Shown: piece by piece, positions 1 to 48,646 of the stretch
Layout: every line of letters starts with the position of its first letter
How positions within the stretch are numbered: the stretch's first letter is position 1
IMG/VR virus record: IMGVR_UViG_3300008448_000144
Location: 1 to 48,646 of that record
Reading direction: 5' to 3' (one strand)
Length of the DNA stretch: 48,646 bases
Source: a virus
Notes under the pieces: model-generated
What the model was told of the DNA's origin: nothing
The model's input: the letters and a program-made list of their open reading frames with translations, nothing else
Database searches by the model: none
Position numbers and translations under genes: made by a program

Positions 1-1
1 A

Positions 2-1084
2 TTGAATCCACAGAGAGCACGTGCAAACAACTCTGCTATTTTAAAGCGTGATAGTGTAAGTAAAGAAGAGTTCTTGGCGCTTTGGAAAAAAATTGAGCTG
101 AGCAATTCTGGTGAGCCAGGGTTCTACTTTAGTGACAACGAAACAATGGGCACCAACCCATGCGCTGAGATTGCGTTGAATCCATTCCAGTTCTGTAACT
201 TGGTAGAAGTAAATGCGTCTGACGTTAAGAGCCAAGAAGACTTGAATGACCGCGTGTATTGGGCCTCTGTTATTGGAACGTTGCAGGCTAGCTACACAGA
301 CTTCCATTACTTGCGTCCGATCTGGAAAGAGACCACAGAACGCGAGGCGTTACTTGGTATCGGAATGACCGGTATTGCTAGTGGAGCTGTAATGAATCTA
401 GACTTGGAGCTTGCTGTTGGATATGCGTCTATGGCTAATGAAACAGTAAGTGAGCAGATCGGAATCAACAGAGCTGCACGTATCACATGCGTTAAGCCAT
501 CTGGAACGTCTTCTCTGGTGTTGGGAACATCTTCTGGTATCCATGCATGGCACGACGAATATTACGTGCGTAGAATGCGTATTGGAAAGAACGAGGCTAT
601 CTACACATACATGTCAATCTACCATCCAGAGATGTTGGAGGACGATGTGTTCAAGCCAACACAGCAAGCTGTTGTGTCTGTTCCACAGATGGCGCCAGCC
701 GGTGCGATTACTAGAAGCAAGGAGAATGCAATTGAGTTCTTAGAGCGTGTTAAGTATTTTCACAAGCACTGGATCATGCCAGGGCACTGGACTGGTGACA
801 ACACGCACAACGTAAGTGCCACTGTTACCATGAAGCATGACGAATGGCCTGCTGTTGGTGAGTGGTTGTGGGAGAACAAGAAGCACTTCAACGGTCTTTC
901 TTTCTTGCCAGAGGATCTAGGTACGTATGTTCAAACTCCGTTCGAGACCATCACAAAGGAAAGATACGAGCAACTCGTTACAAATCTTAACGCTTTGAAT
1001 GTCGCAAATATTGTAGAAATTAGCGACAATACAAACTTGACTGACCAAGCTGCTTGTGCTGGCGGAGCTTGTGAGGTTCAGTAA
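2..1084 (+). CDS. nrdJ: Class II (adenosylcobalamin-dependent) ribonucleotide reductase, C-terminal part
   Basis: This enzyme reduces ribonucleotides to deoxyribonucleotides using a B12-generated thiyl radical and would feed phage DNA synthesis. The visible 360 residues hold NPCAEI with the presumed radical cysteine C54 and E56, and a partner cysteine C65 exactly 11 residues on, the spacing of C408/E410/C419 in the monomeric Lactobacillus enzyme. CVKPSGTS lies at 163-170, and a C352-x4-C357 pair at the C-terminus fits re-reduction by thioredoxin. By that numbering about 350 N-terminal residues lie left of the window; the TTG at position 2 is not a true start. It is the only clear replication-side gene here, on the strand opposite the virion genes. 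A class I or III enzyme is unlikely given the cysteine layout. Confidence 0.93.
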   Translation: MNPQRARANNSAILKRDSVSKEEFLALWKKIELSNSGEPGFYFSDNETMGTNPCAEIALNPFQFCNLVEVNASDVKSQEDLNDRVYWASVIGTLQASYTDFHYLRPIWKETTEREALLGIGMTGIASGAVMNLDLELAVGYASMANETVSEQIGINRAARITCVKPSGTSSLVLGTSSGIHAWHDEYYVRRMRIGKNEAIYTYMSIYHPEMLEDDVFKPTQQAVVSVPQMAPAGAITRSKENAIEFLERVKYFHKHWIMPGHWTGDNTHNVSATVTMKHDEWPAVGEWLWENKKHFNGLSFLPEDLGTYVQTPFETITKERYEQLVTNLNALNVANIVEISDNTNLTDQAACAGGACEVQ

Positions 1085-1096
1085 TGAATGACTTAT

Positions 1097-1131
1097 CCGC
1101 CAAAACTTGACAAAAAATCGAGTTTTGGCGG
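1097..1131 (+). terminator. Hairpin terminator after the reductase
   Basis: Perfect 11-bp arms CCGCCAAAACT and AGTTTTGGCGG lie just past the stop codon. The inner TGA/TCG can add three pairs (one wobble), leaving a 7-base loop. The following bases GTTTATCAT form only a weak T-tract. Confidence 0.7.
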
Positions 1132-1201
1132 GTTTATCATGCAATTTTCACATATTAAATAGCCAAAATTGGTAGAAAATCACAAAAATGGCAAATAAGG
1201 A

Positions 1202-1234
1202 TTGCACAATAAAGCAGTCTAGTTTATTGTGCAA
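1202..1234. other. 12-bp perfect intergenic hairpin
   Basis: Arms TTGCACAATAAA and TTTATTGTGCAA are perfect over 12 bp around a 9-base centre. No T-run follows on either strand close enough for an ordinary terminator, so this may be a structured RNA element, a protein-binding site or a processing site. It sits 30 bases upstream of the -7 element for the next operon. Confidence 0.55.
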
Positions 1235-1265
1235 AACTGGTTTACAACTATGCGGTGTTATGAAT

Positions 1266-1273
1266 TAACTTTG
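1266..1273 (+). promoter_or_regulatory. Bacteroidota-type -7 element TAACTTTG
   Basis: TAACTTTG fits the TAnnTTTG consensus. It would drive the 1339 and 1511 genes with a leader of about 60 bases that contains the 1302-1325 hairpin. No clear -33 TTTG is seen. Confidence 0.5.
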
Positions 1274-1301
1274 CTTTGTTCATATCTCGTTTGGGTAACA
1301 T

Positions 1302-1331
1302 TGGGGTCTGGCTAGTCCGGCCCCATTGTTT
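1302..1331 (+). terminator. GC-rich hairpin plus T-tract inside the leader (attenuator-like)
   Basis: GGGG (1303-1306) pairs with CCCC (1321-1324), followed by U.G, C-G, a bulged U, then two G-C pairs around a 5-base loop. ATTGTTTTT follows. The shape is that of a rho-independent terminator, but it lies between the -7 element at 1266 and the ATG at 1339, so it could act as an attenuator or terminate read-through from the left. Confidence 0.6.
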
Positions 1332-1338
1332 TTAAGCC

Positions 1339-1524
1339 ATGAAATCTCAAAATAAAAATATAGCAAACTACGTCAACCACGTCATGAGCGAGTTGAACGA
1401 GTTGACAACCGATCTCTATGAGGCCATGATGGACCAAGAGAACGCAGAAGTGAAGAAGATTGTGGAGACAATGATACCTATCCTTAAGGATATACAGTCG
1501 ACCCATACAAATGAAGTCATATAA
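1339..1524 (+). CDS. Small hypothetical helical protein
   Basis: I do not recognise the family. The 61-residue product is almost entirely predicted helix, with a heptad-like pattern through SELNELTTDLYEAMM and KKIVETMIPIL, and it has no signal peptide or cysteine. Its last 14 bases overlap the start of the phosphoesterase gene, so the two are translationally coupled and probably functionally linked. The first ATG after the leader hairpin is taken as the start. It could be a small regulator or a partner of the downstream enzyme, but nothing in the sequence decides this. Confidence 0.6.
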   Translation: MKSQNKNIANYVNHVMSELNELTTDLYEAMMDQENAEVKKIVETMIPILKDIQSTHTNEVI

Positions 1525-2623
1525 ACAAGAGGCCGTTGACCTTTTCAATGAAGGAAAGCTTAACAAGTCCCAGATTGCACGTGTTTTAAAGGACAAGTAC
1601 AATTTGCCGATGTCTTTAGAGACAGTGAGAAAGGAAGTTTGCAGGCAGGTAGGAAAACACAAAGCTTTATTGCAAGAATGTGAAAGGCTTGGGATACCAG
1701 CAGAGCAAGTCAAACATTACTGGCACAAAGGAAAACACTTTTCAATCAATGTAAAAGGGTCTGAGGCTCCGTCATACGAAGAGATTCGTGACGAGATGAT
1801 AGACCAAATGAAGAGATACTCTCCGCAGTACCAGTACATACACAGAAGCCACAGCAAAGACGGGCACTTATTGGTGTTAGATCCGGCCGACGTACACATT
1901 GGTAAGCTTGCTAGCTCGTTTGAGACTGGAGAAGATTACAATAACCAGATCGCCGTACAGCGAGTAAAGGAAGGTGTTAAAGGTATTTTAGATAAGACTG
2001 CCGGTTTCAATATTGAGAAGATCTTGTTCATCGCCGGAAACGACATCCTGCACATCGATACACCAAGAAGGACCACCACGTCTGGAACTTTCCAGGACAC
2101 CGACGGAATGTGGTATGACAACTTCTTGATCGCGAAGCAGCTGTACATTGAGGTTCTTGAGATGCTTGTTACCGTTGCGGACGTTCACTTCTGCTTCAAC
2201 CCAAGTAATCACGACTACACCAATGGATTCTTTTTGGCCGACACGATTCAGTCATGGTTCTCAAAGTGTGAAAACATTACTTTCGACTGCTCTATAGCAC
2301 ACAGAAAGTATTACACATACGGTACCAACATGATTGGATCAACACATGGAGATGGTGCCAAGGCACAGGACTTGCCATTGCTTATGGCTCAAGAGTCTCC
2401 AATGTCTTGGGCACAGACCAAGCATCGCTATGTGTATACACACCACGTGCACCACAAGACGTCTAAGGACTTCATTGGTGTAACTGTGGAAAGCCTACGC
2501 TCACCATCTGGTACTGACAGCTGGCACGACCGTAATGGCTACAAGGGAGCTCCCAAGGCGGTGGAGGGATTCCTCCACCACCCAGAGCACGGGCAGGTAG
2601 CCCGTATCACTCACCTATTTTAA
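1511..2623 (+). CDS. HTH-fused calcineurin-like metallophosphoesterase
   Basis: Residues 1-48 look like a helix-turn-helix (NKSQIARVLKDKY then SLETVRKEV). From about residue 120 the five metallophosphoesterase motifs appear in order: D127-V-H129, GND-x4-D around 176-183, SNHD 232-235, H279 and HHVHH 311-315. Such two-metal enzymes hydrolyse phosphodiesters; the Mre11/SbcD branch acts on DNA ends, and the HTH suggests a nucleic-acid target. GNHD reads SNHD here, a common variation. The gene overlaps its upstream neighbour and runs tail-to-tail into the giant protein gene with overlapping stop codons. DNA nuclease is my best guess, but a nucleotide phosphatase is possible. Confidence 0.82.
   Translation: MKSYKQEAVDLFNEGKLNKSQIARVLKDKYNLPMSLETVRKEVCRQVGKHKALLQECERLGIPAEQVKHYWHKGKHFSINVKGSEAPSYEEIRDEMIDQMKRYSPQYQYIHRSHSKDGHLLVLDPADVHIGKLASSFETGEDYNNQIAVQRVKEGVKGILDKTAGFNIEKILFIAGNDILHIDTPRRTTTSGTFQDTDGMWYDNFLIAKQLYIEVLEMLVTVADVHFCFNPSNHDYTNGFFLADTIQSWFSKCENITFDCSIAHRKYYTYGTNMIGSTHGDGAKAQDLPLLMAQESPMSWAQTKHRYVYTHHVHHKTSKDFIGVTVESLRSPSGTDSWHDRNGYKGAPKAVEGFLHHPEHGQVARITHLF
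2560..2605. other. Two adjacent hairpins in the 3' end of the phosphoesterase gene
   Basis: GGTGGAGG (2560-2567) pairs with CCTCCACC (2572-2579) over a 4-base loop, and ACGGGC (2589-2594) pairs with GCCCGT (2600-2605) over 5 bases. They lie within the last 65 bases before two overlapping convergent stop codons, where there is no other room for a terminator. No T-run follows, so a terminator role is only inferred. Confidence 0.45.
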
Positions 2624-5600
2624 TCTTCGGCATTCTCTGCGCGCTTCTGGATCTTCTTGTTGATGATCCCAACGATGTAGGCAATATCAGATGGCAACAG
2701 GCCACCGTAGTATCCACTCATAACGAGTGCGTTCAATGCGGCGGCCTTTCTGTCTTCTTCGAGTATCTGCTTTTCAACCTTGTTTCCTTTATACTCCTTA
2801 GTGAACTTACCGTCTATAGCCATGTCATAATAACCGGCTAGATCAAGAGCTTTCTCAGCGGCGATACCCTGTGTTCCAAGCATGTCCAAGTAGCCTTGGT
2901 TTTGCTTGTCGTACAAGTTAAATCTAGCTGATTCGTCCTCTATGTTAAACCATTTTTGTGGGATAGTTTCTGAAAGACCAGACTCTTCCAACAACATGTT
3001 TACACCTCCACTAGCTGCGGCATCCATGCCTGGAATTGGTGGCAAGAAGAAGTCTCTAAGGAAGTTCTGAGCGGTAGACGCTGACTGTCTCATCATTCTT
3101 TTCTTCTTTTCCTCTTCCTCGTCGTCCTCTTCTACTCCAAAGATTGCCTGTGCAGTCATGTACAACAATTCTTTTACTCCAAAAGCTATGGCAGAGAACG
3201 CTGTAAGCTCGACAAGGGCGCCAGCCAAAGACTTCTTAGCCTCTAGTTTGTCTTCTTTGCTAGACACTTCGTTTCCAATTGTCCTTATGTCTGCCCAGAT
3301 TCTTGTCTTTTGGTTCAAGGTAAACGTCATCAATGGAAGCAAAGCCCTTCTCAAGAACACGGTAGCCGGCTGTTTGCTTGCGAAGATTTCGCCCTGCATG
3401 TCGGTGTCGCTGATGTTTTGTTGAGAGTCAACCATTGACTGAGCGTAATCAGCAGCCTGCTTGTTTAACTTGTGTGTGCTCCAGTTGATACTAGATGGTT
3501 TAATTCCTTGCTTTTTAAGCTCAGACATGTAGAACGAAATCCAAGACGCACGTGCAGCGTAGATGTCTGGATTTTTTAATGTCAATTCAAGTGCTGCATT
3601 GCTAAAGTCTGCAACTCCGTCAAGACCCCTTAACGCTAGATTCTTTTCTGCCTCAACAAGCTTTCTGTTGATTGACTTAAGTTCTCCCTGTGACCCTACG
3701 CCACGATTGGCAATTGGATACCCAGAGTTGTCGATAAACTCCATGCCGCCCTTAAACAACTCAGCAATGTCAAATCTGCCCGTCTGTGCTAGCGTGTTAA
3801 GCATTGGTGGAACAAACTGCTTCAATGGCTGAGACAAACTGAACAAAGCTTTTGCAACACCAAAAGATGCAATTGCATTAATAACCTTATTCATCTTTGC
3901 CAGTTCATTCTGGTCTACATAAGATCCGCCTTTCACGCGGCTAACGTACTTGACGATTCTTTTCTTGTACAGATCTCTGTCCTCTTTGCTTGAGAAAAGC
4001 TTTGAGAAGTCTTTAGAGGTCACAAATCCCTTCGCTTTCATTACAGAACCTGCAGTCTCAACGTCAATCAATGCACTTGTCAGTGCGTTTACGTTATTAA
4101 TGTCGAAGTCAAGGTTTACGATACGCTTTTTAACGCCGTTCTTGTCTTCTGGAAGATTGGGGATTCTATTGTTCTGGCGCAATGATCCAGACTTAGACGT
4201 GTCAACGTACTCGAAATTTCCAAAGAAGCTAGACTCGAAGTCTTCCTCAGTTGCTGTTGGCGCTTCTTTTAGTTGGAATCTGTCTGGTGTATAGTTGCTG
4301 TCTCTAGACAATAGCGTGTTATACACGTTTCTAGATACTTCGTCCATCTGGTCGTAGTGCTTTGACCACTCGTTAATCCACCAGTCAACAGCATCAACGT
4401 TTGTTTTGCTTGCCTTGCTACGAACTTCTTCGGCATTTTTAGAGCCCTTGAGAATCTTGTCGTATACCTTTTGGGCTACTTCTCCCTTGGCAATTTCTAG
4501 ATCGGTGCTATTTTCTGGGTCTTTTAGCGCCTGGATTGTCTCCTCAATTAGTGTTTTGCGCCTATTATACTCGTCTTGCACCTGGAATTCATCACCAACT
4601 ACGCCTCTAGACATAAATGCAAGCATGCCACGCTCAAGAACATTCTCACTTGCCAAGAAGTCTTTTGTCTTTGCGAACTTTGCAATATACTCTTTTACGG
4701 CCTTGTCAACGATCTTTATAGCCTTTGCCTTACCATTTGATATTCCGGTAACTCCGGATGCCTCAGACACCTCTATAGCACGTCTAGTGTCGCCCCAGTA
4801 CAACTTGTTAAGCATTGGAAGTGTAGCAAATCCTTCTGCCCAAACTTTACCGGCTCCTTTCATGAAGTACTTTCTGATCGGAATAGACTTGAAGCCTTTC
4901 TTGACAAGCTTCCCTGGTTCCAAAGAACCATTGTAAAGCTCTGTCATTCCTACAATACCAGAAGTAATGCCATTGGCAACGAAGTTGTTGGCATACTCAA
5001 CTACCTTTACTGCGTCTGCAAGAGACAGGTTGTCAAGGTCCATCTCAGTAAGAGACTTTAATGCCTTCTTCTCCTCGTATGTAATCTCGATAGGCTCTCC
5101 AGTAAATGGATCCTCTCCAGTTCTTACCATCTGCATGATAACCGGAGAGATTTCTTCCATCATACCCTTGAGCGCCTCCTTGGCTTTGGCTACTTTTGCC
5201 TGTGCGTCAGAATCGTTCTCTTCGATTGCGGCAACTACTCTCTTGATTTCGTTGATGGTCATGTCGCTTGACAACACACCAGCGTCTACCAATTCTTGGT
5301 ACTTGCTCAAGATTTCGTTCTTGATCTGCTCGTTCTGGATTTCAATCTCCTGCTCGATGTAGTTTGCCATATTTGCCATATTTACCGGATTCCTCATTAG
5401 AGGATCTCCAGTCTTTCTAGCGGCAGAGTTTAACACCTGTGTAGCATTTTCGATGTATTGGTCGATATCTTCAACACGAGATGGATCAATGCCAGCGAAG
5501 TCTTTGGCCATTTTAGATACCTCTGCTTGGTTGTCGGCAGACTTACTCGCCTTCTTGATGGCCTTTCTTAGTTTAGAAGCCTCTCTGATCTTGTCAAGAT

Positions 5601-8600
5601 ACTCAGCTCTTTGAAGAACGTTTGACATGTAGTCAACGAAACGGTCTCTCATCACTGGATTCAAGATATTCATCTTGTCGTATCTAGCCAAGATTGTAGT
5701 GGCCTGTCTTGCAGAGATAACACCACGCCCTGTCATTGCACGCAGTGCTGTAGAGATCTGAGTTCTCAATTCTTTAACGTATGCAACAGCATCTTTGGCA
5801 GCCTTAGCTTCTAGTTTGATTTGGTCCTTAAGTGCTGTCTTTTCTTTTACCGTTACCTCCTTGGTGTCCTTGATCTCACCCATGATGCGAGCCACTGATG
5901 GAGCAGTCTTCATCTTTTCACCTCTGATCTTCTTGAAGTCGCGGATGATCTGCTCACGCTGAGAGTCGTCGGCCCTTTCGTATACTGCAGACTTTTGGAT
6001 GTATCCAATAGCGGCAGCACTTGCTTGGTTGTAGCTTCCGCCACGGTTCATGCTCTTTTCTAGGATGCCTTCAACCTCACCCATCATTCTTTCGTATCCA
6101 GGGATGACGGTTACGTCTACCTTTTGAGAACGAGTGGTTACTGACGGCTTGGCCTTTTCAATCAACAAGATCCTATCCCTTGTGAATTTGGTCAACTGGA
6201 ACTTGCTTCTGTCAAAATTTCCGAACGCATTCTCTGTGTCGATCGTCAACACGTCTCCCTCTATGTCGGTTATTTTGCCATACCTTTTATATACAAATAC
6301 CTCGTCTCCAATCTCAAACACATCGTCTGGTATTTCCTTGAATCCGGTGTAGTCAGCCTCTGGAGTTAACTCCTTCACAGTCTGAGCTCTGTAGCTCTTA
6401 GGTCCTCCCCAGTTTGTAACAACCATGTCATACCCGTTCTCTGCGGCAACCTTGGTAACCCATGCTGCTGCATTGTTTGAGTCGAACGCGTATGTAGTTG
6501 GCCTTGTCTCATTTCCACGGTTCTTGTACTCCTGGAACCTACGGCGTGCTTCTGGCTCGAAGTTCTCTGGATCGTTTAATACCTTTCCTCTTTCAGTAGT
6601 TCCGTAGAAGTAAACCTTGTCTTTAGGAACTAACACGGTATGTGGAACATCACCTACGCCACTTTCTACTTGGCCCTGCTTGGTGTAGTACATTGCAACG
6701 CCACCAACAGCTGAGATTGCGGATACTTCTTCTCTGCTTGTAAAGTTCCTTCCAGAACCAGACATCGGCTTAATGGTGTCACGCTTCTCATCAGAGTAGT
6801 GAACAAATACATAGTTGCCTTTCCCGTCGTCTGTAAGAACCTCGTCTACAACTGCGGGCACAGATTTCTGTGACTTAGCAGTTACGGTAGCTTCTACCGC
6901 TTTGACAATTTCCTTATTATCACCTGTTTCTTTTGCAATTAAATAAGCTCTAGCTACTTGATTTGCCGCTACCTTTTTAGGGTCTTTTACAGATCCATCT
7001 GAGTTAAATCCATAAGCCTCATAGTCAAATTTAGACAATCTTGGCAAATCATTTCCACCGCCATTTTTGTTTATATTTTTAACTTCTTCGTCAGTCAAAA
7101 CTCTATTAACTTTCATTTCGCCAGATATAATCCAGCTACCTGTCATGTTAGAGTTTGTCTTGTATTTGTAATATCCGCCCAGTGGTACTTGATCTGTTAT
7201 GTGTGCGGTTCTAAGATTTATTTTTCCATCCTTAGTCTTTTCTGCTCTTGATGTAGCTTCTGATTGCCAATCAACATCAGCACCAACTTCAACCTCAGCC
7301 CAAACTTGATCGTCTGCCCTAAGCGTAGGCGCTTTGTCTGTCGCATTTCTTTTAGCTCCAATATGAGTAGCAATAGCTAATTCTCCAGAGTGCCATCCTG
7401 GACGGTATGCCAATGGTCCAAGAGTAGATTTAACCATTGTTTTGCCCTCTTTTGTGGATGTTAATTCTCCAGCTTTTGCCTCAATCCAATCACCAACAGT
7501 TACAGACTCATTTGCTCCTACAAATAATGGGAATAACTCTCCAGGGAATTCCTTTTTTACTTTAAATAGCTTGTAAGCCTTTTCTGTTTTTTTAGGAGCC
7601 TTTACATCCTTGTTGATAAGGCCTTTTATTTTGTTTATTTCTTGAGCAGTAAACTTATCAGATATTTCTTTTGCTACTTTTTTGACTTCTGATTTATCTA
7701 TCTTTTGACTTCTTACCTTAACAACAGATTCAAAATCTTCTACACCAAAGTCTTTATCGCCTTCTTCAATTGTCTTAGTAGTAACCTCTTCTTCTGGCTT
7801 CTGGTAGTCTGCATCAATGGTAGAAGTATACATTGTTCCAGAGATTGCAGTGAATGGATTTGTCACTGTTTTCTCATGACCATTCTCCATCAACCACTTA
7901 GTAACCTTGTTCTTTCCTATGATTCCAGAAGACTTTGACTCAGATGCGTTATTTGCATCGTTGTACAACTTGTATCCTCTAGCATCTGGGAACCCCATGG
8001 ATGGGAATAGCTTATTAACATTCCTCGCTTTGTCTAATCTGAAAGATTTTCCGTTTGAAGAAAATGATTCGTTAAACATTTCGTGCTGAATGCCCTTGTT
8101 TTTATTAGCTAAAAAATCCTCTCTAGTTACATAAGGATCCGCATAGAAACCACCAAGAGTAGTCCCTCCAATTGAGCTTTCTTTAAAGTTTGACTTTTCT
8201 AAAGCGTCATAAAGGATTTCGTCCATAGTGTCTTTATAGAAGTCTTTTCTTCCATATCCAACATCTAATAACAATTTTTTTATCTCTGGATTTTTACCAG
8301 TTGCGCTTTTCAATGGAATCAACTCAGACAACAAAGACGATCTGAACTTGAATGAGAAAGCCTTGGAACCAAGTTCTCTTGCAGCTTTAATTCTTCCTTC
8401 GTGAGTGTCAAATCCTTTTTCTTTGATTATGCCTTTTAGCTTATCTAATTGCTTGTACTGAGCATCTCCTTTTATTTCTTTAATAGACCTTGCATCACCC
8501 TTTGACTCAGAAGCCTTTCTCTCTGAATCAATGTATCTTTTCTGTGCTTCAGCAATAGCTGTGTCCATTAGCTTTCTAGCTTTGGCTACTGTTGTTTTCT

Positions 8601-11600
8601 TTTCGGTAATTGCCTTGTCTAATCCATCCATCAAGAACTCTCCAGCATACCACTCTCCAAGCATCGACTCTGCATTTTGGATTGTAACGAACACAGCAAC
8701 TGGTTTTCCAGCCATTTCTGGATTCGACGCATCTCTTTCGCTCGCGATCTGTTGGATCAATCTGTGGAATGTTCCTACGTGCGCTTCGCTAGTAGCAGCA
8801 AAACCAATATTGTCATTTATGTTCTCTTCAAAATAAGCATATCTCCATCCACCCTGCAATTTCTTATTGTCTCTTGTCATGCCTACCTTGGTGCCATCGC
8901 TATTGATAAATACAGCAGCACCACCAGATTCTTTCAATACATTCTCAATAGGCTCAACCTCTGGCATTTTCAACTTGTCTGGCATGTTAGAATCGTTGTA
9001 TTCTATAGACATGTCAAATTGATTGTCAACAGAGTCTTTGCCGATCTGAGCCCTTGAGATAATACCACCATCCATAGTAGCTCCTGGAGTCTCACCCCTA
9101 AAGAACTGAGATATGTCCTCTCCCTTTGACACCTTCTCAGAGATGGTTATCATAAAACCAAGGATGTCCTCTGGTGTTGCTTGGTCCAAGAACTGCTTCT
9201 TGCCGGTGAACAACTGAGCAAACTTGTTGATGATGTCTCCGATCTTCTGCAAAAGAGTCTTCTGTTGAGCCGTTAGTGGGCCCTTTCCAAAGCCAGATGC
9301 TACCAACATACCACCGAGCTCAGCCATGTACTCTGAGTATTTAACGGCCTCATAGCCACGCTGGCTAGCGAATGCGTCTAGCTTGTCTGCAATCTCCTCA
9401 AATCCTTGAGCCCTTAGCTGTGCGTCAATGCTGTCAACAAACTCCTTCATTCGGGCTTGATCGTCAGCAAACGCGTCGTTAAGTAATGTTTCCCAAACCT
9501 CGTGTCCAGCAGTAACAGAGTCAGCTGTCTCCTTGTTGAATACCATAGCATATGGCTTGCCGTTCACGAACACTGTCTGACCTCTGGTCTCAGTGGTGAA
9601 ACCGGCAGCTACATCACTTGCTTGGCTTGGAGCAACAGCGGACAATGCCTCTGCGATCTGCATCTGTGCATCGTCTGTATTCTCGGCAATAATAATCTTA
9701 AGTCCAGGGGCCACCATATTTAACGACTGAGCAGACTTGTTTACTGCTTCTTCAAAGTTGGTCTTTGGCGCAAAGTCGGTATCTATCTCAAAATCATATC
9801 CAACAGAGAATGTCTTTGGGCCTTCTGGTGTGTTTATGATAGAAACAACGTTATCTCCAGGAACAAAGTTTTTAGTCTCGAAATTGTCTTTCGCCTTGTT
9901 CCTTGGATTCATCTTTCCGTTCTGGTAGATCATGCCATCGGAGTGTGCTACAGACTCTTGGTTAAACTCTTTAGCAAATTCAAAAGCATCCTCCTTAGTC
10001 ATCCCCTTAACAAAGAAAGAGTTCTCCGCTTGGTCATACTTTCCTACAATCTTTTTAGGAGAGTATCCCTTGTCAATAAGCCATTGCTCTGCTTTTGTGT
10101 TTAAGGCCACATTCTCCTCTTCGGTCAGAGGCTGAGCCTTTGGATTCTCTGCAGTAACCATGGCGAACTCGCCCTCTATGTCACCTTGAAACTCTTCCTC
10201 AGTAATAACAGGAAGTTCAAACGCCTTAGCTGAAACATATTCCTTACTGTTCCTGACTTTTTGACGCTCGGTCTTTTCTTGTTCAGTAGGATAAGTTATC
10301 TCAATGCCAGAGACAACGGCTTTCTCACCTGGAATTACTTCTTCTTGGGCTTGACCTTCTTCGGCAGCGACTTGAGGTTCTGGTTGGGGTTTTCCTTCGA
10401 CCACTTCTTGGCCAACTCCGGTTTCTGGCTGTACAGGTACTTCACTTGTTGTTTGCTCTTGAACGGCATATTCTTTTAGTTTGTTAATTTTTTGTGCTAA
10501 TACTTGTCCTAGTATTTTCTTTTCTTCTGGACTTTCCGCTGCGTTGTATTCGTCTTTTACCCTTCCAACTTCATCTAATGCATTATAAGCTTCCTGCTTC
10601 TTTTCTTCTGACAAAGAATCAAATACTGGAAAGAACTTTTCATATGCAGAATACTTCTTTTCTCTTTCTTCTGAAATTCTTCTGTCGTATTCATCCTTTG
10701 CTGTTTGGCTAACAGCCTCTTCTTTTAACTTTCTGTACTCGTTAATTTTCTTTGAGGACGATGCAATCTCTGGATCAACAATTGTAGCGATGTCGCTTTT
10801 TAACTTTAAGTTTGCATCTGTCTCAATTCTTTTTACATACCTTTTCTCTGCTGCTGTTCTAGCCTTGTCTCCTAAATAATTAATGGCCGCTGATGGAATA
10901 GCTGAAGCTGGTTCGGCAATCATCTCGTAAGCAATTTGTCTACCATCTAATTCCCCATCCGCAATGATTTGAGCAGTCGCTTCTCCAGCGCCTCCAAGAG
11001 TGGCCTGAACGGCAGTCTCTTTTGCACCTGCTTTTAGTATCTCTTTTGCTGTTGCTTTTGCAGCTGTTTTGCCTATTTTACCCGCAAGGCCACCGGATAC
11101 CATATCAAATACGGCAACTGGCATACCCCTCTTTATTGCATAGGATTTTGCCTCTTGTATTTTTTCTGGATTTAAAAATGCCGACTTCAAGTCCTCTTCG
11201 TTCGTAATGTCAACACCAGCATCTCTCAATGCTCCCATTAATGAACTAGAGTATTCAAGTGCCAACGAAGACGCACCCGCAAAACCGGCAGCGGCTCCAG
11301 CTGCGGTACCAACTACTGGAAATACAGATCCAGTTACAGCTCCAGCTCCAGCTCCAGCAATAGCAGACTTGTCTGCTGCTCCCATAGAAATTAAAGACGA
11401 CGCTAATACCGTAGGCAAATATTTTAAGAAACCAACAACTCCTCCCTCATCTTCAATTGCGTTGTCTTGAATTATTTTGTTTAGACTAGCAATCTCCTCA
11501 AAATCGATATCGTCTGCATTTGTCTTTTCGTTTATGGTGGCAATTTTGTCAGCCAGATTTCCAGATGCTACAGATCCATATACTATTTTCTCAATATAGC

Positions 11601-12192
11601 TTGGAGCTTCTGGTCCTTGAACGGCGGCAAGCACCTCTTTGGCGTACTGCTTTGTTTCTGGCTTTGAAGTAATAATTCCAGCCGTGAACGCATCTCCTTC
11701 TGGACTCTTTTTTGTAAGAATTTCTCCAGCTCTTTTTACGTCTTCTGCAAATGGATTTGGTTGTTCAATAGGGGCATCTCCAACAACTGTAGCTATTGCG
11801 TCTGGAGTACCCATGAACGGCATCATCAGCTCGTAATCTCTCTGAGTGAGTTGAGCTGTTGGTTTTACAGTAACTTCTGGCTGTGGCTTACCCTTTACAT
11901 CATACCTTTTTCTTGCAGAAGGCGCCGAAGGCCCAGCTTTCTGAGTCTCTCCAGAAACCGAAAAAGCATCTTTTGCTTTGGGTTGACCAGGAGATTCCGT
12001 ATTTTTTTTTTTAAATCCGTAAGTTTCTTCAAACTCGTCAATAGAGCCTACTTCATATTCTGGAGCAACTACCTCTTTAAAAAATAACTGTCTTTTTTTA
12101 GGGTCTGACAGATACTTTTGAAAGTCTTGAATAGATCCTACGTCATAGGTCTTTGATACTTCTGAGTAAAGTGCGTCTAATTTATTTGGCAT
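2620..12192 (-). CDS. Giant polyvalent virion-ejected protein (3190 aa)
   Basis: This very long multidomain protein resembles the polyvalent proteins that phages and conjugative elements inject with their DNA. The N-terminus has two similar 30-residue units (TYDVGSIQDFQKYL, EYEVGSIDEFEETY). Residues about 250-325 are Gly/Ala-rich and hydrophobic, fit for membrane insertion. A zincin-like helix TAGHEVWETLL lies near 893-903 with EYMAELGG about 55 residues later, but the second histidine of HExxH is Glu. A fold resembling ADP-ribosyltransferase or toxin nuclease domains spans about 1790-1925 (VFVHYSDEK, GVAMYYTK). Long coiled coils cover about 2030-2400, and a membrane-like helix near 2990-3015 is followed by an acidic then basic stretch. 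No DxDGD RNA polymerase motif was seen. It lies at the end of the virion operon after two other internal-protein candidates. Confidence 0.75.
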   Translation of the reverse strand: MPNKLDALYSEVSKTYDVGSIQDFQKYLSDPKKRQLFFKEVVAPEYEVGSIDEFEETYGFKKKNTESPGQPKAKDAFSVSGETQKAGPSAPSARKRYDVKGKPQPEVTVKPTAQLTQRDYELMMPFMGTPDAIATVVGDAPIEQPNPFAEDVKRAGEILTKKSPEGDAFTAGIITSKPETKQYAKEVLAAVQGPEAPSYIEKIVYGSVASGNLADKIATINEKTNADDIDFEEIASLNKIIQDNAIEDEGGVVGFLKYLPTVLASSLISMGAADKSAIAGAGAGAVTGSVFPVVGTAAGAAAGFAGASSLALEYSSSLMGALRDAGVDITNEEDLKSAFLNPEKIQEAKSYAIKRGMPVAVFDMVSGGLAGKIGKTAAKATAKEILKAGAKETAVQATLGGAGEATAQIIADGELDGRQIAYEMIAEPASAIPSAAINYLGDKARTAAEKRYVKRIETDANLKLKSDIATIVDPEIASSSKKINEYRKLKEEAVSQTAKDEYDRRISEEREKKYSAYEKFFPVFDSLSEEKKQEAYNALDEVGRVKDEYNAAESPEEKKILGQVLAQKINKLKEYAVQEQTTSEVPVQPETGVGQEVVEGKPQPEPQVAAEEGQAQEEVIPGEKAVVSGIEITYPTEQEKTERQKVRNSKEYVSAKAFELPVITEEEFQGDIEGEFAMVTAENPKAQPLTEEENVALNTKAEQWLIDKGYSPKKIVGKYDQAENSFFVKGMTKEDAFEFAKEFNQESVAHSDGMIYQNGKMNPRNKAKDNFETKNFVPGDNVVSIINTPEGPKTFSVGYDFEIDTDFAPKTNFEEAVNKSAQSLNMVAPGLKIIIAENTDDAQMQIAEALSAVAPSQASDVAAGFTTETRGQTVFVNGKPYAMVFNKETADSVTAGHEVWETLLNDAFADDQARMKEFVDSIDAQLRAQGFEEIADKLDAFASQRGYEAVKYSEYMAELGGMLVASGFGKGPLTAQQKTLLQKIGDIINKFAQLFTGKKQFLDQATPEDILGFMITISEKVSKGEDISQFFRGETPGATMDGGIISRAQIGKDSVDNQFDMSIEYNDSNMPDKLKMPEVEPIENVLKESGGAAVFINSDGTKVGMTRDNKKLQGGWRYAYFEENINDNIGFAATSEAHVGTFHRLIQQIASERDASNPEMAGKPVAVFVTIQNAESMLGEWYAGEFLMDGLDKAITEKKTTVAKARKLMDTAIAEAQKRYIDSERKASESKGDARSIKEIKGDAQYKQLDKLKGIIKEKGFDTHEGRIKAARELGSKAFSFKFRSSLLSELIPLKSATGKNPEIKKLLLDVGYGRKDFYKDTMDEILYDALEKSNFKESSIGGTTLGGFYADPYVTREDFLANKNKGIQHEMFNESFSSNGKSFRLDKARNVNKLFPSMGFPDARGYKLYNDANNASESKSSGIIGKNKVTKWLMENGHEKTVTNPFTAISGTMYTSTIDADYQKPEEEVTTKTIEEGDKDFGVEDFESVVKVRSQKIDKSEVKKVAKEISDKFTAQEINKIKGLINKDVKAPKKTEKAYKLFKVKKEFPGELFPLFVGANESVTVGDWIEAKAGELTSTKEGKTMVKSTLGPLAYRPGWHSGELAIATHIGAKRNATDKAPTLRADDQVWAEVEVGADVDWQSEATSRAEKTKDGKINLRTAHITDQVPLGGYYKYKTNSNMTGSWIISGEMKVNRVLTDEEVKNINKNGGGNDLPRLSKFDYEAYGFNSDGSVKDPKKVAANQVARAYLIAKETGDNKEIVKAVEATVTAKSQKSVPAVVDEVLTDDGKGNYVFVHYSDEKRDTIKPMSGSGRNFTSREEVSAISAVGGVAMYYTKQGQVESGVGDVPHTVLVPKDKVYFYGTTERGKVLNDPENFEPEARRRFQEYKNRGNETRPTTYAFDSNNAAAWVTKVAAENGYDMVVTNWGGPKSYRAQTVKELTPEADYTGFKEIPDDVFEIGDEVFVYKRYGKITDIEGDVLTIDTENAFGNFDRSKFQLTKFTRDRILLIEKAKPSVTTRSQKVDVTVIPGYERMMGEVEGILEKSMNRGGSYNQASAAAIGYIQKSAVYERADDSQREQIIRDFKKIRGEKMKTAPSVARIMGEIKDTKEVTVKEKTALKDQIKLEAKAAKDAVAYVKELRTQISTALRAMTGRGVISARQATTILARYDKMNILNPVMRDRFVDYMSNVLQRAEYLDKIREASKLRKAIKKASKSADNQAEVSKMAKDFAGIDPSRVEDIDQYIENATQVLNSAARKTGDPLMRNPVNMANMANYIEQEIEIQNEQIKNEILSKYQELVDAGVLSSDMTINEIKRVVAAIEENDSDAQAKVAKAKEALKGMMEEISPVIMQMVRTGEDPFTGEPIEITYEEKKALKSLTEMDLDNLSLADAVKVVEYANNFVANGITSGIVGMTELYNGSLEPGKLVKKGFKSIPIRKYFMKGAGKVWAEGFATLPMLNKLYWGDTRRAIEVSEASGVTGISNGKAKAIKIVDKAVKEYIAKFAKTKDFLASENVLERGMLAFMSRGVVGDEFQVQDEYNRRKTLIEETIQALKDPENSTDLEIAKGEVAQKVYDKILKGSKNAEEVRSKASKTNVDAVDWWINEWSKHYDQMDEVSRNVYNTLLSRDSNYTPDRFQLKEAPTATEEDFESSFFGNFEYVDTSKSGSLRQNNRIPNLPEDKNGVKKRIVNLDFDINNVNALTSALIDVETAGSVMKAKGFVTSKDFSKLFSSKEDRDLYKKRIVKYVSRVKGGSYVDQNELAKMNKVINAIASFGVAKALFSLSQPLKQFVPPMLNTLAQTGRFDIAELFKGGMEFIDNSGYPIANRGVGSQGELKSINRKLVEAEKNLALRGLDGVADFSNAALELTLKNPDIYAARASWISFYMSELKKQGIKPSSINWSTHKLNKQAADYAQSMVDSQQNISDTDMQGEIFASKQPATVFLRRALLPLMTFTLNQKTRIWADIRTIGNEVSSKEDKLEAKKSLAGALVELTAFSAIAFGVKELLYMTAQAIFGVEEDDEEEEKKKRMMRQSASTAQNFLRDFFLPPIPGMDAAASGGVNMLLEESGLSETIPQKWFNIEDESARFNLYDKQNQGYLDMLGTQGIAAEKALDLAGYYDMAIDGKFTKEYKGNKVEKQILEEDRKAAALNALVMSGYYGGLLPSDIAYIVGIINKKIQKRAENAED

Positions 12193-12195
12193 ATC

Positions 12196-13593
12196 TTATG
12201 TTCCTGGTAGTTTTTTCTTTTTTGGTGCGTTAGTATTAGGAACAAACTCTTCTGCTCCATATACAAAGTCAATAGGAATATTTGCATCTCCACCTTGGGT
12301 GTTCAATATCTGGTTCATTACAGAAATTGCTTGTTGTCCTTTGGGGGCTCTAGTTTGAGGATTAATAACCTTTTCAACTAAGTCTATATACTCTCCAGTT
12401 TTTTTATCTTTTTTCTTTGTAGTTCTCAAAGAATATGTTTGAAACTGAACGTGGCCATCTGGAGTAAAAGTAACTCTCTCGATTTTTTCCTTAGTGCCAG
12501 GGTATGTCAAGTCTTTCAAATATGAAGTAGCCGACGCTCCAGTTTTGTCACTGTACATAGCGTTTAGATTTTTTCTTCTATTGGCATATCGCTGTTGCTT
12601 TAATCCTTCAGTAACCTCTGTAGAACTAGGCTTCTCATACTTAACTGCCTCTGGTTTTTCTCTAAGTTTGTCTACCTCTGCATCTATTTGTCTCTCCAAT
12701 ACAGTCTGAGCCTCTTTTAATTGAGCAGGAGTTAATTTTGGTGTGGCAATTCCGTTTGGACCCATAACCAGTTGTATGCCTTTTCCTCCAGCAGCCTCAA
12801 TCTCTTTTTTCTGCTGAGGTGTCTCATAAAACTCGTATCCACCAACGTAATCAGATAGAATACTTGCAGCAGACCTAGCATTCTTTAATAAAGACCCAGC
12901 AAAGCTTTGCTTAGCTTTTGTGTATGCTGGATTAAGGGTGGCAGACTTTGTCCAGAAACCCTTGTCGTATCCAGTTTCTGCACCAAGAGTTTTTGTAAAG
13001 TTGTCAATTTCTCCAAGAAGGTCTAGTTTCTCTGGCGTTTGGTTTTCTGGAATAAGCAATGACTTAAAGTCTACAACCATACCAGTTGTTGGATCTGTCA
13101 TAACTACATTGTAGCTAGACGGGTCAACAACCAACTGCTTGTTTGCAACGTCAGCAAGCTTTGACTGTTTGTCTAAGAAATACTCGCCAAGCTTTGACGC
13201 TTTAGGATCGTTCAAGTATTCTACCTGCTTATTAATAATATCATTGTAAGACTTGGTGAAGTCTCCAAAGTATTTCCAGTCTTCAGACATCTTAGCAACG
13301 CGAGACTTGTACTCTGTCGGTGTAAGCTGTCCATTCATCAACTGCTTCTTAAGATCTAACGTAGTATTTCTAACACGGTCTGCACCCTGTAATACCAAGT
13401 CATTAAGGCTTCCAGATTGACCTGGCTTGTATTCTTTAGATGCCGCAACTAAGTCGTCGGCAGATTTCTCAAGAGCTTCACGCTGTTTCTGTCTGTCCGC
13501 TTCAATCGCATCTATGTCAGATATAGCACCTTTAGCAATTCCAAGCCAATCGACTGGTTTTGGTCTTCCTGCGTAACTTATGTATTCTGCCAT
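12196..13593 (-). CDS. Putative internal virion / ejection protein (465 aa)
   Basis: A hydrophilic, Lys-rich, largely helical protein without signal peptide or recognisable enzyme motifs. Helices rich in charged residues fill the first 200 residues; the C-terminus ends NAPKKKKLPGT. It sits three bases from both neighbours, between a 242-residue Ala/Gln-rich protein and the 3190-residue giant. That arrangement matches the run of internal or cargo proteins after the tail genes in podoviruses. I infer packaging in the head or tail and ejection at infection, and I do not recognise a named domain. The ATG at 13593 has no nearby -7 element, so it is read from an upstream promoter. Confidence 0.6.
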   Translation of the reverse strand: MAEYISYAGRPKPVDWLGIAKGAISDIDAIEADRQKQREALEKSADDLVAASKEYKPGQSGSLNDLVLQGADRVRNTTLDLKKQLMNGQLTPTEYKSRVAKMSEDWKYFGDFTKSYNDIINKQVEYLNDPKASKLGEYFLDKQSKLADVANKQLVVDPSSYNVVMTDPTTGMVVDFKSLLIPENQTPEKLDLLGEIDNFTKTLGAETGYDKGFWTKSATLNPAYTKAKQSFAGSLLKNARSAASILSDYVGGYEFYETPQQKKEIEAAGGKGIQLVMGPNGIATPKLTPAQLKEAQTVLERQIDAEVDKLREKPEAVKYEKPSSTEVTEGLKQQRYANRRKNLNAMYSDKTGASATSYLKDLTYPGTKEKIERVTFTPDGHVQFQTYSLRTTKKKDKKTGEYIDLVEKVINPQTRAPKGQQAISVMNQILNTQGGDANIPIDFVYGAEEFVPNTNAPKKKKLPGT

Positions 13594-13596
13594 GTC

Positions 13597-14325
13597 TTAC
13601 AATATGTTTTCTGAATACTGTGGAACTGTCAAGCCAGGATAGTTAAAGGGCTTTTTCTTTGCCGGCAAAATTTTAGTTGGAGCAACTTCTAACGGTGATG
13701 GAGTTTTTACCGTCGCAGTTGGCTTTGCAAGCGAAGGCCTAGAAATAGCATCAACAGTAGCAAGTGTCTCATTAGTCTTATACAATGGTTTTGACTCCAA
13801 GTACTGTCCGTAGCCAGCCTGTAAAGCACCAATACCACTGGTAATAGCATCATTCATTATCTGTCTGTTCTCAGACGCCGCAAGCTGTGCACCCTCTAAT
13901 TCACTAGCAGCAATTCCTGTTTCTCTCTGAACCCTACGCATGTCTTGATCCTGTCTAGACTCTGCCCTAAACAAGTCTCTCTGGTACTCTTGATTTTGAA
14001 GGTCTGCGCCAAGCTCCAAGTTTGCACGATTAGATTGCTCGGTAAGTGTTGGCAATCCGCCGATAACACCAGCAGCGCCGGTATCTTGCAATGCTTGAAT
14101 ACCAGTTGATACTTGTTGCTGAACACCTTGCTGTGCCAAGTCGTATCCCATAGTTGGAACTTGAAGACCAGCTGAATAGTCGGTCTCTGATATACCCTTA
14201 AGTTTGGCCGCTGCGTTCTTTGCGGCAAAGTCTGCTTCTTTTCTCCGCTTGTTTGCGGCGATTGCTTGCCCAGCACTTGCTGCGGCTGAAGCTCCTGCAA
14301 TTATTAATGAGGTTGCTGCTGGCAT
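13597..14325 (-). CDS. Putative internal virion protein, Ala/Gln-rich (242 aa)
   Basis: The N-terminus is a hydrophobic small-residue helix (SLIIAGASAAASAGQAIAA) followed by basic residues, like the ends of phage internal virion proteins that enter the host envelope. A Gln/Ala/Glu-rich helical section follows (residues about 80-165), then a Pro/Lys-rich tail. This composition and position resemble T7 gp14-type or other ejection proteins. It is two bases from the GNAT-like gene upstream and three from the next gene downstream, so it is part of one operon. The function is inferred from composition and order only. Confidence 0.62.
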   Translation of the reverse strand: MPAATSLIIAGASAAASAGQAIAANKRRKEADFAAKNAAAKLKGISETDYSAGLQVPTMGYDLAQQGVQQQVSTGIQALQDTGAAGVIGGLPTLTEQSNRANLELGADLQNQEYQRDLFRAESRQDQDMRRVQRETGIAASELEGAQLAASENRQIMNDAITSGIGALQAGYGQYLESKPLYKTNETLATVDAISRPSLAKPTATVKTPSPLEVAPTKILPAKKKPFNYPGLTVPQYSENIL

Positions 14326-14327
14326 TT

Positions 14328-14735
14328 TTATAGTATTTTTACAAGCTCAGTACACCCAACACTTCCTTGAACAAAACCACACTCCATGTACTTATTGATC
14401 AGAGCTGGATTCCTCAAAGAAACATAAGCATACTTTGCTCCGTTTTCTTTTCCGTATTCTGACAGAGTGTCTATCAAGAACTTAATCGCCTCTTTGCGAT
14501 CGGGCTCTCTGTAGTCAAAGCTAGATACAATAAACTCTATCCATACCGCTTTAGAGTTGGTAAAGTAAATGTATCCAGCACAAATGTCGACACCGTCTTT
14601 GCAGACCATGACGCCACCTCTGCCACTGTTTGGCAAGAAGTCTCTAGAAGGAGCGGCCCATCTCCACTGACTCCACCACTTTGTAAGTGTATTGTCGTAG
14701 TCAAGATCTGTTAGTGGCCTCGCCGTGAAACTCAT
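14328..14735 (-). CDS. GNAT-like acetyltransferase domain protein (135 aa)
   Basis: The product resembles small phage proteins of the GNAT N-acetyltransferase superfamily. Visible features are an N-terminal SFTARPLTDLDY strand-helix, WWSQWRWAAPSRDFLP, the central strands GVMVCKDGVDICAGYIYF and WIEFIVSS, a possible acetyl-CoA loop in DYREPDRKEAIKFLIDTL, and the GNAT-like ending SLRNPALINKYMECGF. The classical R/Q-x-x-G-x-G/A loop is not intact, so catalysis is uncertain. It has its own -7 element six bases before the ATG. Lying between tail and internal-protein genes, it could modify a virion or host protein; this is inference. Confidence 0.65.
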   Translation of the reverse strand: MSFTARPLTDLDYDNTLTKWWSQWRWAAPSRDFLPNSGRGGVMVCKDGVDICAGYIYFTNSKAVWIEFIVSSFDYREPDRKEAIKFLIDTLSEYGKENGAKYAYVSLRNPALINKYMECGFVQGSVGCTELVKIL

Positions 14736-14741
14736 TGCTAC

Positions 14742-14750
14742 GCAAAGATA
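14742..14750 (-). promoter_or_regulatory. -7 element TATCTTTGC for the GNAT-like gene
   Basis: TATCTTTGC on the - strand ends six bases before the ATG at 14735, predicting a leaderless or near-leaderless mRNA. It lies just after the stop codon of the preceding gene. Confidence 0.65.
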
Positions 14751-14756
14751 GCGAAG

Positions 14757-15506
14757 TTATGGGTAACTTTTGAATACCTGTGAAGAAATAGCAAATAATT
14801 CTACAGCGCTAGAGCTTGTATTTTCAAGCAATACCTGCATGTAGTATCCGCGTGCTCCGTAAGACTCAGCAACTGCGTTCTTAACAAACATCACAAAGTT
14901 TCCAACAACAGGAACTGTTCCACCAACAACCATTACAATAGTGACAGAGTTTGACGCAACTGCAGTAACTTGCCCAGACACTAATGGAGTTCCTGCTGGG
15001 ACTACATATATCAAGTCGCCAATGCTTACGGTAGACCCAATGTCAAACAAGAAGTCTATTCTATATGTGGCAGCAGCAACTAGAGTAACGGCAGATGCAC
15101 TTCCAATGCCCTGTGTTGACAAAGCCTTGTAATCAATGGTATCTGGATTTCTTCTGATATATGTAAAGTAGTCCCCTTCCTTTAACTCAAAGTAAGACGC
15201 CTCCATGACTCCAGAGTTCAAGTCCGTAGTAATGGTGGTCTTCCATGGAGAGTCAGTCTCACATGCGATAGTCTTAAACATTTTTGACTCGCTAGGAGCG
15301 TCATTAAACACCACAGTTACTGTTGATGGGTCCGAGGCAGCTCCATACCAGCTATTCCGTGTAGCATTTGTGTTATGCTTCCATAACTCACCGCTCTTGA
15401 ACGTGTACAAAAAATTGTTCATGTTGGTCATCCATTCTGGATAGTAAGAGTGGAACGATGTCCACCCTTCTAGCATTGGTGAGTATGTAAGAGTATAATT
15501 AGCCAT
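14757..15506 (-). CDS. Tail-associated structural protein (249 aa)
   Basis: The start MANYTLTYSPMLEGWTSFHSYYPEWM, with NNFLYTFKSGELWKHN, FNDAPSESKMFKTI and KEGDYFTYIRR, recalls a conserved protein encoded next to the stabilisation/muzzle protein in crAss-like phages. Residues about 125-215 are beta-rich and Val/Thr/Gly-rich, with a GDLIYV..G..VSGQV pattern like small barrel inserts. No signal peptide is present. It is encoded straight after the muzzle gene with its own promoter, so I infer a tail hub or muzzle-bound component. Confidence 0.65.
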   Translation of the reverse strand: MANYTLTYSPMLEGWTSFHSYYPEWMTNMNNFLYTFKSGELWKHNTNATRNSWYGAASDPSTVTVVFNDAPSESKMFKTIACETDSPWKTTITTDLNSGVMEASYFELKEGDYFTYIRRNPDTIDYKALSTQGIGSASAVTLVAAATYRIDFLFDIGSTVSIGDLIYVVPAGTPLVSGQVTAVASNSVTIVMVVGGTVPVVGNFVMFVKNAVAESYGARGYYMQVLLENTSSSAVELFAISSQVFKSYP

Positions 15507-15509
15507 TAC

Positions 15510-15518
15510 GCAAAGTTA
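15510..15518 (-). promoter_or_regulatory. -7 element TAACTTTGC for the 15506 gene
   Basis: TAACTTTGC on the - strand ends exactly three bases (GTA) before the ATG at 15506. It lies between the muzzle stop codon and the next start, and predicts a leaderless mRNA. Confidence 0.65.
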
Positions 15519-15523
15519 CAACA

Positions 15524-18500
15524 TTAGCAGGCTTCTGTTGACGTCCAGGCTGATCCACTCCAGTAGTGTGCATTCAACAAATCAGCAGAGCTCTTGTAGT
15601 ATCCAGCTCCCGCAACGGTAGTTCCAGAAGAGTTCAAGTACAATGTTCCGCTTACGCCAATAGTACCATCTGTCCAGTAAGAGTAGTAGTTCGTGTCAGC
15701 ACAAACAACAGACTTAGTTCCAGCATCTGTCAAGAATACCTCGGTAAGACCAGGCGCCTCGCCGGTACATATTGCACAGCTAGCAGACGTTACCAATGTG
15801 GTAGGCACAGTGAATGTGGCAGCCTGAGCAGAGACGTCAGCAGTCTTGGTCCAGCAGTTACCATCAGATGTCTTGAATATTGTTCCATTAGCAATAACCC
15901 TAACTACTGCATCGTATAGAACCGCACTGTAAGTACTGTTACACAACGTAGCTTGGTAGTATCCACCGGCAGGAGGAACTGGAGGAGTCGGAGGAGTAGA
16001 TCCGCAGTTAAATACCGCCAAAACTACTCCGTCATCAGAGATTTGGCAACTTTGGTTGTTGTTGGTCTTGTACCACAGGTTAGACCCCTCAAATACATTT
16101 CCTCCTCTAGCTTGTAAGAACACAGTGTCTCCAACGATTGGATAGGTATAATATCCGTTATGGTACAAGTTGTCCCATCCGAGAACCAATAACGCACATG
16201 CGGCAGAAGACGTTCCCTGTCCACTAATGAACACTTCAAATTGCGTAGCTGGATTATCGTTTAATACTGATGACACGGTTACCTGTGTAGTTGGTCCAGT
16301 CCCGAAGCAGTTAGTAGCAGTGAATGATGCTGGATACTCTCCAATACCCTCCACTGTTCCGCTAATGATACCGGTTGTTGAATCAAAGTTAAGGCCAGCT
16401 GGCAATGAGAATCCAGAACACGCTCCTTCAACTGTTAGTGTGGCGTCTGCAGATCCAGAGATCTGGCTAACAGTTCCAGACGCAAAACATCGAGAAGATG
16501 TCTGTCCTCCAGATACTACAATGGTTTCATAGTATCCAGTCTCACAGTTTGCTCCGTAGAACACAGCTCCCTCTGATCCACCAAAGAAACTAAAGTTACT
16601 GCACGCAGAAACAAGTGTATAGCTTGTGGGATTGTTAGTTGCAGGAACTTTGAAGTTCACAGACTGTCCTGTAACAAACTCCATGTTTGACACAGTCACA
16701 ATTGGAGGGGCAGTCTCAGAGCACAAGCAAGATGAAATCTCGGTAACCACGCCATTGGAAGTCACAAACATCAAGTTTGTTCCTGTCTTGTGGTAGGCAT
16801 TTCCTCCATCGTAAACTGACGATCCAGTTGAGTCATTATAGATTGTGCAACCAATAGACACAACACCACCATCAGCATTGTGATACTTTGTAGTTGACGG
16901 TGTTTGAGAGCATACGTTATCAATCGTTCCGTTTGTTGTGTCAAGCGTAAACGAAGTCAACGAAGCGCATCCAGTTGTAGCTGTCCAGCTATTTGATGAT
17001 AGTGGAGAGTATACAGTAAGAACTGTTTCCTCTGTTGAAGTTCTAACAAAACCTAATGTTCCTGTGCTATTGTTAACCAGACCATCGTATGGCTCAACCA
17101 ATGCAATCTCCGCTTCTGGAACACCGGCCGCGATCAATGCATTGTAGTTGGCTAAGCTGTTGAGGCCAACATACCCAGAGTCGGCAACTACGTTTCCGCC
17201 AACAGAGATAACAAATCTGTCTGGTGTTGACTGTGCGTCGTAAGAGAATGACACCCGTCCAATGTTAGCGCCCATGTTGACAACAGTTGGAATTGTTGCA
17301 GCTACGCCACTATAGGACACCGCAGATCCACACGCTACGGTATTTCTGTAGTCCCAGACAAGATAAAGGTATTGTTCGTTTGATGGTGCAGAGTAAACAA
17401 ATGTTCCAGAATACTCTGTGCCAACCAATGACATAGTTACTGGAGTAGCGAGACTCAGTACTGTTGCATAATCCTCCTGTGTGTATTCGGTGTTTGACAC
17501 CAAGTAGTACACCTTGTTTCCTGCAGTTGGAATGAACGGATTCAACTCTGCGTCCAAAGCAGATGTAGCGTCCTTGTATGCATACACAGTAACTGTATCG
17601 CCAGGTGCTGGTATTCCATTGGTTCCAGCCACGTCAGACGCTGTGTCAAACAAGCTAACATCAACAGGCTTGAATATGGTATCATTGAACTCATACCCTG
17701 CAGTTGTAGAGCTAGAGTAGTTGTACTTCTGAGTACCAACCTTTCCAGACTCTTCTGGAGATCCAATAACGAATGTAGATCTACGCTTGATTACTGTTGC
17801 AGTCTGTGTGATGGTAAAGGTCCTAACAACACCACAGCTAGCTGTGATTGTAAGCGTAGCAGTTCTAGTAACTCCTGTCGTATTCTCTGCGATGTCTGCT
17901 TCAACATCCTGGTTTCCGGTTCCGCTTGATGGCGCCACAGTCATCCATACTGGAATGTTTGTAATAACCCAACCAGAGTTAGACTGAATGTCAAATATGT
18001 TCTTGGTCTGAGATGTCTTGTCTACAGTAATTGAAGACGGAGTTACAACTAGTTCACAGGGAGATGCTGTGTCGTCGTTAGACGCCAGTACATACATTTG
18101 GTTATACGGATCAAATGTACCTATCTTTTGTCTATTGATGCCAGCAATAAATAGGTCCTTAAACCAATCACGCATACCCTGCATTGAAATCTCTTGTATA
18201 GAGTTTCCTGCAACTCTCAATGCTACACCGCGTCTGGCGTCTGTAAAGAACAAGTCACTTCCCCATACCGCAAAGCTCTCTGGGTTCAAGCTAATTCCGT
18301 ATTCACCAGGGAATGCGATCTGCGTTCCAAGAATCTCTGGAACTGTAGAGATAGTACCACCGCCAACAGAGTCGCTGATTAAGTTCTTTCCATACAATAC
18401 CACAGACACCTTGTTCTCTTGGAATACCACCAAGTCAGTGTCTCTAGCATAAAGCTTTTGAATGCTACCAAAGAATCTATCTACATACTTGAAGTTTGCG

Positions 18501-21400
18501 GTAGACAAGTTAAACTCGTTAAGCCTGTTTGTTCCGGTATCTTCACGGAAAACTCCGCTGTATGTAAGACCATTTGTTACCTGCTCCTGCTCGTAGTTCT
18601 CGATAGTAGACAATACGCGAGGGCTGTACTTCATTAATGACCCATTGAAGTCATCTCTGATACGGTCGCTCTCTACACCATTTCTAAAGCAGAATGCGTT
18701 ATATACATTGTCCAAGCTAACTACCGCAGCTTTCTTTGATGTTCCTGCTGTTGCTCTTGTTTGGTTTGTTATGTTTCCAGAGTGTAGGCCATCAACAACA
18801 TCGAATGTCGCAGCCTCGTGGTAGATGTCCGCATCGCTTGATGTTGGTACAGTTTCTAAAATCGTTGGATTCTCTACTTGCGTCAGAGAGAAGTCTACAG
18901 TAAGTAGTGAGCGCTCGCAGTCTGTCAAGCTTCCAGGAGTGTTACCATATCCAAGGATGTACATCCTTACGGCTCCATAAAGAGACTGCCTTGTTTCGTT
19001 TATATTGTCCTTTATTCTAAAAACCACAGACCTTCTAAAGAAGATGCTCTTGTACCCCCTGTTTCCATCTGCCATCATGACAAATTTGGTATAAGCCCCA
19101 TCCTCAATAAACCACTCTTCTATGTTCGCGTAGTTTCTAGAAGAAACAAATGTTTGCACTGGCTGATCAGATCCACCCACAACTTTAGTCTCGTCTATCT
19201 TGATGGTAATTACAGCCCCAGCCTTTATCTCTAAGTCCTCTTCTGTTGCATTAATACCAGGGACGGCAGTAGTCTGAAGTGCTCCAGGAATAATAGCACA
19301 AGACCCAATGGGATCGTTTTTTCCGTTCCAAGCTGTGCGGTCACCAAAATAGTTCAGTCCATTGTCTGAGCGACAGTTTATTCTCCAGCTATCGCCAATT
19401 GTGTGGCCATTTACTGTAGCAAACTTAATATTAGCGATGTCTCTTCCGTCCTCATCTTTTAGTATTTGATTGGCCCCTGTAATTGCAATCTTAGAACCAA
19501 GTACTTGAGAGGACCCGAACATTGTGTACTTAAATGTATTTATACCATCGATAGTGACCGTATAACGAATATCCTTTGTAGTACCCATGGATATCCACTG
19601 AGGATCCACAGATAGGTTGTTCAATCCAACTCCGTAGAATATGGGGGGCTCAATCAACGCCTTCCTGCCCAAAAGCGGGTTTATTGTCTCCTTGCTACAC
19701 AACAATCGACCAACACCAGTGCGTCCTTTACCTACAGACTTGTATGTAAATAGACTGTCCTCGTTAAACGCGTTGTTGTTGTCTACTTTTATCTTCAAGT
19801 ATACGCCAGCCACATTGGGTCTTGCACTGTTGTTCAAGAAGTCCTTTGGCTTTACGTCTAGCTCTAGAACTTTATATTGCTGAGCACTGTATGTAATTCC
19901 AAGAGGATTTGCCTTGATGGTGATATAGTCGTTTGCTTTTACCTTATCTACGTCTGACTCGTTGATGAGCATGTATACGAATGGTCCGTCAACATAGAAC
20001 AGCGTAGGATAAATAGTATAGTAGGCGCCCTTGTTTTGCTTTATCATAATACGATACTTGGTAGCAAAAGCAGGTGCCTCGTTATTGATGTTCACCAACA
20101 ACTTGTTAGATGTGTCAGAGTTCTCTGGGCCAATATAGACAGAATTGTCTACAGAAGTAAGCACAGTGCTCATCCTTCCGTATGCGTCAACATAAGAAAT
20201 GCCGATCTCGTAGTCTCTGTCACTACGCATTGTTTTTACCGGGCTTCCAACGACATATACATTCGAAGGCTTACTCTCTGAAGAATAGTCTGCAGAATAA
20301 TCCATTGTGATACCCCTATTGGTAGTATCTACAATGTTGTAAAACTGGGTGTAGTTTCCATAAACCAGGCGACTCCCAATTAAGTCTTGCGCCTTAGCCT
20401 TTAACGGAACGTTGTCAAACAACCTTGTTAATTGGCTAGTTGGAAGTACACTGTATATTTTGTTGTTTGAAAAAGATCTAAATGTAGCTACGCCAGCAGA
20501 ATAGCTAACAGAGCTAACCTTTTTGTCCTCTATGTCTCTTTTATTAAAGCTATCAATTATATTTACATTCTGGCTTGAAGAGTCTTTGAATACAAGTTGA
20601 ATTTCTTTTACTAGGTCAGATCCTGTTTTAAAAGATATGTCAACATACTTGTACTTATTGACCATTGACTTATTTGATCCTGTACCATAATCATATTGAA
20701 AATCTTCAGGAAAGAATGCAACTTCTGAGAATGGAGCTAGAGGACTGTACTCGTTGTTCTGATACTTGTATCTATAAGAAAAGTATAAGAACTTTTCAGC
20801 CATGTTGTTAGTATCAATTAAATCATTTTGCGCATCGTTTGGTTTTATGATTACAGGAGCCTCTAGTGGTGGCTTTACAATAACATTGATGTCCTCTTCT
20901 GTAAATGCATTGTATGCGTAATTCTGTTTGGTATCAATTCTCCTTGGAGGATTAAGACCATCGGTCCAGAAAAGCAAGTCACTAATATAGTTCACTCCAG
21001 TAATTAAGTACTGAGTGTTGAAATTCAATATGTTTGCAGATCCAACTCTCGTGTCCATCACGTGCACAGTAGTTAATCCGGTAAGATCGTTGTATGATGC
21101 GATGATGTTTCCACCAACGGCCTTTACAAACCAGAAAATAAGAAACTCAGAAGGCACAGCAATTGAACCAATTGCCTTAGCTCCTGTCAGAGAAAATGCA
21201 GATCCAGAAAATGCAGTGGCCGCAGCAGCTAGTCCACTGACCTTGGTATTCCCTAATTCATTTGACAAAGCTCCAACGTCAGAACCCTCGGAGGTACCGA
21301 CGGTTACGTTCATTGCATCTCTGTATTGTCCATCCGGGATCAGGCGCTCGTCCAGATCCTTATTCATTATACCAGCTACTAGGGTTCTCTTTAATTCCAT
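15524..21400 (-). CDS. Muzzle / tail stabilisation protein with BACON and Ig-like domains (1958 aa)
   Basis: The N-terminus (NKDLDERLIPDGQYRDAMN, SEGSDVGALSNELGN) is the hallmark of the crAss-like stabilisation protein, seen as the muzzle at the tail tip in the crassvirus structure. Residues about 1-1090 form the conserved body. A BACON domain follows at about 1112-1200 (PSSITVDKTSQTKNIFDI, WMTVAPSSGTGN, TRTATLTITASCG, FTITQTA), then a long Thr/Ser/Gly-rich beta region with a He_PIG/Ig-type module near 1640-1710 (LPAGLNFDSTTGIISGTV). Several Cys- and Tyr-rich repeats end the protein. The start overlaps the upstream ring-protein stop (TAATG). BACON domains bind carbohydrate or mucin, so the distal half likely contacts the host surface or glycans. 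Confidence 0.85.
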   Translation of the reverse strand: MELKRTLVAGIMNKDLDERLIPDGQYRDAMNVTVGTSEGSDVGALSNELGNTKVSGLAAAATAFSGSAFSLTGAKAIGSIAVPSEFLIFWFVKAVGGNIIASYNDLTGLTTVHVMDTRVGSANILNFNTQYLITGVNYISDLLFWTDGLNPPRRIDTKQNYAYNAFTEEDINVIVKPPLEAPVIIKPNDAQNDLIDTNNMAEKFLYFSYRYKYQNNEYSPLAPFSEVAFFPEDFQYDYGTGSNKSMVNKYKYVDISFKTGSDLVKEIQLVFKDSSSQNVNIIDSFNKRDIEDKKVSSVSYSAGVATFRSFSNNKIYSVLPTSQLTRLFDNVPLKAKAQDLIGSRLVYGNYTQFYNIVDTTNRGITMDYSADYSSESKPSNVYVVGSPVKTMRSDRDYEIGISYVDAYGRMSTVLTSVDNSVYIGPENSDTSNKLLVNINNEAPAFATKYRIMIKQNKGAYYTIYPTLFYVDGPFVYMLINESDVDKVKANDYITIKANPLGITYSAQQYKVLELDVKPKDFLNNSARPNVAGVYLKIKVDNNNAFNEDSLFTYKSVGKGRTGVGRLLCSKETINPLLGRKALIEPPIFYGVGLNNLSVDPQWISMGTTKDIRYTVTIDGINTFKYTMFGSSQVLGSKIAITGANQILKDEDGRDIANIKFATVNGHTIGDSWRINCRSDNGLNYFGDRTAWNGKNDPIGSCAIIPGALQTTAVPGINATEEDLEIKAGAVITIKIDETKVVGGSDQPVQTFVSSRNYANIEEWFIEDGAYTKFVMMADGNRGYKSIFFRRSVVFRIKDNINETRQSLYGAVRMYILGYGNTPGSLTDCERSLLTVDFSLTQVENPTILETVPTSSDADIYHEAATFDVVDGLHSGNITNQTRATAGTSKKAAVVSLDNVYNAFCFRNGVESDRIRDDFNGSLMKYSPRVLSTIENYEQEQVTNGLTYSGVFREDTGTNRLNEFNLSTANFKYVDRFFGSIQKLYARDTDLVVFQENKVSVVLYGKNLISDSVGGGTISTVPEILGTQIAFPGEYGISLNPESFAVWGSDLFFTDARRGVALRVAGNSIQEISMQGMRDWFKDLFIAGINRQKIGTFDPYNQMYVLASNDDTASPCELVVTPSSITVDKTSQTKNIFDIQSNSGWVITNIPVWMTVAPSSGTGNQDVEADIAENTTGVTRTATLTITASCGVVRTFTITQTATVIKRRSTFVIGSPEESGKVGTQKYNYSSSTTAGYEFNDTIFKPVDVSLFDTASDVAGTNGIPAPGDTVTVYAYKDATSALDAELNPFIPTAGNKVYYLVSNTEYTQEDYATVLSLATPVTMSLVGTEYSGTFVYSAPSNEQYLYLVWDYRNTVACGSAVSYSGVAATIPTVVNMGANIGRVSFSYDAQSTPDRFVISVGGNVVADSGYVGLNSLANYNALIAAGVPEAEIALVEPYDGLVNNSTGTLGFVRTSTEETVLTVYSPLSSNSWTATTGCASLTSFTLDTTNGTIDNVCSQTPSTTKYHNADGGVVSIGCTIYNDSTGSSVYDGGNAYHKTGTNLMFVTSNGVVTEISSCLCSETAPPIVTVSNMEFVTGQSVNFKVPATNNPTSYTLVSACSNFSFFGGSEGAVFYGANCETGYYETIVVSGGQTSSRCFASGTVSQISGSADATLTVEGACSGFSLPAGLNFDSTTGIISGTVEGIGEYPASFTATNCFGTGPTTQVTVSSVLNDNPATQFEVFISGQGTSSAACALLVLGWDNLYHNGYYTYPIVGDTVFLQARGGNVFEGSNLWYKTNNNQSCQISDDGVVLAVFNCGSTPPTPPVPPAGGYYQATLCNSTYSAVLYDAVVRVIANGTIFKTSDGNCWTKTADVSAQAATFTVPTTLVTSASCAICTGEAPGLTEVFLTDAGTKSVVCADTNYYSYWTDGTIGVSGTLYLNSSGTTVAGAGYYKSSADLLNAHYWSGSAWTSTEAC

Positions 21401-22299
21401 TACTTGATCCAGTTTCCTTGATTTCTCAATACCATCAAAATACGATTGGGCTTGATATTAGAAAGTCTGATCTTAGCGTTTCTAAGCATTGCAGACTTTT
21501 CTTCTCTAGCTCTACGTACAACGTACTCTTGCACTCCCACTTTGTTATTCAAGATAGCCCACTTGATGTAGCTATAAATAAAGTCTTCTGCCAACTTGTT
21601 TACTTTAACTGCGTCATCATCGCCGTTCTCAAGGCCATCAGAGATGTACTCAATCACTACAAGCCTGTTACTCATACCAGAACTAAAGTTGATTACGCCA
21701 GACGCCTTGTCAATTCTGAATGTTGGGTTAACGTTGGCAACCTCTGAGTTTAACCCAAAGAATCCTCCAAGGCTGTAATTAAAATACCAGTAGTCATCGA
21801 TATTCCATCCCCAACGCCCGTTGGCCCATCCATCACCTGTAAACAATGTCTGTGGGTATCCTTGAATCCTCTTGATGTCTAGCTCTGACGTACCGGTAAT
21901 TACGCTACCGTTTTGATCGTACAGTATGTTGTCGCTAGAATCTTTCAAGTATGCCTGTGCGTAGTTCACATTCATGTTCTCGCTAAGCGTAAACAACGTG
22001 CCCTCAACCTCCATAGAGATCCTCGCATAGTTAACGTAGTCTGGAGGTAATACCAACTTAAGGTCTTCTCCAACGTTAAGCTCTAACACTTTTACATTTC
22101 TTGCAGCGTCATAGTTCAACTCCTGTATTGCACGCTTTGCGTGGAACAGTACGTTGTATCTCTTTGTAACGCCTATTAATTTGTCATCGCCAACATACAT
22201 AAGCATGAAGTTATTCACTATGTCAGATAGGCTGACATATTGGTAATCCCCGCTATTGTTAGGATCTGAGTAGTATGCTTGATTAGTTATGTATGCCAT
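21400..22299 (-). CDS. Ring / tail tubular-like protein (299 aa)
   Basis: A mixed alpha/beta protein whose first part (YVSLSDIVNNFMLMYVGDDKLIG, RYNVLFHAKRAIQELNYD) is typical of the second ring protein in crAss-like phages. A beta-rich middle carries a Trp/Gly/Tyr-rich stretch (DGWANGRWGWNIDDYWYF), and a helical C-terminus follows (EDFIYSYIKWAILNN, YVVRRAREEKSAMLRNAKIRL). It overlaps the upstream ring-protein stop and the downstream muzzle start by single bases (TAATG), so the three are translated together. The role is a head-to-tail connector ring; which ring position cannot be told from sequence. Confidence 0.78.
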   Translation of the reverse strand: MAYITNQAYYSDPNNSGDYQYVSLSDIVNNFMLMYVGDDKLIGVTKRYNVLFHAKRAIQELNYDAARNVKVLELNVGEDLKLVLPPDYVNYARISMEVEGTLFTLSENMNVNYAQAYLKDSSDNILYDQNGSVITGTSELDIKRIQGYPQTLFTGDGWANGRWGWNIDDYWYFNYSLGGFFGLNSEVANVNPTFRIDKASGVINFSSGMSNRLVVIEYISDGLENGDDDAVKVNKLAEDFIYSYIKWAILNNKVGVQEYVVRRAREEKSAMLRNAKIRLSNIKPNRILMVLRNQGNWIK

Positions 22300-22991
22300 T
22301 AGCTTTGCTTAGTTTGCTCAGTGTTGTCAGACCCGGTCGCGAACTGTACAACCTCTGCCTCACGAAGATTAACACCAGCGTATGACAAAATTTTATATAC
22401 TAGGTCGTTTTGTGCGCTTTCCGGAAGCTCAAAGTCTTGATAGTCAAGAGCTGACTGGTTGAATATAGGCGAGCCTGCCACGACAGTATATGTCCACTTA
22501 GGATCAAGAGGGTAGCGAACATACAACGAACTGACGTTGCTCTGGATGGTCGTGGGGTAAACTTTAATATCATTGCCTTTTTGGTAGTATGCAGGATAGG
22601 CTACGGTTGGTGCAGTAATGTTAGAGTTTAACAAATTCATGACCTTGTTCTGGGCCACAAATTCAATTTCTTTAGTACCGTATAGTACAACATTAATGTA
22701 ATACCAATCGCTAGGAAGGGCAAACGATTCAGTAACGCCTGAATACGATAAATTGCTAGATGTAGAAAATGTATCAATTGTCTCCGCTATATTCTTCTGA
22801 ATGTCTGAGTAACCGTCATTAGCCAACCTTCCATTTCTTTTGTTCACCCAGTTGGTGTAGTCGTAGAAGTACTGCTCAAATATCTCAAGCTGTGCTTGTT
22901 TGGCAAATAGGTTGAACTCTTCCGGTGTAATGTAACCGTTGTTATCCTTATTAAGGATAGCCATAACAGTATTTCTAACCGTGTTTATCAT
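22299..22991 (-). CDS. Portal-proximal ring / adaptor protein (230 aa)
   Basis: The start MINTVRNTVMAILNKDNNGYITPEEFNLFAKQAQLEIFE is the conserved opening of the crAss-like ring protein 1/adaptor, which would dock to the portal. The ATG at 22991 is preferred over an upstream one because bases 22998-23006 are a -7 promoter, so the extra N-terminal residues would be untranslated DNA. Residues 14-25 (NKDNNGYITPEE) read like an EF-hand loop with ligands N14, D16, N18 and E25; crAss homologues usually lack this pattern. The remainder is beta-rich. A terminator precedes the promoter, making this the first gene of the ring-muzzle operon. Confidence 0.82.
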   Translation of the reverse strand: MINTVRNTVMAILNKDNNGYITPEEFNLFAKQAQLEIFEQYFYDYTNWVNKRNGRLANDGYSDIQKNIAETIDTFSTSSNLSYSGVTESFALPSDWYYINVVLYGTKEIEFVAQNKVMNLLNSNITAPTVAYPAYYQKGNDIKVYPTTIQSNVSSLYVRYPLDPKWTYTVVAGSPIFNQSALDYQDFELPESAQNDLVYKILSYAGVNLREAEVVQFATGSDNTEQTKQS

Positions 22992-22997
22992 GTCATC

Positions 22998-23006
22998 ACA
23001 AAGATA
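22998..23006 (-). promoter_or_regulatory. -7 element TATCTTTGT for the ring-muzzle operon
   Basis: TATCTTTGT on the - strand ends six bases before ATG 22991. It follows directly on the T-tract of the terminator at 23007-23037, so termination of one operon and initiation of the next share about 35 bp. Confidence 0.65.
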
Positions 23007-23037
23007 ACAAAAAAAGGCCACCCCTTGCGAGATGGCC
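23007..23037 (-). terminator. Rho-independent terminator fused to the ring-operon promoter
   Basis: On the - strand GGCCAT and (G)GTGGCC pair, with one internal mismatch, around TCGCAAGG, followed by TTTTTTTGT. It closes the transcript of the 96-residue protein. Confidence 0.8.
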
Positions 23038-23058
23038 CTAGTTTTTGGTCCGATCTAA

Positions 23059-23349
23059 TTAGGCAACTGCAACAGTGCTCACAGTAATACCAGAAGGCAA
23101 CTGAGGAACAATAGATACAGATGGGTTAGATGCAGGAGAGTTTGCCAATTCGATAGCTGCATAAATTGCATCACGAGTTGCAAACGTACTGTCAGAAGTG
23201 TGGGTAATAGTAACCACGTCAGTGCTAGTAGAACCAGCGCTGTAGTTAATTACAACTGTGGTAGCTGTTGCAGTTACCAAGTCGATGTTGTCAAGGCCAA
23301 CCAAAACTAATCCAGTTGTGCTAGCGGAGATTTTAAGAAACTTGCTCAT
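23059..23349 (-). CDS. Small capsid-region beta protein (96 aa)
   Basis: A Ser/Thr/Val-rich, nearly all-beta protein with no cysteine, starting MSKFLKISASTTGLVLVGLDNIDLV. It lies between the 247-residue protein downstream of the capsid gene and the ring operon, with its own -7 element and a terminator after it. Placement and composition suggest a capsid decoration, head-fibre or auxiliary protein. I recognise the pattern from phages but cannot assign a named family. An A-rich leader (ATAAAACAAAAAA before ATG) suggests strong expression. Confidence 0.65.
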   Translation of the reverse strand: MSKFLKISASTTGLVLVGLDNIDLVTATATTVVINYSAGSTSTDVVTITHTSDSTFATRDAIYAAIELANSPASNPSVSIVPQLPSGITVSTVAVA

Positions 23350-23365
23350 TTTTTTGTTTTATACT

Positions 23366-23374
23366 GCAAATATA
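23366..23374 (-). promoter_or_regulatory. -7 element TATATTTGC for the 23349 gene
   Basis: TATATTTGC on the - strand follows immediately on the stop codon of the 247-residue protein and leaves a 16-base A-rich leader. Confidence 0.65.
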
Positions 23375-23375
23375 G

Positions 23376-24119
23376 TTAAGAAAGTTTAGATTGTACCATC
23401 TCTGCGATTGGCTTACCCTCTTCTGATTCAAAGAAAGCTGTCAATACAGATACTGGATCATCACCTGGTTGAATGTTCATCAACTTACGCTTGTTTCCGG
23501 GCATGTTAAACCAGATCTCACGGTTGTTGTTTCTCATTGTAAACAAACCAGAAGACAATGCCTTAGACGCCATCGCTGTTTCTGCCAAGTCTGGATCATT
23601 GATCATTTCCAAGAACTGAATAGGATAGTTTCTAGCGTAAAGCAAGATGTCTCTCTTCAATTCTGGAGTAGTCATTGTATCTACAATACCACCGTAGATC
23701 AATCGTCCAACAGCCTCCATGGTCTCAAGATTCATCTCTCTAGCAGCGATCTGTGCGTCAAGCTCGATGTTTAACTCCTCGATGTCTAATGTAGCCTCTT
23801 TCTCTTGGTTCAACTCTTTGAATACGTCACCATTCAATGGGTGCATGTCCAAAAACTTTCCAAGGATTGGATTGCTTGCTGGAACTACTAAGTTGCCGTC
23901 CTCAAATACGATTGGCTCAAGGATAGCCTTGTCGTCCTGTTCGTCCTCAAATACTGACTTCTGGTTTCTAGAATAACGCAACGCACGGTTGGTAGTTCCG
24001 TCGAAATAGAGAAGAGAAAAACGCTTTGTGTTTCTTGATGGAAGTGTGTAGCTCAACGGAGCTTCTTCTTTTGTAAGAACAAATACCCTGTCCTTAACTT
24101 GGTTAGTTTGATTTTTCAT
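23376..24119 (-). CDS. Conserved protein downstream of the major capsid gene (247 aa)
   Basis: The product has no signal peptide or enzyme motif. The N-terminal third is beta-rich (RVFVLTKEEAPLSYTLPSRNT, RFSLLYFDGTTNRALRYSRNQKSVFEDEQ), and the rest is mostly helical and acidic with IDIEEL-type helices (LDIEELNIELDAQIAAREMNL). It lies between the capsid gene and ring proteins, where crAss-like phages encode a protein of this kind. It has its own terminator-promoter junction, whose promoter is almost identical to that of groEL, suggesting co-expression. The role is probably in head assembly or completion. Confidence 0.65.
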   Translation of the reverse strand: MKNQTNQVKDRVFVLTKEEAPLSYTLPSRNTKRFSLLYFDGTTNRALRYSRNQKSVFEDEQDDKAILEPIVFEDGNLVVPASNPILGKFLDMHPLNGDVFKELNQEKEATLDIEELNIELDAQIAAREMNLETMEAVGRLIYGGIVDTMTTPELKRDILLYARNYPIQFLEMINDPDLAETAMASKALSSGLFTMRNNNREIWFNMPGNKRKLMNIQPGDDPVSVLTAFFESEEGKPIAEMVQSKLS

Positions 24120-24139
24120 AATTTGATTTAATTAACGAT

Positions 24140-24148
24140 GCAAATATA
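24140..24148 (-). promoter_or_regulatory. -7 element TATATTTGC (groEL-type promoter)
   Basis: TATATTTGC leaves a 20-base leader. The 18 bases TTTTTGTTTATATTTGCA and the leader end AATCAAATTATGA are identical to those before groEL at 45707. Confidence 0.7.
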
Positions 24149-24179
24149 AACAAAAAGGGTGAGTATATAATACCCACCC
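24149..24179 (-). terminator. Terminator after the major capsid gene
   Basis: On the - strand GGGTGGGTAT pairs with ATACTCACCC (one G.U) over a 3-base loop, followed by TTTTTGTTTA. It ends the scaffold-capsid transcript and abuts the next promoter. Confidence 0.85.
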
Positions 24180-24206
24180 CATTTGCTATTGTTGACAACC
24201 TAATGG

Positions 24207-25607
24207 TTATGCACTTTTGAACAAGAAGAAGTTATTAGCTCCCAAGGTGCACAATGCACGCTCAGACAAGAAGCTAACCTTCATCGCATCCAAATCGCTA
24301 GTAGCAGCACCACCGGCAGAACCAGTGATCCAAGTCTTGTAGCGACGGTTCTCAGTTTCGCTAGCGCGGTAACGAACGTGCAAGAAAGGACGCTTAGCGT
24401 TCTTACCCATCACCATGTCGTACACGTTAGTAGAACCAGCAGGAACCAACACGCCATTAACTTCACCACCAACGATACCACCACGCAAAGTTGCGTCGTT
24501 CAAGTATTTCCAGTCGGTCTTGTAGAAGTCATAGCCACGCTTGAAACCTTTGAAGCCCAAGTTCAAGGCCATAGTTTCATCGTTGTTAAACACACCGTAG
24601 CTAGTACCGTTAGCACCGTAGCTGTTTTGAGCAGCCAACATATCGTCGATATCGAAACCGAAGTTACGGTTAACGAACAACATGTTCTCTTGGATAGCAC
24701 CCTGCTTGTCCAAACGCTGGATGATCGCGTCGAAGTCAGCCAATGTGCTTGGGTTTCCACCACCCCATACGTTACCACGTTGTTCGATTGTGTAGAACAA
24801 ACCTTTGGTACCCTTGTTTCCAACGTCACCAGTTACAGCGATAGCACCAGAACCAGATTCAGCAGGAACACCTTCTACCATAGACATTTCCAAGTAGTCC
24901 TCGAAACGCAAACGAGTTTCGTGCTCAGACTTGATGTACCACAAGTAGCCAGTTGCACCATTCTCAGTAGTAACTTCTACCCATCCGATCTGAGCCATGT
25001 CAGAACCAGATACTTCGTAGTTGTCCTTGATGATGATAGGGCTGTTGTCGAAGATGTCATCTTGAGCCTCCAAAGAACCAGACATACCAGCAGCACCTTT
25101 TTTGAATTCAGAACCGTAAACAAATGCAGTAGATGCAGTTGATACAGGGATGTTCTGTCCAGGGCCGTTGTAGTAAGCAACGGTGAAAGTCAAACCAGAC
25201 ACGGCAGTGATGATAGCCTTGTCGCTTTGAGTACCACCAGAGTTGCGAGACAAGAACACAGTCTGACCTACGCGGAAGTTACAAGCAGTAATACCTGCGT
25301 CAGCAACAGTCCAAGTAGCGGTGTCAGAACCGGCAGCAGCAGCAGAAGTACAGCTTACATACTTGGTATGCAAACGACCTTGCTCTGCCCACTTGATCAA
25401 GTCAGAGTTAGAAGGCATCTCAGCACCAACCTGGCGCAAGAAAGATGCGATAGAGCGATTACCATAACGCTCGAATTCTTTCTCGTAGGTATCAGGAAGA
25501 TACTGATTCAAGAAATCGAAGTTGGTAATGTAGTTTGAAGGCAAAGTTGCCTTGACGGACGAGGGGGTTATAGCAAACCCTGGGCTCGTTTGAACTGATC
25601 CAGCCAT
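24207..25607 (-). CDS. Major capsid protein (crAss-like, HK97 fold expected)
   Basis: A 466-residue protein directly after the scaffold-like gene, in the normal place for the capsid subunit. The segments NFDFLNQYLPDTYEKEFERYGNRSI, MAQIGWVEVTTENGATGYLW and SEHETRLRFEDYLEMSMVEG match what I recall of crAss-like capsid proteins. Residues about 85-165 form a Val/Thr/Gly-rich beta insertion that may be an outward domain. The start ATG 25607 follows a 30-base leader of almost only A and C with no Shine-Dalgarno, the Bacteroidota pattern for strongly translated genes. It is transcribed from the 26785 promoter with the scaffold gene. A long antisense frame over this gene is a shadow. Confidence 0.9.
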   Translation of the reverse strand: MAGSVQTSPGFAITPSSVKATLPSNYITNFDFLNQYLPDTYEKEFERYGNRSIASFLRQVGAEMPSNSDLIKWAEQGRLHTKYVSCTSAAAAGSDTATWTVADAGITACNFRVGQTVFLSRNSGGTQSDKAIITAVSGLTFTVAYYNGPGQNIPVSTASTAFVYGSEFKKGAAGMSGSLEAQDDIFDNSPIIIKDNYEVSGSDMAQIGWVEVTTENGATGYLWYIKSEHETRLRFEDYLEMSMVEGVPAESGSGAIAVTGDVGNKGTKGLFYTIEQRGNVWGGGNPSTLADFDAIIQRLDKQGAIQENMLFVNRNFGFDIDDMLAAQNSYGANGTSYGVFNNDETMALNLGFKGFKRGYDFYKTDWKYLNDATLRGGIVGGEVNGVLVPAGSTNVYDMVMGKNAKRPFLHVRYRASETENRRYKTWITGSAGGAATSDLDAMKVSFLSERALCTLGANNFFLFKSA

Positions 25608-25637
25608 AGTTTTTTAGTTTTTGTTTTTTGTTGTTTG
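25608..25637 (-). promoter_or_regulatory. A/C-rich unstructured leader of the capsid gene
   Basis: Between the scaffold stop and capsid ATG the - strand is nearly free of G and consists of runs of A broken by C and T. There is no Shine-Dalgarno; A-rich leaders replace it in Bacteroidota. Confidence 0.55.
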
Positions 25638-26762
25638 TTATTTGTTACGCATTTTTATCTTTAGCCCGCTTCCGTGGTCATTGTCTAGCGCTACAACTTT
25701 AAACCCAGTAGATGGCGTTAACTGAGGTGTTGACCGAACGTCCATCTGGATGTTCTTTGACTCCTTAGCAACACTGTCTACCGCAGCGGCCATGCCTTGC
25801 TCATAAAAGTGCTTGGCGAAACCGTCGGGGTTCATAGCTACAGCGATAGCCCTATGATATGCAGCAGCATCCTTCACGTATCCATTCTCATCTAAGAACG
25901 AACCAATGAACTTGCTAATATCAGATTGAGCTTTTTTCATTTGTTCTGGGCTGCCAGGTTTAAACGAAATTGCTTTGTCGTCGACCTTAAATTCAAAACC
26001 TTTGAACTGGTCGCTGAAAAGCTCGTCCGTCTTCTTAGCAAAGAACTCTGAACGCTCTAACTGAGACTTCTGCACTTCCTCGGACTCTTTGGCATATCTT
26101 TTAAAAGCCTCGTAATCACTCTTCTCTTCATCAGAAACTAAGCCACCTTTTGACTCAAGAGGTATCTTATATTGTTCCTTCAGTTGATTGAAGTGGTCCT
26201 TGGCCTTAGCAAGATCTTTTTTCATTGCTAGCTTCTTCTTCTTGATTTCCTTTGGGTCGTCAAGGTCTTCATCAAACTCGTACCTGCTTTCGATTTCAAA
26301 CTTTACGTCTTCGTCATCGAACTCTGGGTTCTCTTGCTTGATGTAGTCAGCTAGCAGTTGATTTGCAGGAACTGAATCATAGTCCTTATTCAATTGAATA
26401 AAGTCTTGGATTCCTCGGCCTGTCTCCTTCTTGTACTTCAAAAAGGCTGACACGTCCTCTGGTAGTTCCTCCGCATCTTTTCTCGCCTGGAACAAGTCAT
26501 CAACAGAGTTGATTTCCTTGTTGTACCGATTTTTTAAGTATGTAAGAACGTCTTCGTCTCCGAGATCCTTGGCAATTGGTGCCTCAGTCTCTTCGACTTT
26601 TTCTATTGTTCCATCAGATGCCACAATTGTGGTCTCTACTGGTTTTTCTTCGGAAGAGATGCCGTGCTTCTCTTCGTGCTCTTTTAGGAGTTGCGCTTCC
26701 ACTTCTTGAACAGATTTCTGTTCTTCGAAGGCAACCTCCTTCACTTTGAATTCAGTTTCCAT
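25638..26762 (-). CDS. Scaffolding-like protein (374 aa)
   Basis: A strongly charged, Glu/Lys-rich helical protein placed between portal and capsid genes, the standard scaffold position. Acidic N-terminus (TEFKVKEVAFEEQKSVQEVEA), long coiled-coil around residues 175-250 (DPKEIKKKKLAMKKDLAKAKDHF), and a shorter ordered C-terminus (KFIGSFLDENGYVKDAAAYHRAIAVAMNPDG) that probably binds the capsid protein. No protease motif is seen. It begins its own transcript: a -7 element leaves a 22-base leader after a hairpin that contains the portal stop codon. The assignment rests on position and composition. Confidence 0.78.
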   Translation of the reverse strand: METEFKVKEVAFEEQKSVQEVEAQLLKEHEEKHGISSEEKPVETTIVASDGTIEKVEETEAPIAKDLGDEDVLTYLKNRYNKEINSVDDLFQARKDAEELPEDVSAFLKYKKETGRGIQDFIQLNKDYDSVPANQLLADYIKQENPEFDDEDVKFEIESRYEFDEDLDDPKEIKKKKLAMKKDLAKAKDHFNQLKEQYKIPLESKGGLVSDEEKSDYEAFKRYAKESEEVQKSQLERSEFFAKKTDELFSDQFKGFEFKVDDKAISFKPGSPEQMKKAQSDISKFIGSFLDENGYVKDAAAYHRAIAVAMNPDGFAKHFYEQGMAAAVDSVAKESKNIQMDVRSTPQLTPSTGFKVVALDNDHGSGLKIKMRNK

Positions 26763-26784
26763 ATTTAATTAGATTTATTTCGTC

Positions 26785-26793
26785 ACAAATTTA
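26785..26793 (-). promoter_or_regulatory. -7 element TAAATTTGT for scaffold and capsid genes
   Basis: TAAATTTG followed by T on the - strand lies two bases after the hairpin at 26796-26818 and 22 bases before ATG 26762. Confidence 0.65.
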
Positions 26794-26795
26794 CA

Positions 26796-26818
26796 CAAAA
26801 TAGTGACACACTATTTTG
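26796..26818 (-). terminator. 10-3-10 hairpin overlapping the portal stop codon
   Basis: Perfect arms CAAAATAGTG and CACTATTTTG surround a 3-base centre; the portal TAG at 26811-26813 lies in one arm. On the - strand the arm ends in TTTTG and is followed by TGTAAATTTG, so it can terminate weakly and sits against the next promoter. Confidence 0.65.
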
Positions 26819-29243
26819 GCTCAAATCCAGCTAGGTCAAATCCATCAAGGGTGTCCTCATTTGACTCAAAGTCGACTGGTGGCAAATTGTTTTTTCTTTG
26901 CTCAATCAACTTAGACTGCTGAGTGTTTTGAAGAGAAACTCGCTTATCTTTAGCTTCTTCTTTCATCTTCTCTTTCTCAGTAACAACCTGTGACTCAAGA
27001 CCCTTCAACTGCATATTCATCTGGAACTCTTGCTGCATTAAGCTCAACTTAATACGTGCTTCTTGCTCCATTGTTTGAATTGCAAACATTGACTCGGCCT
27101 CTTTGATTTGAATCTTAGACTGGGTATCCGCCTGGATCTGTTGCATCTTAGCCTCGGCTGCTGCCTGTGTAGCTGCGATGTTAGAGTCAGACTGGAACTT
27201 AGACATCATCTGCTGCTTTTCTAGGTCTTTCTTCTCCTTGTCCTTACGCTTAACCTTCAACAACTGATTAGCAAGCTTCAAGTTCTTGATCTCGCGGATA
27301 TCGATTGCATCTTCCAATGCGATCTGGTCCCTACTCAATGCCATCTGAATATTAGCCTCAAGCTGTTGCTTTTCTTCTTCGTCTGGAGAAACCTCGATGA
27401 AGATACCAAAGTTGTGCAAGTAAAGCTCCTTGATGCTGTCAAGGATCTGGATGTTGTACTTACCGATCTGATTTGCAAACTCGTCTCTGAAGTCAGCGTA
27501 CTCCAAGATGTCAGAGATACGGCAAGACAAAGCCTCAGACAGTCTGCGTGTGATAAAGATACCACCGTCTAGAATGTGCCTTGTGGCAGTATTTGAGTTA
27601 GCTGCAGCGAGCTTCTGTACGCCAACCAAAGCGTCTGAGCTAGGCATAGACCCATCTCGTGCTTCGTTAAGCCCTGTAACGTCACGCAGCATGCTCATGT
27701 ATTGGTTGTATGCTGCGATCAGACTAGATATTTTTCCTTGTGCGGCGCTAGAGTTTAATTCTTGGATTGGAACGCGTGCATTGTTGAACTCGCCGTCCTG
27801 TGTGTAGCTTCTTCCGATTACACTACCAGTCTGGAAGTACATGCGAAGAGCGTCCTCTGGGTTGTATGCGGCACCATTGCCCAAGTCAACCTCGTTAAGT
27901 CCGTCTGCATCGATGAATACACCGTCTGGAACCATCTTAGACAACACCTGCTGTAACTTAAGGTGTGTCATCTGGATCAAGTCAGCGAACGCTGTCATGC
28001 GTCGGCCCAAAGACTCAATGGCTCCCTTGTACATACGAGGGGCAACCATCACGTAGTTTGAGTACGCATACTGTGACGCAGACTTTGGTCTGGCCATGTT
28101 CTTAGACATCTCCCACTTGATCAACTTGTTTGATCCGAGAACCATGATGCCCTCGTACCAAACATCGATACGCTTCTCTACCTTCTCAAATCTTTCTTCG
28201 GTTTGATCAGCTGGAGGATTAAATCCTTCGTCCTTACGGATTACACGCTCTCCACCATTTTCAAGAAACTTCTTCTTGTATACAAATGTCTTGTCAGTTT
28301 TATAATTAAAGTACAACAGGGTAACCACGTCCTTGTCGAACAGGTCATTTCTGTATGTACGCATAACGCCATAGTAGTCCCACCATGCAGTGCCCAACTG
28401 AGAAATCTCTTCAAGCTCTTCTTTGGTAATGTCCGGCTTGATCTTAATCAGCTCGGTGATCGGAACCTGCTTTACCTCTCCCCAGTAGAATACGTCGTCA
28501 AAATAGGGTGACTCGGTGTAGCTGTATACCACGTTGGCGGGATCGACATACTCAACCTTAACTCCAGATCCTGGATAGAATGAATGTTTGACACCACCGA
28601 TACCCAATGTGGTAAGGTCGTAATCGACACGCTTTTTAGTGTCTGCATAGTTATTTTGTTCAAGTAGGGTGTTAATTGCTTCTTCCTCGGCAATCTCAAT
28701 GCTTGGCTTATACTTCAGCTGCATGTAGAGCTGCAACTCCTCGTCGTTTGACGGAAGATCTTCTACATTTGTATTGAAAGCGTCAACGCCAAACTGCTCC
28801 TTTGTCTGCAACAAAAAGTCCTTAGCGACCATGTCGCCCTCAATCATGTCTTGGAACTGATTGCGCTTCTCAGCGGCCATCGCATCTTGAGCGACTGCCT
28901 TTACAGAGAAATTACGGTCTGCCATACCATTAACAACGATGTCAATGAACTTGGGCATGATTGGAACTGGCGTCCAAGAGAGGTTAAGGTACGACAAGTC
29001 GCCATCGAATGACATCTCCTTCTTGTACTTCTCAACAGACTGTTCACCACGTGCGTACAATCGCAGACGATGGAACTCAATCCACTGGTTGTAGAACCTG
29101 CACGAGCCAGCGTCCTTACGGAACCACTCTGACTGGACAGCAAGTCCAACCTGTAGGCCAAACTCTTTAGATGCCTTTTGTGCATCTGTGGCCAACTGAC
29201 TTGGGAACGTCGTTGGATTGATTACTATTTTCGGATCTGTCAT
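26811..29243 (-). CDS. Portal protein (810 aa)
   Basis: The portal forms the dodecameric DNA gateway at one capsid vertex. The N-terminal block (SEWFRKDAGSCRFYNQWIEFHRLRLYARGEQS, then LSWTPVPIMPKFIDIVVNGMADR) matches recalled crAss-like portals. The middle is the usual wing/stem/crown mix, with the stem likely around NSSAAQGKISSLIAAYNQYMSML and the helices after it. The last 130 residues are a Gln/Ala/Lys-rich coiled coil (MMSKFQSDSNIAATQAAAEA). It starts one base over the terminase stop (TAATG) and ends in a terminator hairpin. Size, order and motifs agree; confidence is high. Confidence 0.9.
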   Translation of the reverse strand: MTDPKIVINPTTFPSQLATDAQKASKEFGLQVGLAVQSEWFRKDAGSCRFYNQWIEFHRLRLYARGEQSVEKYKKEMSFDGDLSYLNLSWTPVPIMPKFIDIVVNGMADRNFSVKAVAQDAMAAEKRNQFQDMIEGDMVAKDFLLQTKEQFGVDAFNTNVEDLPSNDEELQLYMQLKYKPSIEIAEEEAINTLLEQNNYADTKKRVDYDLTTLGIGGVKHSFYPGSGVKVEYVDPANVVYSYTESPYFDDVFYWGEVKQVPITELIKIKPDITKEELEEISQLGTAWWDYYGVMRTYRNDLFDKDVVTLLYFNYKTDKTFVYKKKFLENGGERVIRKDEGFNPPADQTEERFEKVEKRIDVWYEGIMVLGSNKLIKWEMSKNMARPKSASQYAYSNYVMVAPRMYKGAIESLGRRMTAFADLIQMTHLKLQQVLSKMVPDGVFIDADGLNEVDLGNGAAYNPEDALRMYFQTGSVIGRSYTQDGEFNNARVPIQELNSSAAQGKISSLIAAYNQYMSMLRDVTGLNEARDGSMPSSDALVGVQKLAAANSNTATRHILDGGIFITRRLSEALSCRISDILEYADFRDEFANQIGKYNIQILDSIKELYLHNFGIFIEVSPDEEEKQQLEANIQMALSRDQIALEDAIDIREIKNLKLANQLLKVKRKDKEKKDLEKQQMMSKFQSDSNIAATQAAAEAKMQQIQADTQSKIQIKEAESMFAIQTMEQEARIKLSLMQQEFQMNMQLKGLESQVVTEKEKMKEEAKDKRVSLQNTQQSKLIEQRKNNLPPVDFESNEDTLDGFDLAGFEPK

Positions 29244-31453
29244 TATCTTATGAGCTCACTCTGCGAGCCTTTATTGTCGTATTGTGCAAATTTAAGGCTT
29301 ATTTTTGACTTCTTTACCTCTGGAACATATAAATGTCTTTGAGTTGCCATGATGGCAAGACCGGAGCTAATAGATGCGTCATGCTTTGTACGATTGTTTA
29401 TGTCAAAGCGTGCCCAGTCCTCAAGAGTTCTAATGAATGGCATGATCCCCATCTCGTCTGACGGACGGTATGTTCCCTCAAAATCAATGCCCACATACTT
29501 CTCGATGTAGCTCTCGATAGCAGCAGCGTGTGCCTGCTTTACGTCCTCAGACGTGTTCGGTATTCCGCCTATCTCTATCTCGGTCTTAGACAACTTAGAT
29601 ATGTGCTTGTCTGGCCGGTTCATCGCAAATGCACGATAACCTCTATTCTTGAAGTGGTACAAAAGTCTTGGCTTGTTGTTCTCGACCAAGATTGGCATAC
29701 CATAAAACACACACGCCATCAGTACGTCCTCGAAGAATATCTCTGCCGTCTGTGGTCTTGCGATGTACTCCAAGAAGAACTCATTGGTTGGCCCTTCGTC
29801 CATGTGATACTTCGTCAATCCGTGTAGCGATCCGTTAGAACCACCACCACCTACGGCACCAGAGATGTCATACGGGTCACACCCAAAGCATCCCATGTGT
29901 TCATTTCCTGGCTTGAATTTCCCATTTACACGCAGCACCTTGTTTCTTTTATTGGCATCCGGTATCCATGACACCAAGAAACGCCCGGTTCTATCCGGTG
30001 TCCAAACCACCTCAGAGTCCTTGATACCATCTTTCCAGTGGAACGACCCACGAGTGATGGACTGGATACCCACCATAGAGTCGTTGTAGTCTATCTGCTG
30101 GTAGATCTTGGTAAGGTTGAACAATGAAGACTTAGACTCGTCCCTAAATGCGTGCGACTCTGTGCGTGGAAACTGACGATAGAATTCGTTCAACGCATCT
30201 GCATCGCCCTTTAAAGCTGCAACTTCGTTGTCCCAGTAGTCAATAACACTCTGGTATATGTATCCACCGTCAATCCCTTTTACTGGAGTCTCTGGCTTCT
30301 CAAGCACTGGCCATCCATGCTCATCGATAAATCCTTCAAAGTTCCACTCCATTGGAATAAACAAAGAGTAAAGACCGCTCTTGGTCTGTCCATTATTACT
30401 TCTCTTCTTTGGGTCCGAGTCGTAGTACAAGTCCTTGAATCCAGAACCACCTTTGTCAAGTGCGTTAGACGTAGAGCCCATCATACACTTTCCGATAATC
30501 CTAGAACCAAGACGAAGACATGTCTTTGTTACGCGCCAGTTGTTCTCAATATTATTTGGTGGCAACCACTTACCACTTTCGTCATGGATAAGCAATTTCA
30601 ACTTTTCACCGTCATAGCTGTTGTCAGCCGTATTCTTCCAGTCGATAGACGTGTCAAGACCCTCGATGTCCTCATCGTTCTTGTCCATGTTCTTCCGCGT
30701 GATCTTCGACGCAGGAACACGGTATCCAAGCTCTGTCTTTGGCTTGTCCATACCATCTTGAACCGGCTTGAAGAAGAACGGGTAGTTGCTAGATATTGGC
30801 ACTACCTTGTCAGTGAACATGATCTTGGCATCGTTACCGGTCTTTGATAGAATACCAAGTCTTGCGTTCTTTGATATCGTTGCCGTATTTACCAATTCTG
30901 CCGAACTCATAAACGAGAATCCAGAACGACGGTTCTTCAAGTAGCACATCCCAAAGCAGCGAGTGTCAGCCTTACAAGCCTCCCAGAAGATAAAGAAGAT
31001 CCTGTTAGACTCACGAAACTCTGGAAGACCGATATCAATCTTGGTCCACTGCAAGTACATGTAGTGGGTTCCGGTAATGTACGTCTTCTGCTTTTTATTC
31101 ATGAACCAGAATCCATTCTCACGCCTGTCAAACTCAGTCTCGATGTAGTCAATCCACTTTGTCTTAAACTGGTTGTCATACTTGTTCCAGTCGAACATGC
31201 TCTTAATCTTTGCAAGCTCTTTTGGGTACTCCTGTGGCTGCCACTTGGCACCCCTGTCTTCTATGTTTGACGGCTTTGGAAGAGCTATCCTTAGACCATT
31301 CACCTCGTAGATCGGACCAATAGTTCCGTCCTTAGATATGACAACAAAGTCGTATTGCGGATCGTATCCGTATTTCCACGACTTCTCTGCGTTCTTCTTG
31401 CTGAGAACGTCCGGCTTTACTACCTCCTTGAGGACTTGATACAGTTTTGTCAT
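29243..31453 (-). CDS. terL: Terminase large subunit
   Basis: The packaging motor ATPase-nuclease. Motifs in order: a deviant Walker A KNRRSGFS at 173-180, Walker B LLIHDE with D291/E292, a coupling motif GSTSN at 326-330, then the RNase H-like nuclease with D526 (GCDPYD), E591 (LVENN) and D692 (KHDAS). The N-terminus SWKYGYDPQYDFVVISKDGTIG and the 736-residue length are as in the crAss-like and related marine terminases I recall. It overlaps the small upstream gene by ATGA and the portal by TAATG, so all three are coupled. A headful mechanism cannot be decided from this sequence. Confidence 0.93.
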   Translation of the reverse strand: MTKLYQVLKEVVKPDVLSKKNAEKSWKYGYDPQYDFVVISKDGTIGPIYEVNGLRIALPKPSNIEDRGAKWQPQEYPKELAKIKSMFDWNKYDNQFKTKWIDYIETEFDRRENGFWFMNKKQKTYITGTHYMYLQWTKIDIGLPEFRESNRIFFIFWEACKADTRCFGMCYLKNRRSGFSFMSSAELVNTATISKNARLGILSKTGNDAKIMFTDKVVPISSNYPFFFKPVQDGMDKPKTELGYRVPASKITRKNMDKNDEDIEGLDTSIDWKNTADNSYDGEKLKLLIHDESGKWLPPNNIENNWRVTKTCLRLGSRIIGKCMMGSTSNALDKGGSGFKDLYYDSDPKKRSNNGQTKSGLYSLFIPMEWNFEGFIDEHGWPVLEKPETPVKGIDGGYIYQSVIDYWDNEVAALKGDADALNEFYRQFPRTESHAFRDESKSSLFNLTKIYQQIDYNDSMVGIQSITRGSFHWKDGIKDSEVVWTPDRTGRFLVSWIPDANKRNKVLRVNGKFKPGNEHMGCFGCDPYDISGAVGGGGSNGSLHGLTKYHMDEGPTNEFFLEYIARPQTAEIFFEDVLMACVFYGMPILVENNKPRLLYHFKNRGYRAFAMNRPDKHISKLSKTEIEIGGIPNTSEDVKQAHAAAIESYIEKYVGIDFEGTYRPSDEMGIMPFIRTLEDWARFDINNRTKHDASISSGLAIMATQRHLYVPEVKKSKISLKFAQYDNKGSQSELIR

Positions 31454-31737
31454 TTAGAGAACCTTTCAGCAAACCCCTTTTTAGTCTCTACAGATGCAGG
31501 TGTGGCCTTCTCCTCTGGAGCTTCTAGCATATTCTTCTCCTCTTGGATCCTCTTTAAGATGTCAAATGCGTCCATAATGGCCAGCTTTTTAGTAGCCGCT
31601 GCGTTCTTCAGCTTGTCCGCAGACAGGTCCGTTTCGGAGTTGTTGTTTAGAATAGGTTCCTTGGCCACAGAGATAAGCTCATGAATAGCCTTCTCTGCCG
31701 CCTCGATGATCTTTTCTTTGAATTCTTTCTCCGTCAT
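31450..31737 (-). CDS. Packaging-associated small protein, possible small terminase (95 aa)
   Basis: The ATG at 31737 is chosen because it overlaps the preceding stop as ATGA. The product is helical, with the conserved-looking block DLSADKLKNAAATKKLAIMDAFDILKRIQEEKN at about residues 37-69 and a Lys-containing disordered C-terminus. A protein with this block precedes the large terminase in related phages. The place suggests a small terminase or a motor accessory protein, but no helix-turn-helix is evident, so that remains inference. It overlaps terL by four bases. Confidence 0.65.
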   Translation of the reverse strand: MTEKEFKEKIIEAAEKAIHELISVAKEPILNNNSETDLSADKLKNAAATKKLAIMDAFDILKRIQEEKNMLEAPEEKATPASVETKKGFAERFSK

Positions 31738-32291
31738 AACGCTACGCATATGTTTTTGCTAAACATTCTGTACAGCTTCTCTCCGTCAACAATGAACGCG
31801 TACTCGCTCTCTGGCTGGAAGCTAACCATGTCTCCATCCTTTAGGCCCTTTGAGTACAAGTACTCGTTTCCGTACTTTAGAACTCCTATCAGTGGCTGCT
31901 CTCTATCTGGATCCACAAGAACGCTCTCCTGCAAGTTGTCAATTGGCTTTACCATGCAGTAAGGATGTGGAGCTTTCCACTGCCCGTCGTGCTTGTACAG
32001 AAAGTACTGGTCATCGTCAATCAAGAATGTTTTGTCTCTAAAGTGTGATGGCCCGTATACCTCTTTGCCACGCATGTCGAAGTACTTACGAAATACGTTG
32101 TGGTGAACCATCAGTGTGTCACCAGGAACAATCTCCCCAGTGTATCCAATCGGAGTGGCGATGACCGTGGCAAACCTATTGGTTACCGTGTGGTCCTCCT
32201 TTGAGGCGCTCAGTACGAGGCCGTAATCCGTTGTGTTGTCGTAAAGCTTGTCGCCAACAGGCTCTACAACAAAGTAGAGCGGTGATTTCAT
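31734..32291 (-). CDS. Tandem GroES-like barrel protein (185 aa)
   Basis: Two GroES-like halves appear in one chain. Residues about 4-95 (YFVVEPVGDKLYDN, ATVIATPIGYTGEIVPGDTLMVHHN) and about 108-185 (YCMVKPIDN, IGVLKYGN, GLKDGDMVSFQPESEYAFIVDGEKLYRMFSKNI) each show the order of GroES: opening V-x-P strand, G-x-V turn, then V-x-x-GD-x-V and a closing strand pair. Double barrels are known in plastid Cpn20. Neither half has an obvious glycine-rich mobile loop ending in a hydrophobic triad, so chaperonin capping is uncertain. It precedes the terminase genes with an ATGA overlap, while the phage also encodes GroEL and GroES elsewhere. It could also be a structural barrel. Confidence 0.6.
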   Translation of the reverse strand: MKSPLYFVVEPVGDKLYDNTTDYGLVLSASKEDHTVTNRFATVIATPIGYTGEIVPGDTLMVHHNVFRKYFDMRGKEVYGPSHFRDKTFLIDDDQYFLYKHDGQWKAPHPYCMVKPIDNLQESVLVDPDREQPLIGVLKYGNEYLYSKGLKDGDMVSFQPESEYAFIVDGEKLYRMFSKNICVAL

Positions 32292-32296
32292 TTTAT

Positions 32297-32515
32297 TTAA
32301 AAGTCGATGTCGTATTCAATAGAAATTGGCATGTTGCTATTGAAAGACTTCCAAAGCAACACACCAGAAGAGTTCTTGATCCATATCTCTATAGACCCTC
32401 CCTCGCGCATGATAATAAGGTCGACCTTGTACTCACCACGCAGAACTTCCTGTCCATGAAGATAGTTCATGGCGTTCTTGTAGTCTGACCCTATTGATAC
32501 CTTGCGTATAATCAT
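32297..32515 (-). CDS. Conserved small phage protein (72 aa)
   Basis: The start MIIRKVSIGSDYKNAMNYLHGQEVL is set by the ATGA overlap with the preceding stop; a longer upstream reading would run through that gene. The product has a basic amphipathic start and then a beta-rich region (KVDLIIMREGGSIEIWIKNS, LLWKSFNSNMPISIEYDIDF). I recognise the YKNAMNYxxGQ and NMPISIEY pattern as a recurrent short phage protein near terminase genes, of unknown function. It is cytoplasmic by composition, in an operon of similarly small genes. Confidence 0.7.
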   Translation of the reverse strand: MIIRKVSIGSDYKNAMNYLHGQEVLRGEYKVDLIIMREGGSIEIWIKNSSGVLLWKSFNSNMPISIEYDIDF

Positions 32516-32772
32516 AATGCAAACCAGCCAGTTGACTTGTACTGGTACAAGCCCTCTGTAGCGTCTGTTTGGTACACAACCATACCAACGGTAGCTGTCA
32601 ATGCCAATCGTTGAGCCTGTGTATACTGTGGAGCTCCAGACAACCAAGTGAAGTCTGCAACTGCATCTACAGTTGTGTTCTTGGTAGATCCACCCGCTGG
32701 GGTGTCAGACATCAAAAGTTTTTCGCTGCCAACCAAGGCAGTATCTGTAGCGTAGTTATTAATGTTGCCCAT
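32512..32772 (-). CDS. Small fibre/tail-tip-like protein (86 aa)
   Basis: The product begins MGNINNYATDTALVGSEKLLMSDT and ends VGMVVYQTDATEGLYQYKSTGWFAL. This N-terminal sequence and the VYQTD..G.YQYKS.GW ending recur in small phage structural proteins and in the ends of tail-fibre modules, where the ending packs as a beta hairpin. No signal or membrane segment. It overlaps both neighbours (14 bases and ATGA). It is probably a minor virion protein, though this has only sequence-pattern support. Confidence 0.65.
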   Translation of the reverse strand: MGNINNYATDTALVGSEKLLMSDTPAGGSTKNTTVDAVADFTWLSGAPQYTQAQRLALTATVGMVVYQTDATEGLYQYKSTGWFAL

Positions 32773-33007
32773 CTTTTATTTCTCCTGTGCTTAAGTCAAT
32801 AGACACGTCTCCGTACTTCTCGTATAGCTCTGACTGGAACTTGCCCAACTCGTCAGCTGCTACTTCGATTTCAAACAGAGCGCTCTGTTTCTTTTGTTTC
32901 AATCTTGACATAGAAACTTCCATGTCTGCAATGTCCTCTTTCAAAGACCTAACCTTTGTGCTAAGTCCCTTAAGAGTTTCTAGTTCTGTAGATTCAAGTG
33001 ATTTCAT
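32759..33007 (-). CDS. Small coiled-coil protein (82 aa)
   Basis: Residues 1-62 are a continuous coiled coil (LSTKVRSLKEDIADMEVSMSRL, then FEIEVAADELGKFQSEL) followed by EKYGDVSIDLSTGEI. A coil ending in ExYGxxxIDxxTGEI is a pattern I have seen in many small phage proteins whose role is unknown. It may form a trimeric or dimeric spacer in the virion or a lysis/regulatory complex. The start overlaps the lipoprotein stop (ATGA), and the 3' end overlaps the next gene by 14 bases. Confidence 0.68.
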   Translation of the reverse strand: MKSLESTELETLKGLSTKVRSLKEDIADMEVSMSRLKQKKQSALFEIEVAADELGKFQSELYEKYGDVSIDLSTGEIKDGQH

Positions 33008-33414
33008 TTTGATACAAATCTAATGATAATAATTAACAATAACAATGTACCAAGGCCAACTGCTAAAGATTTCCAAAATGGATCGTTCTTGTAAGATACT
33101 GTTGGCGGCAACTTGAACGGGATCTTTGTGGTAATTCTCACCGTGTCTGACTTACACTTAGTGTAAACTTTAATGACATTGTCCCTTCTAATTACCTGCG
33201 TGTACACAAAGCTGTCCTCAATGGTTACGGTGTCGTAGCAGGTAGTAACAAAACTATCTGTAAGGACTTTCTCTTTGACGATTACCTGCGTGTCATGAAC
33301 AAGCACGGTATCGCCACCCTTCAGCAGTGACGGGTCTTTTTTAATTGCACGCTTAAGGTGCCAAGTAGCACTGCATGACGTTAAAAGAAGGATGGCGACA
33401 ACGTATTTGATCAT
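33004..33414 (-). CDS. Lipoprotein with C-terminal membrane anchor, candidate unimolecular spanin (136 aa)
   Basis: The N-terminus is a lipoprotein signal with lipobox LTSC, giving C14 as the lipidated residue. Residues about 15-115 are beta-rich with Thr/Val/Asp repeats (DTVLVHDTQVIV, YDTVTIEDSFVYTQV), and residues about 115-133 are a transmembrane helix (LAVGLGTLLLLIIIIRFV) ending RFVSK. An outer-membrane lipid anchor plus an inner-membrane C-terminal helix in about 130 residues is the build of unimolecular spanins such as T1 gp11, which fuse the two membranes at lysis. It overlaps its neighbours by one to four bases. The spanin role is inferred from topology. Confidence 0.7.
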   Translation of the reverse strand: MIKYVVAILLLTSCSATWHLKRAIKKDPSLLKGGDTVLVHDTQVIVKEKVLTDSFVTTCYDTVTIEDSFVYTQVIRRDNVIKVYTKCKSDTVRITTKIPFKLPPTVSYKNDPFWKSLAVGLGTLLLLIIIIRFVSK

Positions 33415-33563
33415 TACTTTTTCTTTTTCATCTTAGAGAACATCATCTTCTCTTTGGCTTCTACTTTCTTTCCCTCTTTCTTTTCGTGCTTCATTTCAGC
33501 CTTCTTAGAGGTGTACTTTTCCATTCCTCCGTACTCGGAGATTTTTTTTATAGCTTTTTTCAT
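33414..33563 (-). CDS. Lys-rich small protein (49 aa)
   Basis: Read by hand: ATG 33563 to TAA sharing one base with the next start. The product begins MKKAIKKISEYGGMEKY and is about one third lysine with alternating Glu, ending KMKKKK. Such short, basic, strongly helical proteins are scattered through this operon and may bind nucleic acid or host polyanions. No homology is recognised. Tight packing between two well-supported genes and one-base stop/start overlap support it as real. Confidence 0.6.
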   Translation of the reverse strand: MKKAIKKISEYGGMEKYTSKKAEMKHEKKEGKKVEAKEKMMFSKMKKKK

Positions 33564-33567
33564 AGTA

Positions 33568-33882
33568 TCAACTCCCTTTTACCCACTTCTTGCTTGGGGA
33601 TGCAGTCTTACTTGGGCTCCACTTTACTTTGTCGGCCCAGTAAGCAGCAGACATTTTTCCTTTTGAAATGTTTTTTGCGTGACGAGACTTAAACGCCTCA
33701 CGCTGGCCAACTGTCTGGTTTGTCTTCACACCCTGTTGCCCAAATCTGATCGTCTTAATCTTGTCGCCTTCTTTAGCAACAACAATGTGAGACTTGCTTG
33801 GATGTCCAGGTGTTCTCTTTGGCTTATTAAATCCCTGTACTCCAGCCCTTTCGAGTCTACTGTCCTTCATCTTTTTTGGCAA
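33568..33882 (-). CDS. Conserved basic phage protein, KTIRFGQQGV family (104 aa)
   Basis: The sequence MPKKMKDSRLERAGVQGFNK, SHIVVAKEGDKIKTIRFGQQGV, EAFKSRHAKNI and GKMSAAYWADKVKWSPS is one I recognise as a widespread small basic phage protein of unknown function, found in marine phages as well as Bacteroidota phages. It has no cysteine or membrane segment. Its start overlaps the end of the membrane protein gene. The strong basic charge and conserved aromatic end suggest nucleic-acid or virion binding, but no role is established. Confidence 0.78.
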   Translation of the reverse strand: MPKKMKDSRLERAGVQGFNKPKRTPGHPSKSHIVVAKEGDKIKTIRFGQQGVKTNQTVGQREAFKSRHAKNISKGKMSAAYWADKVKWSPSKTASPSKKWVKGS

Positions 33883-34087
33883 ATTTGTCGATGCTTGTAA
33901 AGCCTAAACATGCGATAACAACAAACTCAACCGCAGATACTAGATCCTTGCTAGGTGCAATATCTTCTGGGCTCAAACTGTTGTGTGCCATTGTCGCAAA
34001 CAAAACTAAAGCACCAACGATTCCAACGACACGCTTAGAAGATATTTCTCCCTTGTCGCCCTTGAACATTTCCATTAACTTTTTCAT
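33857..34087 (-). CDS. Two-helix membrane protein, holin candidate (76 aa)
   Basis: ATG 34087 is chosen because a -7 element lies four bases upstream; a longer ORF would place it in coding sequence. The product has a charged N-terminus (MKKLMEMFKGDKGEISSKR), transmembrane helix one at about 20-35 (VVGIVGALVLFATMAH), a short loop SLSPEDIAPSKD, helix two at about 49-64, and a basic tail. Two helices with both ends charged fit a class II-like holin topology, and I recall SSKRVVGIVG..IAPS in phage holin-like proteins. The alternative is a superinfection-exclusion protein. Confidence 0.65.
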   Translation of the reverse strand: MKKLMEMFKGDKGEISSKRVVGIVGALVLFATMAHNSLSPEDIAPSKDLVSAVEFVVIACLGFTSIDKFAKKDEGQ

Positions 34088-34091
34088 TGTG

Positions 34092-34100
34092 GCAAATTTA
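34092..34100 (-). promoter_or_regulatory. -7 element TAAATTTGC for the holin candidate
   Basis: TAAATTTGC ends four bases before ATG 34087 and begins one base after the preceding gene's stop codon (TGA). Confidence 0.65.
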
Positions 34101-34101
34101 C

Positions 34102-34794
34102 TCAATAAATACGATACAGATTGAATATCTCCGTACCTATCGAGTTTAGCACGTTTGCAGATCCCCACTGAGCAGTTACCGCTAACGTGTTAGCCACTGT
34201 AGTATCAAAAGTAGTATTATTCAACGCAAAGAAACCTACGCTCTCAGGAGTATTGTTAGAATTTTTGTTGTACGAAAACCTTCCAGACGTCGCAATTTGT
34301 GCAACACCTGCTGCACCAATAGCCCTTATCGTAAAGTTCACAAACATTTCCCAGTTTTTATTGGTCGTAGCATTGAGAGTAATTATCCCCGTGTCTGCCA
34401 ATACTTGTCCGTCAGAGTAGCAATGTATGTGTATTGTCTCGTTGTTTACACAAGACATGGTTCCAGAAAAGTATGCAATGAAAGAATCCCCAACTTGAAA
34501 CCCATTTGCTGGAACGCTAAGAGTTCCAACCCCTCCATTAATCAAGCTTCCTGGAACTGTAGTGCCTGTAATTGGTATACTTGCCGCAGTCTGTGCATAC
34601 AGCCCTCCAGCATGCAGCATTGACACGTCTACGCCAACTGTTACGTCTCCAGTTCCAGACGATGGAGATACCGTTATGTATGTTCCAGCAATAATCTTGT
34701 CTACCTTGGGCAGTCTTATACGCTTGAGGATATAGTCTATTGACTTCTGTACGTCCTCTACGTACTGAGAAAACTTTACTGGATACCTAAACAT
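34102..34794 (-). CDS. Minor structural / fibre-like beta protein (230 aa)
   Basis: A helical anchor (FSQYVEDVQKSIDYILKRIRLPKV) is followed by AGTYITVSPSSGTGDVTVGVD, a short beta-spiral-like segment, and a C-terminal jelly-roll-type domain (about 75-230) with alternating hydrophobic strands and few charges. An anchor helix plus beta head is the build of head fibres and small tail fibres. No catalytic residues stand out. It begins on the last base of the preceding stop (TAATG). Assignment is by composition and fold pattern only. Confidence 0.6.
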   Translation of the reverse strand: MFRYPVKFSQYVEDVQKSIDYILKRIRLPKVDKIIAGTYITVSPSSGTGDVTVGVDVSMLHAGGLYAQTAASIPITGTTVPGSLINGGVGTLSVPANGFQVGDSFIAYFSGTMSCVNNETIHIHCYSDGQVLADTGIITLNATTNKNWEMFVNFTIRAIGAAGVAQIATSGRFSYNKNSNNTPESVGFFALNNTTFDTTVANTLAVTAQWGSANVLNSIGTEIFNLYRIY

Positions 34795-35057
34795 TACTTT
34801 TTGGTTGACTTGCCGTTTGAACCTTGGCGAGCTCGGTTCTTAGATTTATTCTCAAGGACTATCTTGCCGTCCTTGGTATGAGACAGATCCATAGACTTAC
34901 GCTTGCCATAGATGCCTCGCTCGCGTGCCTCTGCGTTTAGCTCAGCCCTGTATTTCCTACGCTCGGGGCTAGACTGGTATGCCTTCTCCTTAGAGTAGTC
35001 TCGGCCTGTTGCTTTATTGCTGCCAGGCCTAGTGTTTTTTCCTGTAATCTTTGCCAT
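34794..35057 (-). CDS. HNH-like small basic protein (87 aa)
   Basis: The basic protein keeps the skeleton of a small HNH-type nuclease found in podoviruses: SPERRKYRAELNAEARERGIYG, then DLSH with H60 followed by TKDGKIVLENKSKNR with N74-R75. In HNH enzymes the order is D-x-H..G...N-R; here the first metal-binding histidine is not obvious, so activity may be lost. It overlaps a 35-residue membrane peptide gene at its 5' end. It could be a structural DNA-binding protein rather than a nuclease. Confidence 0.6.
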   Translation of the reverse strand: MAKITGKNTRPGSNKATGRDYSKEKAYQSSPERRKYRAELNAEARERGIYGKRKSMDLSHTKDGKIVLENKSKNRARQGSNGKSTKK

Positions 35058-35136
35058 CCAAATACTCTCCTATGATGTATGAAATTCCAATCGTAAAGGT
35101 AAAGAATAAAAGCCCAAACAAGAATCCCTCCATCAT
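35029..35136 (-). CDS. 35-residue single-span membrane peptide
   Basis: Read by hand: MMEGFLFGLLFFTFTIGISY followed by IIGEYLDGKDYRKKH. Residues 4-22 form a strongly hydrophobic helix with an acidic flank and a basic C-terminal tail. The start overlaps the DUF5872-like stop by ATGA, and the last 29 bases overlap the HNH-like gene. The coding of a clean membrane helix exactly between two genes that otherwise leave a gap of about 75 bases is the evidence that it is real. It may be a lysis-regulating or exclusion peptide. Confidence 0.55.
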   Translation of the reverse strand: MMEGFLFGLLFFTFTIGISYIIGEYLDGKDYRKKH

Positions 35137-35477
35137 TTTCTTTTTACATTAGACACGCGTGCTCCCATTCCAACTCTTGACTTCTCTGCCTTCTTTGCTG
35201 CAAGCTTTGAAGAACTCATCTCTGACTTAGTTACCGGTGTTTTTGACGACACTCTCTTTGAAGGACGGCAGTACTCGTTAGAACCACCAGCGCCACACGC
35301 TTTACCGGTCTTTGTGTCTACCCACTTCTCTTTGCCCCAGCGCTTTAGGTCAGAACCGGCCTTTGTCTTCTTTACATTGCCAGACGCTTTCCTACACTTG
35401 GCAATAGCCTGTGACGCCCTCGCAGAAGGAAACACATCGTACTGTGCCTTTACCTTTGTGTAGCAGGTGTCTTTCAT
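35133..35477 (-). CDS. DUF5872-like basic protein (114 aa)
   Basis: The central block KRWGKEKWVDTKTGKACGAGG through NEYCRPSKRVS (residues 45-77, C61 and C70) matches the DUF5872 pattern known from phages and large eukaryotic viruses. It is preceded by CYTKVKAQYDVFPSARASQAIAKCRKASG, a second conserved pattern in viral small proteins. The rest is Lys/Ser-rich and disordered. Function is unknown; two cysteines and high charge suggest nucleic-acid or metal binding. The gene overlaps both neighbours by four bases (ATGA). Confidence 0.78.
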   Translation of the reverse strand: MKDTCYTKVKAQYDVFPSARASQAIAKCRKASGNVKKTKAGSDLKRWGKEKWVDTKTGKACGAGGSNEYCRPSKRVSSKTPVTKSEMSSSKLAAKKAEKSRVGMGARVSNVKRK

Positions 35478-35623
35478 CGGCCCTGGCCTTTGTATTTTTT
35501 AACGTAGTTCTTTGAGGTTTTCAACGAAGAGCTCTTCTTCTTTGACACTACTCCCGGTCTTTTGATAGACGCTTTAGGCTTCCACTTGGCAGCCTCCTTT
35601 GTTGATTTTACTTTTGCTGCCAT
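35474..35623 (-). CDS. Small basic protein with KNYVKKYKGQGR ending (49 aa)
   Basis: Read by hand from ATG 35623 to TGA. The product is Lys/Ser-rich, disordered, and ends SLKTSKNYVKKYKGQGR, a C-terminus I recall from several Bacteroidota phage small proteins. Start overlaps the preceding gene by 16 bases, stop overlaps the DUF5872-like start (ATGA). It may coat nucleic acid or be a virion-internal peptide; nothing more can be said from the sequence. Confidence 0.68.
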   Translation of the reverse strand: MAAKVKSTKEAAKWKPKASIKRPGVVSKKKSSSLKTSKNYVKKYKGQGR

Positions 35624-36033
35624 AGGTATAGTCTAAAATATCCAAAATCTTCTTTACCACCCTCTTCTACATAGTTCAACCACGCCTCGTATGCGGGTCC
35701 CTTGAATGTAACTTCTTCTACCGCTGTGTCAATTCCGCTACCAATCATCTTTACAGCATACACCTCCATCTTCTCCTGTATCTTTTCTACTTTTGCCTCT
35801 GCCACTACCACGGCCTCCTTCAACTCTTTTTTCTCCTGTACCTTCTGTGCAACCATTGCTGCACTTTTTGTTTGGGCCATCTTTGTAACAGCAGATGCCA
35901 TCTTGATATTGTTTTGGATCTTTGCCATCATGAAGTCGATGTCGTCGATCGGTGGAGTTACAACAGCGTTAACTGGGAAAGACATCTCGAACAAGAAGAA
36001 TATCCCAAACAAGGCCATTAGAGCGTACTTCAT
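35608..36033 (-). CDS. Secreted coiled-coil protein (141 aa)
   Basis: Residues 1-23 are a signal peptide (MKYALMALFGIFFLFEMSFP) with probable cleavage after VNA. There is no lipobox cysteine. A helical region follows with a long coiled coil at about 60-100 (VQEKKELKEAVVVAEAKVEKIQEKM), then a more ordered end (WLNYVEEGGKEDFGYFRLYLW). It lies directly after a membrane-anchored coiled-coil protein and a holin-like gene, so the three could act together at lysis as an inner-membrane plus periplasmic pair, but a spanin would need an outer anchor, which is missing. Confidence 0.62.
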   Translation of the reverse strand: MKYALMALFGIFFLFEMSFPVNAVVTPPIDDIDFMMAKIQNNIKMASAVTKMAQTKSAAMVAQKVQEKKELKEAVVVAEAKVEKIQEKMEVYAVKMIGSGIDTAVEEVTFKGPAYEAWLNYVEEGGKEDFGYFRLYLWQQK

Positions 36034-36287
36034 AGCTTTTTGATGGTGTTTATAATACGAAGCTCAGTTATTGCAGCAGAGAGCGCAGAATCGCTCTTTT
36101 TGAGGGCATATGCCATCTTGTCCATCTTGATCTCTAGGGCATCGATCTTTTTGTTTGCCTTGTCGATCTGGTCTGTGTATCCAGAGCGCAGATCAACATA
36201 AAGGTATCCTACGACCAAAAGCATGCAGAAAGCGACTGCAGCTACCGGATTAGACTTAAACTCGCTAAAGCTAACTGGGAGTTTCAT
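36030..36287 (-). CDS. Membrane-anchored coiled-coil protein (85 aa)
   Basis: ATG 36287 overlaps the holin-like stop (ATGA) and is preferred over an upstream ATG that would run through that gene. Residues 14-31 form a transmembrane helix (VAAVAFCMLLVVGYLYVD), and residues 37-85 a coiled coil (IDKANKKIDALEIKMDKMAYALKK). Type II topology with a periplasmic coil is like the inner-membrane half (i-spanin) of two-component spanins. It is 85 residues, short for Rz proteins (about 100-150). A lysis role is inferred from its neighbours. Confidence 0.62.
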   Translation of the reverse strand: MKLPVSFSEFKSNPVAAVAFCMLLVVGYLYVDLRSGYTDQIDKANKKIDALEIKMDKMAYALKKSDSALSAAITELRIINTIKKL

Positions 36288-36457
36288 TCTTTTATCTTTT
36301 TCCTGTAATAGATGATTGCCATTATGCCAGACACTAGTCCAATTACAGACACCGCTGATGAAAGAATTGGCTGCCACGCCGTTGCTATAGATGCTACTGC
36401 AGCCACTCCTGTTACAGTGGTAAGGGCATTAGCTACCGAGTCCGTCTGTTGTATCAT
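36284..36457 (-). CDS. Holin-like small membrane protein (57 aa)
   Basis: Read by hand; the ATG lies five bases after a -7 element. MIQQTDSVANALTTVTGVAA is followed by a weak hydrophobic helix to residue 28, a strong transmembrane helix at about 34-50 (SSAVSVIGLVSGIMAII) and a basic tail YYRKKIKE. Size, one or two helices and the charged tail are typical of small phage holins, and a similar sequence occurs in related phages. It begins a three-gene membrane/periplasm cassette. An alternative is a holin regulator (antiholin) for the 34087 protein. Confidence 0.68.
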   Translation of the reverse strand: MIQQTDSVANALTTVTGVAAVASIATAWQPILSSAVSVIGLVSGIMAIIYYRKKIKE

Positions 36458-36462
36458 TAACT

Positions 36463-36471
36463 ACAAAGTTA
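36463..36471 (-). promoter_or_regulatory. -7 element TAACTTTGT overlapping a stop codon
   Basis: TAACTTTGT on the - strand: its first three bases are the TAA stop of the preceding gene, and its end is five bases from ATG 36457. It drives the membrane/lysis-like cassette. Confidence 0.6.
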
Positions 36472-36795
36472 GCTAATTTTACAGTACTCAGATTCTGGGT
36501 TGAAGTCACAGAATCTCTCAAGATACAAGCCCTCACATCCAGAGAACGTGTGAATTCCCACCGGATTAGGGAACACCTCTTTGGTAGCAAAAGAATCCAA
36601 TGGCTCGTTGAACCAAAGGATGTCTACTGCATAAAGCGGAGACAGGTCAGTACAATTGCCATCAGCGTCTGTGGCAAGGCAGATGTTCCCAATCTCAACG
36701 ACTGCACAGTCAGTGTAGCCGTTCTCTGTTTGGATCTGAGACTGGTAGGTCGCCCAATCTTGGGCATCTAGGAAAGCGTATTTAGCGAAGATCAT
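36469..36795 (-). CDS. Cys-rich small protein following the fibre genes (108 aa)
   Basis: ATG 36795 is chosen for its ATGA overlap with the fibre stop. The product MIFAKYAFLDAQDWATYQSQI carries six cysteines in a compact acidic domain (CAVVEIGNICLATDADGNC, then SGCEGLYLERFCDFNPESEYC). No signal peptide. Position after two receptor-binding fibres and the fibre-region pattern (LGxHTFxGCEALYLERFC in related phages, from memory) suggest a fibre assembly factor or a small virion tip protein. Function is unproven. Confidence 0.65.
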   Translation of the reverse strand: MIFAKYAFLDAQDWATYQSQIQTENGYTDCAVVEIGNICLATDADGNCTDLSPLYAVDILWFNEPLDSFATKEVFPNPVGIHTFSGCEGLYLERFCDFNPESEYCKIS

Positions 36796-38465
36796 AGTGT
36801 AGTAATAAAAGCGCATTCAGCATCTGAAAGCGGAGTTGAATATAATGTCATCCATGGAACATAGCGTGGGACATCTTGGATCTGGGAATAAAGAAATTCC
36901 ATATTCGTAATAGCAAAAGCACTTGCGCTAACTTGCTTCACTCCGTTTACGAATACATCAACATTCGCCCCATTCCATTTGATGGCTATTTTAACGGTGC
37001 TTGTTGTGGTTGTAAATAATGAAGTATAAGTTCCGCCAATCCTCTTTCCTATGTCCAAACGTGAATTTGCAACTCCTCCGTTTCTAATTTCCAAAGAGTT
37101 TGATGGAGAGTTATTTGCAGCATCCCCAATGAAAAAATTGCTATTGCCAGCATCCCTTGTATACGGAATATTGTTTACCAACTCAACATACCAAGTTCCT
37201 CCTGCTGATGAAATATATCCATTGGTGAATATGTTGCTTCTCGTGAATGTGTCGGCGATGCGAGTAACGGTAGTTGCTACTGTTTGTACGTACGTTGTGG
37301 GATATGCCCCTGCTTCAAACTGAGCAAACGCAACAATTAAATCCGCTGCGGTGTTATCAGATGCGGATTGCAATCCAAATGTCCCACTTGTAGCCGTTGC
37401 AGTATATGTTAATTGAAATCTTTGAAATGCAGATGTTGTTGTAAAGTCCGCAGATATAATACCTAAACTTTCGCTATAAATTCTAAACTTACTCGCATTG
37501 GAAGATTTAACATAAAATGTTATTGTATAAGTTGTTCCAATCGTTAAGCCCGTTTGTGTGCGATAAAAATACTTACTTCCGCCCGTTCCCCAAGTCACAT
37601 TTAATGCGGTATTTGTACCGCTCGGGTCTACGTTGTTTGTTGAAACCCTTGTCGAATTTAATGCAATCCAAGAAGCATCACTAAAAGTTTGTGAATATAA
37701 ACACAAATTCGTTCTCTGTGGCTCGACAAGCATGGCGCCTCTGCTAGTGTAGGTATAGTCAACCCTGCCTACGTTCAGCCTGTCGGTAGTAGGGAAGTAG
37801 TCAAGCGCTGCTGATCCTTCAACTATTTGAGCACCCCAAATAAACAATCCGCTCGTCCCGTTACCTAAATAACTATTGACATTATTTGATGGTGACGTAT
37901 ACATTTGACACCTTGGACTAAGTGCACCAGTATTTGCAGTCATTACGCAACGATACCATCCGTTACCCACGCTTGTAATTGAAGCAGAAACATTTGACTC
38001 AACAGTACCTAAAACTCCATTAGAAACATCAAAATAAGCACCATAATTCAAAGCGGCCGCCATTGAAATATACATCCAATTCCTTCCATTTGGTTTAGCG
38101 TAAACACTTACCGTATAAACTCCACCCGTATTGCCTAACGTTTGCCCTACAATGTGCAATGAAGTTGATGTATCTTCAATAAAACTATCTGCCGTCAAAG
38201 TTCCGTTTGGGGCAATTGTAGAATTTGAGATTACGCTTGAAGCAGTTTTACTCCAAATACCATTTTCAAATTGCTCAGAATACTGTGCCAAGTTCCAAGG
38301 TGCACGTTGGATCAAGCCGGATGAGGTAGTGCGCCATGCGTCTGACCCGCGAGTCCATGCGATATCCCGTGGGTAGTACTTCCCGTTGTAGTCGTTGATA
38401 TTATATCCGAGAAGGAGGTCTTCCTCAACTGCCCAGTTCCCATTCCCTATTTGAAGTGTTGCCAT
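36792..38465 (-). CDS. Receptor-binding fibre B (557 aa)
   Basis: The protein is almost all beta. An anchor region (residues 1-60) contains WTRGSDAWRTTSSGLIQRAPWNL; this is followed by a first carbohydrate-binding-like module, a conserved joint FPTTDRLNVGRVDYTYTSRG with LVEPQRTNL at about 230-260, a second module, and a LamG/concanavalin-like C-terminal domain (GGTWYVELVNN, VKIAIKWNGANVDVFVNG). It is a paralogue of the next gene upstream with the same module order. GC content swings from over 50% in the conserved blocks to about 33% inside modules (rows 38341 and 37441 counted), a sign of module exchange. It overlaps the Cys-rich protein gene (ATGA). Confidence 0.75.
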   Translation of the reverse strand: MATLQIGNGNWAVEEDLLLGYNINDYNGKYYPRDIAWTRGSDAWRTTSSGLIQRAPWNLAQYSEQFENGIWSKTASSVISNSTIAPNGTLTADSFIEDTSTSLHIVGQTLGNTGGVYTVSVYAKPNGRNWMYISMAAALNYGAYFDVSNGVLGTVESNVSASITSVGNGWYRCVMTANTGALSPRCQMYTSPSNNVNSYLGNGTSGLFIWGAQIVEGSAALDYFPTTDRLNVGRVDYTYTSRGAMLVEPQRTNLCLYSQTFSDASWIALNSTRVSTNNVDPSGTNTALNVTWGTGGSKYFYRTQTGLTIGTTYTITFYVKSSNASKFRIYSESLGIISADFTTTSAFQRFQLTYTATATSGTFGLQSASDNTAADLIVAFAQFEAGAYPTTYVQTVATTVTRIADTFTRSNIFTNGYISSAGGTWYVELVNNIPYTRDAGNSNFFIGDAANNSPSNSLEIRNGGVANSRLDIGKRIGGTYTSLFTTTTSTVKIAIKWNGANVDVFVNGVKQVSASAFAITNMEFLYSQIQDVPRYVPWMTLYSTPLSDAECAFITTL

Positions 38466-38468
38466 TTT

Positions 38469-40406
38469 TTATACTAAGTTGTACTGGTAGAACGAAGCCA
38501 TTGCGGCGTATGAATCAAACCCTATTGTGGTTAATGCCTCACACTGATCGTCAGTCAATGGAACAGGAGCCAATGCCATTGCTTGAATGTACTTTGGCGA
38601 AGCATTAATGGATGTTACAAAATCCTGCATTTGCGTCGCAGTGAATGTGGTAGCAGAAACAACCTTTGTACCATTAGCAAATATATCCGCAGTACTGCCG
38701 TTCCATTTTATTGCAAGTTTGGTCGTGTCGGTTGTTGTGGTGTATAATAAAGTATTTACATTTGATACCCTTTTATATATAATAATTCTTGAACTTGATG
38801 CACTCTCGCTATACAATCTAAAATTATCAGTATTCCCAACGGTTTGCAAAAAAACACCATCTCCTGCAGCATCACCCTTCAAACTTAAATTCCCTCTCAA
38901 CTCAACGAACCAAGTCCCTCCTACTGCGCTGATTAATCCATTAGTGTAGAGGTTATTGCGAGTAAAGGAGTCGGCAACGCGAGTCACCGCTGTACCAGTA
39001 GTAATGATGGTAGTTGTGCTATATGCACCTTGCTCAAATTGTGGTGCTGCCTGTAGAAATCCTTGCCCCGTTGACAATGTTGAAGGGACTTTCATTAAGT
39101 ATGAAACAAAAGAACCCGATGGACTTGCACCCGTTGTAATTGCAACACTAACACGATACCAACCATTGCCAAAATTTTGAACACTACCCGTACACGAAAG
39201 ACTTGAACCAAGTGTTACTCCCGTAGACGCAACTATTATGTCTTGAACCCAACTTACTCCCCCCCATTGTGTCGAATTGTTATACTCCATTGACGTGGTA
39301 AATGCGTACCCATCATATTTGAAGTATGCGGAAATTGTATATGTAGTCGAACCCGTCAATGCACCACTAGAACAAATTTGATTGGCGTATCTTAAAGTTC
39401 CCGATGCTTCATTTTTTGTGATTCTTGTAGAATTTAACCCTGTTACTGGACTATCGGTTACGCTTGTAGAATACAAAACTCCCGTTGCAGCACTGAAAGA
39501 TAATTGATTCGGCAACAAATTCGTCCTCTGCGGCTCCAGTAATGCAGCAGGGCAGGTCCCGTAAGTATAGTCAAAACGTGGGACGTTCAACCTATCGGTT
39601 GTGGGGAAATAGGTTTGGGCTGAACTGCCTTCTACTAATTGTGCGCCCCAAATGTACATTGCATCATTTGTCGGATTTCCAAATAAAAGGCAAGGCGTCA
39701 ATGTCCAAGAAGTACTTGTTACATTTCCCGTCAATGATAATCTAAACCATCCATTTACCAATTCTTGATAAGATGATGAAATAAAATTTGCACCATTATT
39801 TGTAAATGTTTTTGTAACAAAATTAAAAGTAGTGTTTGCGGTATTACCAGCATTGTCCAATCTTAAAATTACTTCGCTACCTGTAATTGGTTTAATATAG
39901 ACACTTAATGTGTGTACTCCTGTGGTTGTATATGGAGATGAATTTGTTTGTACTTGAGATACCGTATTAACGCCCGATGTTTTTGTAAATAAATCCGCAG
40001 TTAAAGTTCCATTAGGCGCATTTACGACATTAGTAGATACTGTGCCTAATTGCTTATTCCAATATACATCATTAAATTCCTCACTTCTTTGCAACAAATT
40101 CCACGGAACTCGTTGAATCAACCCATCGGCATTTGTACGCCAAGCATCACTCGCCCGTGTCCACGTCAAATCACCGTTTCCGTTTGATGGTAGCTCTGCG
40201 TATGCCGTTCCGCCCTTGTAGCCAGAAGGCAATATTAGCATTGACGCCTGCTGTAGCAGTGGGGAGCTGTTGATCCCGCTCTCTACGCACAATGGCTTCT
40301 CGTAGATCGCACCGGCCTGCGTTACCCGTGTGAAATAACGAGAAATGGCAGTGAATGCACTGCCGATAACGGTACCCTTTACGATATTAGATATCGATAT
40401 CTGCAT
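38469..40406 (-). CDS. Receptor-binding fibre A (645 aa)
   Basis: A longer paralogue of the 557-residue fibre. The N-terminal 55 residues (MQISISNIVKGTVIGSAF) are unique and may attach to the virion; then come LTWTRASDAWRTNADGLIQRVPWNL, a beta module, the joint FPTTDRLNVPRFDYTY with LLEPQRTNLL, a second module, and the LamG-like end (GGTWFVELRGN, KLAIKWNGSTADIFANG). One row in a module (39781) has 14 G/C of 60, while the conserved anchor row of the paralogue (38281) has 34 of 60. Two non-identical fibres in tandem suggest a branched or alternative receptor set. Confidence 0.75.
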   Translation of the reverse strand: MQISISNIVKGTVIGSAFTAISRYFTRVTQAGAIYEKPLCVESGINSSPLLQQASMLILPSGYKGGTAYAELPSNGNGDLTWTRASDAWRTNADGLIQRVPWNLLQRSEEFNDVYWNKQLGTVSTNVVNAPNGTLTADLFTKTSGVNTVSQVQTNSSPYTTTGVHTLSVYIKPITGSEVILRLDNAGNTANTTFNFVTKTFTNNGANFISSSYQELVNGWFRLSLTGNVTSTSWTLTPCLLFGNPTNDAMYIWGAQLVEGSSAQTYFPTTDRLNVPRFDYTYGTCPAALLEPQRTNLLPNQLSFSAATGVLYSTSVTDSPVTGLNSTRITKNEASGTLRYANQICSSGALTGSTTYTISAYFKYDGYAFTTSMEYNNSTQWGGVSWVQDIIVASTGVTLGSSLSCTGSVQNFGNGWYRVSVAITTGASPSGSFVSYLMKVPSTLSTGQGFLQAAPQFEQGAYSTTTIITTGTAVTRVADSFTRNNLYTNGLISAVGGTWFVELRGNLSLKGDAAGDGVFLQTVGNTDNFRLYSESASSSRIIIYKRVSNVNTLLYTTTTDTTKLAIKWNGSTADIFANGTKVVSATTFTATQMQDFVTSINASPKYIQAMALAPVPLTDDQCEALTTIGFDSYAAMASFYQYNLV

Positions 40407-40407
40407 A

Positions 40408-40665
40408 TTACCAGAGGGCTACAATGTTGGTCGCAGTAGTTCCTGTCGCATACACACGTCTCACCTGCACAGGAAAAAAGGTTCCACCGAGAATCCCAAC
40501 AAATGTAACGGTGTCTCCACCAACAGTGTCTACCTTAACGTCTCCGTATCCACCGATATATAGAACACAGCCGTTGTTGCTGGTCCCTCCAGTAACTACT
40601 GGAATGTCCGTTGTGTTTGACGGCGTAACTACTGCCGCTCTTCCGACTTGCGCTTTAATGTACAT
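40408..40665 (-). CDS. Small structural spike-like protein (85 aa)
   Basis: ATG 40665 is chosen because a -7 element ends three bases before it; the longer ORF would translate that promoter. The product has a flat beta pattern with GGTSNNGCVLYIGGYGDVKVDTVGGDTVTFVG, GTFFPVQVRRVYATGTTATNIVALW. I recall this ATGTTATxIxALW pattern from small phage virion proteins. It is a paralogue of the 43207 protein (shared G-G-D-VTF and ATGTTA). Its stop lies one base before the fibre A start. A trimeric tip or decoration role is plausible. Confidence 0.68.
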   Translation of the reverse strand: MYIKAQVGRAAVVTPSNTTDIPVVTGGTSNNGCVLYIGGYGDVKVDTVGGDTVTFVGILGGTFFPVQVRRVYATGTTATNIVALW

Positions 40666-40668
40666 ATC

Positions 40669-40677
40669 ACAAAGATA
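40669..40677 (-). promoter_or_regulatory. -7 element TATCTTTGT for the fibre operon
   Basis: TATCTTTGT ends exactly three bases (GAT) before ATG 40665 and overlaps the end of the terminator T-tract at 40678-40685. Confidence 0.65.
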
Positions 40678-40710
40678 AAACAAAAATACCACTCCTTGCG
40701 GGAGTGGTAT
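40678..40710 (-). terminator. Terminator fused to the fibre-operon promoter
   Basis: On the - strand ATACCACTCC and GGAGTGGTAT pair perfectly, with an extra wobble, over a 3-base loop, followed by TTTTTGTTTT, whose end runs straight into TATCTTTG. Confidence 0.85.
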
Positions 40711-40732
40711 CCTTTCTTAGTTACTTACTTAG

Positions 40733-40903
40733 TTACTCTACTACTTCCATCGTAGGAGCTTCACCAAACTGCACGTCTGGTTGGTTGTTGATCAACTCAA
40801 GTGCCTTTACGATGTTCTGCACTTCTACTAGTCCGTAGCAACCCTTAGAGATTGCGATGTGTAACGCCTCGGCGATTACTTGTTTAGCTGTATTTAATTC
40901 CAT
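40733..40903 (-). CDS. Small helical protein (56 aa)
   Basis: Read by hand from ATG 40903, overlapping the end of the 108-residue protein by 10 bases. MELNTAKQVIAEALHIAISK, then GCYGLVEVQNIVKALELINN, is a compact pair of amphipathic helices joined by a glycine turn, ending in an acidic tail. It closes an operon just before a strong terminator. I do not recognise a family; small helical proteins at the end of fibre operons may be chaperones, but this is a guess. Confidence 0.6.
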   Translation of the reverse strand: MELNTAKQVIAEALHIAISKGCYGLVEVQNIVKALELINNQPDVQFGEAPTMEVVE

Positions 40904-41220
40904 GGTAGTGGTGTATTTTGCGGTGTTACTGGAGGATTGATCTGCTGATCGATCTGCCCTTGAATGCTCTGCTCGTAGTTGGCTACGGTGTCAGGACCAA
41001 GCACAGACTGTACCCATCCGATCACGATATCGTTTGTCAAGTCCTCGTAAGGAATGAAACTATCTACGTTAGCGGTAGAAAATCTAGCGCTATCTTGAAT
41101 TGATGAGGAGTACTCCCCGTCAACGCCCACTACCTCGTAGTTGGCGATGACTACATAGTTCTGCTCTCCTTCAATCGTTTCGGTGTAGAGAGACGTTACT
41201 GTCCAAGTATATGTTGTCAT
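40894..41220 (-). CDS. Conserved small phage protein, TWTVTSLY type (108 aa)
   Basis: The pattern TYTWTVTSLYTETIEGEQNYVVIANYEVVGVDGEYSSSIQ, then VDSFIPYEDLTNDIVIGWVQSVLG, matches a small acidic phage protein that I recall next to fibre genes in several podoviruses and myoviruses. It begins with a beta sandwich-like half and ends with a helix and a Gln/Pro-rich tail. It overlaps the beta-roll fibre stop by one base. Function is unknown; a fibre chaperone or small tail protein is plausible from context. Confidence 0.68.
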   Translation of the reverse strand: MTTYTWTVTSLYTETIEGEQNYVVIANYEVVGVDGEYSSSIQDSARFSTANVDSFIPYEDLTNDIVIGWVQSVLGPDTVANYEQSIQGQIDQQINPPVTPQNTPLPWN

Positions 41221-42785
41221 TATGCTAATAAGATTTTTTGTGCTACTCCGTTAATAATCACGTCCCAAGTTTTTGTTTGTGGAGCTACAACAGTAGTTAC
41301 TGCACCTGCATTATATGCAGCAGAACCTACTACAAATTGGTTTGGGGCAGTTGCTGTTGCTTGACGACCTATAACTACACAAGAGGATTGACTATTTGAT
41401 GTTGCTTGACGACCTAAAACTACGCTGCTACCATTTGCTAAAGAACCACCTCCTACAGCAACCGAATCTACAGATGCTGTTGATTGAGAACCTATCGCTA
41501 TACAATTAGAAAGAGTTGATCCTGCAGATTGTGCTAAGTATCCTATAAAAACGTTATCAATTCCACTCGTTGTGGCACTACCCGCCTGAAACCCTAACGC
41601 AGTATTCTGACTACCCGTACTCGCAGTCAATGCTTGATATCCGATTGCGGTTATACCTGTGCCGGAGGTGTTGGCAAAAGCGGCACTATGACCTAAAGCG
41701 GTATTATTAGAAGCGGTGTTGTTCCTTAGTGCTTCCAATCCTATAGCGGTGTTATTACTACCTGTTGTATTTGAAAATAAAGCAGAATATCCGTGAGAAG
41801 TATTGCTATTTCCACTCGTTGTAGAATAAGCGGAAAATACACCCACCGAAGTATTTGTGCCTCCTGTGGTATTAGCAAACGAAGATTGAAAACCTACAAC
41901 GGTATTGTTACTACCCGTACTAACTCGTAACGCTTGATGACCTATGGCAGTGATACCTGTTCCACTTGTGTTGGTTAAAGCGGCTTCAAAACCTACGGCA
42001 ACGTTGTTGGCGGCGGTATTATTTTGTAATGATGCCCTACCTACTGCTACGTTGCTATCTCCAAGAAGATTAGAAAGTAGTGAGTTTGTACCAATAGCAA
42101 CATTACCTGATCCTATTGTATTTGCTGCTAAAGCATTTACTCCCATGCCAACGTTATTAACACCTGTAGTATTTGCTGCTAAAGCAGAACTACCTACAGC
42201 AGTATTATTATTACCCGTACTAACCCTCAACGCCTGATAACCGATAGCAGTTATTCCCGTTCCGCTTGTGTTGGTATTTGCTGCTTCAAAACCTACGGCG
42301 GTATTGTTAGAGGCAGTATTGTTAGTCAATGTGTTTCTACCAACAGCAACGTTATTAGAACCAGTTGTGTTCAACTGCAAAGAAAAAGAACCTATCGCTG
42401 TATTTGTGTTTCCTGTTCCATTTGTTGCCAATGCAGAGTTTCCTACTGCAACGTTACCAGTCCCAGAGGTATTAACAGTCAAAGCAACGCTTCCTAATGC
42501 AGTATTGTTGTTGCCTGTACTTAACCTTAACGCTTGATACCCAATTGCGGTAGCGTTTGTTCCACTGACGTTGCTTAACAAAGCTTCGCCACCAAAAGCA
42601 GTGTTTGTTAAAACTGATCCGCCACCACGGTTATTGATTGAGTTTGTTGACACCAACAACGGCAGGTCGTTCCCGTTGCCGTCGCTCAACGCTCTCATCG
42701 TGCCAGACAATGGTAAATTATCTCCAAGCTTGATCAGCGATGGGTATGTGTTTTGGGGTGTTGTATTTAATAAGGAAGTTCCCAT
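41220..42785 (-). CDS. Beta-roll fibre with trimeric-adhesin head repeats (521 aa)
   Basis: Residues about 55-480 are built of short units of the YadA-head/Hep_Hag type, centred on NTAIG/NVAVG followed by three residues and Ala-Leu, spaced 16-17 residues apart, which stack as a left-handed parallel beta-roll and form trimers. Units are organised in a longer repeat of exactly 100 residues: TAIGY/HQALR(V/L)ST and its TAIGYQALTAST variant begin at about 79, 179, 279 and 379. The first 55 residues (LNTTPQNTYPSLIKLGDNLPLSG) look like a virion anchor, and the last 20 (TKTWDVIINGVAQKILLA) a trimer cap. A -7 element ends three bases before its ATG. Confidence 0.85.
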   Translation of the reverse strand: MGTSLLNTTPQNTYPSLIKLGDNLPLSGTMRALSDGNGNDLPLLVSTNSINNRGGGSVLTNTAFGGEALLSNVSGTNATAIGYQALRLSTGNNNTALGSVALTVNTSGTGNVAVGNSALATNGTGNTNTAIGSFSLQLNTTGSNNVAVGRNTLTNNTASNNTAVGFEAANTNTSGTGITAIGYQALRVSTGNNNTAVGSSALAANTTGVNNVGMGVNALAANTIGSGNVAIGTNSLLSNLLGDSNVAVGRASLQNNTAANNVAVGFEAALTNTSGTGITAIGHQALRVSTGSNNTVVGFQSSFANTTGGTNTSVGVFSAYSTTSGNSNTSHGYSALFSNTTGSNNTAIGLEALRNNTASNNTALGHSAAFANTSGTGITAIGYQALTASTGSQNTALGFQAGSATTSGIDNVFIGYLAQSAGSTLSNCIAIGSQSTASVDSVAVGGGSLANGSSVVLGRQATSNSQSSCVVIGRQATATAPNQFVVGSAAYNAGAVTTVVAPQTKTWDVIINGVAQKILLA

Positions 42786-42788
42786 AAT

Positions 42789-42797
42789 GCAAAGATA
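42789..42797 (-). promoter_or_regulatory. -7 element TATCTTTGC for the beta-roll fibre
   Basis: TATCTTTGC ends three bases (ATT) before ATG 42785 and lies five bases from the 42803-42825 hairpin. Confidence 0.65.
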
Positions 42798-42802
42798 AGA
42801 AT

Positions 42803-42825
42803 ATTATGTGACAACGTCACATAAT
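42803..42825. repeat. 10-3-10 inverted repeat upstream of the beta-roll fibre
   Basis: Arms ATTATGTGAC and GTCACATAAT are perfect around AAC. Position, length and distance to the -7 element equal those of the 43225-43247 repeat, with compensatory base changes between the two. It may be a weak terminator hairpin or an operator. Confidence 0.7.
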
Positions 42826-42847
42826 GTAACCATTCGATGATTTTATA

Positions 42848-43207
42848 TTACTTATTACAGTTATTCCAGAACGTGTCCCAGTTCTGCCACAGGATGTTGA
42901 TGTCCTGCCACACGTCAGTAGAGTAGCAGTTGGCTCCAGAGCCTGGGCCCATGTCAACAGCGAGGATGCTGCCTGCAGTAGTGCCTGTTGCGAACACCTG
43001 CGTTACCCATACCGGTAAAAACTGTCCAGAGGGAACGTTAAAGAACGTTACGTCGTCGCCTCCAATTGTCAAGACCCTTACATTGCCGCCAATACCGACG
43101 TAAAGACACGTGCTCCTATTGCTAGTGCTCAAGTCCTGCTGAAGTGTCTCTGTGTCAGACGGGTAAACGAGCACACCGTGTGCGTGCTGTGTTTGTAATA
43201 CGGCCAT
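42848..43207 (-). CDS. Spike-like structural protein with Trp-rich tail (119 aa)
   Basis: A paralogue of the 40665 protein: VGIGGNVRVLTIGGDDVTFFNVPSGQFLPVWVTQVFATGTTAGSILAV matches its core nearly position for position. Unlike that copy it carries an N-terminal extension (AVLQTQHAHGVLVYPSDTETL) and a C-terminal Trp/Asn-rich tail (WQDINILWQNWDTFWNNCNK) that could mediate trimer or fibre contact. It precedes the beta-roll fibre and has its own -7 element. Role inferred as a small virion surface or tail-tip component. Confidence 0.68.
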   Translation of the reverse strand: MAVLQTQHAHGVLVYPSDTETLQQDLSTSNRSTCLYVGIGGNVRVLTIGGDDVTFFNVPSGQFLPVWVTQVFATGTTAGSILAVDMGPGSGANCYSTDVWQDINILWQNWDTFWNNCNK

Positions 43208-43210
43208 ACT

Positions 43211-43219
43211 GCAAAGATA
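43211..43219 (-). promoter_or_regulatory. -7 element TATCTTTGC for the 43207 gene
   Basis: TATCTTTGC ends three bases (AGT) before ATG 43207 and lies five bases from the 43225-43247 hairpin. Confidence 0.65.
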
Positions 43220-43224
43220 ACGAT

Positions 43225-43247
43225 ATTATACGACTCTGTCGTATAAT
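43225..43247. repeat. 10-3-10 inverted repeat upstream of the 43207 gene
   Basis: Arms ATTATACGAC and GTCGTATAAT are perfect around TCT. Compared with the 42803 repeat, the G-T of one arm is A-C here and the opposite arm changes to keep pairing. Confidence 0.7.
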
Positions 43248-43406
43248 CTACTTTTTTTTCTTCTTATAAGGCACTAACTCGTTTAACTTCTCCTGCCTCA
43301 CGTTGCAGCCGCAATTTTCTCCGAACAGCGACTTCACAATTGCCTCTATTCCGGTCGCCTTGGTGATGGCCGCTACTGTGTCTCCTAAGCCTTTTTGCTT
43401 GTCCAT
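43248..43406 (-). CDS. Small conserved protein with CGC motif (52 aa)
   Basis: Read by hand. MDKQKGLGDTVAAITKATGI through EAIVKSLFGENCGCNVRQEKLNELVPYKKKKK matches a short pattern I recall in Bacteroidota phages: LGDT..xxTxATGI, then a DCGC-type cysteine pair, R-x-x-x-LN and a Pro-Tyr-Lys end. C32 and C34 may bind a metal or form a redox pair. The function is unknown. Its -7 element TATTTTTGC ends three bases before the ATG, back-to-back with the + strand promoter of the next gene. Confidence 0.72.
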   Translation of the reverse strand: MDKQKGLGDTVAAITKATGIEAIVKSLFGENCGCNVRQEKLNELVPYKKKKK

Positions 43407-43409
43407 GTG

Positions 43410-43418
43410 GCAAAAATA
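43410..43418 (-). promoter_or_regulatory. -7 element TATTTTTGC for the 52-residue gene
   Basis: TATTTTTGC ends three bases (CAC) before ATG 43406. It is back-to-back with a + strand -7 element only four bases away. Confidence 0.6.
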
Positions 43419-43421
43419 GTA

Positions 43422-43429
43422 TAAATTTG
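43422..43429 (+). promoter_or_regulatory. -7 element TAAATTTG for the winged-helix-like gene
   Basis: TAAATTTG on the + strand leaves a leader of about 40 bases that contains the 43431-43461 inverted repeat. Confidence 0.55.
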
Positions 43430-43430
43430 T

Positions 43431-43461
43431 TACAGTGTTCGTGAGAATCCCGAACGCTGTA
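43431..43461 (+). repeat. 11-9-11 inverted repeat in the leader of the 43476 gene
   Basis: TACAGTGTTCG pairs with CGAACGCTGTA (one T.G) around a 9-base centre, immediately after the -7 element. It could be an autoregulatory operator or an RNA hairpin controlling translation. Confidence 0.6.
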
Positions 43462-43475
43462 CTAAATAAAACTGA

Positions 43476-43943
43476 ATGGACTACAAAGAACTGGCCGATT
43501 GCTTGAGATATCTCACGCCGGCCAAAAAAATGATGTGCGAGCGGTATAATTTCACCCGGTCACACATGGAACTGCTGATTTTTATCTACTCTAGGCGTGA
43601 GTTCCAGCTGAAACGCTTGTACGAGTACGCTGCACTTACCCACTGGGAGTCAAAACTCTTCTCGGACCTCAAGGCCCAGAAGTTTATCAAGATCGTGAGG
43701 CCACACAAGACGTCGCTGGGAACTGTTTATGGATGTACCAAGAAGACAGATAAGGTCGTTGAGGAACTTTTTGCCATTATTACTGGGCAGGCCCCCTTCT
43801 CAGACGATCCGAAAGTGAATCCGATGTTTAAGAAGGAGACCTACACGCAGCGTTACCACTCTAAGTACATGCTTAGAGCGAATCAAGAACGAGAACAACG
43901 TCCCGCTCCTGGATTATATGATACGGAAGACGATGAATTCTAA
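43476..43943 (+). CDS. Winged-helix-like putative regulator (155 aa)
   Basis: This is the only + strand gene in the virion region. Residues about 5-105 have a MarR/winged-helix feel: RYLTPAKKMMCERYNFTRSHMELLIFIYSRREFQL, RLYEYAALTHWESKLFSDLKAQKFIKIV, then a wing-like RPHKTSLGTVYGCTKKTDKVVEEL, then a disordered acidic end. The gene has its own -7 element, an inverted repeat in its leader, and its 3' end overlaps groES by 71 bases in antisense. It may control late genes or groES/groEL. The winged-helix reading is by pattern only; a virion protein is also possible. Confidence 0.6.
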   Translation: MDYKELADCLRYLTPAKKMMCERYNFTRSHMELLIFIYSRREFQLKRLYEYAALTHWESKLFSDLKAQKFIKIVRPHKTSLGTVYGCTKKTDKVVEELFAIITGQAPFSDDPKVNPMFKKETYTQRYHSKYMLRANQEREQRPAPGLYDTEDDEF

Positions 43944-44142
43944 CGCCGTGGCCGGCTCTTCTGTCATAATAAATGACAGAAGACTCTGCTATGTCAGCTA
44001 TTACATCACCCCCAACATAAACGACACGAGCCTTGCCGTAGCGTAGCTCGTTCTCGTCCGTGTTTGTCATGATCAGCCCAGAGGCGGCAGTCGTCTCCTC
44101 CTTAATGGGCTCTACTACAATGTATTTACCGATTGCTCTCAT
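43873..44142 (-). CDS. groS: GroES-like co-chaperonin (89 aa)
   Basis: MRAIGKYIVVEPIKEETTAASGLIMTN is the normal GroES opening with a mobile loop at about 14-28; the usual GGIVL triad reads SGLIM. The barrel strands (KARVVYVGGDVI, SSVIYYDRRAGHGV) and closing strands (DVVLVLDSL) follow. At 89 residues it is slightly shorter than bacterial GroES (about 97). It would cap the phage GroEL. Unlike bacterial groESL, it is encoded after groEL and overlaps its stop (ATGA). Its 3' end overlaps the + strand winged-helix-like gene by 71 bases. Confidence 0.85.
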   Translation of the reverse strand: MRAIGKYIVVEPIKEETTAASGLIMTNTDENELRYGKARVVYVGGDVIADIAESSVIYYDRRAGHGVRIHRLPYHIIQERDVVLVLDSL

Positions 44143-45707
44143 GCCCTTACGTTTGTGATGATACAGTTAGTGCTCAAGATGGTCGTAGCAACGCTCACAG
44201 CGTTCTCTAACGCACTTTTTGTGACTTTCAGCGGGTCGATGATGCCCATCTCGATCATGTTGCCGATCTTCCCGTCCTTCACGTCGTAGCCGTAGCCGAA
44301 CTTGCCCTGGTACGCCAAAGCGATCTCTCCCTTGATCTCGTTCACGTCGTAGCCTCCGTTCTCCAAGATCGTATTAAATGGCTGCTGCAACGCGTGCTTT
44401 AAGATGCTCTTTGCTGTAGAACAGCCGCAGGTCTCGCCGGCGATGTTCAACAACGCAATACCACCACCCGGCAGAATGCCTCCCTCCATCGCGGCCTTGG
44501 TCGCGTATACCGCGTCCTCCACCCGGTCCTTCTTTTCTTTCAGCTCTACGTCGCTCTGTGCTCCAACGTAGATAACGCCAACACCTCCTGCGAGGTTCGC
44601 TAAGCGCTCTTCGAGGTGCTTTTTGACATACTCGTTAGTCTCGTCGGAGATCTTCGCTCTAATGCCATCTACGCGGCTCTCAACGCGTTGTGACACCTCG
44701 TCATCGGTCATTATAACGGTGCTTGTAGCACTAACCACCACTTTTTGTGCGTGGCCAAGGTCAGCGAACGCGATCGTGTACAAATTATCGCCCGTCCCGT
44801 CAGAGATGAACTTAGCACCGGTCGCAGCTGCGATGTCCTCCATAATGTCTGTCCTGTTGGCTCCAAAACTAGGAGGTACAATGGCACAGACCTTGATCAC
44901 ACCCTTCAGTCTGTTCAAGTTCAAGCTGTTCAAAGCGTTCTCAGAGAGCTCAGCAATGATCAATATGCTCTTTCCGCTCTGCACTACCGGCGCCAGTAGG
45001 TGCTCGATAGAGTTCAGGCTCTGGATTTCTTGGTCAGAGACCAACACGTAGCAGTCTTCCAAGATCGCCTCGTTCTTTTTCTGGTCTGTAACGAAGTACT
45101 TGCTGGTCCAGCCCCTGTCCAACTTCATGCCGGCAACCACCTCAGAGTAAGTTGTTGCATTGTTTGAGTTCTCGACGGTCACAACGCCGTCTTTTCCGAC
45201 CATTGAGTAGGCGTCGGAGATGATCTGACCCAGCTCTGGGTCATTATTGGCCGAAATGGTGGCCACAGACGCAAGCGACTCGTCGGTAACCGGGATAGAC
45301 ATCGCGTCTAAGGCCTTTGCAACAGCACCCGCTAGCTCTTTTACCTCTCTCAGCACCTTTGTCTTGTTGTCCTCTGGCTTCATGAACTGCTGAGCGCCAT
45401 GGATCAAGCCCTGTGTCAGCACAATTGAGGTTGTAGTCCCGTCTCCAGCCGCTGTTGCGGTCCTCTCAGAGGCCTCACGCATCATCTGCACCGCCAAGTT
45501 CTCGGTCGGATCGCTCAAAATGATGGATCTAGCCACACTTACTCCGTCTTTTGTGATGTGCAAACCATGGGTAAACTGGTCCGACTCAATTAAAACTGTC
45601 TGTCCTCGTGCTCCGAGGGTACTTTTTACTGCATTTGCGATGGTGTCGATACCAGACACCAGCTTTGCACGGGCGTCAGCCCCAAATTCAACTTGCTTTA
45701 CGATCAT
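44139..45707 (-). CDS. groL: GroEL-like chaperonin (522 aa)
   Basis: A full-length group I chaperonin: LGARGQT at 31-37, KDG with D54, AGDGTTT at 87-93, VEDA with D398, and GIIDPLKVT with D491, corresponding to E. coli D52, D87, D398 and D495. The apical domain is diverged and the C-terminus lacks the GGM tail that lines the cage. It folds proteins in an ATP-driven barrel with GroES. It has its own promoter with a 17-base A-rich leader. GC content is higher than in nearby fibre genes (33 of 60 in row 44221). Phage-encoded GroEL is known but uncommon. Confidence 0.93.
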   Translation of the reverse strand: MIVKQVEFGADARAKLVSGIDTIANAVKSTLGARGQTVLIESDQFTHGLHITKDGVSVARSIILSDPTENLAVQMMREASERTATAAGDGTTTSIVLTQGLIHGAQQFMKPEDNKTKVLREVKELAGAVAKALDAMSIPVTDESLASVATISANNDPELGQIISDAYSMVGKDGVVTVENSNNATTYSEVVAGMKLDRGWTSKYFVTDQKKNEAILEDCYVLVSDQEIQSLNSIEHLLAPVVQSGKSILIIAELSENALNSLNLNRLKGVIKVCAIVPPSFGANRTDIMEDIAAATGAKFISDGTGDNLYTIAFADLGHAQKVVVSATSTVIMTDDEVSQRVESRVDGIRAKISDETNEYVKKHLEERLANLAGGVGVIYVGAQSDVELKEKKDRVEDAVYATKAAMEGGILPGGGIALLNIAGETCGCSTAKSILKHALQQPFNTILENGGYDVNEIKGEIALAYQGKFGYGYDVKDGKIGNMIEMGIIDPLKVTKSALENAVSVATTILSTNCIITNVRA

Positions 45708-45724
45708 AATTTGATTTTATTGGT

Positions 45725-45733
45725 GCAAATATA
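45725..45733 (-). promoter_or_regulatory. -7 element TATATTTGC for groEL
   Basis: TATATTTGC leaves a 17-base leader. The stretch TTTTTGTTTATATTTGCA is identical to that upstream of the 24119 capsid-region gene. Confidence 0.75.
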
Positions 45734-45757
45734 AACAAAAATGGGGCCGTAGCCCCA
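45732..45757 (-). terminator. Terminator upstream of groEL
   Basis: TGGGGC pairs with GCCCCA over a 4-base loop and is followed on the - strand by TTTTTGTTTA; it ends the basic-protein operon and its T-tract merges with the groEL promoter. Confidence 0.85.
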
Positions 45758-45779
45758 CTTTCTGTCAAATTGTCTTAGA

Positions 45780-46424
45780 TTATTTTTTGGTAGACTTCAT
45801 CATCGGCTTCTTTGTCACAGCACCCTTTGATGATGGGGCAGATCCTTTAGAAGCTCTTGGCTTGCAGGTGCCCTTGTTGCCACCGTTCATGGCAGTTACT
45901 GGGCATACGTTCTGCATTGCAGCTGCTGACACGCCCTTACCGGTGCCTGCACCTGGACCAGATGGGCCCATTACCGCGTTCTGCTGCAACTTTGAGTTGC
46001 GTTTACGCATCTGCGCATCGCTCAATGGACGAGAGGCGATATCTCTGCGGTGCCTGTCGATGGTAGCGTTGATCTCACGCTTGGTTTTGTTCTTGAACGT
46101 ATTTGGAGACAATGTCTCACGGATCTGCTCACGAGCAACGCGTTTGCGTCTGTCGAGCATCTCTCCTGTCTCGTTGATCACACGCCCAGTGCTATTTCGG
46201 TCAGCAATACGCTTTGTACGCTCTGCACGTCGTGCACTGATGCGTGCCTGACGGTTCTCTGCGTTACTAGCGTTTACATTTCTGTCCTCGTAGCGAGTTG
46301 TAAAGTCACGGGTGATAACATTGGCCTCCTGCTTGGCAAGAGTCCCTGCCTTTTTCAGCTTGGCGCCACCAACGGCTTTCACCCTGGTCTTGATCGCTCT
46401 TGCTTTCTCTTTAATGTTTGGCAT
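45780..46424 (-). CDS. Arg/Lys-rich protein, possible DNA-condensing virion protein (214 aa)
   Basis: The product is very basic through residues 1-150 (IKEKARAIKTRVKAVGGAKLKKAG, RQARISARRAERTKRIADRN, RRKRVAREQIRE), then has a Gly/Pro/Ala segment with two cysteines (NVCPVTAMNGGNKGTCKPR) and a Lys-rich end. No enzymatic motif is seen. Such composition fits a nucleoid-like packaged protein or DNA-binding factor. It is preceded within two bases by another basic protein gene and followed by the groEL terminator. Function inferred from charge alone. Confidence 0.6.
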   Translation of the reverse strand: MPNIKEKARAIKTRVKAVGGAKLKKAGTLAKQEANVITRDFTTRYEDRNVNASNAENRQARISARRAERTKRIADRNSTGRVINETGEMLDRRKRVAREQIRETLSPNTFKNKTKREINATIDRHRRDIASRPLSDAQMRKRNSKLQQNAVMGPSGPGAGTGKGVSAAAMQNVCPVTAMNGGNKGTCKPRASKGSAPSSKGAVTKKPMMKSTKK

Positions 46425-46426
46425 CG

Positions 46427-46660
46427 TTATGGTTTTTTCTTGGTTGGGATGTAAGACTTACCGGTCAAACGACGCTTGGTGTTGACCATGTCTGCAACAG
46501 CACCCATCGCAACGGCTCCCATGCCGGCAACTTTACCCATTGTAGACTTACGCTTCTGCTTTTTGGCGGCCTCGGTACCAGACGCTGTCATCGGAACCTT
46601 TGGCGCAGACTTCATGGCCTCTTTCTTTGTAGCCGCTCCCGGCTTCTTTGGCTTCATCAT
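46427..46660 (-). CDS. Basic small protein with short hydrophobic patch (77 aa)
   Basis: The protein is Lys-rich at both ends (MMKPKKPGAATKKEAMK, KKQKRKSTMGK) with an Ala/Gly/Met/Val stretch at about 43-58 (GKVAGMGAVAMGAVAD) and ends KSYIPTKKKP. The hydrophobic stretch is too short and small for a firm membrane span. It overlaps the upstream gene by ATGA; an alternative start at the second Met is equally possible. It may bind nucleic acid in the virion. No family is recognised. Confidence 0.55.
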   Translation of the reverse strand: MMKPKKPGAATKKEAMKSAPKVPMTASGTEAAKKQKRKSTMGKVAGMGAVAMGAVADMVNTKRRLTGKSYIPTKKKP

Positions 46661-46854
46661 TTCTTTTTTACTTTAATGCTGCTGGTTGGTACTGCCTTCA
46701 CAAAGGTTTTGTTCTTGCCCTTTGGCTTTAAGTTAGGGTCGCGTGTGATGTTGTAAGCCGCAACGCTGTCTTGGTACGAACGTGATGGAGCGGTAGCTCT
46801 GTATGTGTTCGTCATCGGAACGTTCTTAGCTGGTGTAGTTTTTTTAACTGCCAT
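46657..46854 (-). CDS. Basic small protein (65 aa)
   Basis: Product MAVKKTTPAKNVPMTNTYRATAPSRSYQDSVAAYNITRDPNLKPKGKNKTFVKAV has no hydrophobic segment; basic residues are spread evenly and it ends SIKVKKK. Its ATG is six bases after a -7 element that directly follows the stop of the 47040 gene, so it starts a new transcript of basic proteins. I recognise no family. It is likely a virion-internal or DNA-binding peptide. Confidence 0.58.
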   Translation of the reverse strand: MAVKKTTPAKNVPMTNTYRATAPSRSYQDSVAAYNITRDPNLKPKGKNKTFVKAVPTSSIKVKKK

Positions 46855-46860
46855 AATGGT

Positions 46861-46869
46861 ACAAATATA
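46861..46869 (-). promoter_or_regulatory. -7 element TATATTTGT for the basic-protein operon
   Basis: TATATTTGT follows directly on the stop codon TAG of the 47040 gene and ends six bases before ATG 46854. Confidence 0.65.
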
Positions 46870-47040
46870 CTACTTTGATTTTGCTTTCTTCAAGAAGTCG
46901 TCCTTTGAAAAACTTACGCCCTCGCGGATGAATTGAGATACCATGCCCTTGGCGATAGCCTTCCGGTTGGCCGGACTCTTGACCTTGCGTAGGATCGATG
47001 CCACACCAGACACCATTGCCTTGTCGTTCTTGCTTGCCAT
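46870..47040 (-). CDS. Conserved small phage protein (56 aa)
   Basis: Read by hand in the frame opened by ATG 47040, which shares a base with the lytic enzyme stop (TAATG). The product MASKNDKAMVSGVASILRKV with KSPANRKAIAKGMVSQFIREGVSFSKDDFLKKA has a two-helix pattern and the VxGVAxILRxVKxPxNRxxIAxxMxxQFxREGVxF motif I recall from many phages of this type. The overlapping longer frame is a shadow. Function is unknown. Confidence 0.75.
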   Translation of the reverse strand: MASKNDKAMVSGVASILRKVKSPANRKAIAKGMVSQFIREGVSFSKDDFLKKAKSK

Positions 47041-47618
47041 TATAAGTCCCTGCTCTCAATCAATGTGTACGTCCACTTTGTGCCCTTGTCCAACTGCACG
47101 ATCCGCATGAACTCATCGAAGTCCTTGATCCGCTTGAACACCTGACACCCCTCCGACCAGTTCTCTACCACCGCCGAGTCGGCGCCTGCGTGGTGGATAT
47201 TGATACCAAAGATCCCAGTGTCAACCTTGGTCTCATCGAATACCATGTCCTTGTTCGCGTCTCTGTATACCTTCACCGGCCCGCATTGCTTTAACGCCTT
47301 GTACTTGCCCTGGTGCAAACCAACGTGGTGCGACCCTGGGTATTGACCAGGTACTACGCGTGCAACGCCACCAGCATTGTGGAACTGCTTAACCGCTTTC
47401 GTCCCCGGATCAGTCGTGCATGCCCACTTGTGGAACTGCCACACGCCCTTGTCGTTCTTGTATGACAAGGTCATCCAGTCGTCGAAGATGTTCGTTACCT
47501 TTTTCCCCGGTGCAGAATTTCTAACACCAATTACATTCATGTTGTAAGACCCGTTGTCGAAATACTTGTATCCAAGCTTGGCGCAAGCCGCCATGACCGT
47601 CTCTCTAGTTAGTTCCAT
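47040..47618 (-). CDS. L,D-transpeptidase-like lytic enzyme (192 aa)
   Basis: ATG 47618 is chosen because a -7 element ends three bases before it; the longer reading would translate the promoter. The C-terminal half has the YkuD-like signature: GINIHHAG with H142/H143, then WSEGCQVF with S155 and presumed catalytic C158. Upstream lie GQYPGSHHVGLHQGKYKAL and a DANKDMVFDE loop (D120, N122, D124, D128) resembling an EF-hand-type Ca site. YkuD enzymes act on peptidoglycan peptides; in a phage this is likely an endolysin or a cell-wall-modifying enzyme. There is no signal peptide, so export would need a holin. Confidence 0.75.
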   Translation of the reverse strand: MELTRETVMAACAKLGYKYFDNGSYNMNVIGVRNSAPGKKVTNIFDDWMTLSYKNDKGVWQFHKWACTTDPGTKAVKQFHNAGGVARVVPGQYPGSHHVGLHQGKYKALKQCGPVKVYRDANKDMVFDETKVDTGIFGINIHHAGADSAVVENWSEGCQVFKRIKDFDEFMRIVQLDKGTKWTYTLIESRDL

Positions 47619-47621
47619 ACA

Positions 47622-47630
47622 GCAAAGATA
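47622..47630 (-). promoter_or_regulatory. -7 element TATCTTTGC for the lytic enzyme
   Basis: TATCTTTGC ends three bases (TGT) before ATG 47618. Confidence 0.65.
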
Positions 47631-47661
47631 AGAAAGACAAAAGAGAGATGAAGGCATTCCC

Positions 47662-47888
47662 GTGTTCTTATACCGCTGTGTCGATATTTGGGTTCCCTAC
47701 TCTATATATATTATATACTACTACTTTATATTTTTTTATTAATTAGTATTCAACAAGGAAAAATCGACACAAAAGAAATAAGATATTAGAAATCAATGAG
47801 TTAGACCATGTCACTTCAAGTGTCACTTTAAGTAAAACCGACACCTGTCCACACAAAACCGACACTTGTCAACATTTTTCGACACAAA
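47662..47888. other. Iteron-like repeat region with AT-rich block (candidate origin)
   Basis: Five CGACAC motifs occur: GTGTCG at 47678, then CGACAC at 47765, 47839, 47860 and 47880. The last three are 21 and 20 bases apart, two helical turns. Two of them extend to CGACAC(C/T)TGTC(C/A)ACA, containing DnaA-box-like CTGTCCACA and TTGTCAACA. An AT-rich block at 47701-47750 lies between the inverted copy and the direct copies. No ORF of note is seen. This matches a theta-type origin or a repressor array; sequence alone does not decide. Confidence 0.5.
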
Positions 47889-47890
47889 AT

Positions 47891-47908
47891 AAGCCCATAT
47901 TTGGGCTT
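47891..47908. terminator. Bidirectional short hairpin
   Basis: AAGCCCA pairs with TGGGCTT over a 4-base loop. On the - strand ATTTTG follows; on the + strand GTTCTTG follows. It is a weak terminator in either direction. Confidence 0.45.
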
Positions 47909-47923
47909 GTTCTTGATGTCTTA

Positions 47924-47946
47924 CTTATTGTACTACGTACAACAAG
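47924..47946. repeat. 10-3-10 inverted repeat
   Basis: CTTATTGTAC and GTACAACAAG surround TAC; one position pairs only as G.U on the - strand. It has the same geometry as the hairpins at 24157, 26796, 42803 and 43225, but no -7 element lies next to it. Confidence 0.5.
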
Positions 47947-47961
47947 ACAATTCTATGACAA

Positions 47962-47987
47962 TTAAAAAGCCACCCTTGTGAGGTGGC
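47962..47987 (-). terminator. Terminator after the Met-rich gene
   Basis: GCCACC pairs with GGTGGC over a 7-base loop; on the - strand TTTTTAAT follows. It ends the 48195 transcript. Confidence 0.75.
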
Positions 47988-48015
47988 CTTCATGAATAAG
48001 GTTAGATACTAGTTG

Positions 48016-48195
48016 TTACTTGCAACTGCTTTTGACCTTCATTGTCATTGGCATGTCCTTCATTTTCGATGCCATTGACATGGCGTCCGCCATCATCATG
48101 GTCTTCTTCATCTGCTTCATCTGACTCTTGGTCTCGAGCAATTTCGCGATGCCAGTCGACTGAGGTGGCATGGGATTGTTTAGTGGCTTCTTCAT
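48016..48195 (-). CDS. Methionine-rich small protein (59 aa)
   Basis: Read by hand from ATG 48195, three bases after the -7 element TATATTTGC. MKKPLNNPMPPQSTGIAKLL is followed by a helical section with a very high methionine content (13 Met in 59 residues, for example KTMMMADAMSMASKMKDMPM) and ends KSSCK. The longer frame on the same strand lacks a promoter and is a shadow. Met-rich helices bind copper(I) or form flexible hydrophobic surfaces, but no role is established here. A terminator follows at 47962. Confidence 0.6.
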   Translation of the reverse strand: MKKPLNNPMPPQSTGIAKLLETKSQMKQMKKTMMMADAMSMASKMKDMPMTMKVKSSCK

Positions 48196-48198
48196 GGA

Positions 48199-48207
48199 GC
48201 AAATATA
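48199..48207 (-). promoter_or_regulatory. -7 element TATATTTGC with -33 TTTG for the Met-rich gene
   Basis: TATATTTGC ends three bases (TCC) before ATG 48195. A TTTG lies 17 bases upstream of it, a fair match to the -33 element, inside the end of the neighbouring gene. Confidence 0.65.
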
Positions 48208-48220
48208 GGCAATACTTTAA

Positions 48221-48355
48221 TCACCAAATGAATGTCACACGGATAAAACCGAAGTTCAAGTCCAGTTCCTGGTGCTCGCCTGGATAGTTAGACTCAAAGT
48301 ACTCGACGCCGATCATAAAGGCGGAGGGAAACAGTAATGAGATTTCAATGCCCAT
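48221..48355 (-). CDS. Small protein (44 aa)
   Basis: Read by hand from ATG 48355, three bases after the -7 element TACATTTGC. MGIEISLLFPSAFMIGVEYF, then ESNYPGEHQELDLNFGFIRVTFIW. It looks like a compact beta protein or amphipathic peptide with aromatic ends, with no clear membrane segment. I do not recognise a family, though short proteins of this kind occur in Bacteroidota phages. The support is the promoter spacing and an intact frame to the stop just before the next promoter. Confidence 0.5.
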   Translation of the reverse strand: MGIEISLLFPSAFMIGVEYFESNYPGEHQELDLNFGFIRVTFIW

Positions 48356-48358
48356 GTG

Positions 48359-48367
48359 GCAAATGTA
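48359..48367 (-). promoter_or_regulatory. -7 element TACATTTGC for the 44-residue gene
   Basis: TACATTTGC ends three bases (CAC) before ATG 48355, with CTTG about 20 bases upstream as a possible -33. Confidence 0.55.
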
Positions 48368-48400
48368 AACCTAAAAGTTGAAAGTTTCAAGATGTCTTTG

Positions 48401-48412
48401 TACCTATAGGTA
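48401..48412. repeat. 12-bp perfect palindrome
   Basis: TACCTATAGGTA reads the same on both strands. It lies about 45 bases upstream of the 48355 start, near the first GGAAAGT copy, and could be a binding site. Confidence 0.45.
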
Positions 48413-48417
48413 TAATA

Positions 48418-48607
48418 CCGGAAAGTATCAGATGTGCGTACTATTTAGGTAACCCCCCCAGATCCTGCGCCCGGCCCCCGACCGGAAAGTCGATTATTTT
48501 GGGCCACCCCCCTCGGCTTTTGGAAAGTCCGGCCCGAATCTTTGGCGTTTTGGGTAGGTGCTCCCGCCGTGCCCGTGCTCCCGTCCCGCGCCCGCGCCCG
48601 CTCCCCC
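48418..48607. other. GC-rich C-run array with GGAAAGT repeats at the right edge
   Basis: No gene is visible. GGAAAGT occurs at 48420, 48484 and 48522 (twice as CCGGAAAGT). C-runs of three or more bases pack the interval, for example 48453-48459 and seven runs at 48563-48607, so the - strand carries a strong G-quadruplex motif. The row at 48541 has 45 G/C of 60, against roughly 35-50% elsewhere. It may be a packaging or terminal region, or an assembly edge. Confidence 0.5.
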
Positions 48608-48646
48608 GTTCTGCGATGGAAACTGCGGAAACGCTCAGAGTTTCCT

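Follow-up and report, generated by a model that had tools for sequence, protein, structure and literature searches.

Phage chaperonins are known, to our knowledge, mostly as lone GroEL or lone GroES proteins. Phage T4 encodes a GroES analogue, gp31, which together with host GroEL folds the 56 kDa capsid protein gp23 (PMC6318259). The phages phi-EL and OBP encode their own Cpn60, which forms single rings (PMC5934643), and the phi-EL chaperonin is 22% identical to GroEL (PMC7185714). The latter paper, citing a 2017 virioplankton study, also mentions some phages carrying both groEL and groES, and both genes have been described in print for the phage Panino (PMC11590407). In Chlamydomonas, Cpn10 and the tandem proteins Cpn20 and Cpn23 mix into lids with seven GroES-like domains, and the Cpn20 type is called chloroplast-specific in the same review (PMC5780408); one Arabidopsis Cpn10 works only with Cpn20 (PMC4242682). 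Here we analyse a phage locus in the IMG/VR virus record IMGVR_UViG_3300008448_000144, a linear stretch of 48,646 bases to which we refer as the window. The original prediction for this DNA centred on a groEL-groES pair in reversed order; a second co-chaperonin-like gene, which that prediction did not include, may matter more than the order.

The chaperonin pair is encoded on the minus strand, which is also the strand of the terminase, portal, and virion structural genes. groEL (522 aa; 44139..45707) is followed by groES (89 aa; 43873..44142), and the ATG of groES (44142-44140) shares bases with the TGA of groEL (44141-44139), giving an ATGA overlap at 44139..44142. The predicted arrangement of groEL before groES with an ATGA overlap is therefore borne out by the ORF coordinates as well as by Pfam and PHROG. 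The same overlap of -4 is found directly in eight of the nine nearest loci; in the ninth (L004) it is masked by the longest-ORF choice of start, and an ATG at 3455 restores it. A convergent ORF on the plus strand (155 aa; 43476..43943; phrog_17028, of unknown function) overlaps groES by 71 bases at its 3' end. Homologues of this ORF lie on the opposite strand near the 3' end of groES in 69 of 90 loci with groEL first and overlap groES in 61 of them, these loci including the best 80 of about 600 stretches. No tRNA genes were found in the window.

Gene order was compared across phages and bacteria. Scanning viral contigs with the window GroEL yielded nine near loci (83-98% identity), and a scan with a GroEL alignment yielded more distant ones, of which we used the best 80 of about 600 stretches (42-56% identity); the bacterial comparison set likewise comprises the best 80 of about 600. 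Within these sets, groES lies downstream of groEL in 86 of the 89 related viral loci (9/9 near, 77/80 distant), while the other three distant loci have no groES nearby and none carries it upstream. Among the best 80 bacterial loci, 78 have groES first, two have no groES nearby, and none has groEL first. Eighteen deposited phage records include three with groEL first (MW202828, Elemovirus, and Panino), six with groES first, and nine in which GroEL stands alone, meaning that no groES lies within the flank read (3-5 kb for phage records). Of the six records with groES first, two (L014 and L028) have neighbours or a shape that point to bacteria; they are still inside these counts. The order is thus opposite to that of bacteria, as had been claimed, but it is not the striking feature it was taken for: it is what phages of this clade normally have and not unusual by itself, and the Elemovirus records name both genes, so that the pair is already annotated in this order. 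We reject the notion that the reversed order is unique to this phage, given the related viral loci and the deposited phages that share it.

Recent acquisition of groEL from a host, or contamination of the contig with host DNA, has parallels in the same data. The GroEL of L015 is nested in Bacteroidales and those of L093 and L095 in Bacteroidota, four Vibrio phage GroEL rows adjoin a gammaproteobacterium (99/94), and some records filed as phage look bacterial (L014). Since phage GroELs occupy separate places in the tree, groEL was taken up by phages several times. For the window, this explanation is highly improbable. In a tree of 59 rows, all 31 phage GroELs from loci with groEL first fall on one side of a branch with a support of 100/99, which recurs in 100% of 200 bootstrap trees; this careful tree took 59 of the 188 available rows (L017, L018, L021, L023, L024, L079, and L053 were dropped), and 31/31 holds for those rows only. 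An earlier quick tree joined the long branches L013 and L021 and required two changes in the groEL-first group, because L053, a contig of 4.1 kb, shows no groES. The window GroEL lies inside this phage-only branch, no close relative turned up when 84,980 species genomes of bacteria and archaea were scanned with peptide patterns, nine viral contigs carry GroEL at 83-98% identity with phage genes around it, and phage structural genes are located on the window itself. Both trees and the genome scan lead us to reject a host origin of this groEL. The phylogenetic check proposed with the original prediction has been run; the protein does not sit inside one recent host clade, other phage homologues exist, and the view of a phage-encoded, dedicated chaperonin is supported. 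On the evidence of the tree, the window GroEL belongs to one old phage lineage. The named hosts of cultured members are Flavobacterium and Maribacter, and the host of the window phage is therefore likely a member of the Bacteroidota.

Profile matches, a residue table, and the tree identify the window GroEL as a Group I chaperonin. It matches Pfam PF00118 (Cpn60_TCP1) over residues 23-519 (195.1 bits against a cut-off of 34.3; 2.5e-57), which places it in the Cpn60/GroEL family, and also matches the subfamily PRK00013 (502.4, cut-off 397) and phrog_5725 (2e-140). Its score stays below that of the NCBI equivalog 'chaperonin GroEL', TIGR02348 (490.5 vs 582.1 bits), and by this measure the protein is a GroEL relative outside the curated bacterial equivalog. 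As foreseen, the ATPase residues D54, D89, D398, and D491 are kept: they are invariant in a 12-row alignment and correspond to E. coli D52, D87, D398, and D495. The nucleotide-binding GDGTT motif and the equivalents of G414/G415 are retained as well. The GGM tail is missing, again in agreement with the prediction; the C-terminus after the last strand reads ITNVRA, and the tail occurs in 0/90 viral rows with groEL first vs 75/80 bacterial rows (the best 80 of about 600 listed). The window protein further carries R452N, E461D, S463N, V464E, A109P, and K105Q at positions of the ring-ring contact of E. coli GroEL. R452 is retained in 80/80 bacterial rows vs 9/90 viral rows with groEL first (best 80 of about 600 listed), the window having N. 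The position of L234, a contact for GroES and substrate, holds E in the window protein; 86 of the 90 viral rows have E or Q there, against L in 76 of the 80 bacterial rows (best 80 of about 600 listed). The position of D83, which has an intersubunit role, holds T in the window. The changed interface residues suggest that ring pairing is weak or absent, and the changed GroES-binding face would fit a lid contact tuned to the phage GroES. Purifying selection acts on groEL (dN/dS 0.05-0.09 vs four relatives).

The 89-aa GroES meets the Pfam profile of the Cpn10 domain, PF00166, at 35.7 bits (cut-off 21.1; 9.1e-9), as well as phrog_3188 (2.2e-9), and scores below all eight NCBIfam GroES cut-offs listed (best 32.9 vs 120). 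An AF2 model (pLDDT 87.4) matches solved Cpn10 structures (Foldseek 9.3e-7), with the loop modelled at low confidence. The mobile loop, SGLIM, had been described as altered, which overstates the case: it keeps the canonical Gly followed by a hydrophobic triplet, with Gly in 68/68 and Leu as the next residue in 62/68 family members, and we no longer regard it as telling. The clearer difference is the missing roof hairpin, for which 8-9 alignment columns are absent relative to bacterial-type GroES; members of this family, at 85-92 aa, are without it. The gene is under purifying selection (dN/dS 0.07-0.17 vs four relatives).

The second co-chaperonin-like gene (31734..32291, minus strand) encodes a protein of 185 aa that matches phrog_13932, 'co-chaperonin GroES', over residues 1-181 (E 1.3e-20). 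Its kinship to GroES is already known, as PHROG and several records apply this label; what is new, as far as our searches show, is that it is made up of two domains and is linked to groEL, and we found no report of tandem or Cpn20-type co-chaperonins in phages in the open-licence literature. An AF2 model from a 65-row alignment (pLDDT 85.8, pTM 0.79) repeats the same strand order twice, with domains at about 1-104 and 105-185; each half ends in a strand, a short helix, and a strand, like the GroES model, and confidence is low at 23-29 and around 120-130, where the two loops are expected. Foldseek against the PDB returned 7ekq chain R as the best match (1.1e-5) and the sole one at E<=0.001, with chain Q next; the structure file names these Chlamydomonas chains 'Cpn20 co-chaperonin subunit' and 'Chaperonin 23'. 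VIA aligned 158 residues of the model to Cpn20 across 1-185 (Z 10.1, rmsd 4.5) and single GroES chains to residues 104-185 (Z 8-10), while the N half alone matched only the GroES-like domains of dehydrogenases (Z 3-4).

Sequence comparisons bear differently on the two halves. A profile of bacterial GroES aligns with the C half at P 3.3e-7, and one of ten relatives tested, from Callevirus, exceeds the Pfam Cpn10 cut-off in this half (28.2 vs 21.1 bits). For the N half, a default hhalign run against GroES gave no match (probability 0.0-0.4). With query columns only, this half aligned in register with phage GroES (20-60 on 18-57) and with bacterial GroES (40-62 on 37-67), in both cases above 60/60 column shuffles, and the Elemovirus N half matched phrog_3188 (E 3e-4; 14-64 on 14-69). 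Comparing the N half to the C half gave a score within the shuffled range (3/60 at or above), which is no sequence proof that the two are duplicates of each other. A phmmer search with the window protein gave nothing relevant, a Pfam scan gave no Cpn10, and when the family profile was run against the PDB, GroES appeared only at an E of about 1, and chains of Cpn20 or Cpn23 did not appear up to an E of 10. We therefore read the modelled protein as two GroES-type domains, a call that is secure for the C half, by fold and sequence, and likely for the N half, mainly from the model together with a weak in-register profile match. In its predicted architecture the protein is built like Cpn20, but it shares no detectable sequence kinship with it. 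The gene is under purifying selection.

The tandem gene lies in the head module. An ORF of 99 aa (31450..31749, minus strand; a weak match to phrog_20415, of unknown function) overlaps both of its neighbours and is the sole gene separating the tandem gene from the terminase large subunit (29243..31453, minus strand; phrog_6681 1.6e-173). The portal protein (26811..29243, minus strand; phrog_6547 2e-139) and a virion structural protein of 466 aa (24207..25607, minus strand; phrog_13704 4e-109) are encoded further on, and the latter is, by its position, a major-capsid candidate and a candidate client. The tandem family is common, with more than 590 confirmed stretches in one scan, of which the best 80 of about 600 are listed. 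By tblastn, the gene occurs in 77 phage records (68 Flavobacterium, 7 Cellulophaga, MW202828, and Panino), and in each of these four groups the record examined contains groEL and groES as well. The head genes are syntenic across the four annotated groups. In the loci fetched, the gene is present in 145 copies, with a terminase directly downstream on the same strand in 97 (median gap 281 bases); 23 of the others have no room for a terminase, and 24 of the remaining 25 leave less than 2.8 kb, which would not hold most complete terminases. A '10 kDa chaperonin' beside the terminase of a crAss-like phage (L027) showed no convincing link with the tandem family (E 0.17) and weakly matches single-domain GroES (P 0.0008; E 1.8e-4).

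Many phages carry the small terminase subunit just before the large one. The protein next to the terminase might be no co-chaperonin, but a GroES fold reused in a packaging or virion part, in which case only the 89-aa GroES would cap GroEL. The position directly before the terminase in 97/145 loci fits this explanation, as do the faint resemblance in sequence between the N half and GroES, the poorly conserved hydrophobic triplet in the loop of the C half, and one record of more than 50 kb (G014, which may be a fragment) with the tandem gene and without GroEL. We nevertheless consider it unlikely, if far from negligible. Among 27 long records retrieved via GroEL, 22 carry the tandem gene, namely 22/25 with groEL before groES and 0/2 with GroEL only, the 27 having been chosen by eye among 89 loci with L041 and L073 (both >40 kb) left out; the three records with groEL before groES that do not carry the gene may be fragments. 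In the opposite direction, GroEL is encoded in 12 of 20 long records retrieved via the tandem gene, among them 7 of the 8 that exceed 50 kb, and all 77 matching phage records belong to the four groups in which groEL and groES were read. Moreover, the N-half loop keeps the pattern of Gly and hydrophobic triplet (G in 52/65, L/F in 64/65, I/V/L/F in 65/65), which a purely structural role would not need, and PHROG and Pfam scans found neither a helix-turn-helix nor a terminase family match in the protein.

We favour, with somewhat better than even confidence, a phage-owned folding kit that comprises GroEL, a short GroES without a roof, and a tandem GroES, and that is tied to the head genes. GroEL, by family and ATPase residues, would act as an ATP-driven ring, probably with weak or no pairing to judge from its interface. 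The short GroES, presumably translated from the overlapping gene downstream of groEL, would be its cognate lid, as adjacency, shared ancestry, and the changed GroES-binding face suggest. The tandem protein is most likely another lid or a lid component, used late, during virion protein synthesis, a role to which its fold, co-occurrence, and position point. By analogy with chloroplasts and with T4 gp31, GroEL would take the short GroES as one lid and the tandem protein as a second or mixed one when folding proteins of the head module; the probable clients are head or tail proteins from neighbouring genes. For the virion client of the original prediction, the support is linkage: the tandem gene precedes the terminase and tends to co-occur with groEL, and synteny is seen among the head genes. 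Alternatively, the chaperonin pair could serve non-virion proteins, either in general folding or for replication or metabolic enzymes during infection. In Callevirus, the chaperonin genes lie amid DNA polymerase and nuclease genes, GroEL/GroES are found in DNA polymerase neighbourhoods of other phages (PMC11348598), and groEL of the window is 12 kb away from the terminase. We hold this to be a serious contender but still improbable, as a second lid-like gene is located inside the head module and the groEL-groES pair shares the strand of the late structural genes. A more specific and doubtful version of the folding kit has the short and tandem GroES mixing late into an asymmetric lid of seven domains (three tandem and one single), giving a cage of different size or surface for head proteins and reinventing the chloroplast solution.

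Phages that have retained a GroEL together with a reduced GroES and a GroES-like protein of two domains, the latter linked to genes for packaging and the head, lend themselves naturally to three questions: the identity of the virion proteins that depend on a cage, the way in which a lid of even domain number can close a ring of seven, and the influence of lid design on the dimensions of the cage. Should the tandem protein prove to be a lid, the chloroplast arrangement of Cpn10 and Cpn20 would have arisen at least twice. Given how common the family is, cultured examples in Flavobacterium and Cellulophaga phages are at hand for experiments.

The described systems resemble this locus to different degrees. 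The chaperonins of phi-EL, OBP, and AR9 are phage-encoded Cpn60 proteins as well, that of AR9 also being reported as a single ring, but they are distant, act without a known GroES, and belong to giant phages. T4 gp31 uses host GroEL, whereas the window phage encodes a GroEL itself, along with a second lid-like protein of tandem type; in structure, the similarity to gp31 is lower than that to Cpn10/Cpn20. Bacterial groESL (E. coli, Bacteroidota) shares the Group I chaperonin with its ATPase residues; compared to it, the window has the order reversed, no GGM tail, no GroES roof hairpin, and changes at the ring interface and at D83/L234. Chloroplasts likewise have tandem proteins of two GroES-like domains, Cpn20/Cpn23, next to a Cpn10 of one domain, but the phage protein has no detectable sequence kinship to Cpn20, a weak triplet in the second-domain loop, and a phage rather than a plastid setting. 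Callevirus (Cellulophaga phage phi38:1) encodes GroEL and Cpn10 and, ahead of the terminase, a 'co-chaperonin GroES' of 194 aa, and differs in that Cpn10 precedes groEL with one gene in between. For Elemovirus (Flavobacterium phages, MT497098/NC_055853), Caudoviricetes sp. MW202828, and the Maribacter phage Panino, the genes are annotated in the records without mention of two domains, the second gene of MW202828 being a 'hypothetical protein'. Their GroELs are only 37-47% identical to that of the window, and the Elemovirus genes overlap by one base. Like the window, all three carry groEL before groES and a GroES-like gene of 180-187 aa adjoining the terminase.

Antisense overlap between groES and a convergent gene is a conserved feature of these loci. 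In the window, a plus-strand ORF matching phrog_17028 (43476-43943) overlaps the 3' end of groES, and homologues of this ORF overlap groES in 61 of the 90 loci in which groES lies downstream of groEL. The gene occupying the same place in MW202828, a deposited Caudoviricetes sp. record with this gene order, is annotated as 'repressor protein'.

On the other side, directly 5' of groEL, the window carries three small minus-strand ORFs rich in Lys and Arg (214, 77, and 65 aa; 45780-46854), the lengths of which differ between relatives; searches of Pfam and PHROG with the 214-aa product returned no match. Two relatives have inserted ORFs near groEL that by eye look like GIY-YIG nucleases; the one in L010 (3503-4246) immediately precedes groEL and overlaps it by 4 bases, and the other is in L009 (7965-8627).

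A second co-chaperonin-like gene of the window, encoding the tandem GroES-like protein (31734-32291, minus strand), lies beside the terminase gene. The minus strand also encodes a 3190-aa protein (2620-12192) with a DUF3293 domain and a match to phrog_30118, possibly a large virion protein that is chaperonin-independent, as well as a virion structural protein of 1958 aa that contains BACON and Ig-like domains (15524-21400). A further minus-strand product (521 aa; 41220-42785) is built from NTAIG-type motif repeats and appears adhesin-head-like by eye; a Pfam search with it gave no match. The contig starts on the opposite strand with a partial ribonucleotide reductase large subunit (2-1084, plus strand; PF02867).

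Among other records, the crAss-like cr111_1 (L027) encodes a 136-aa '10 kDa chaperonin' (5816-6226) two genes upstream of terminase; its similarity to single-domain GroES is weak, and comparison with the tandem GroES family established no tie. Although filed as Acinetobacter phage MD-2021a, CAKLQH020000021.1 (L014) looks bacterial: its groES-groEL pair is flanked by pckG, dgkA, and glpQ, which are ordinary chromosomal genes.
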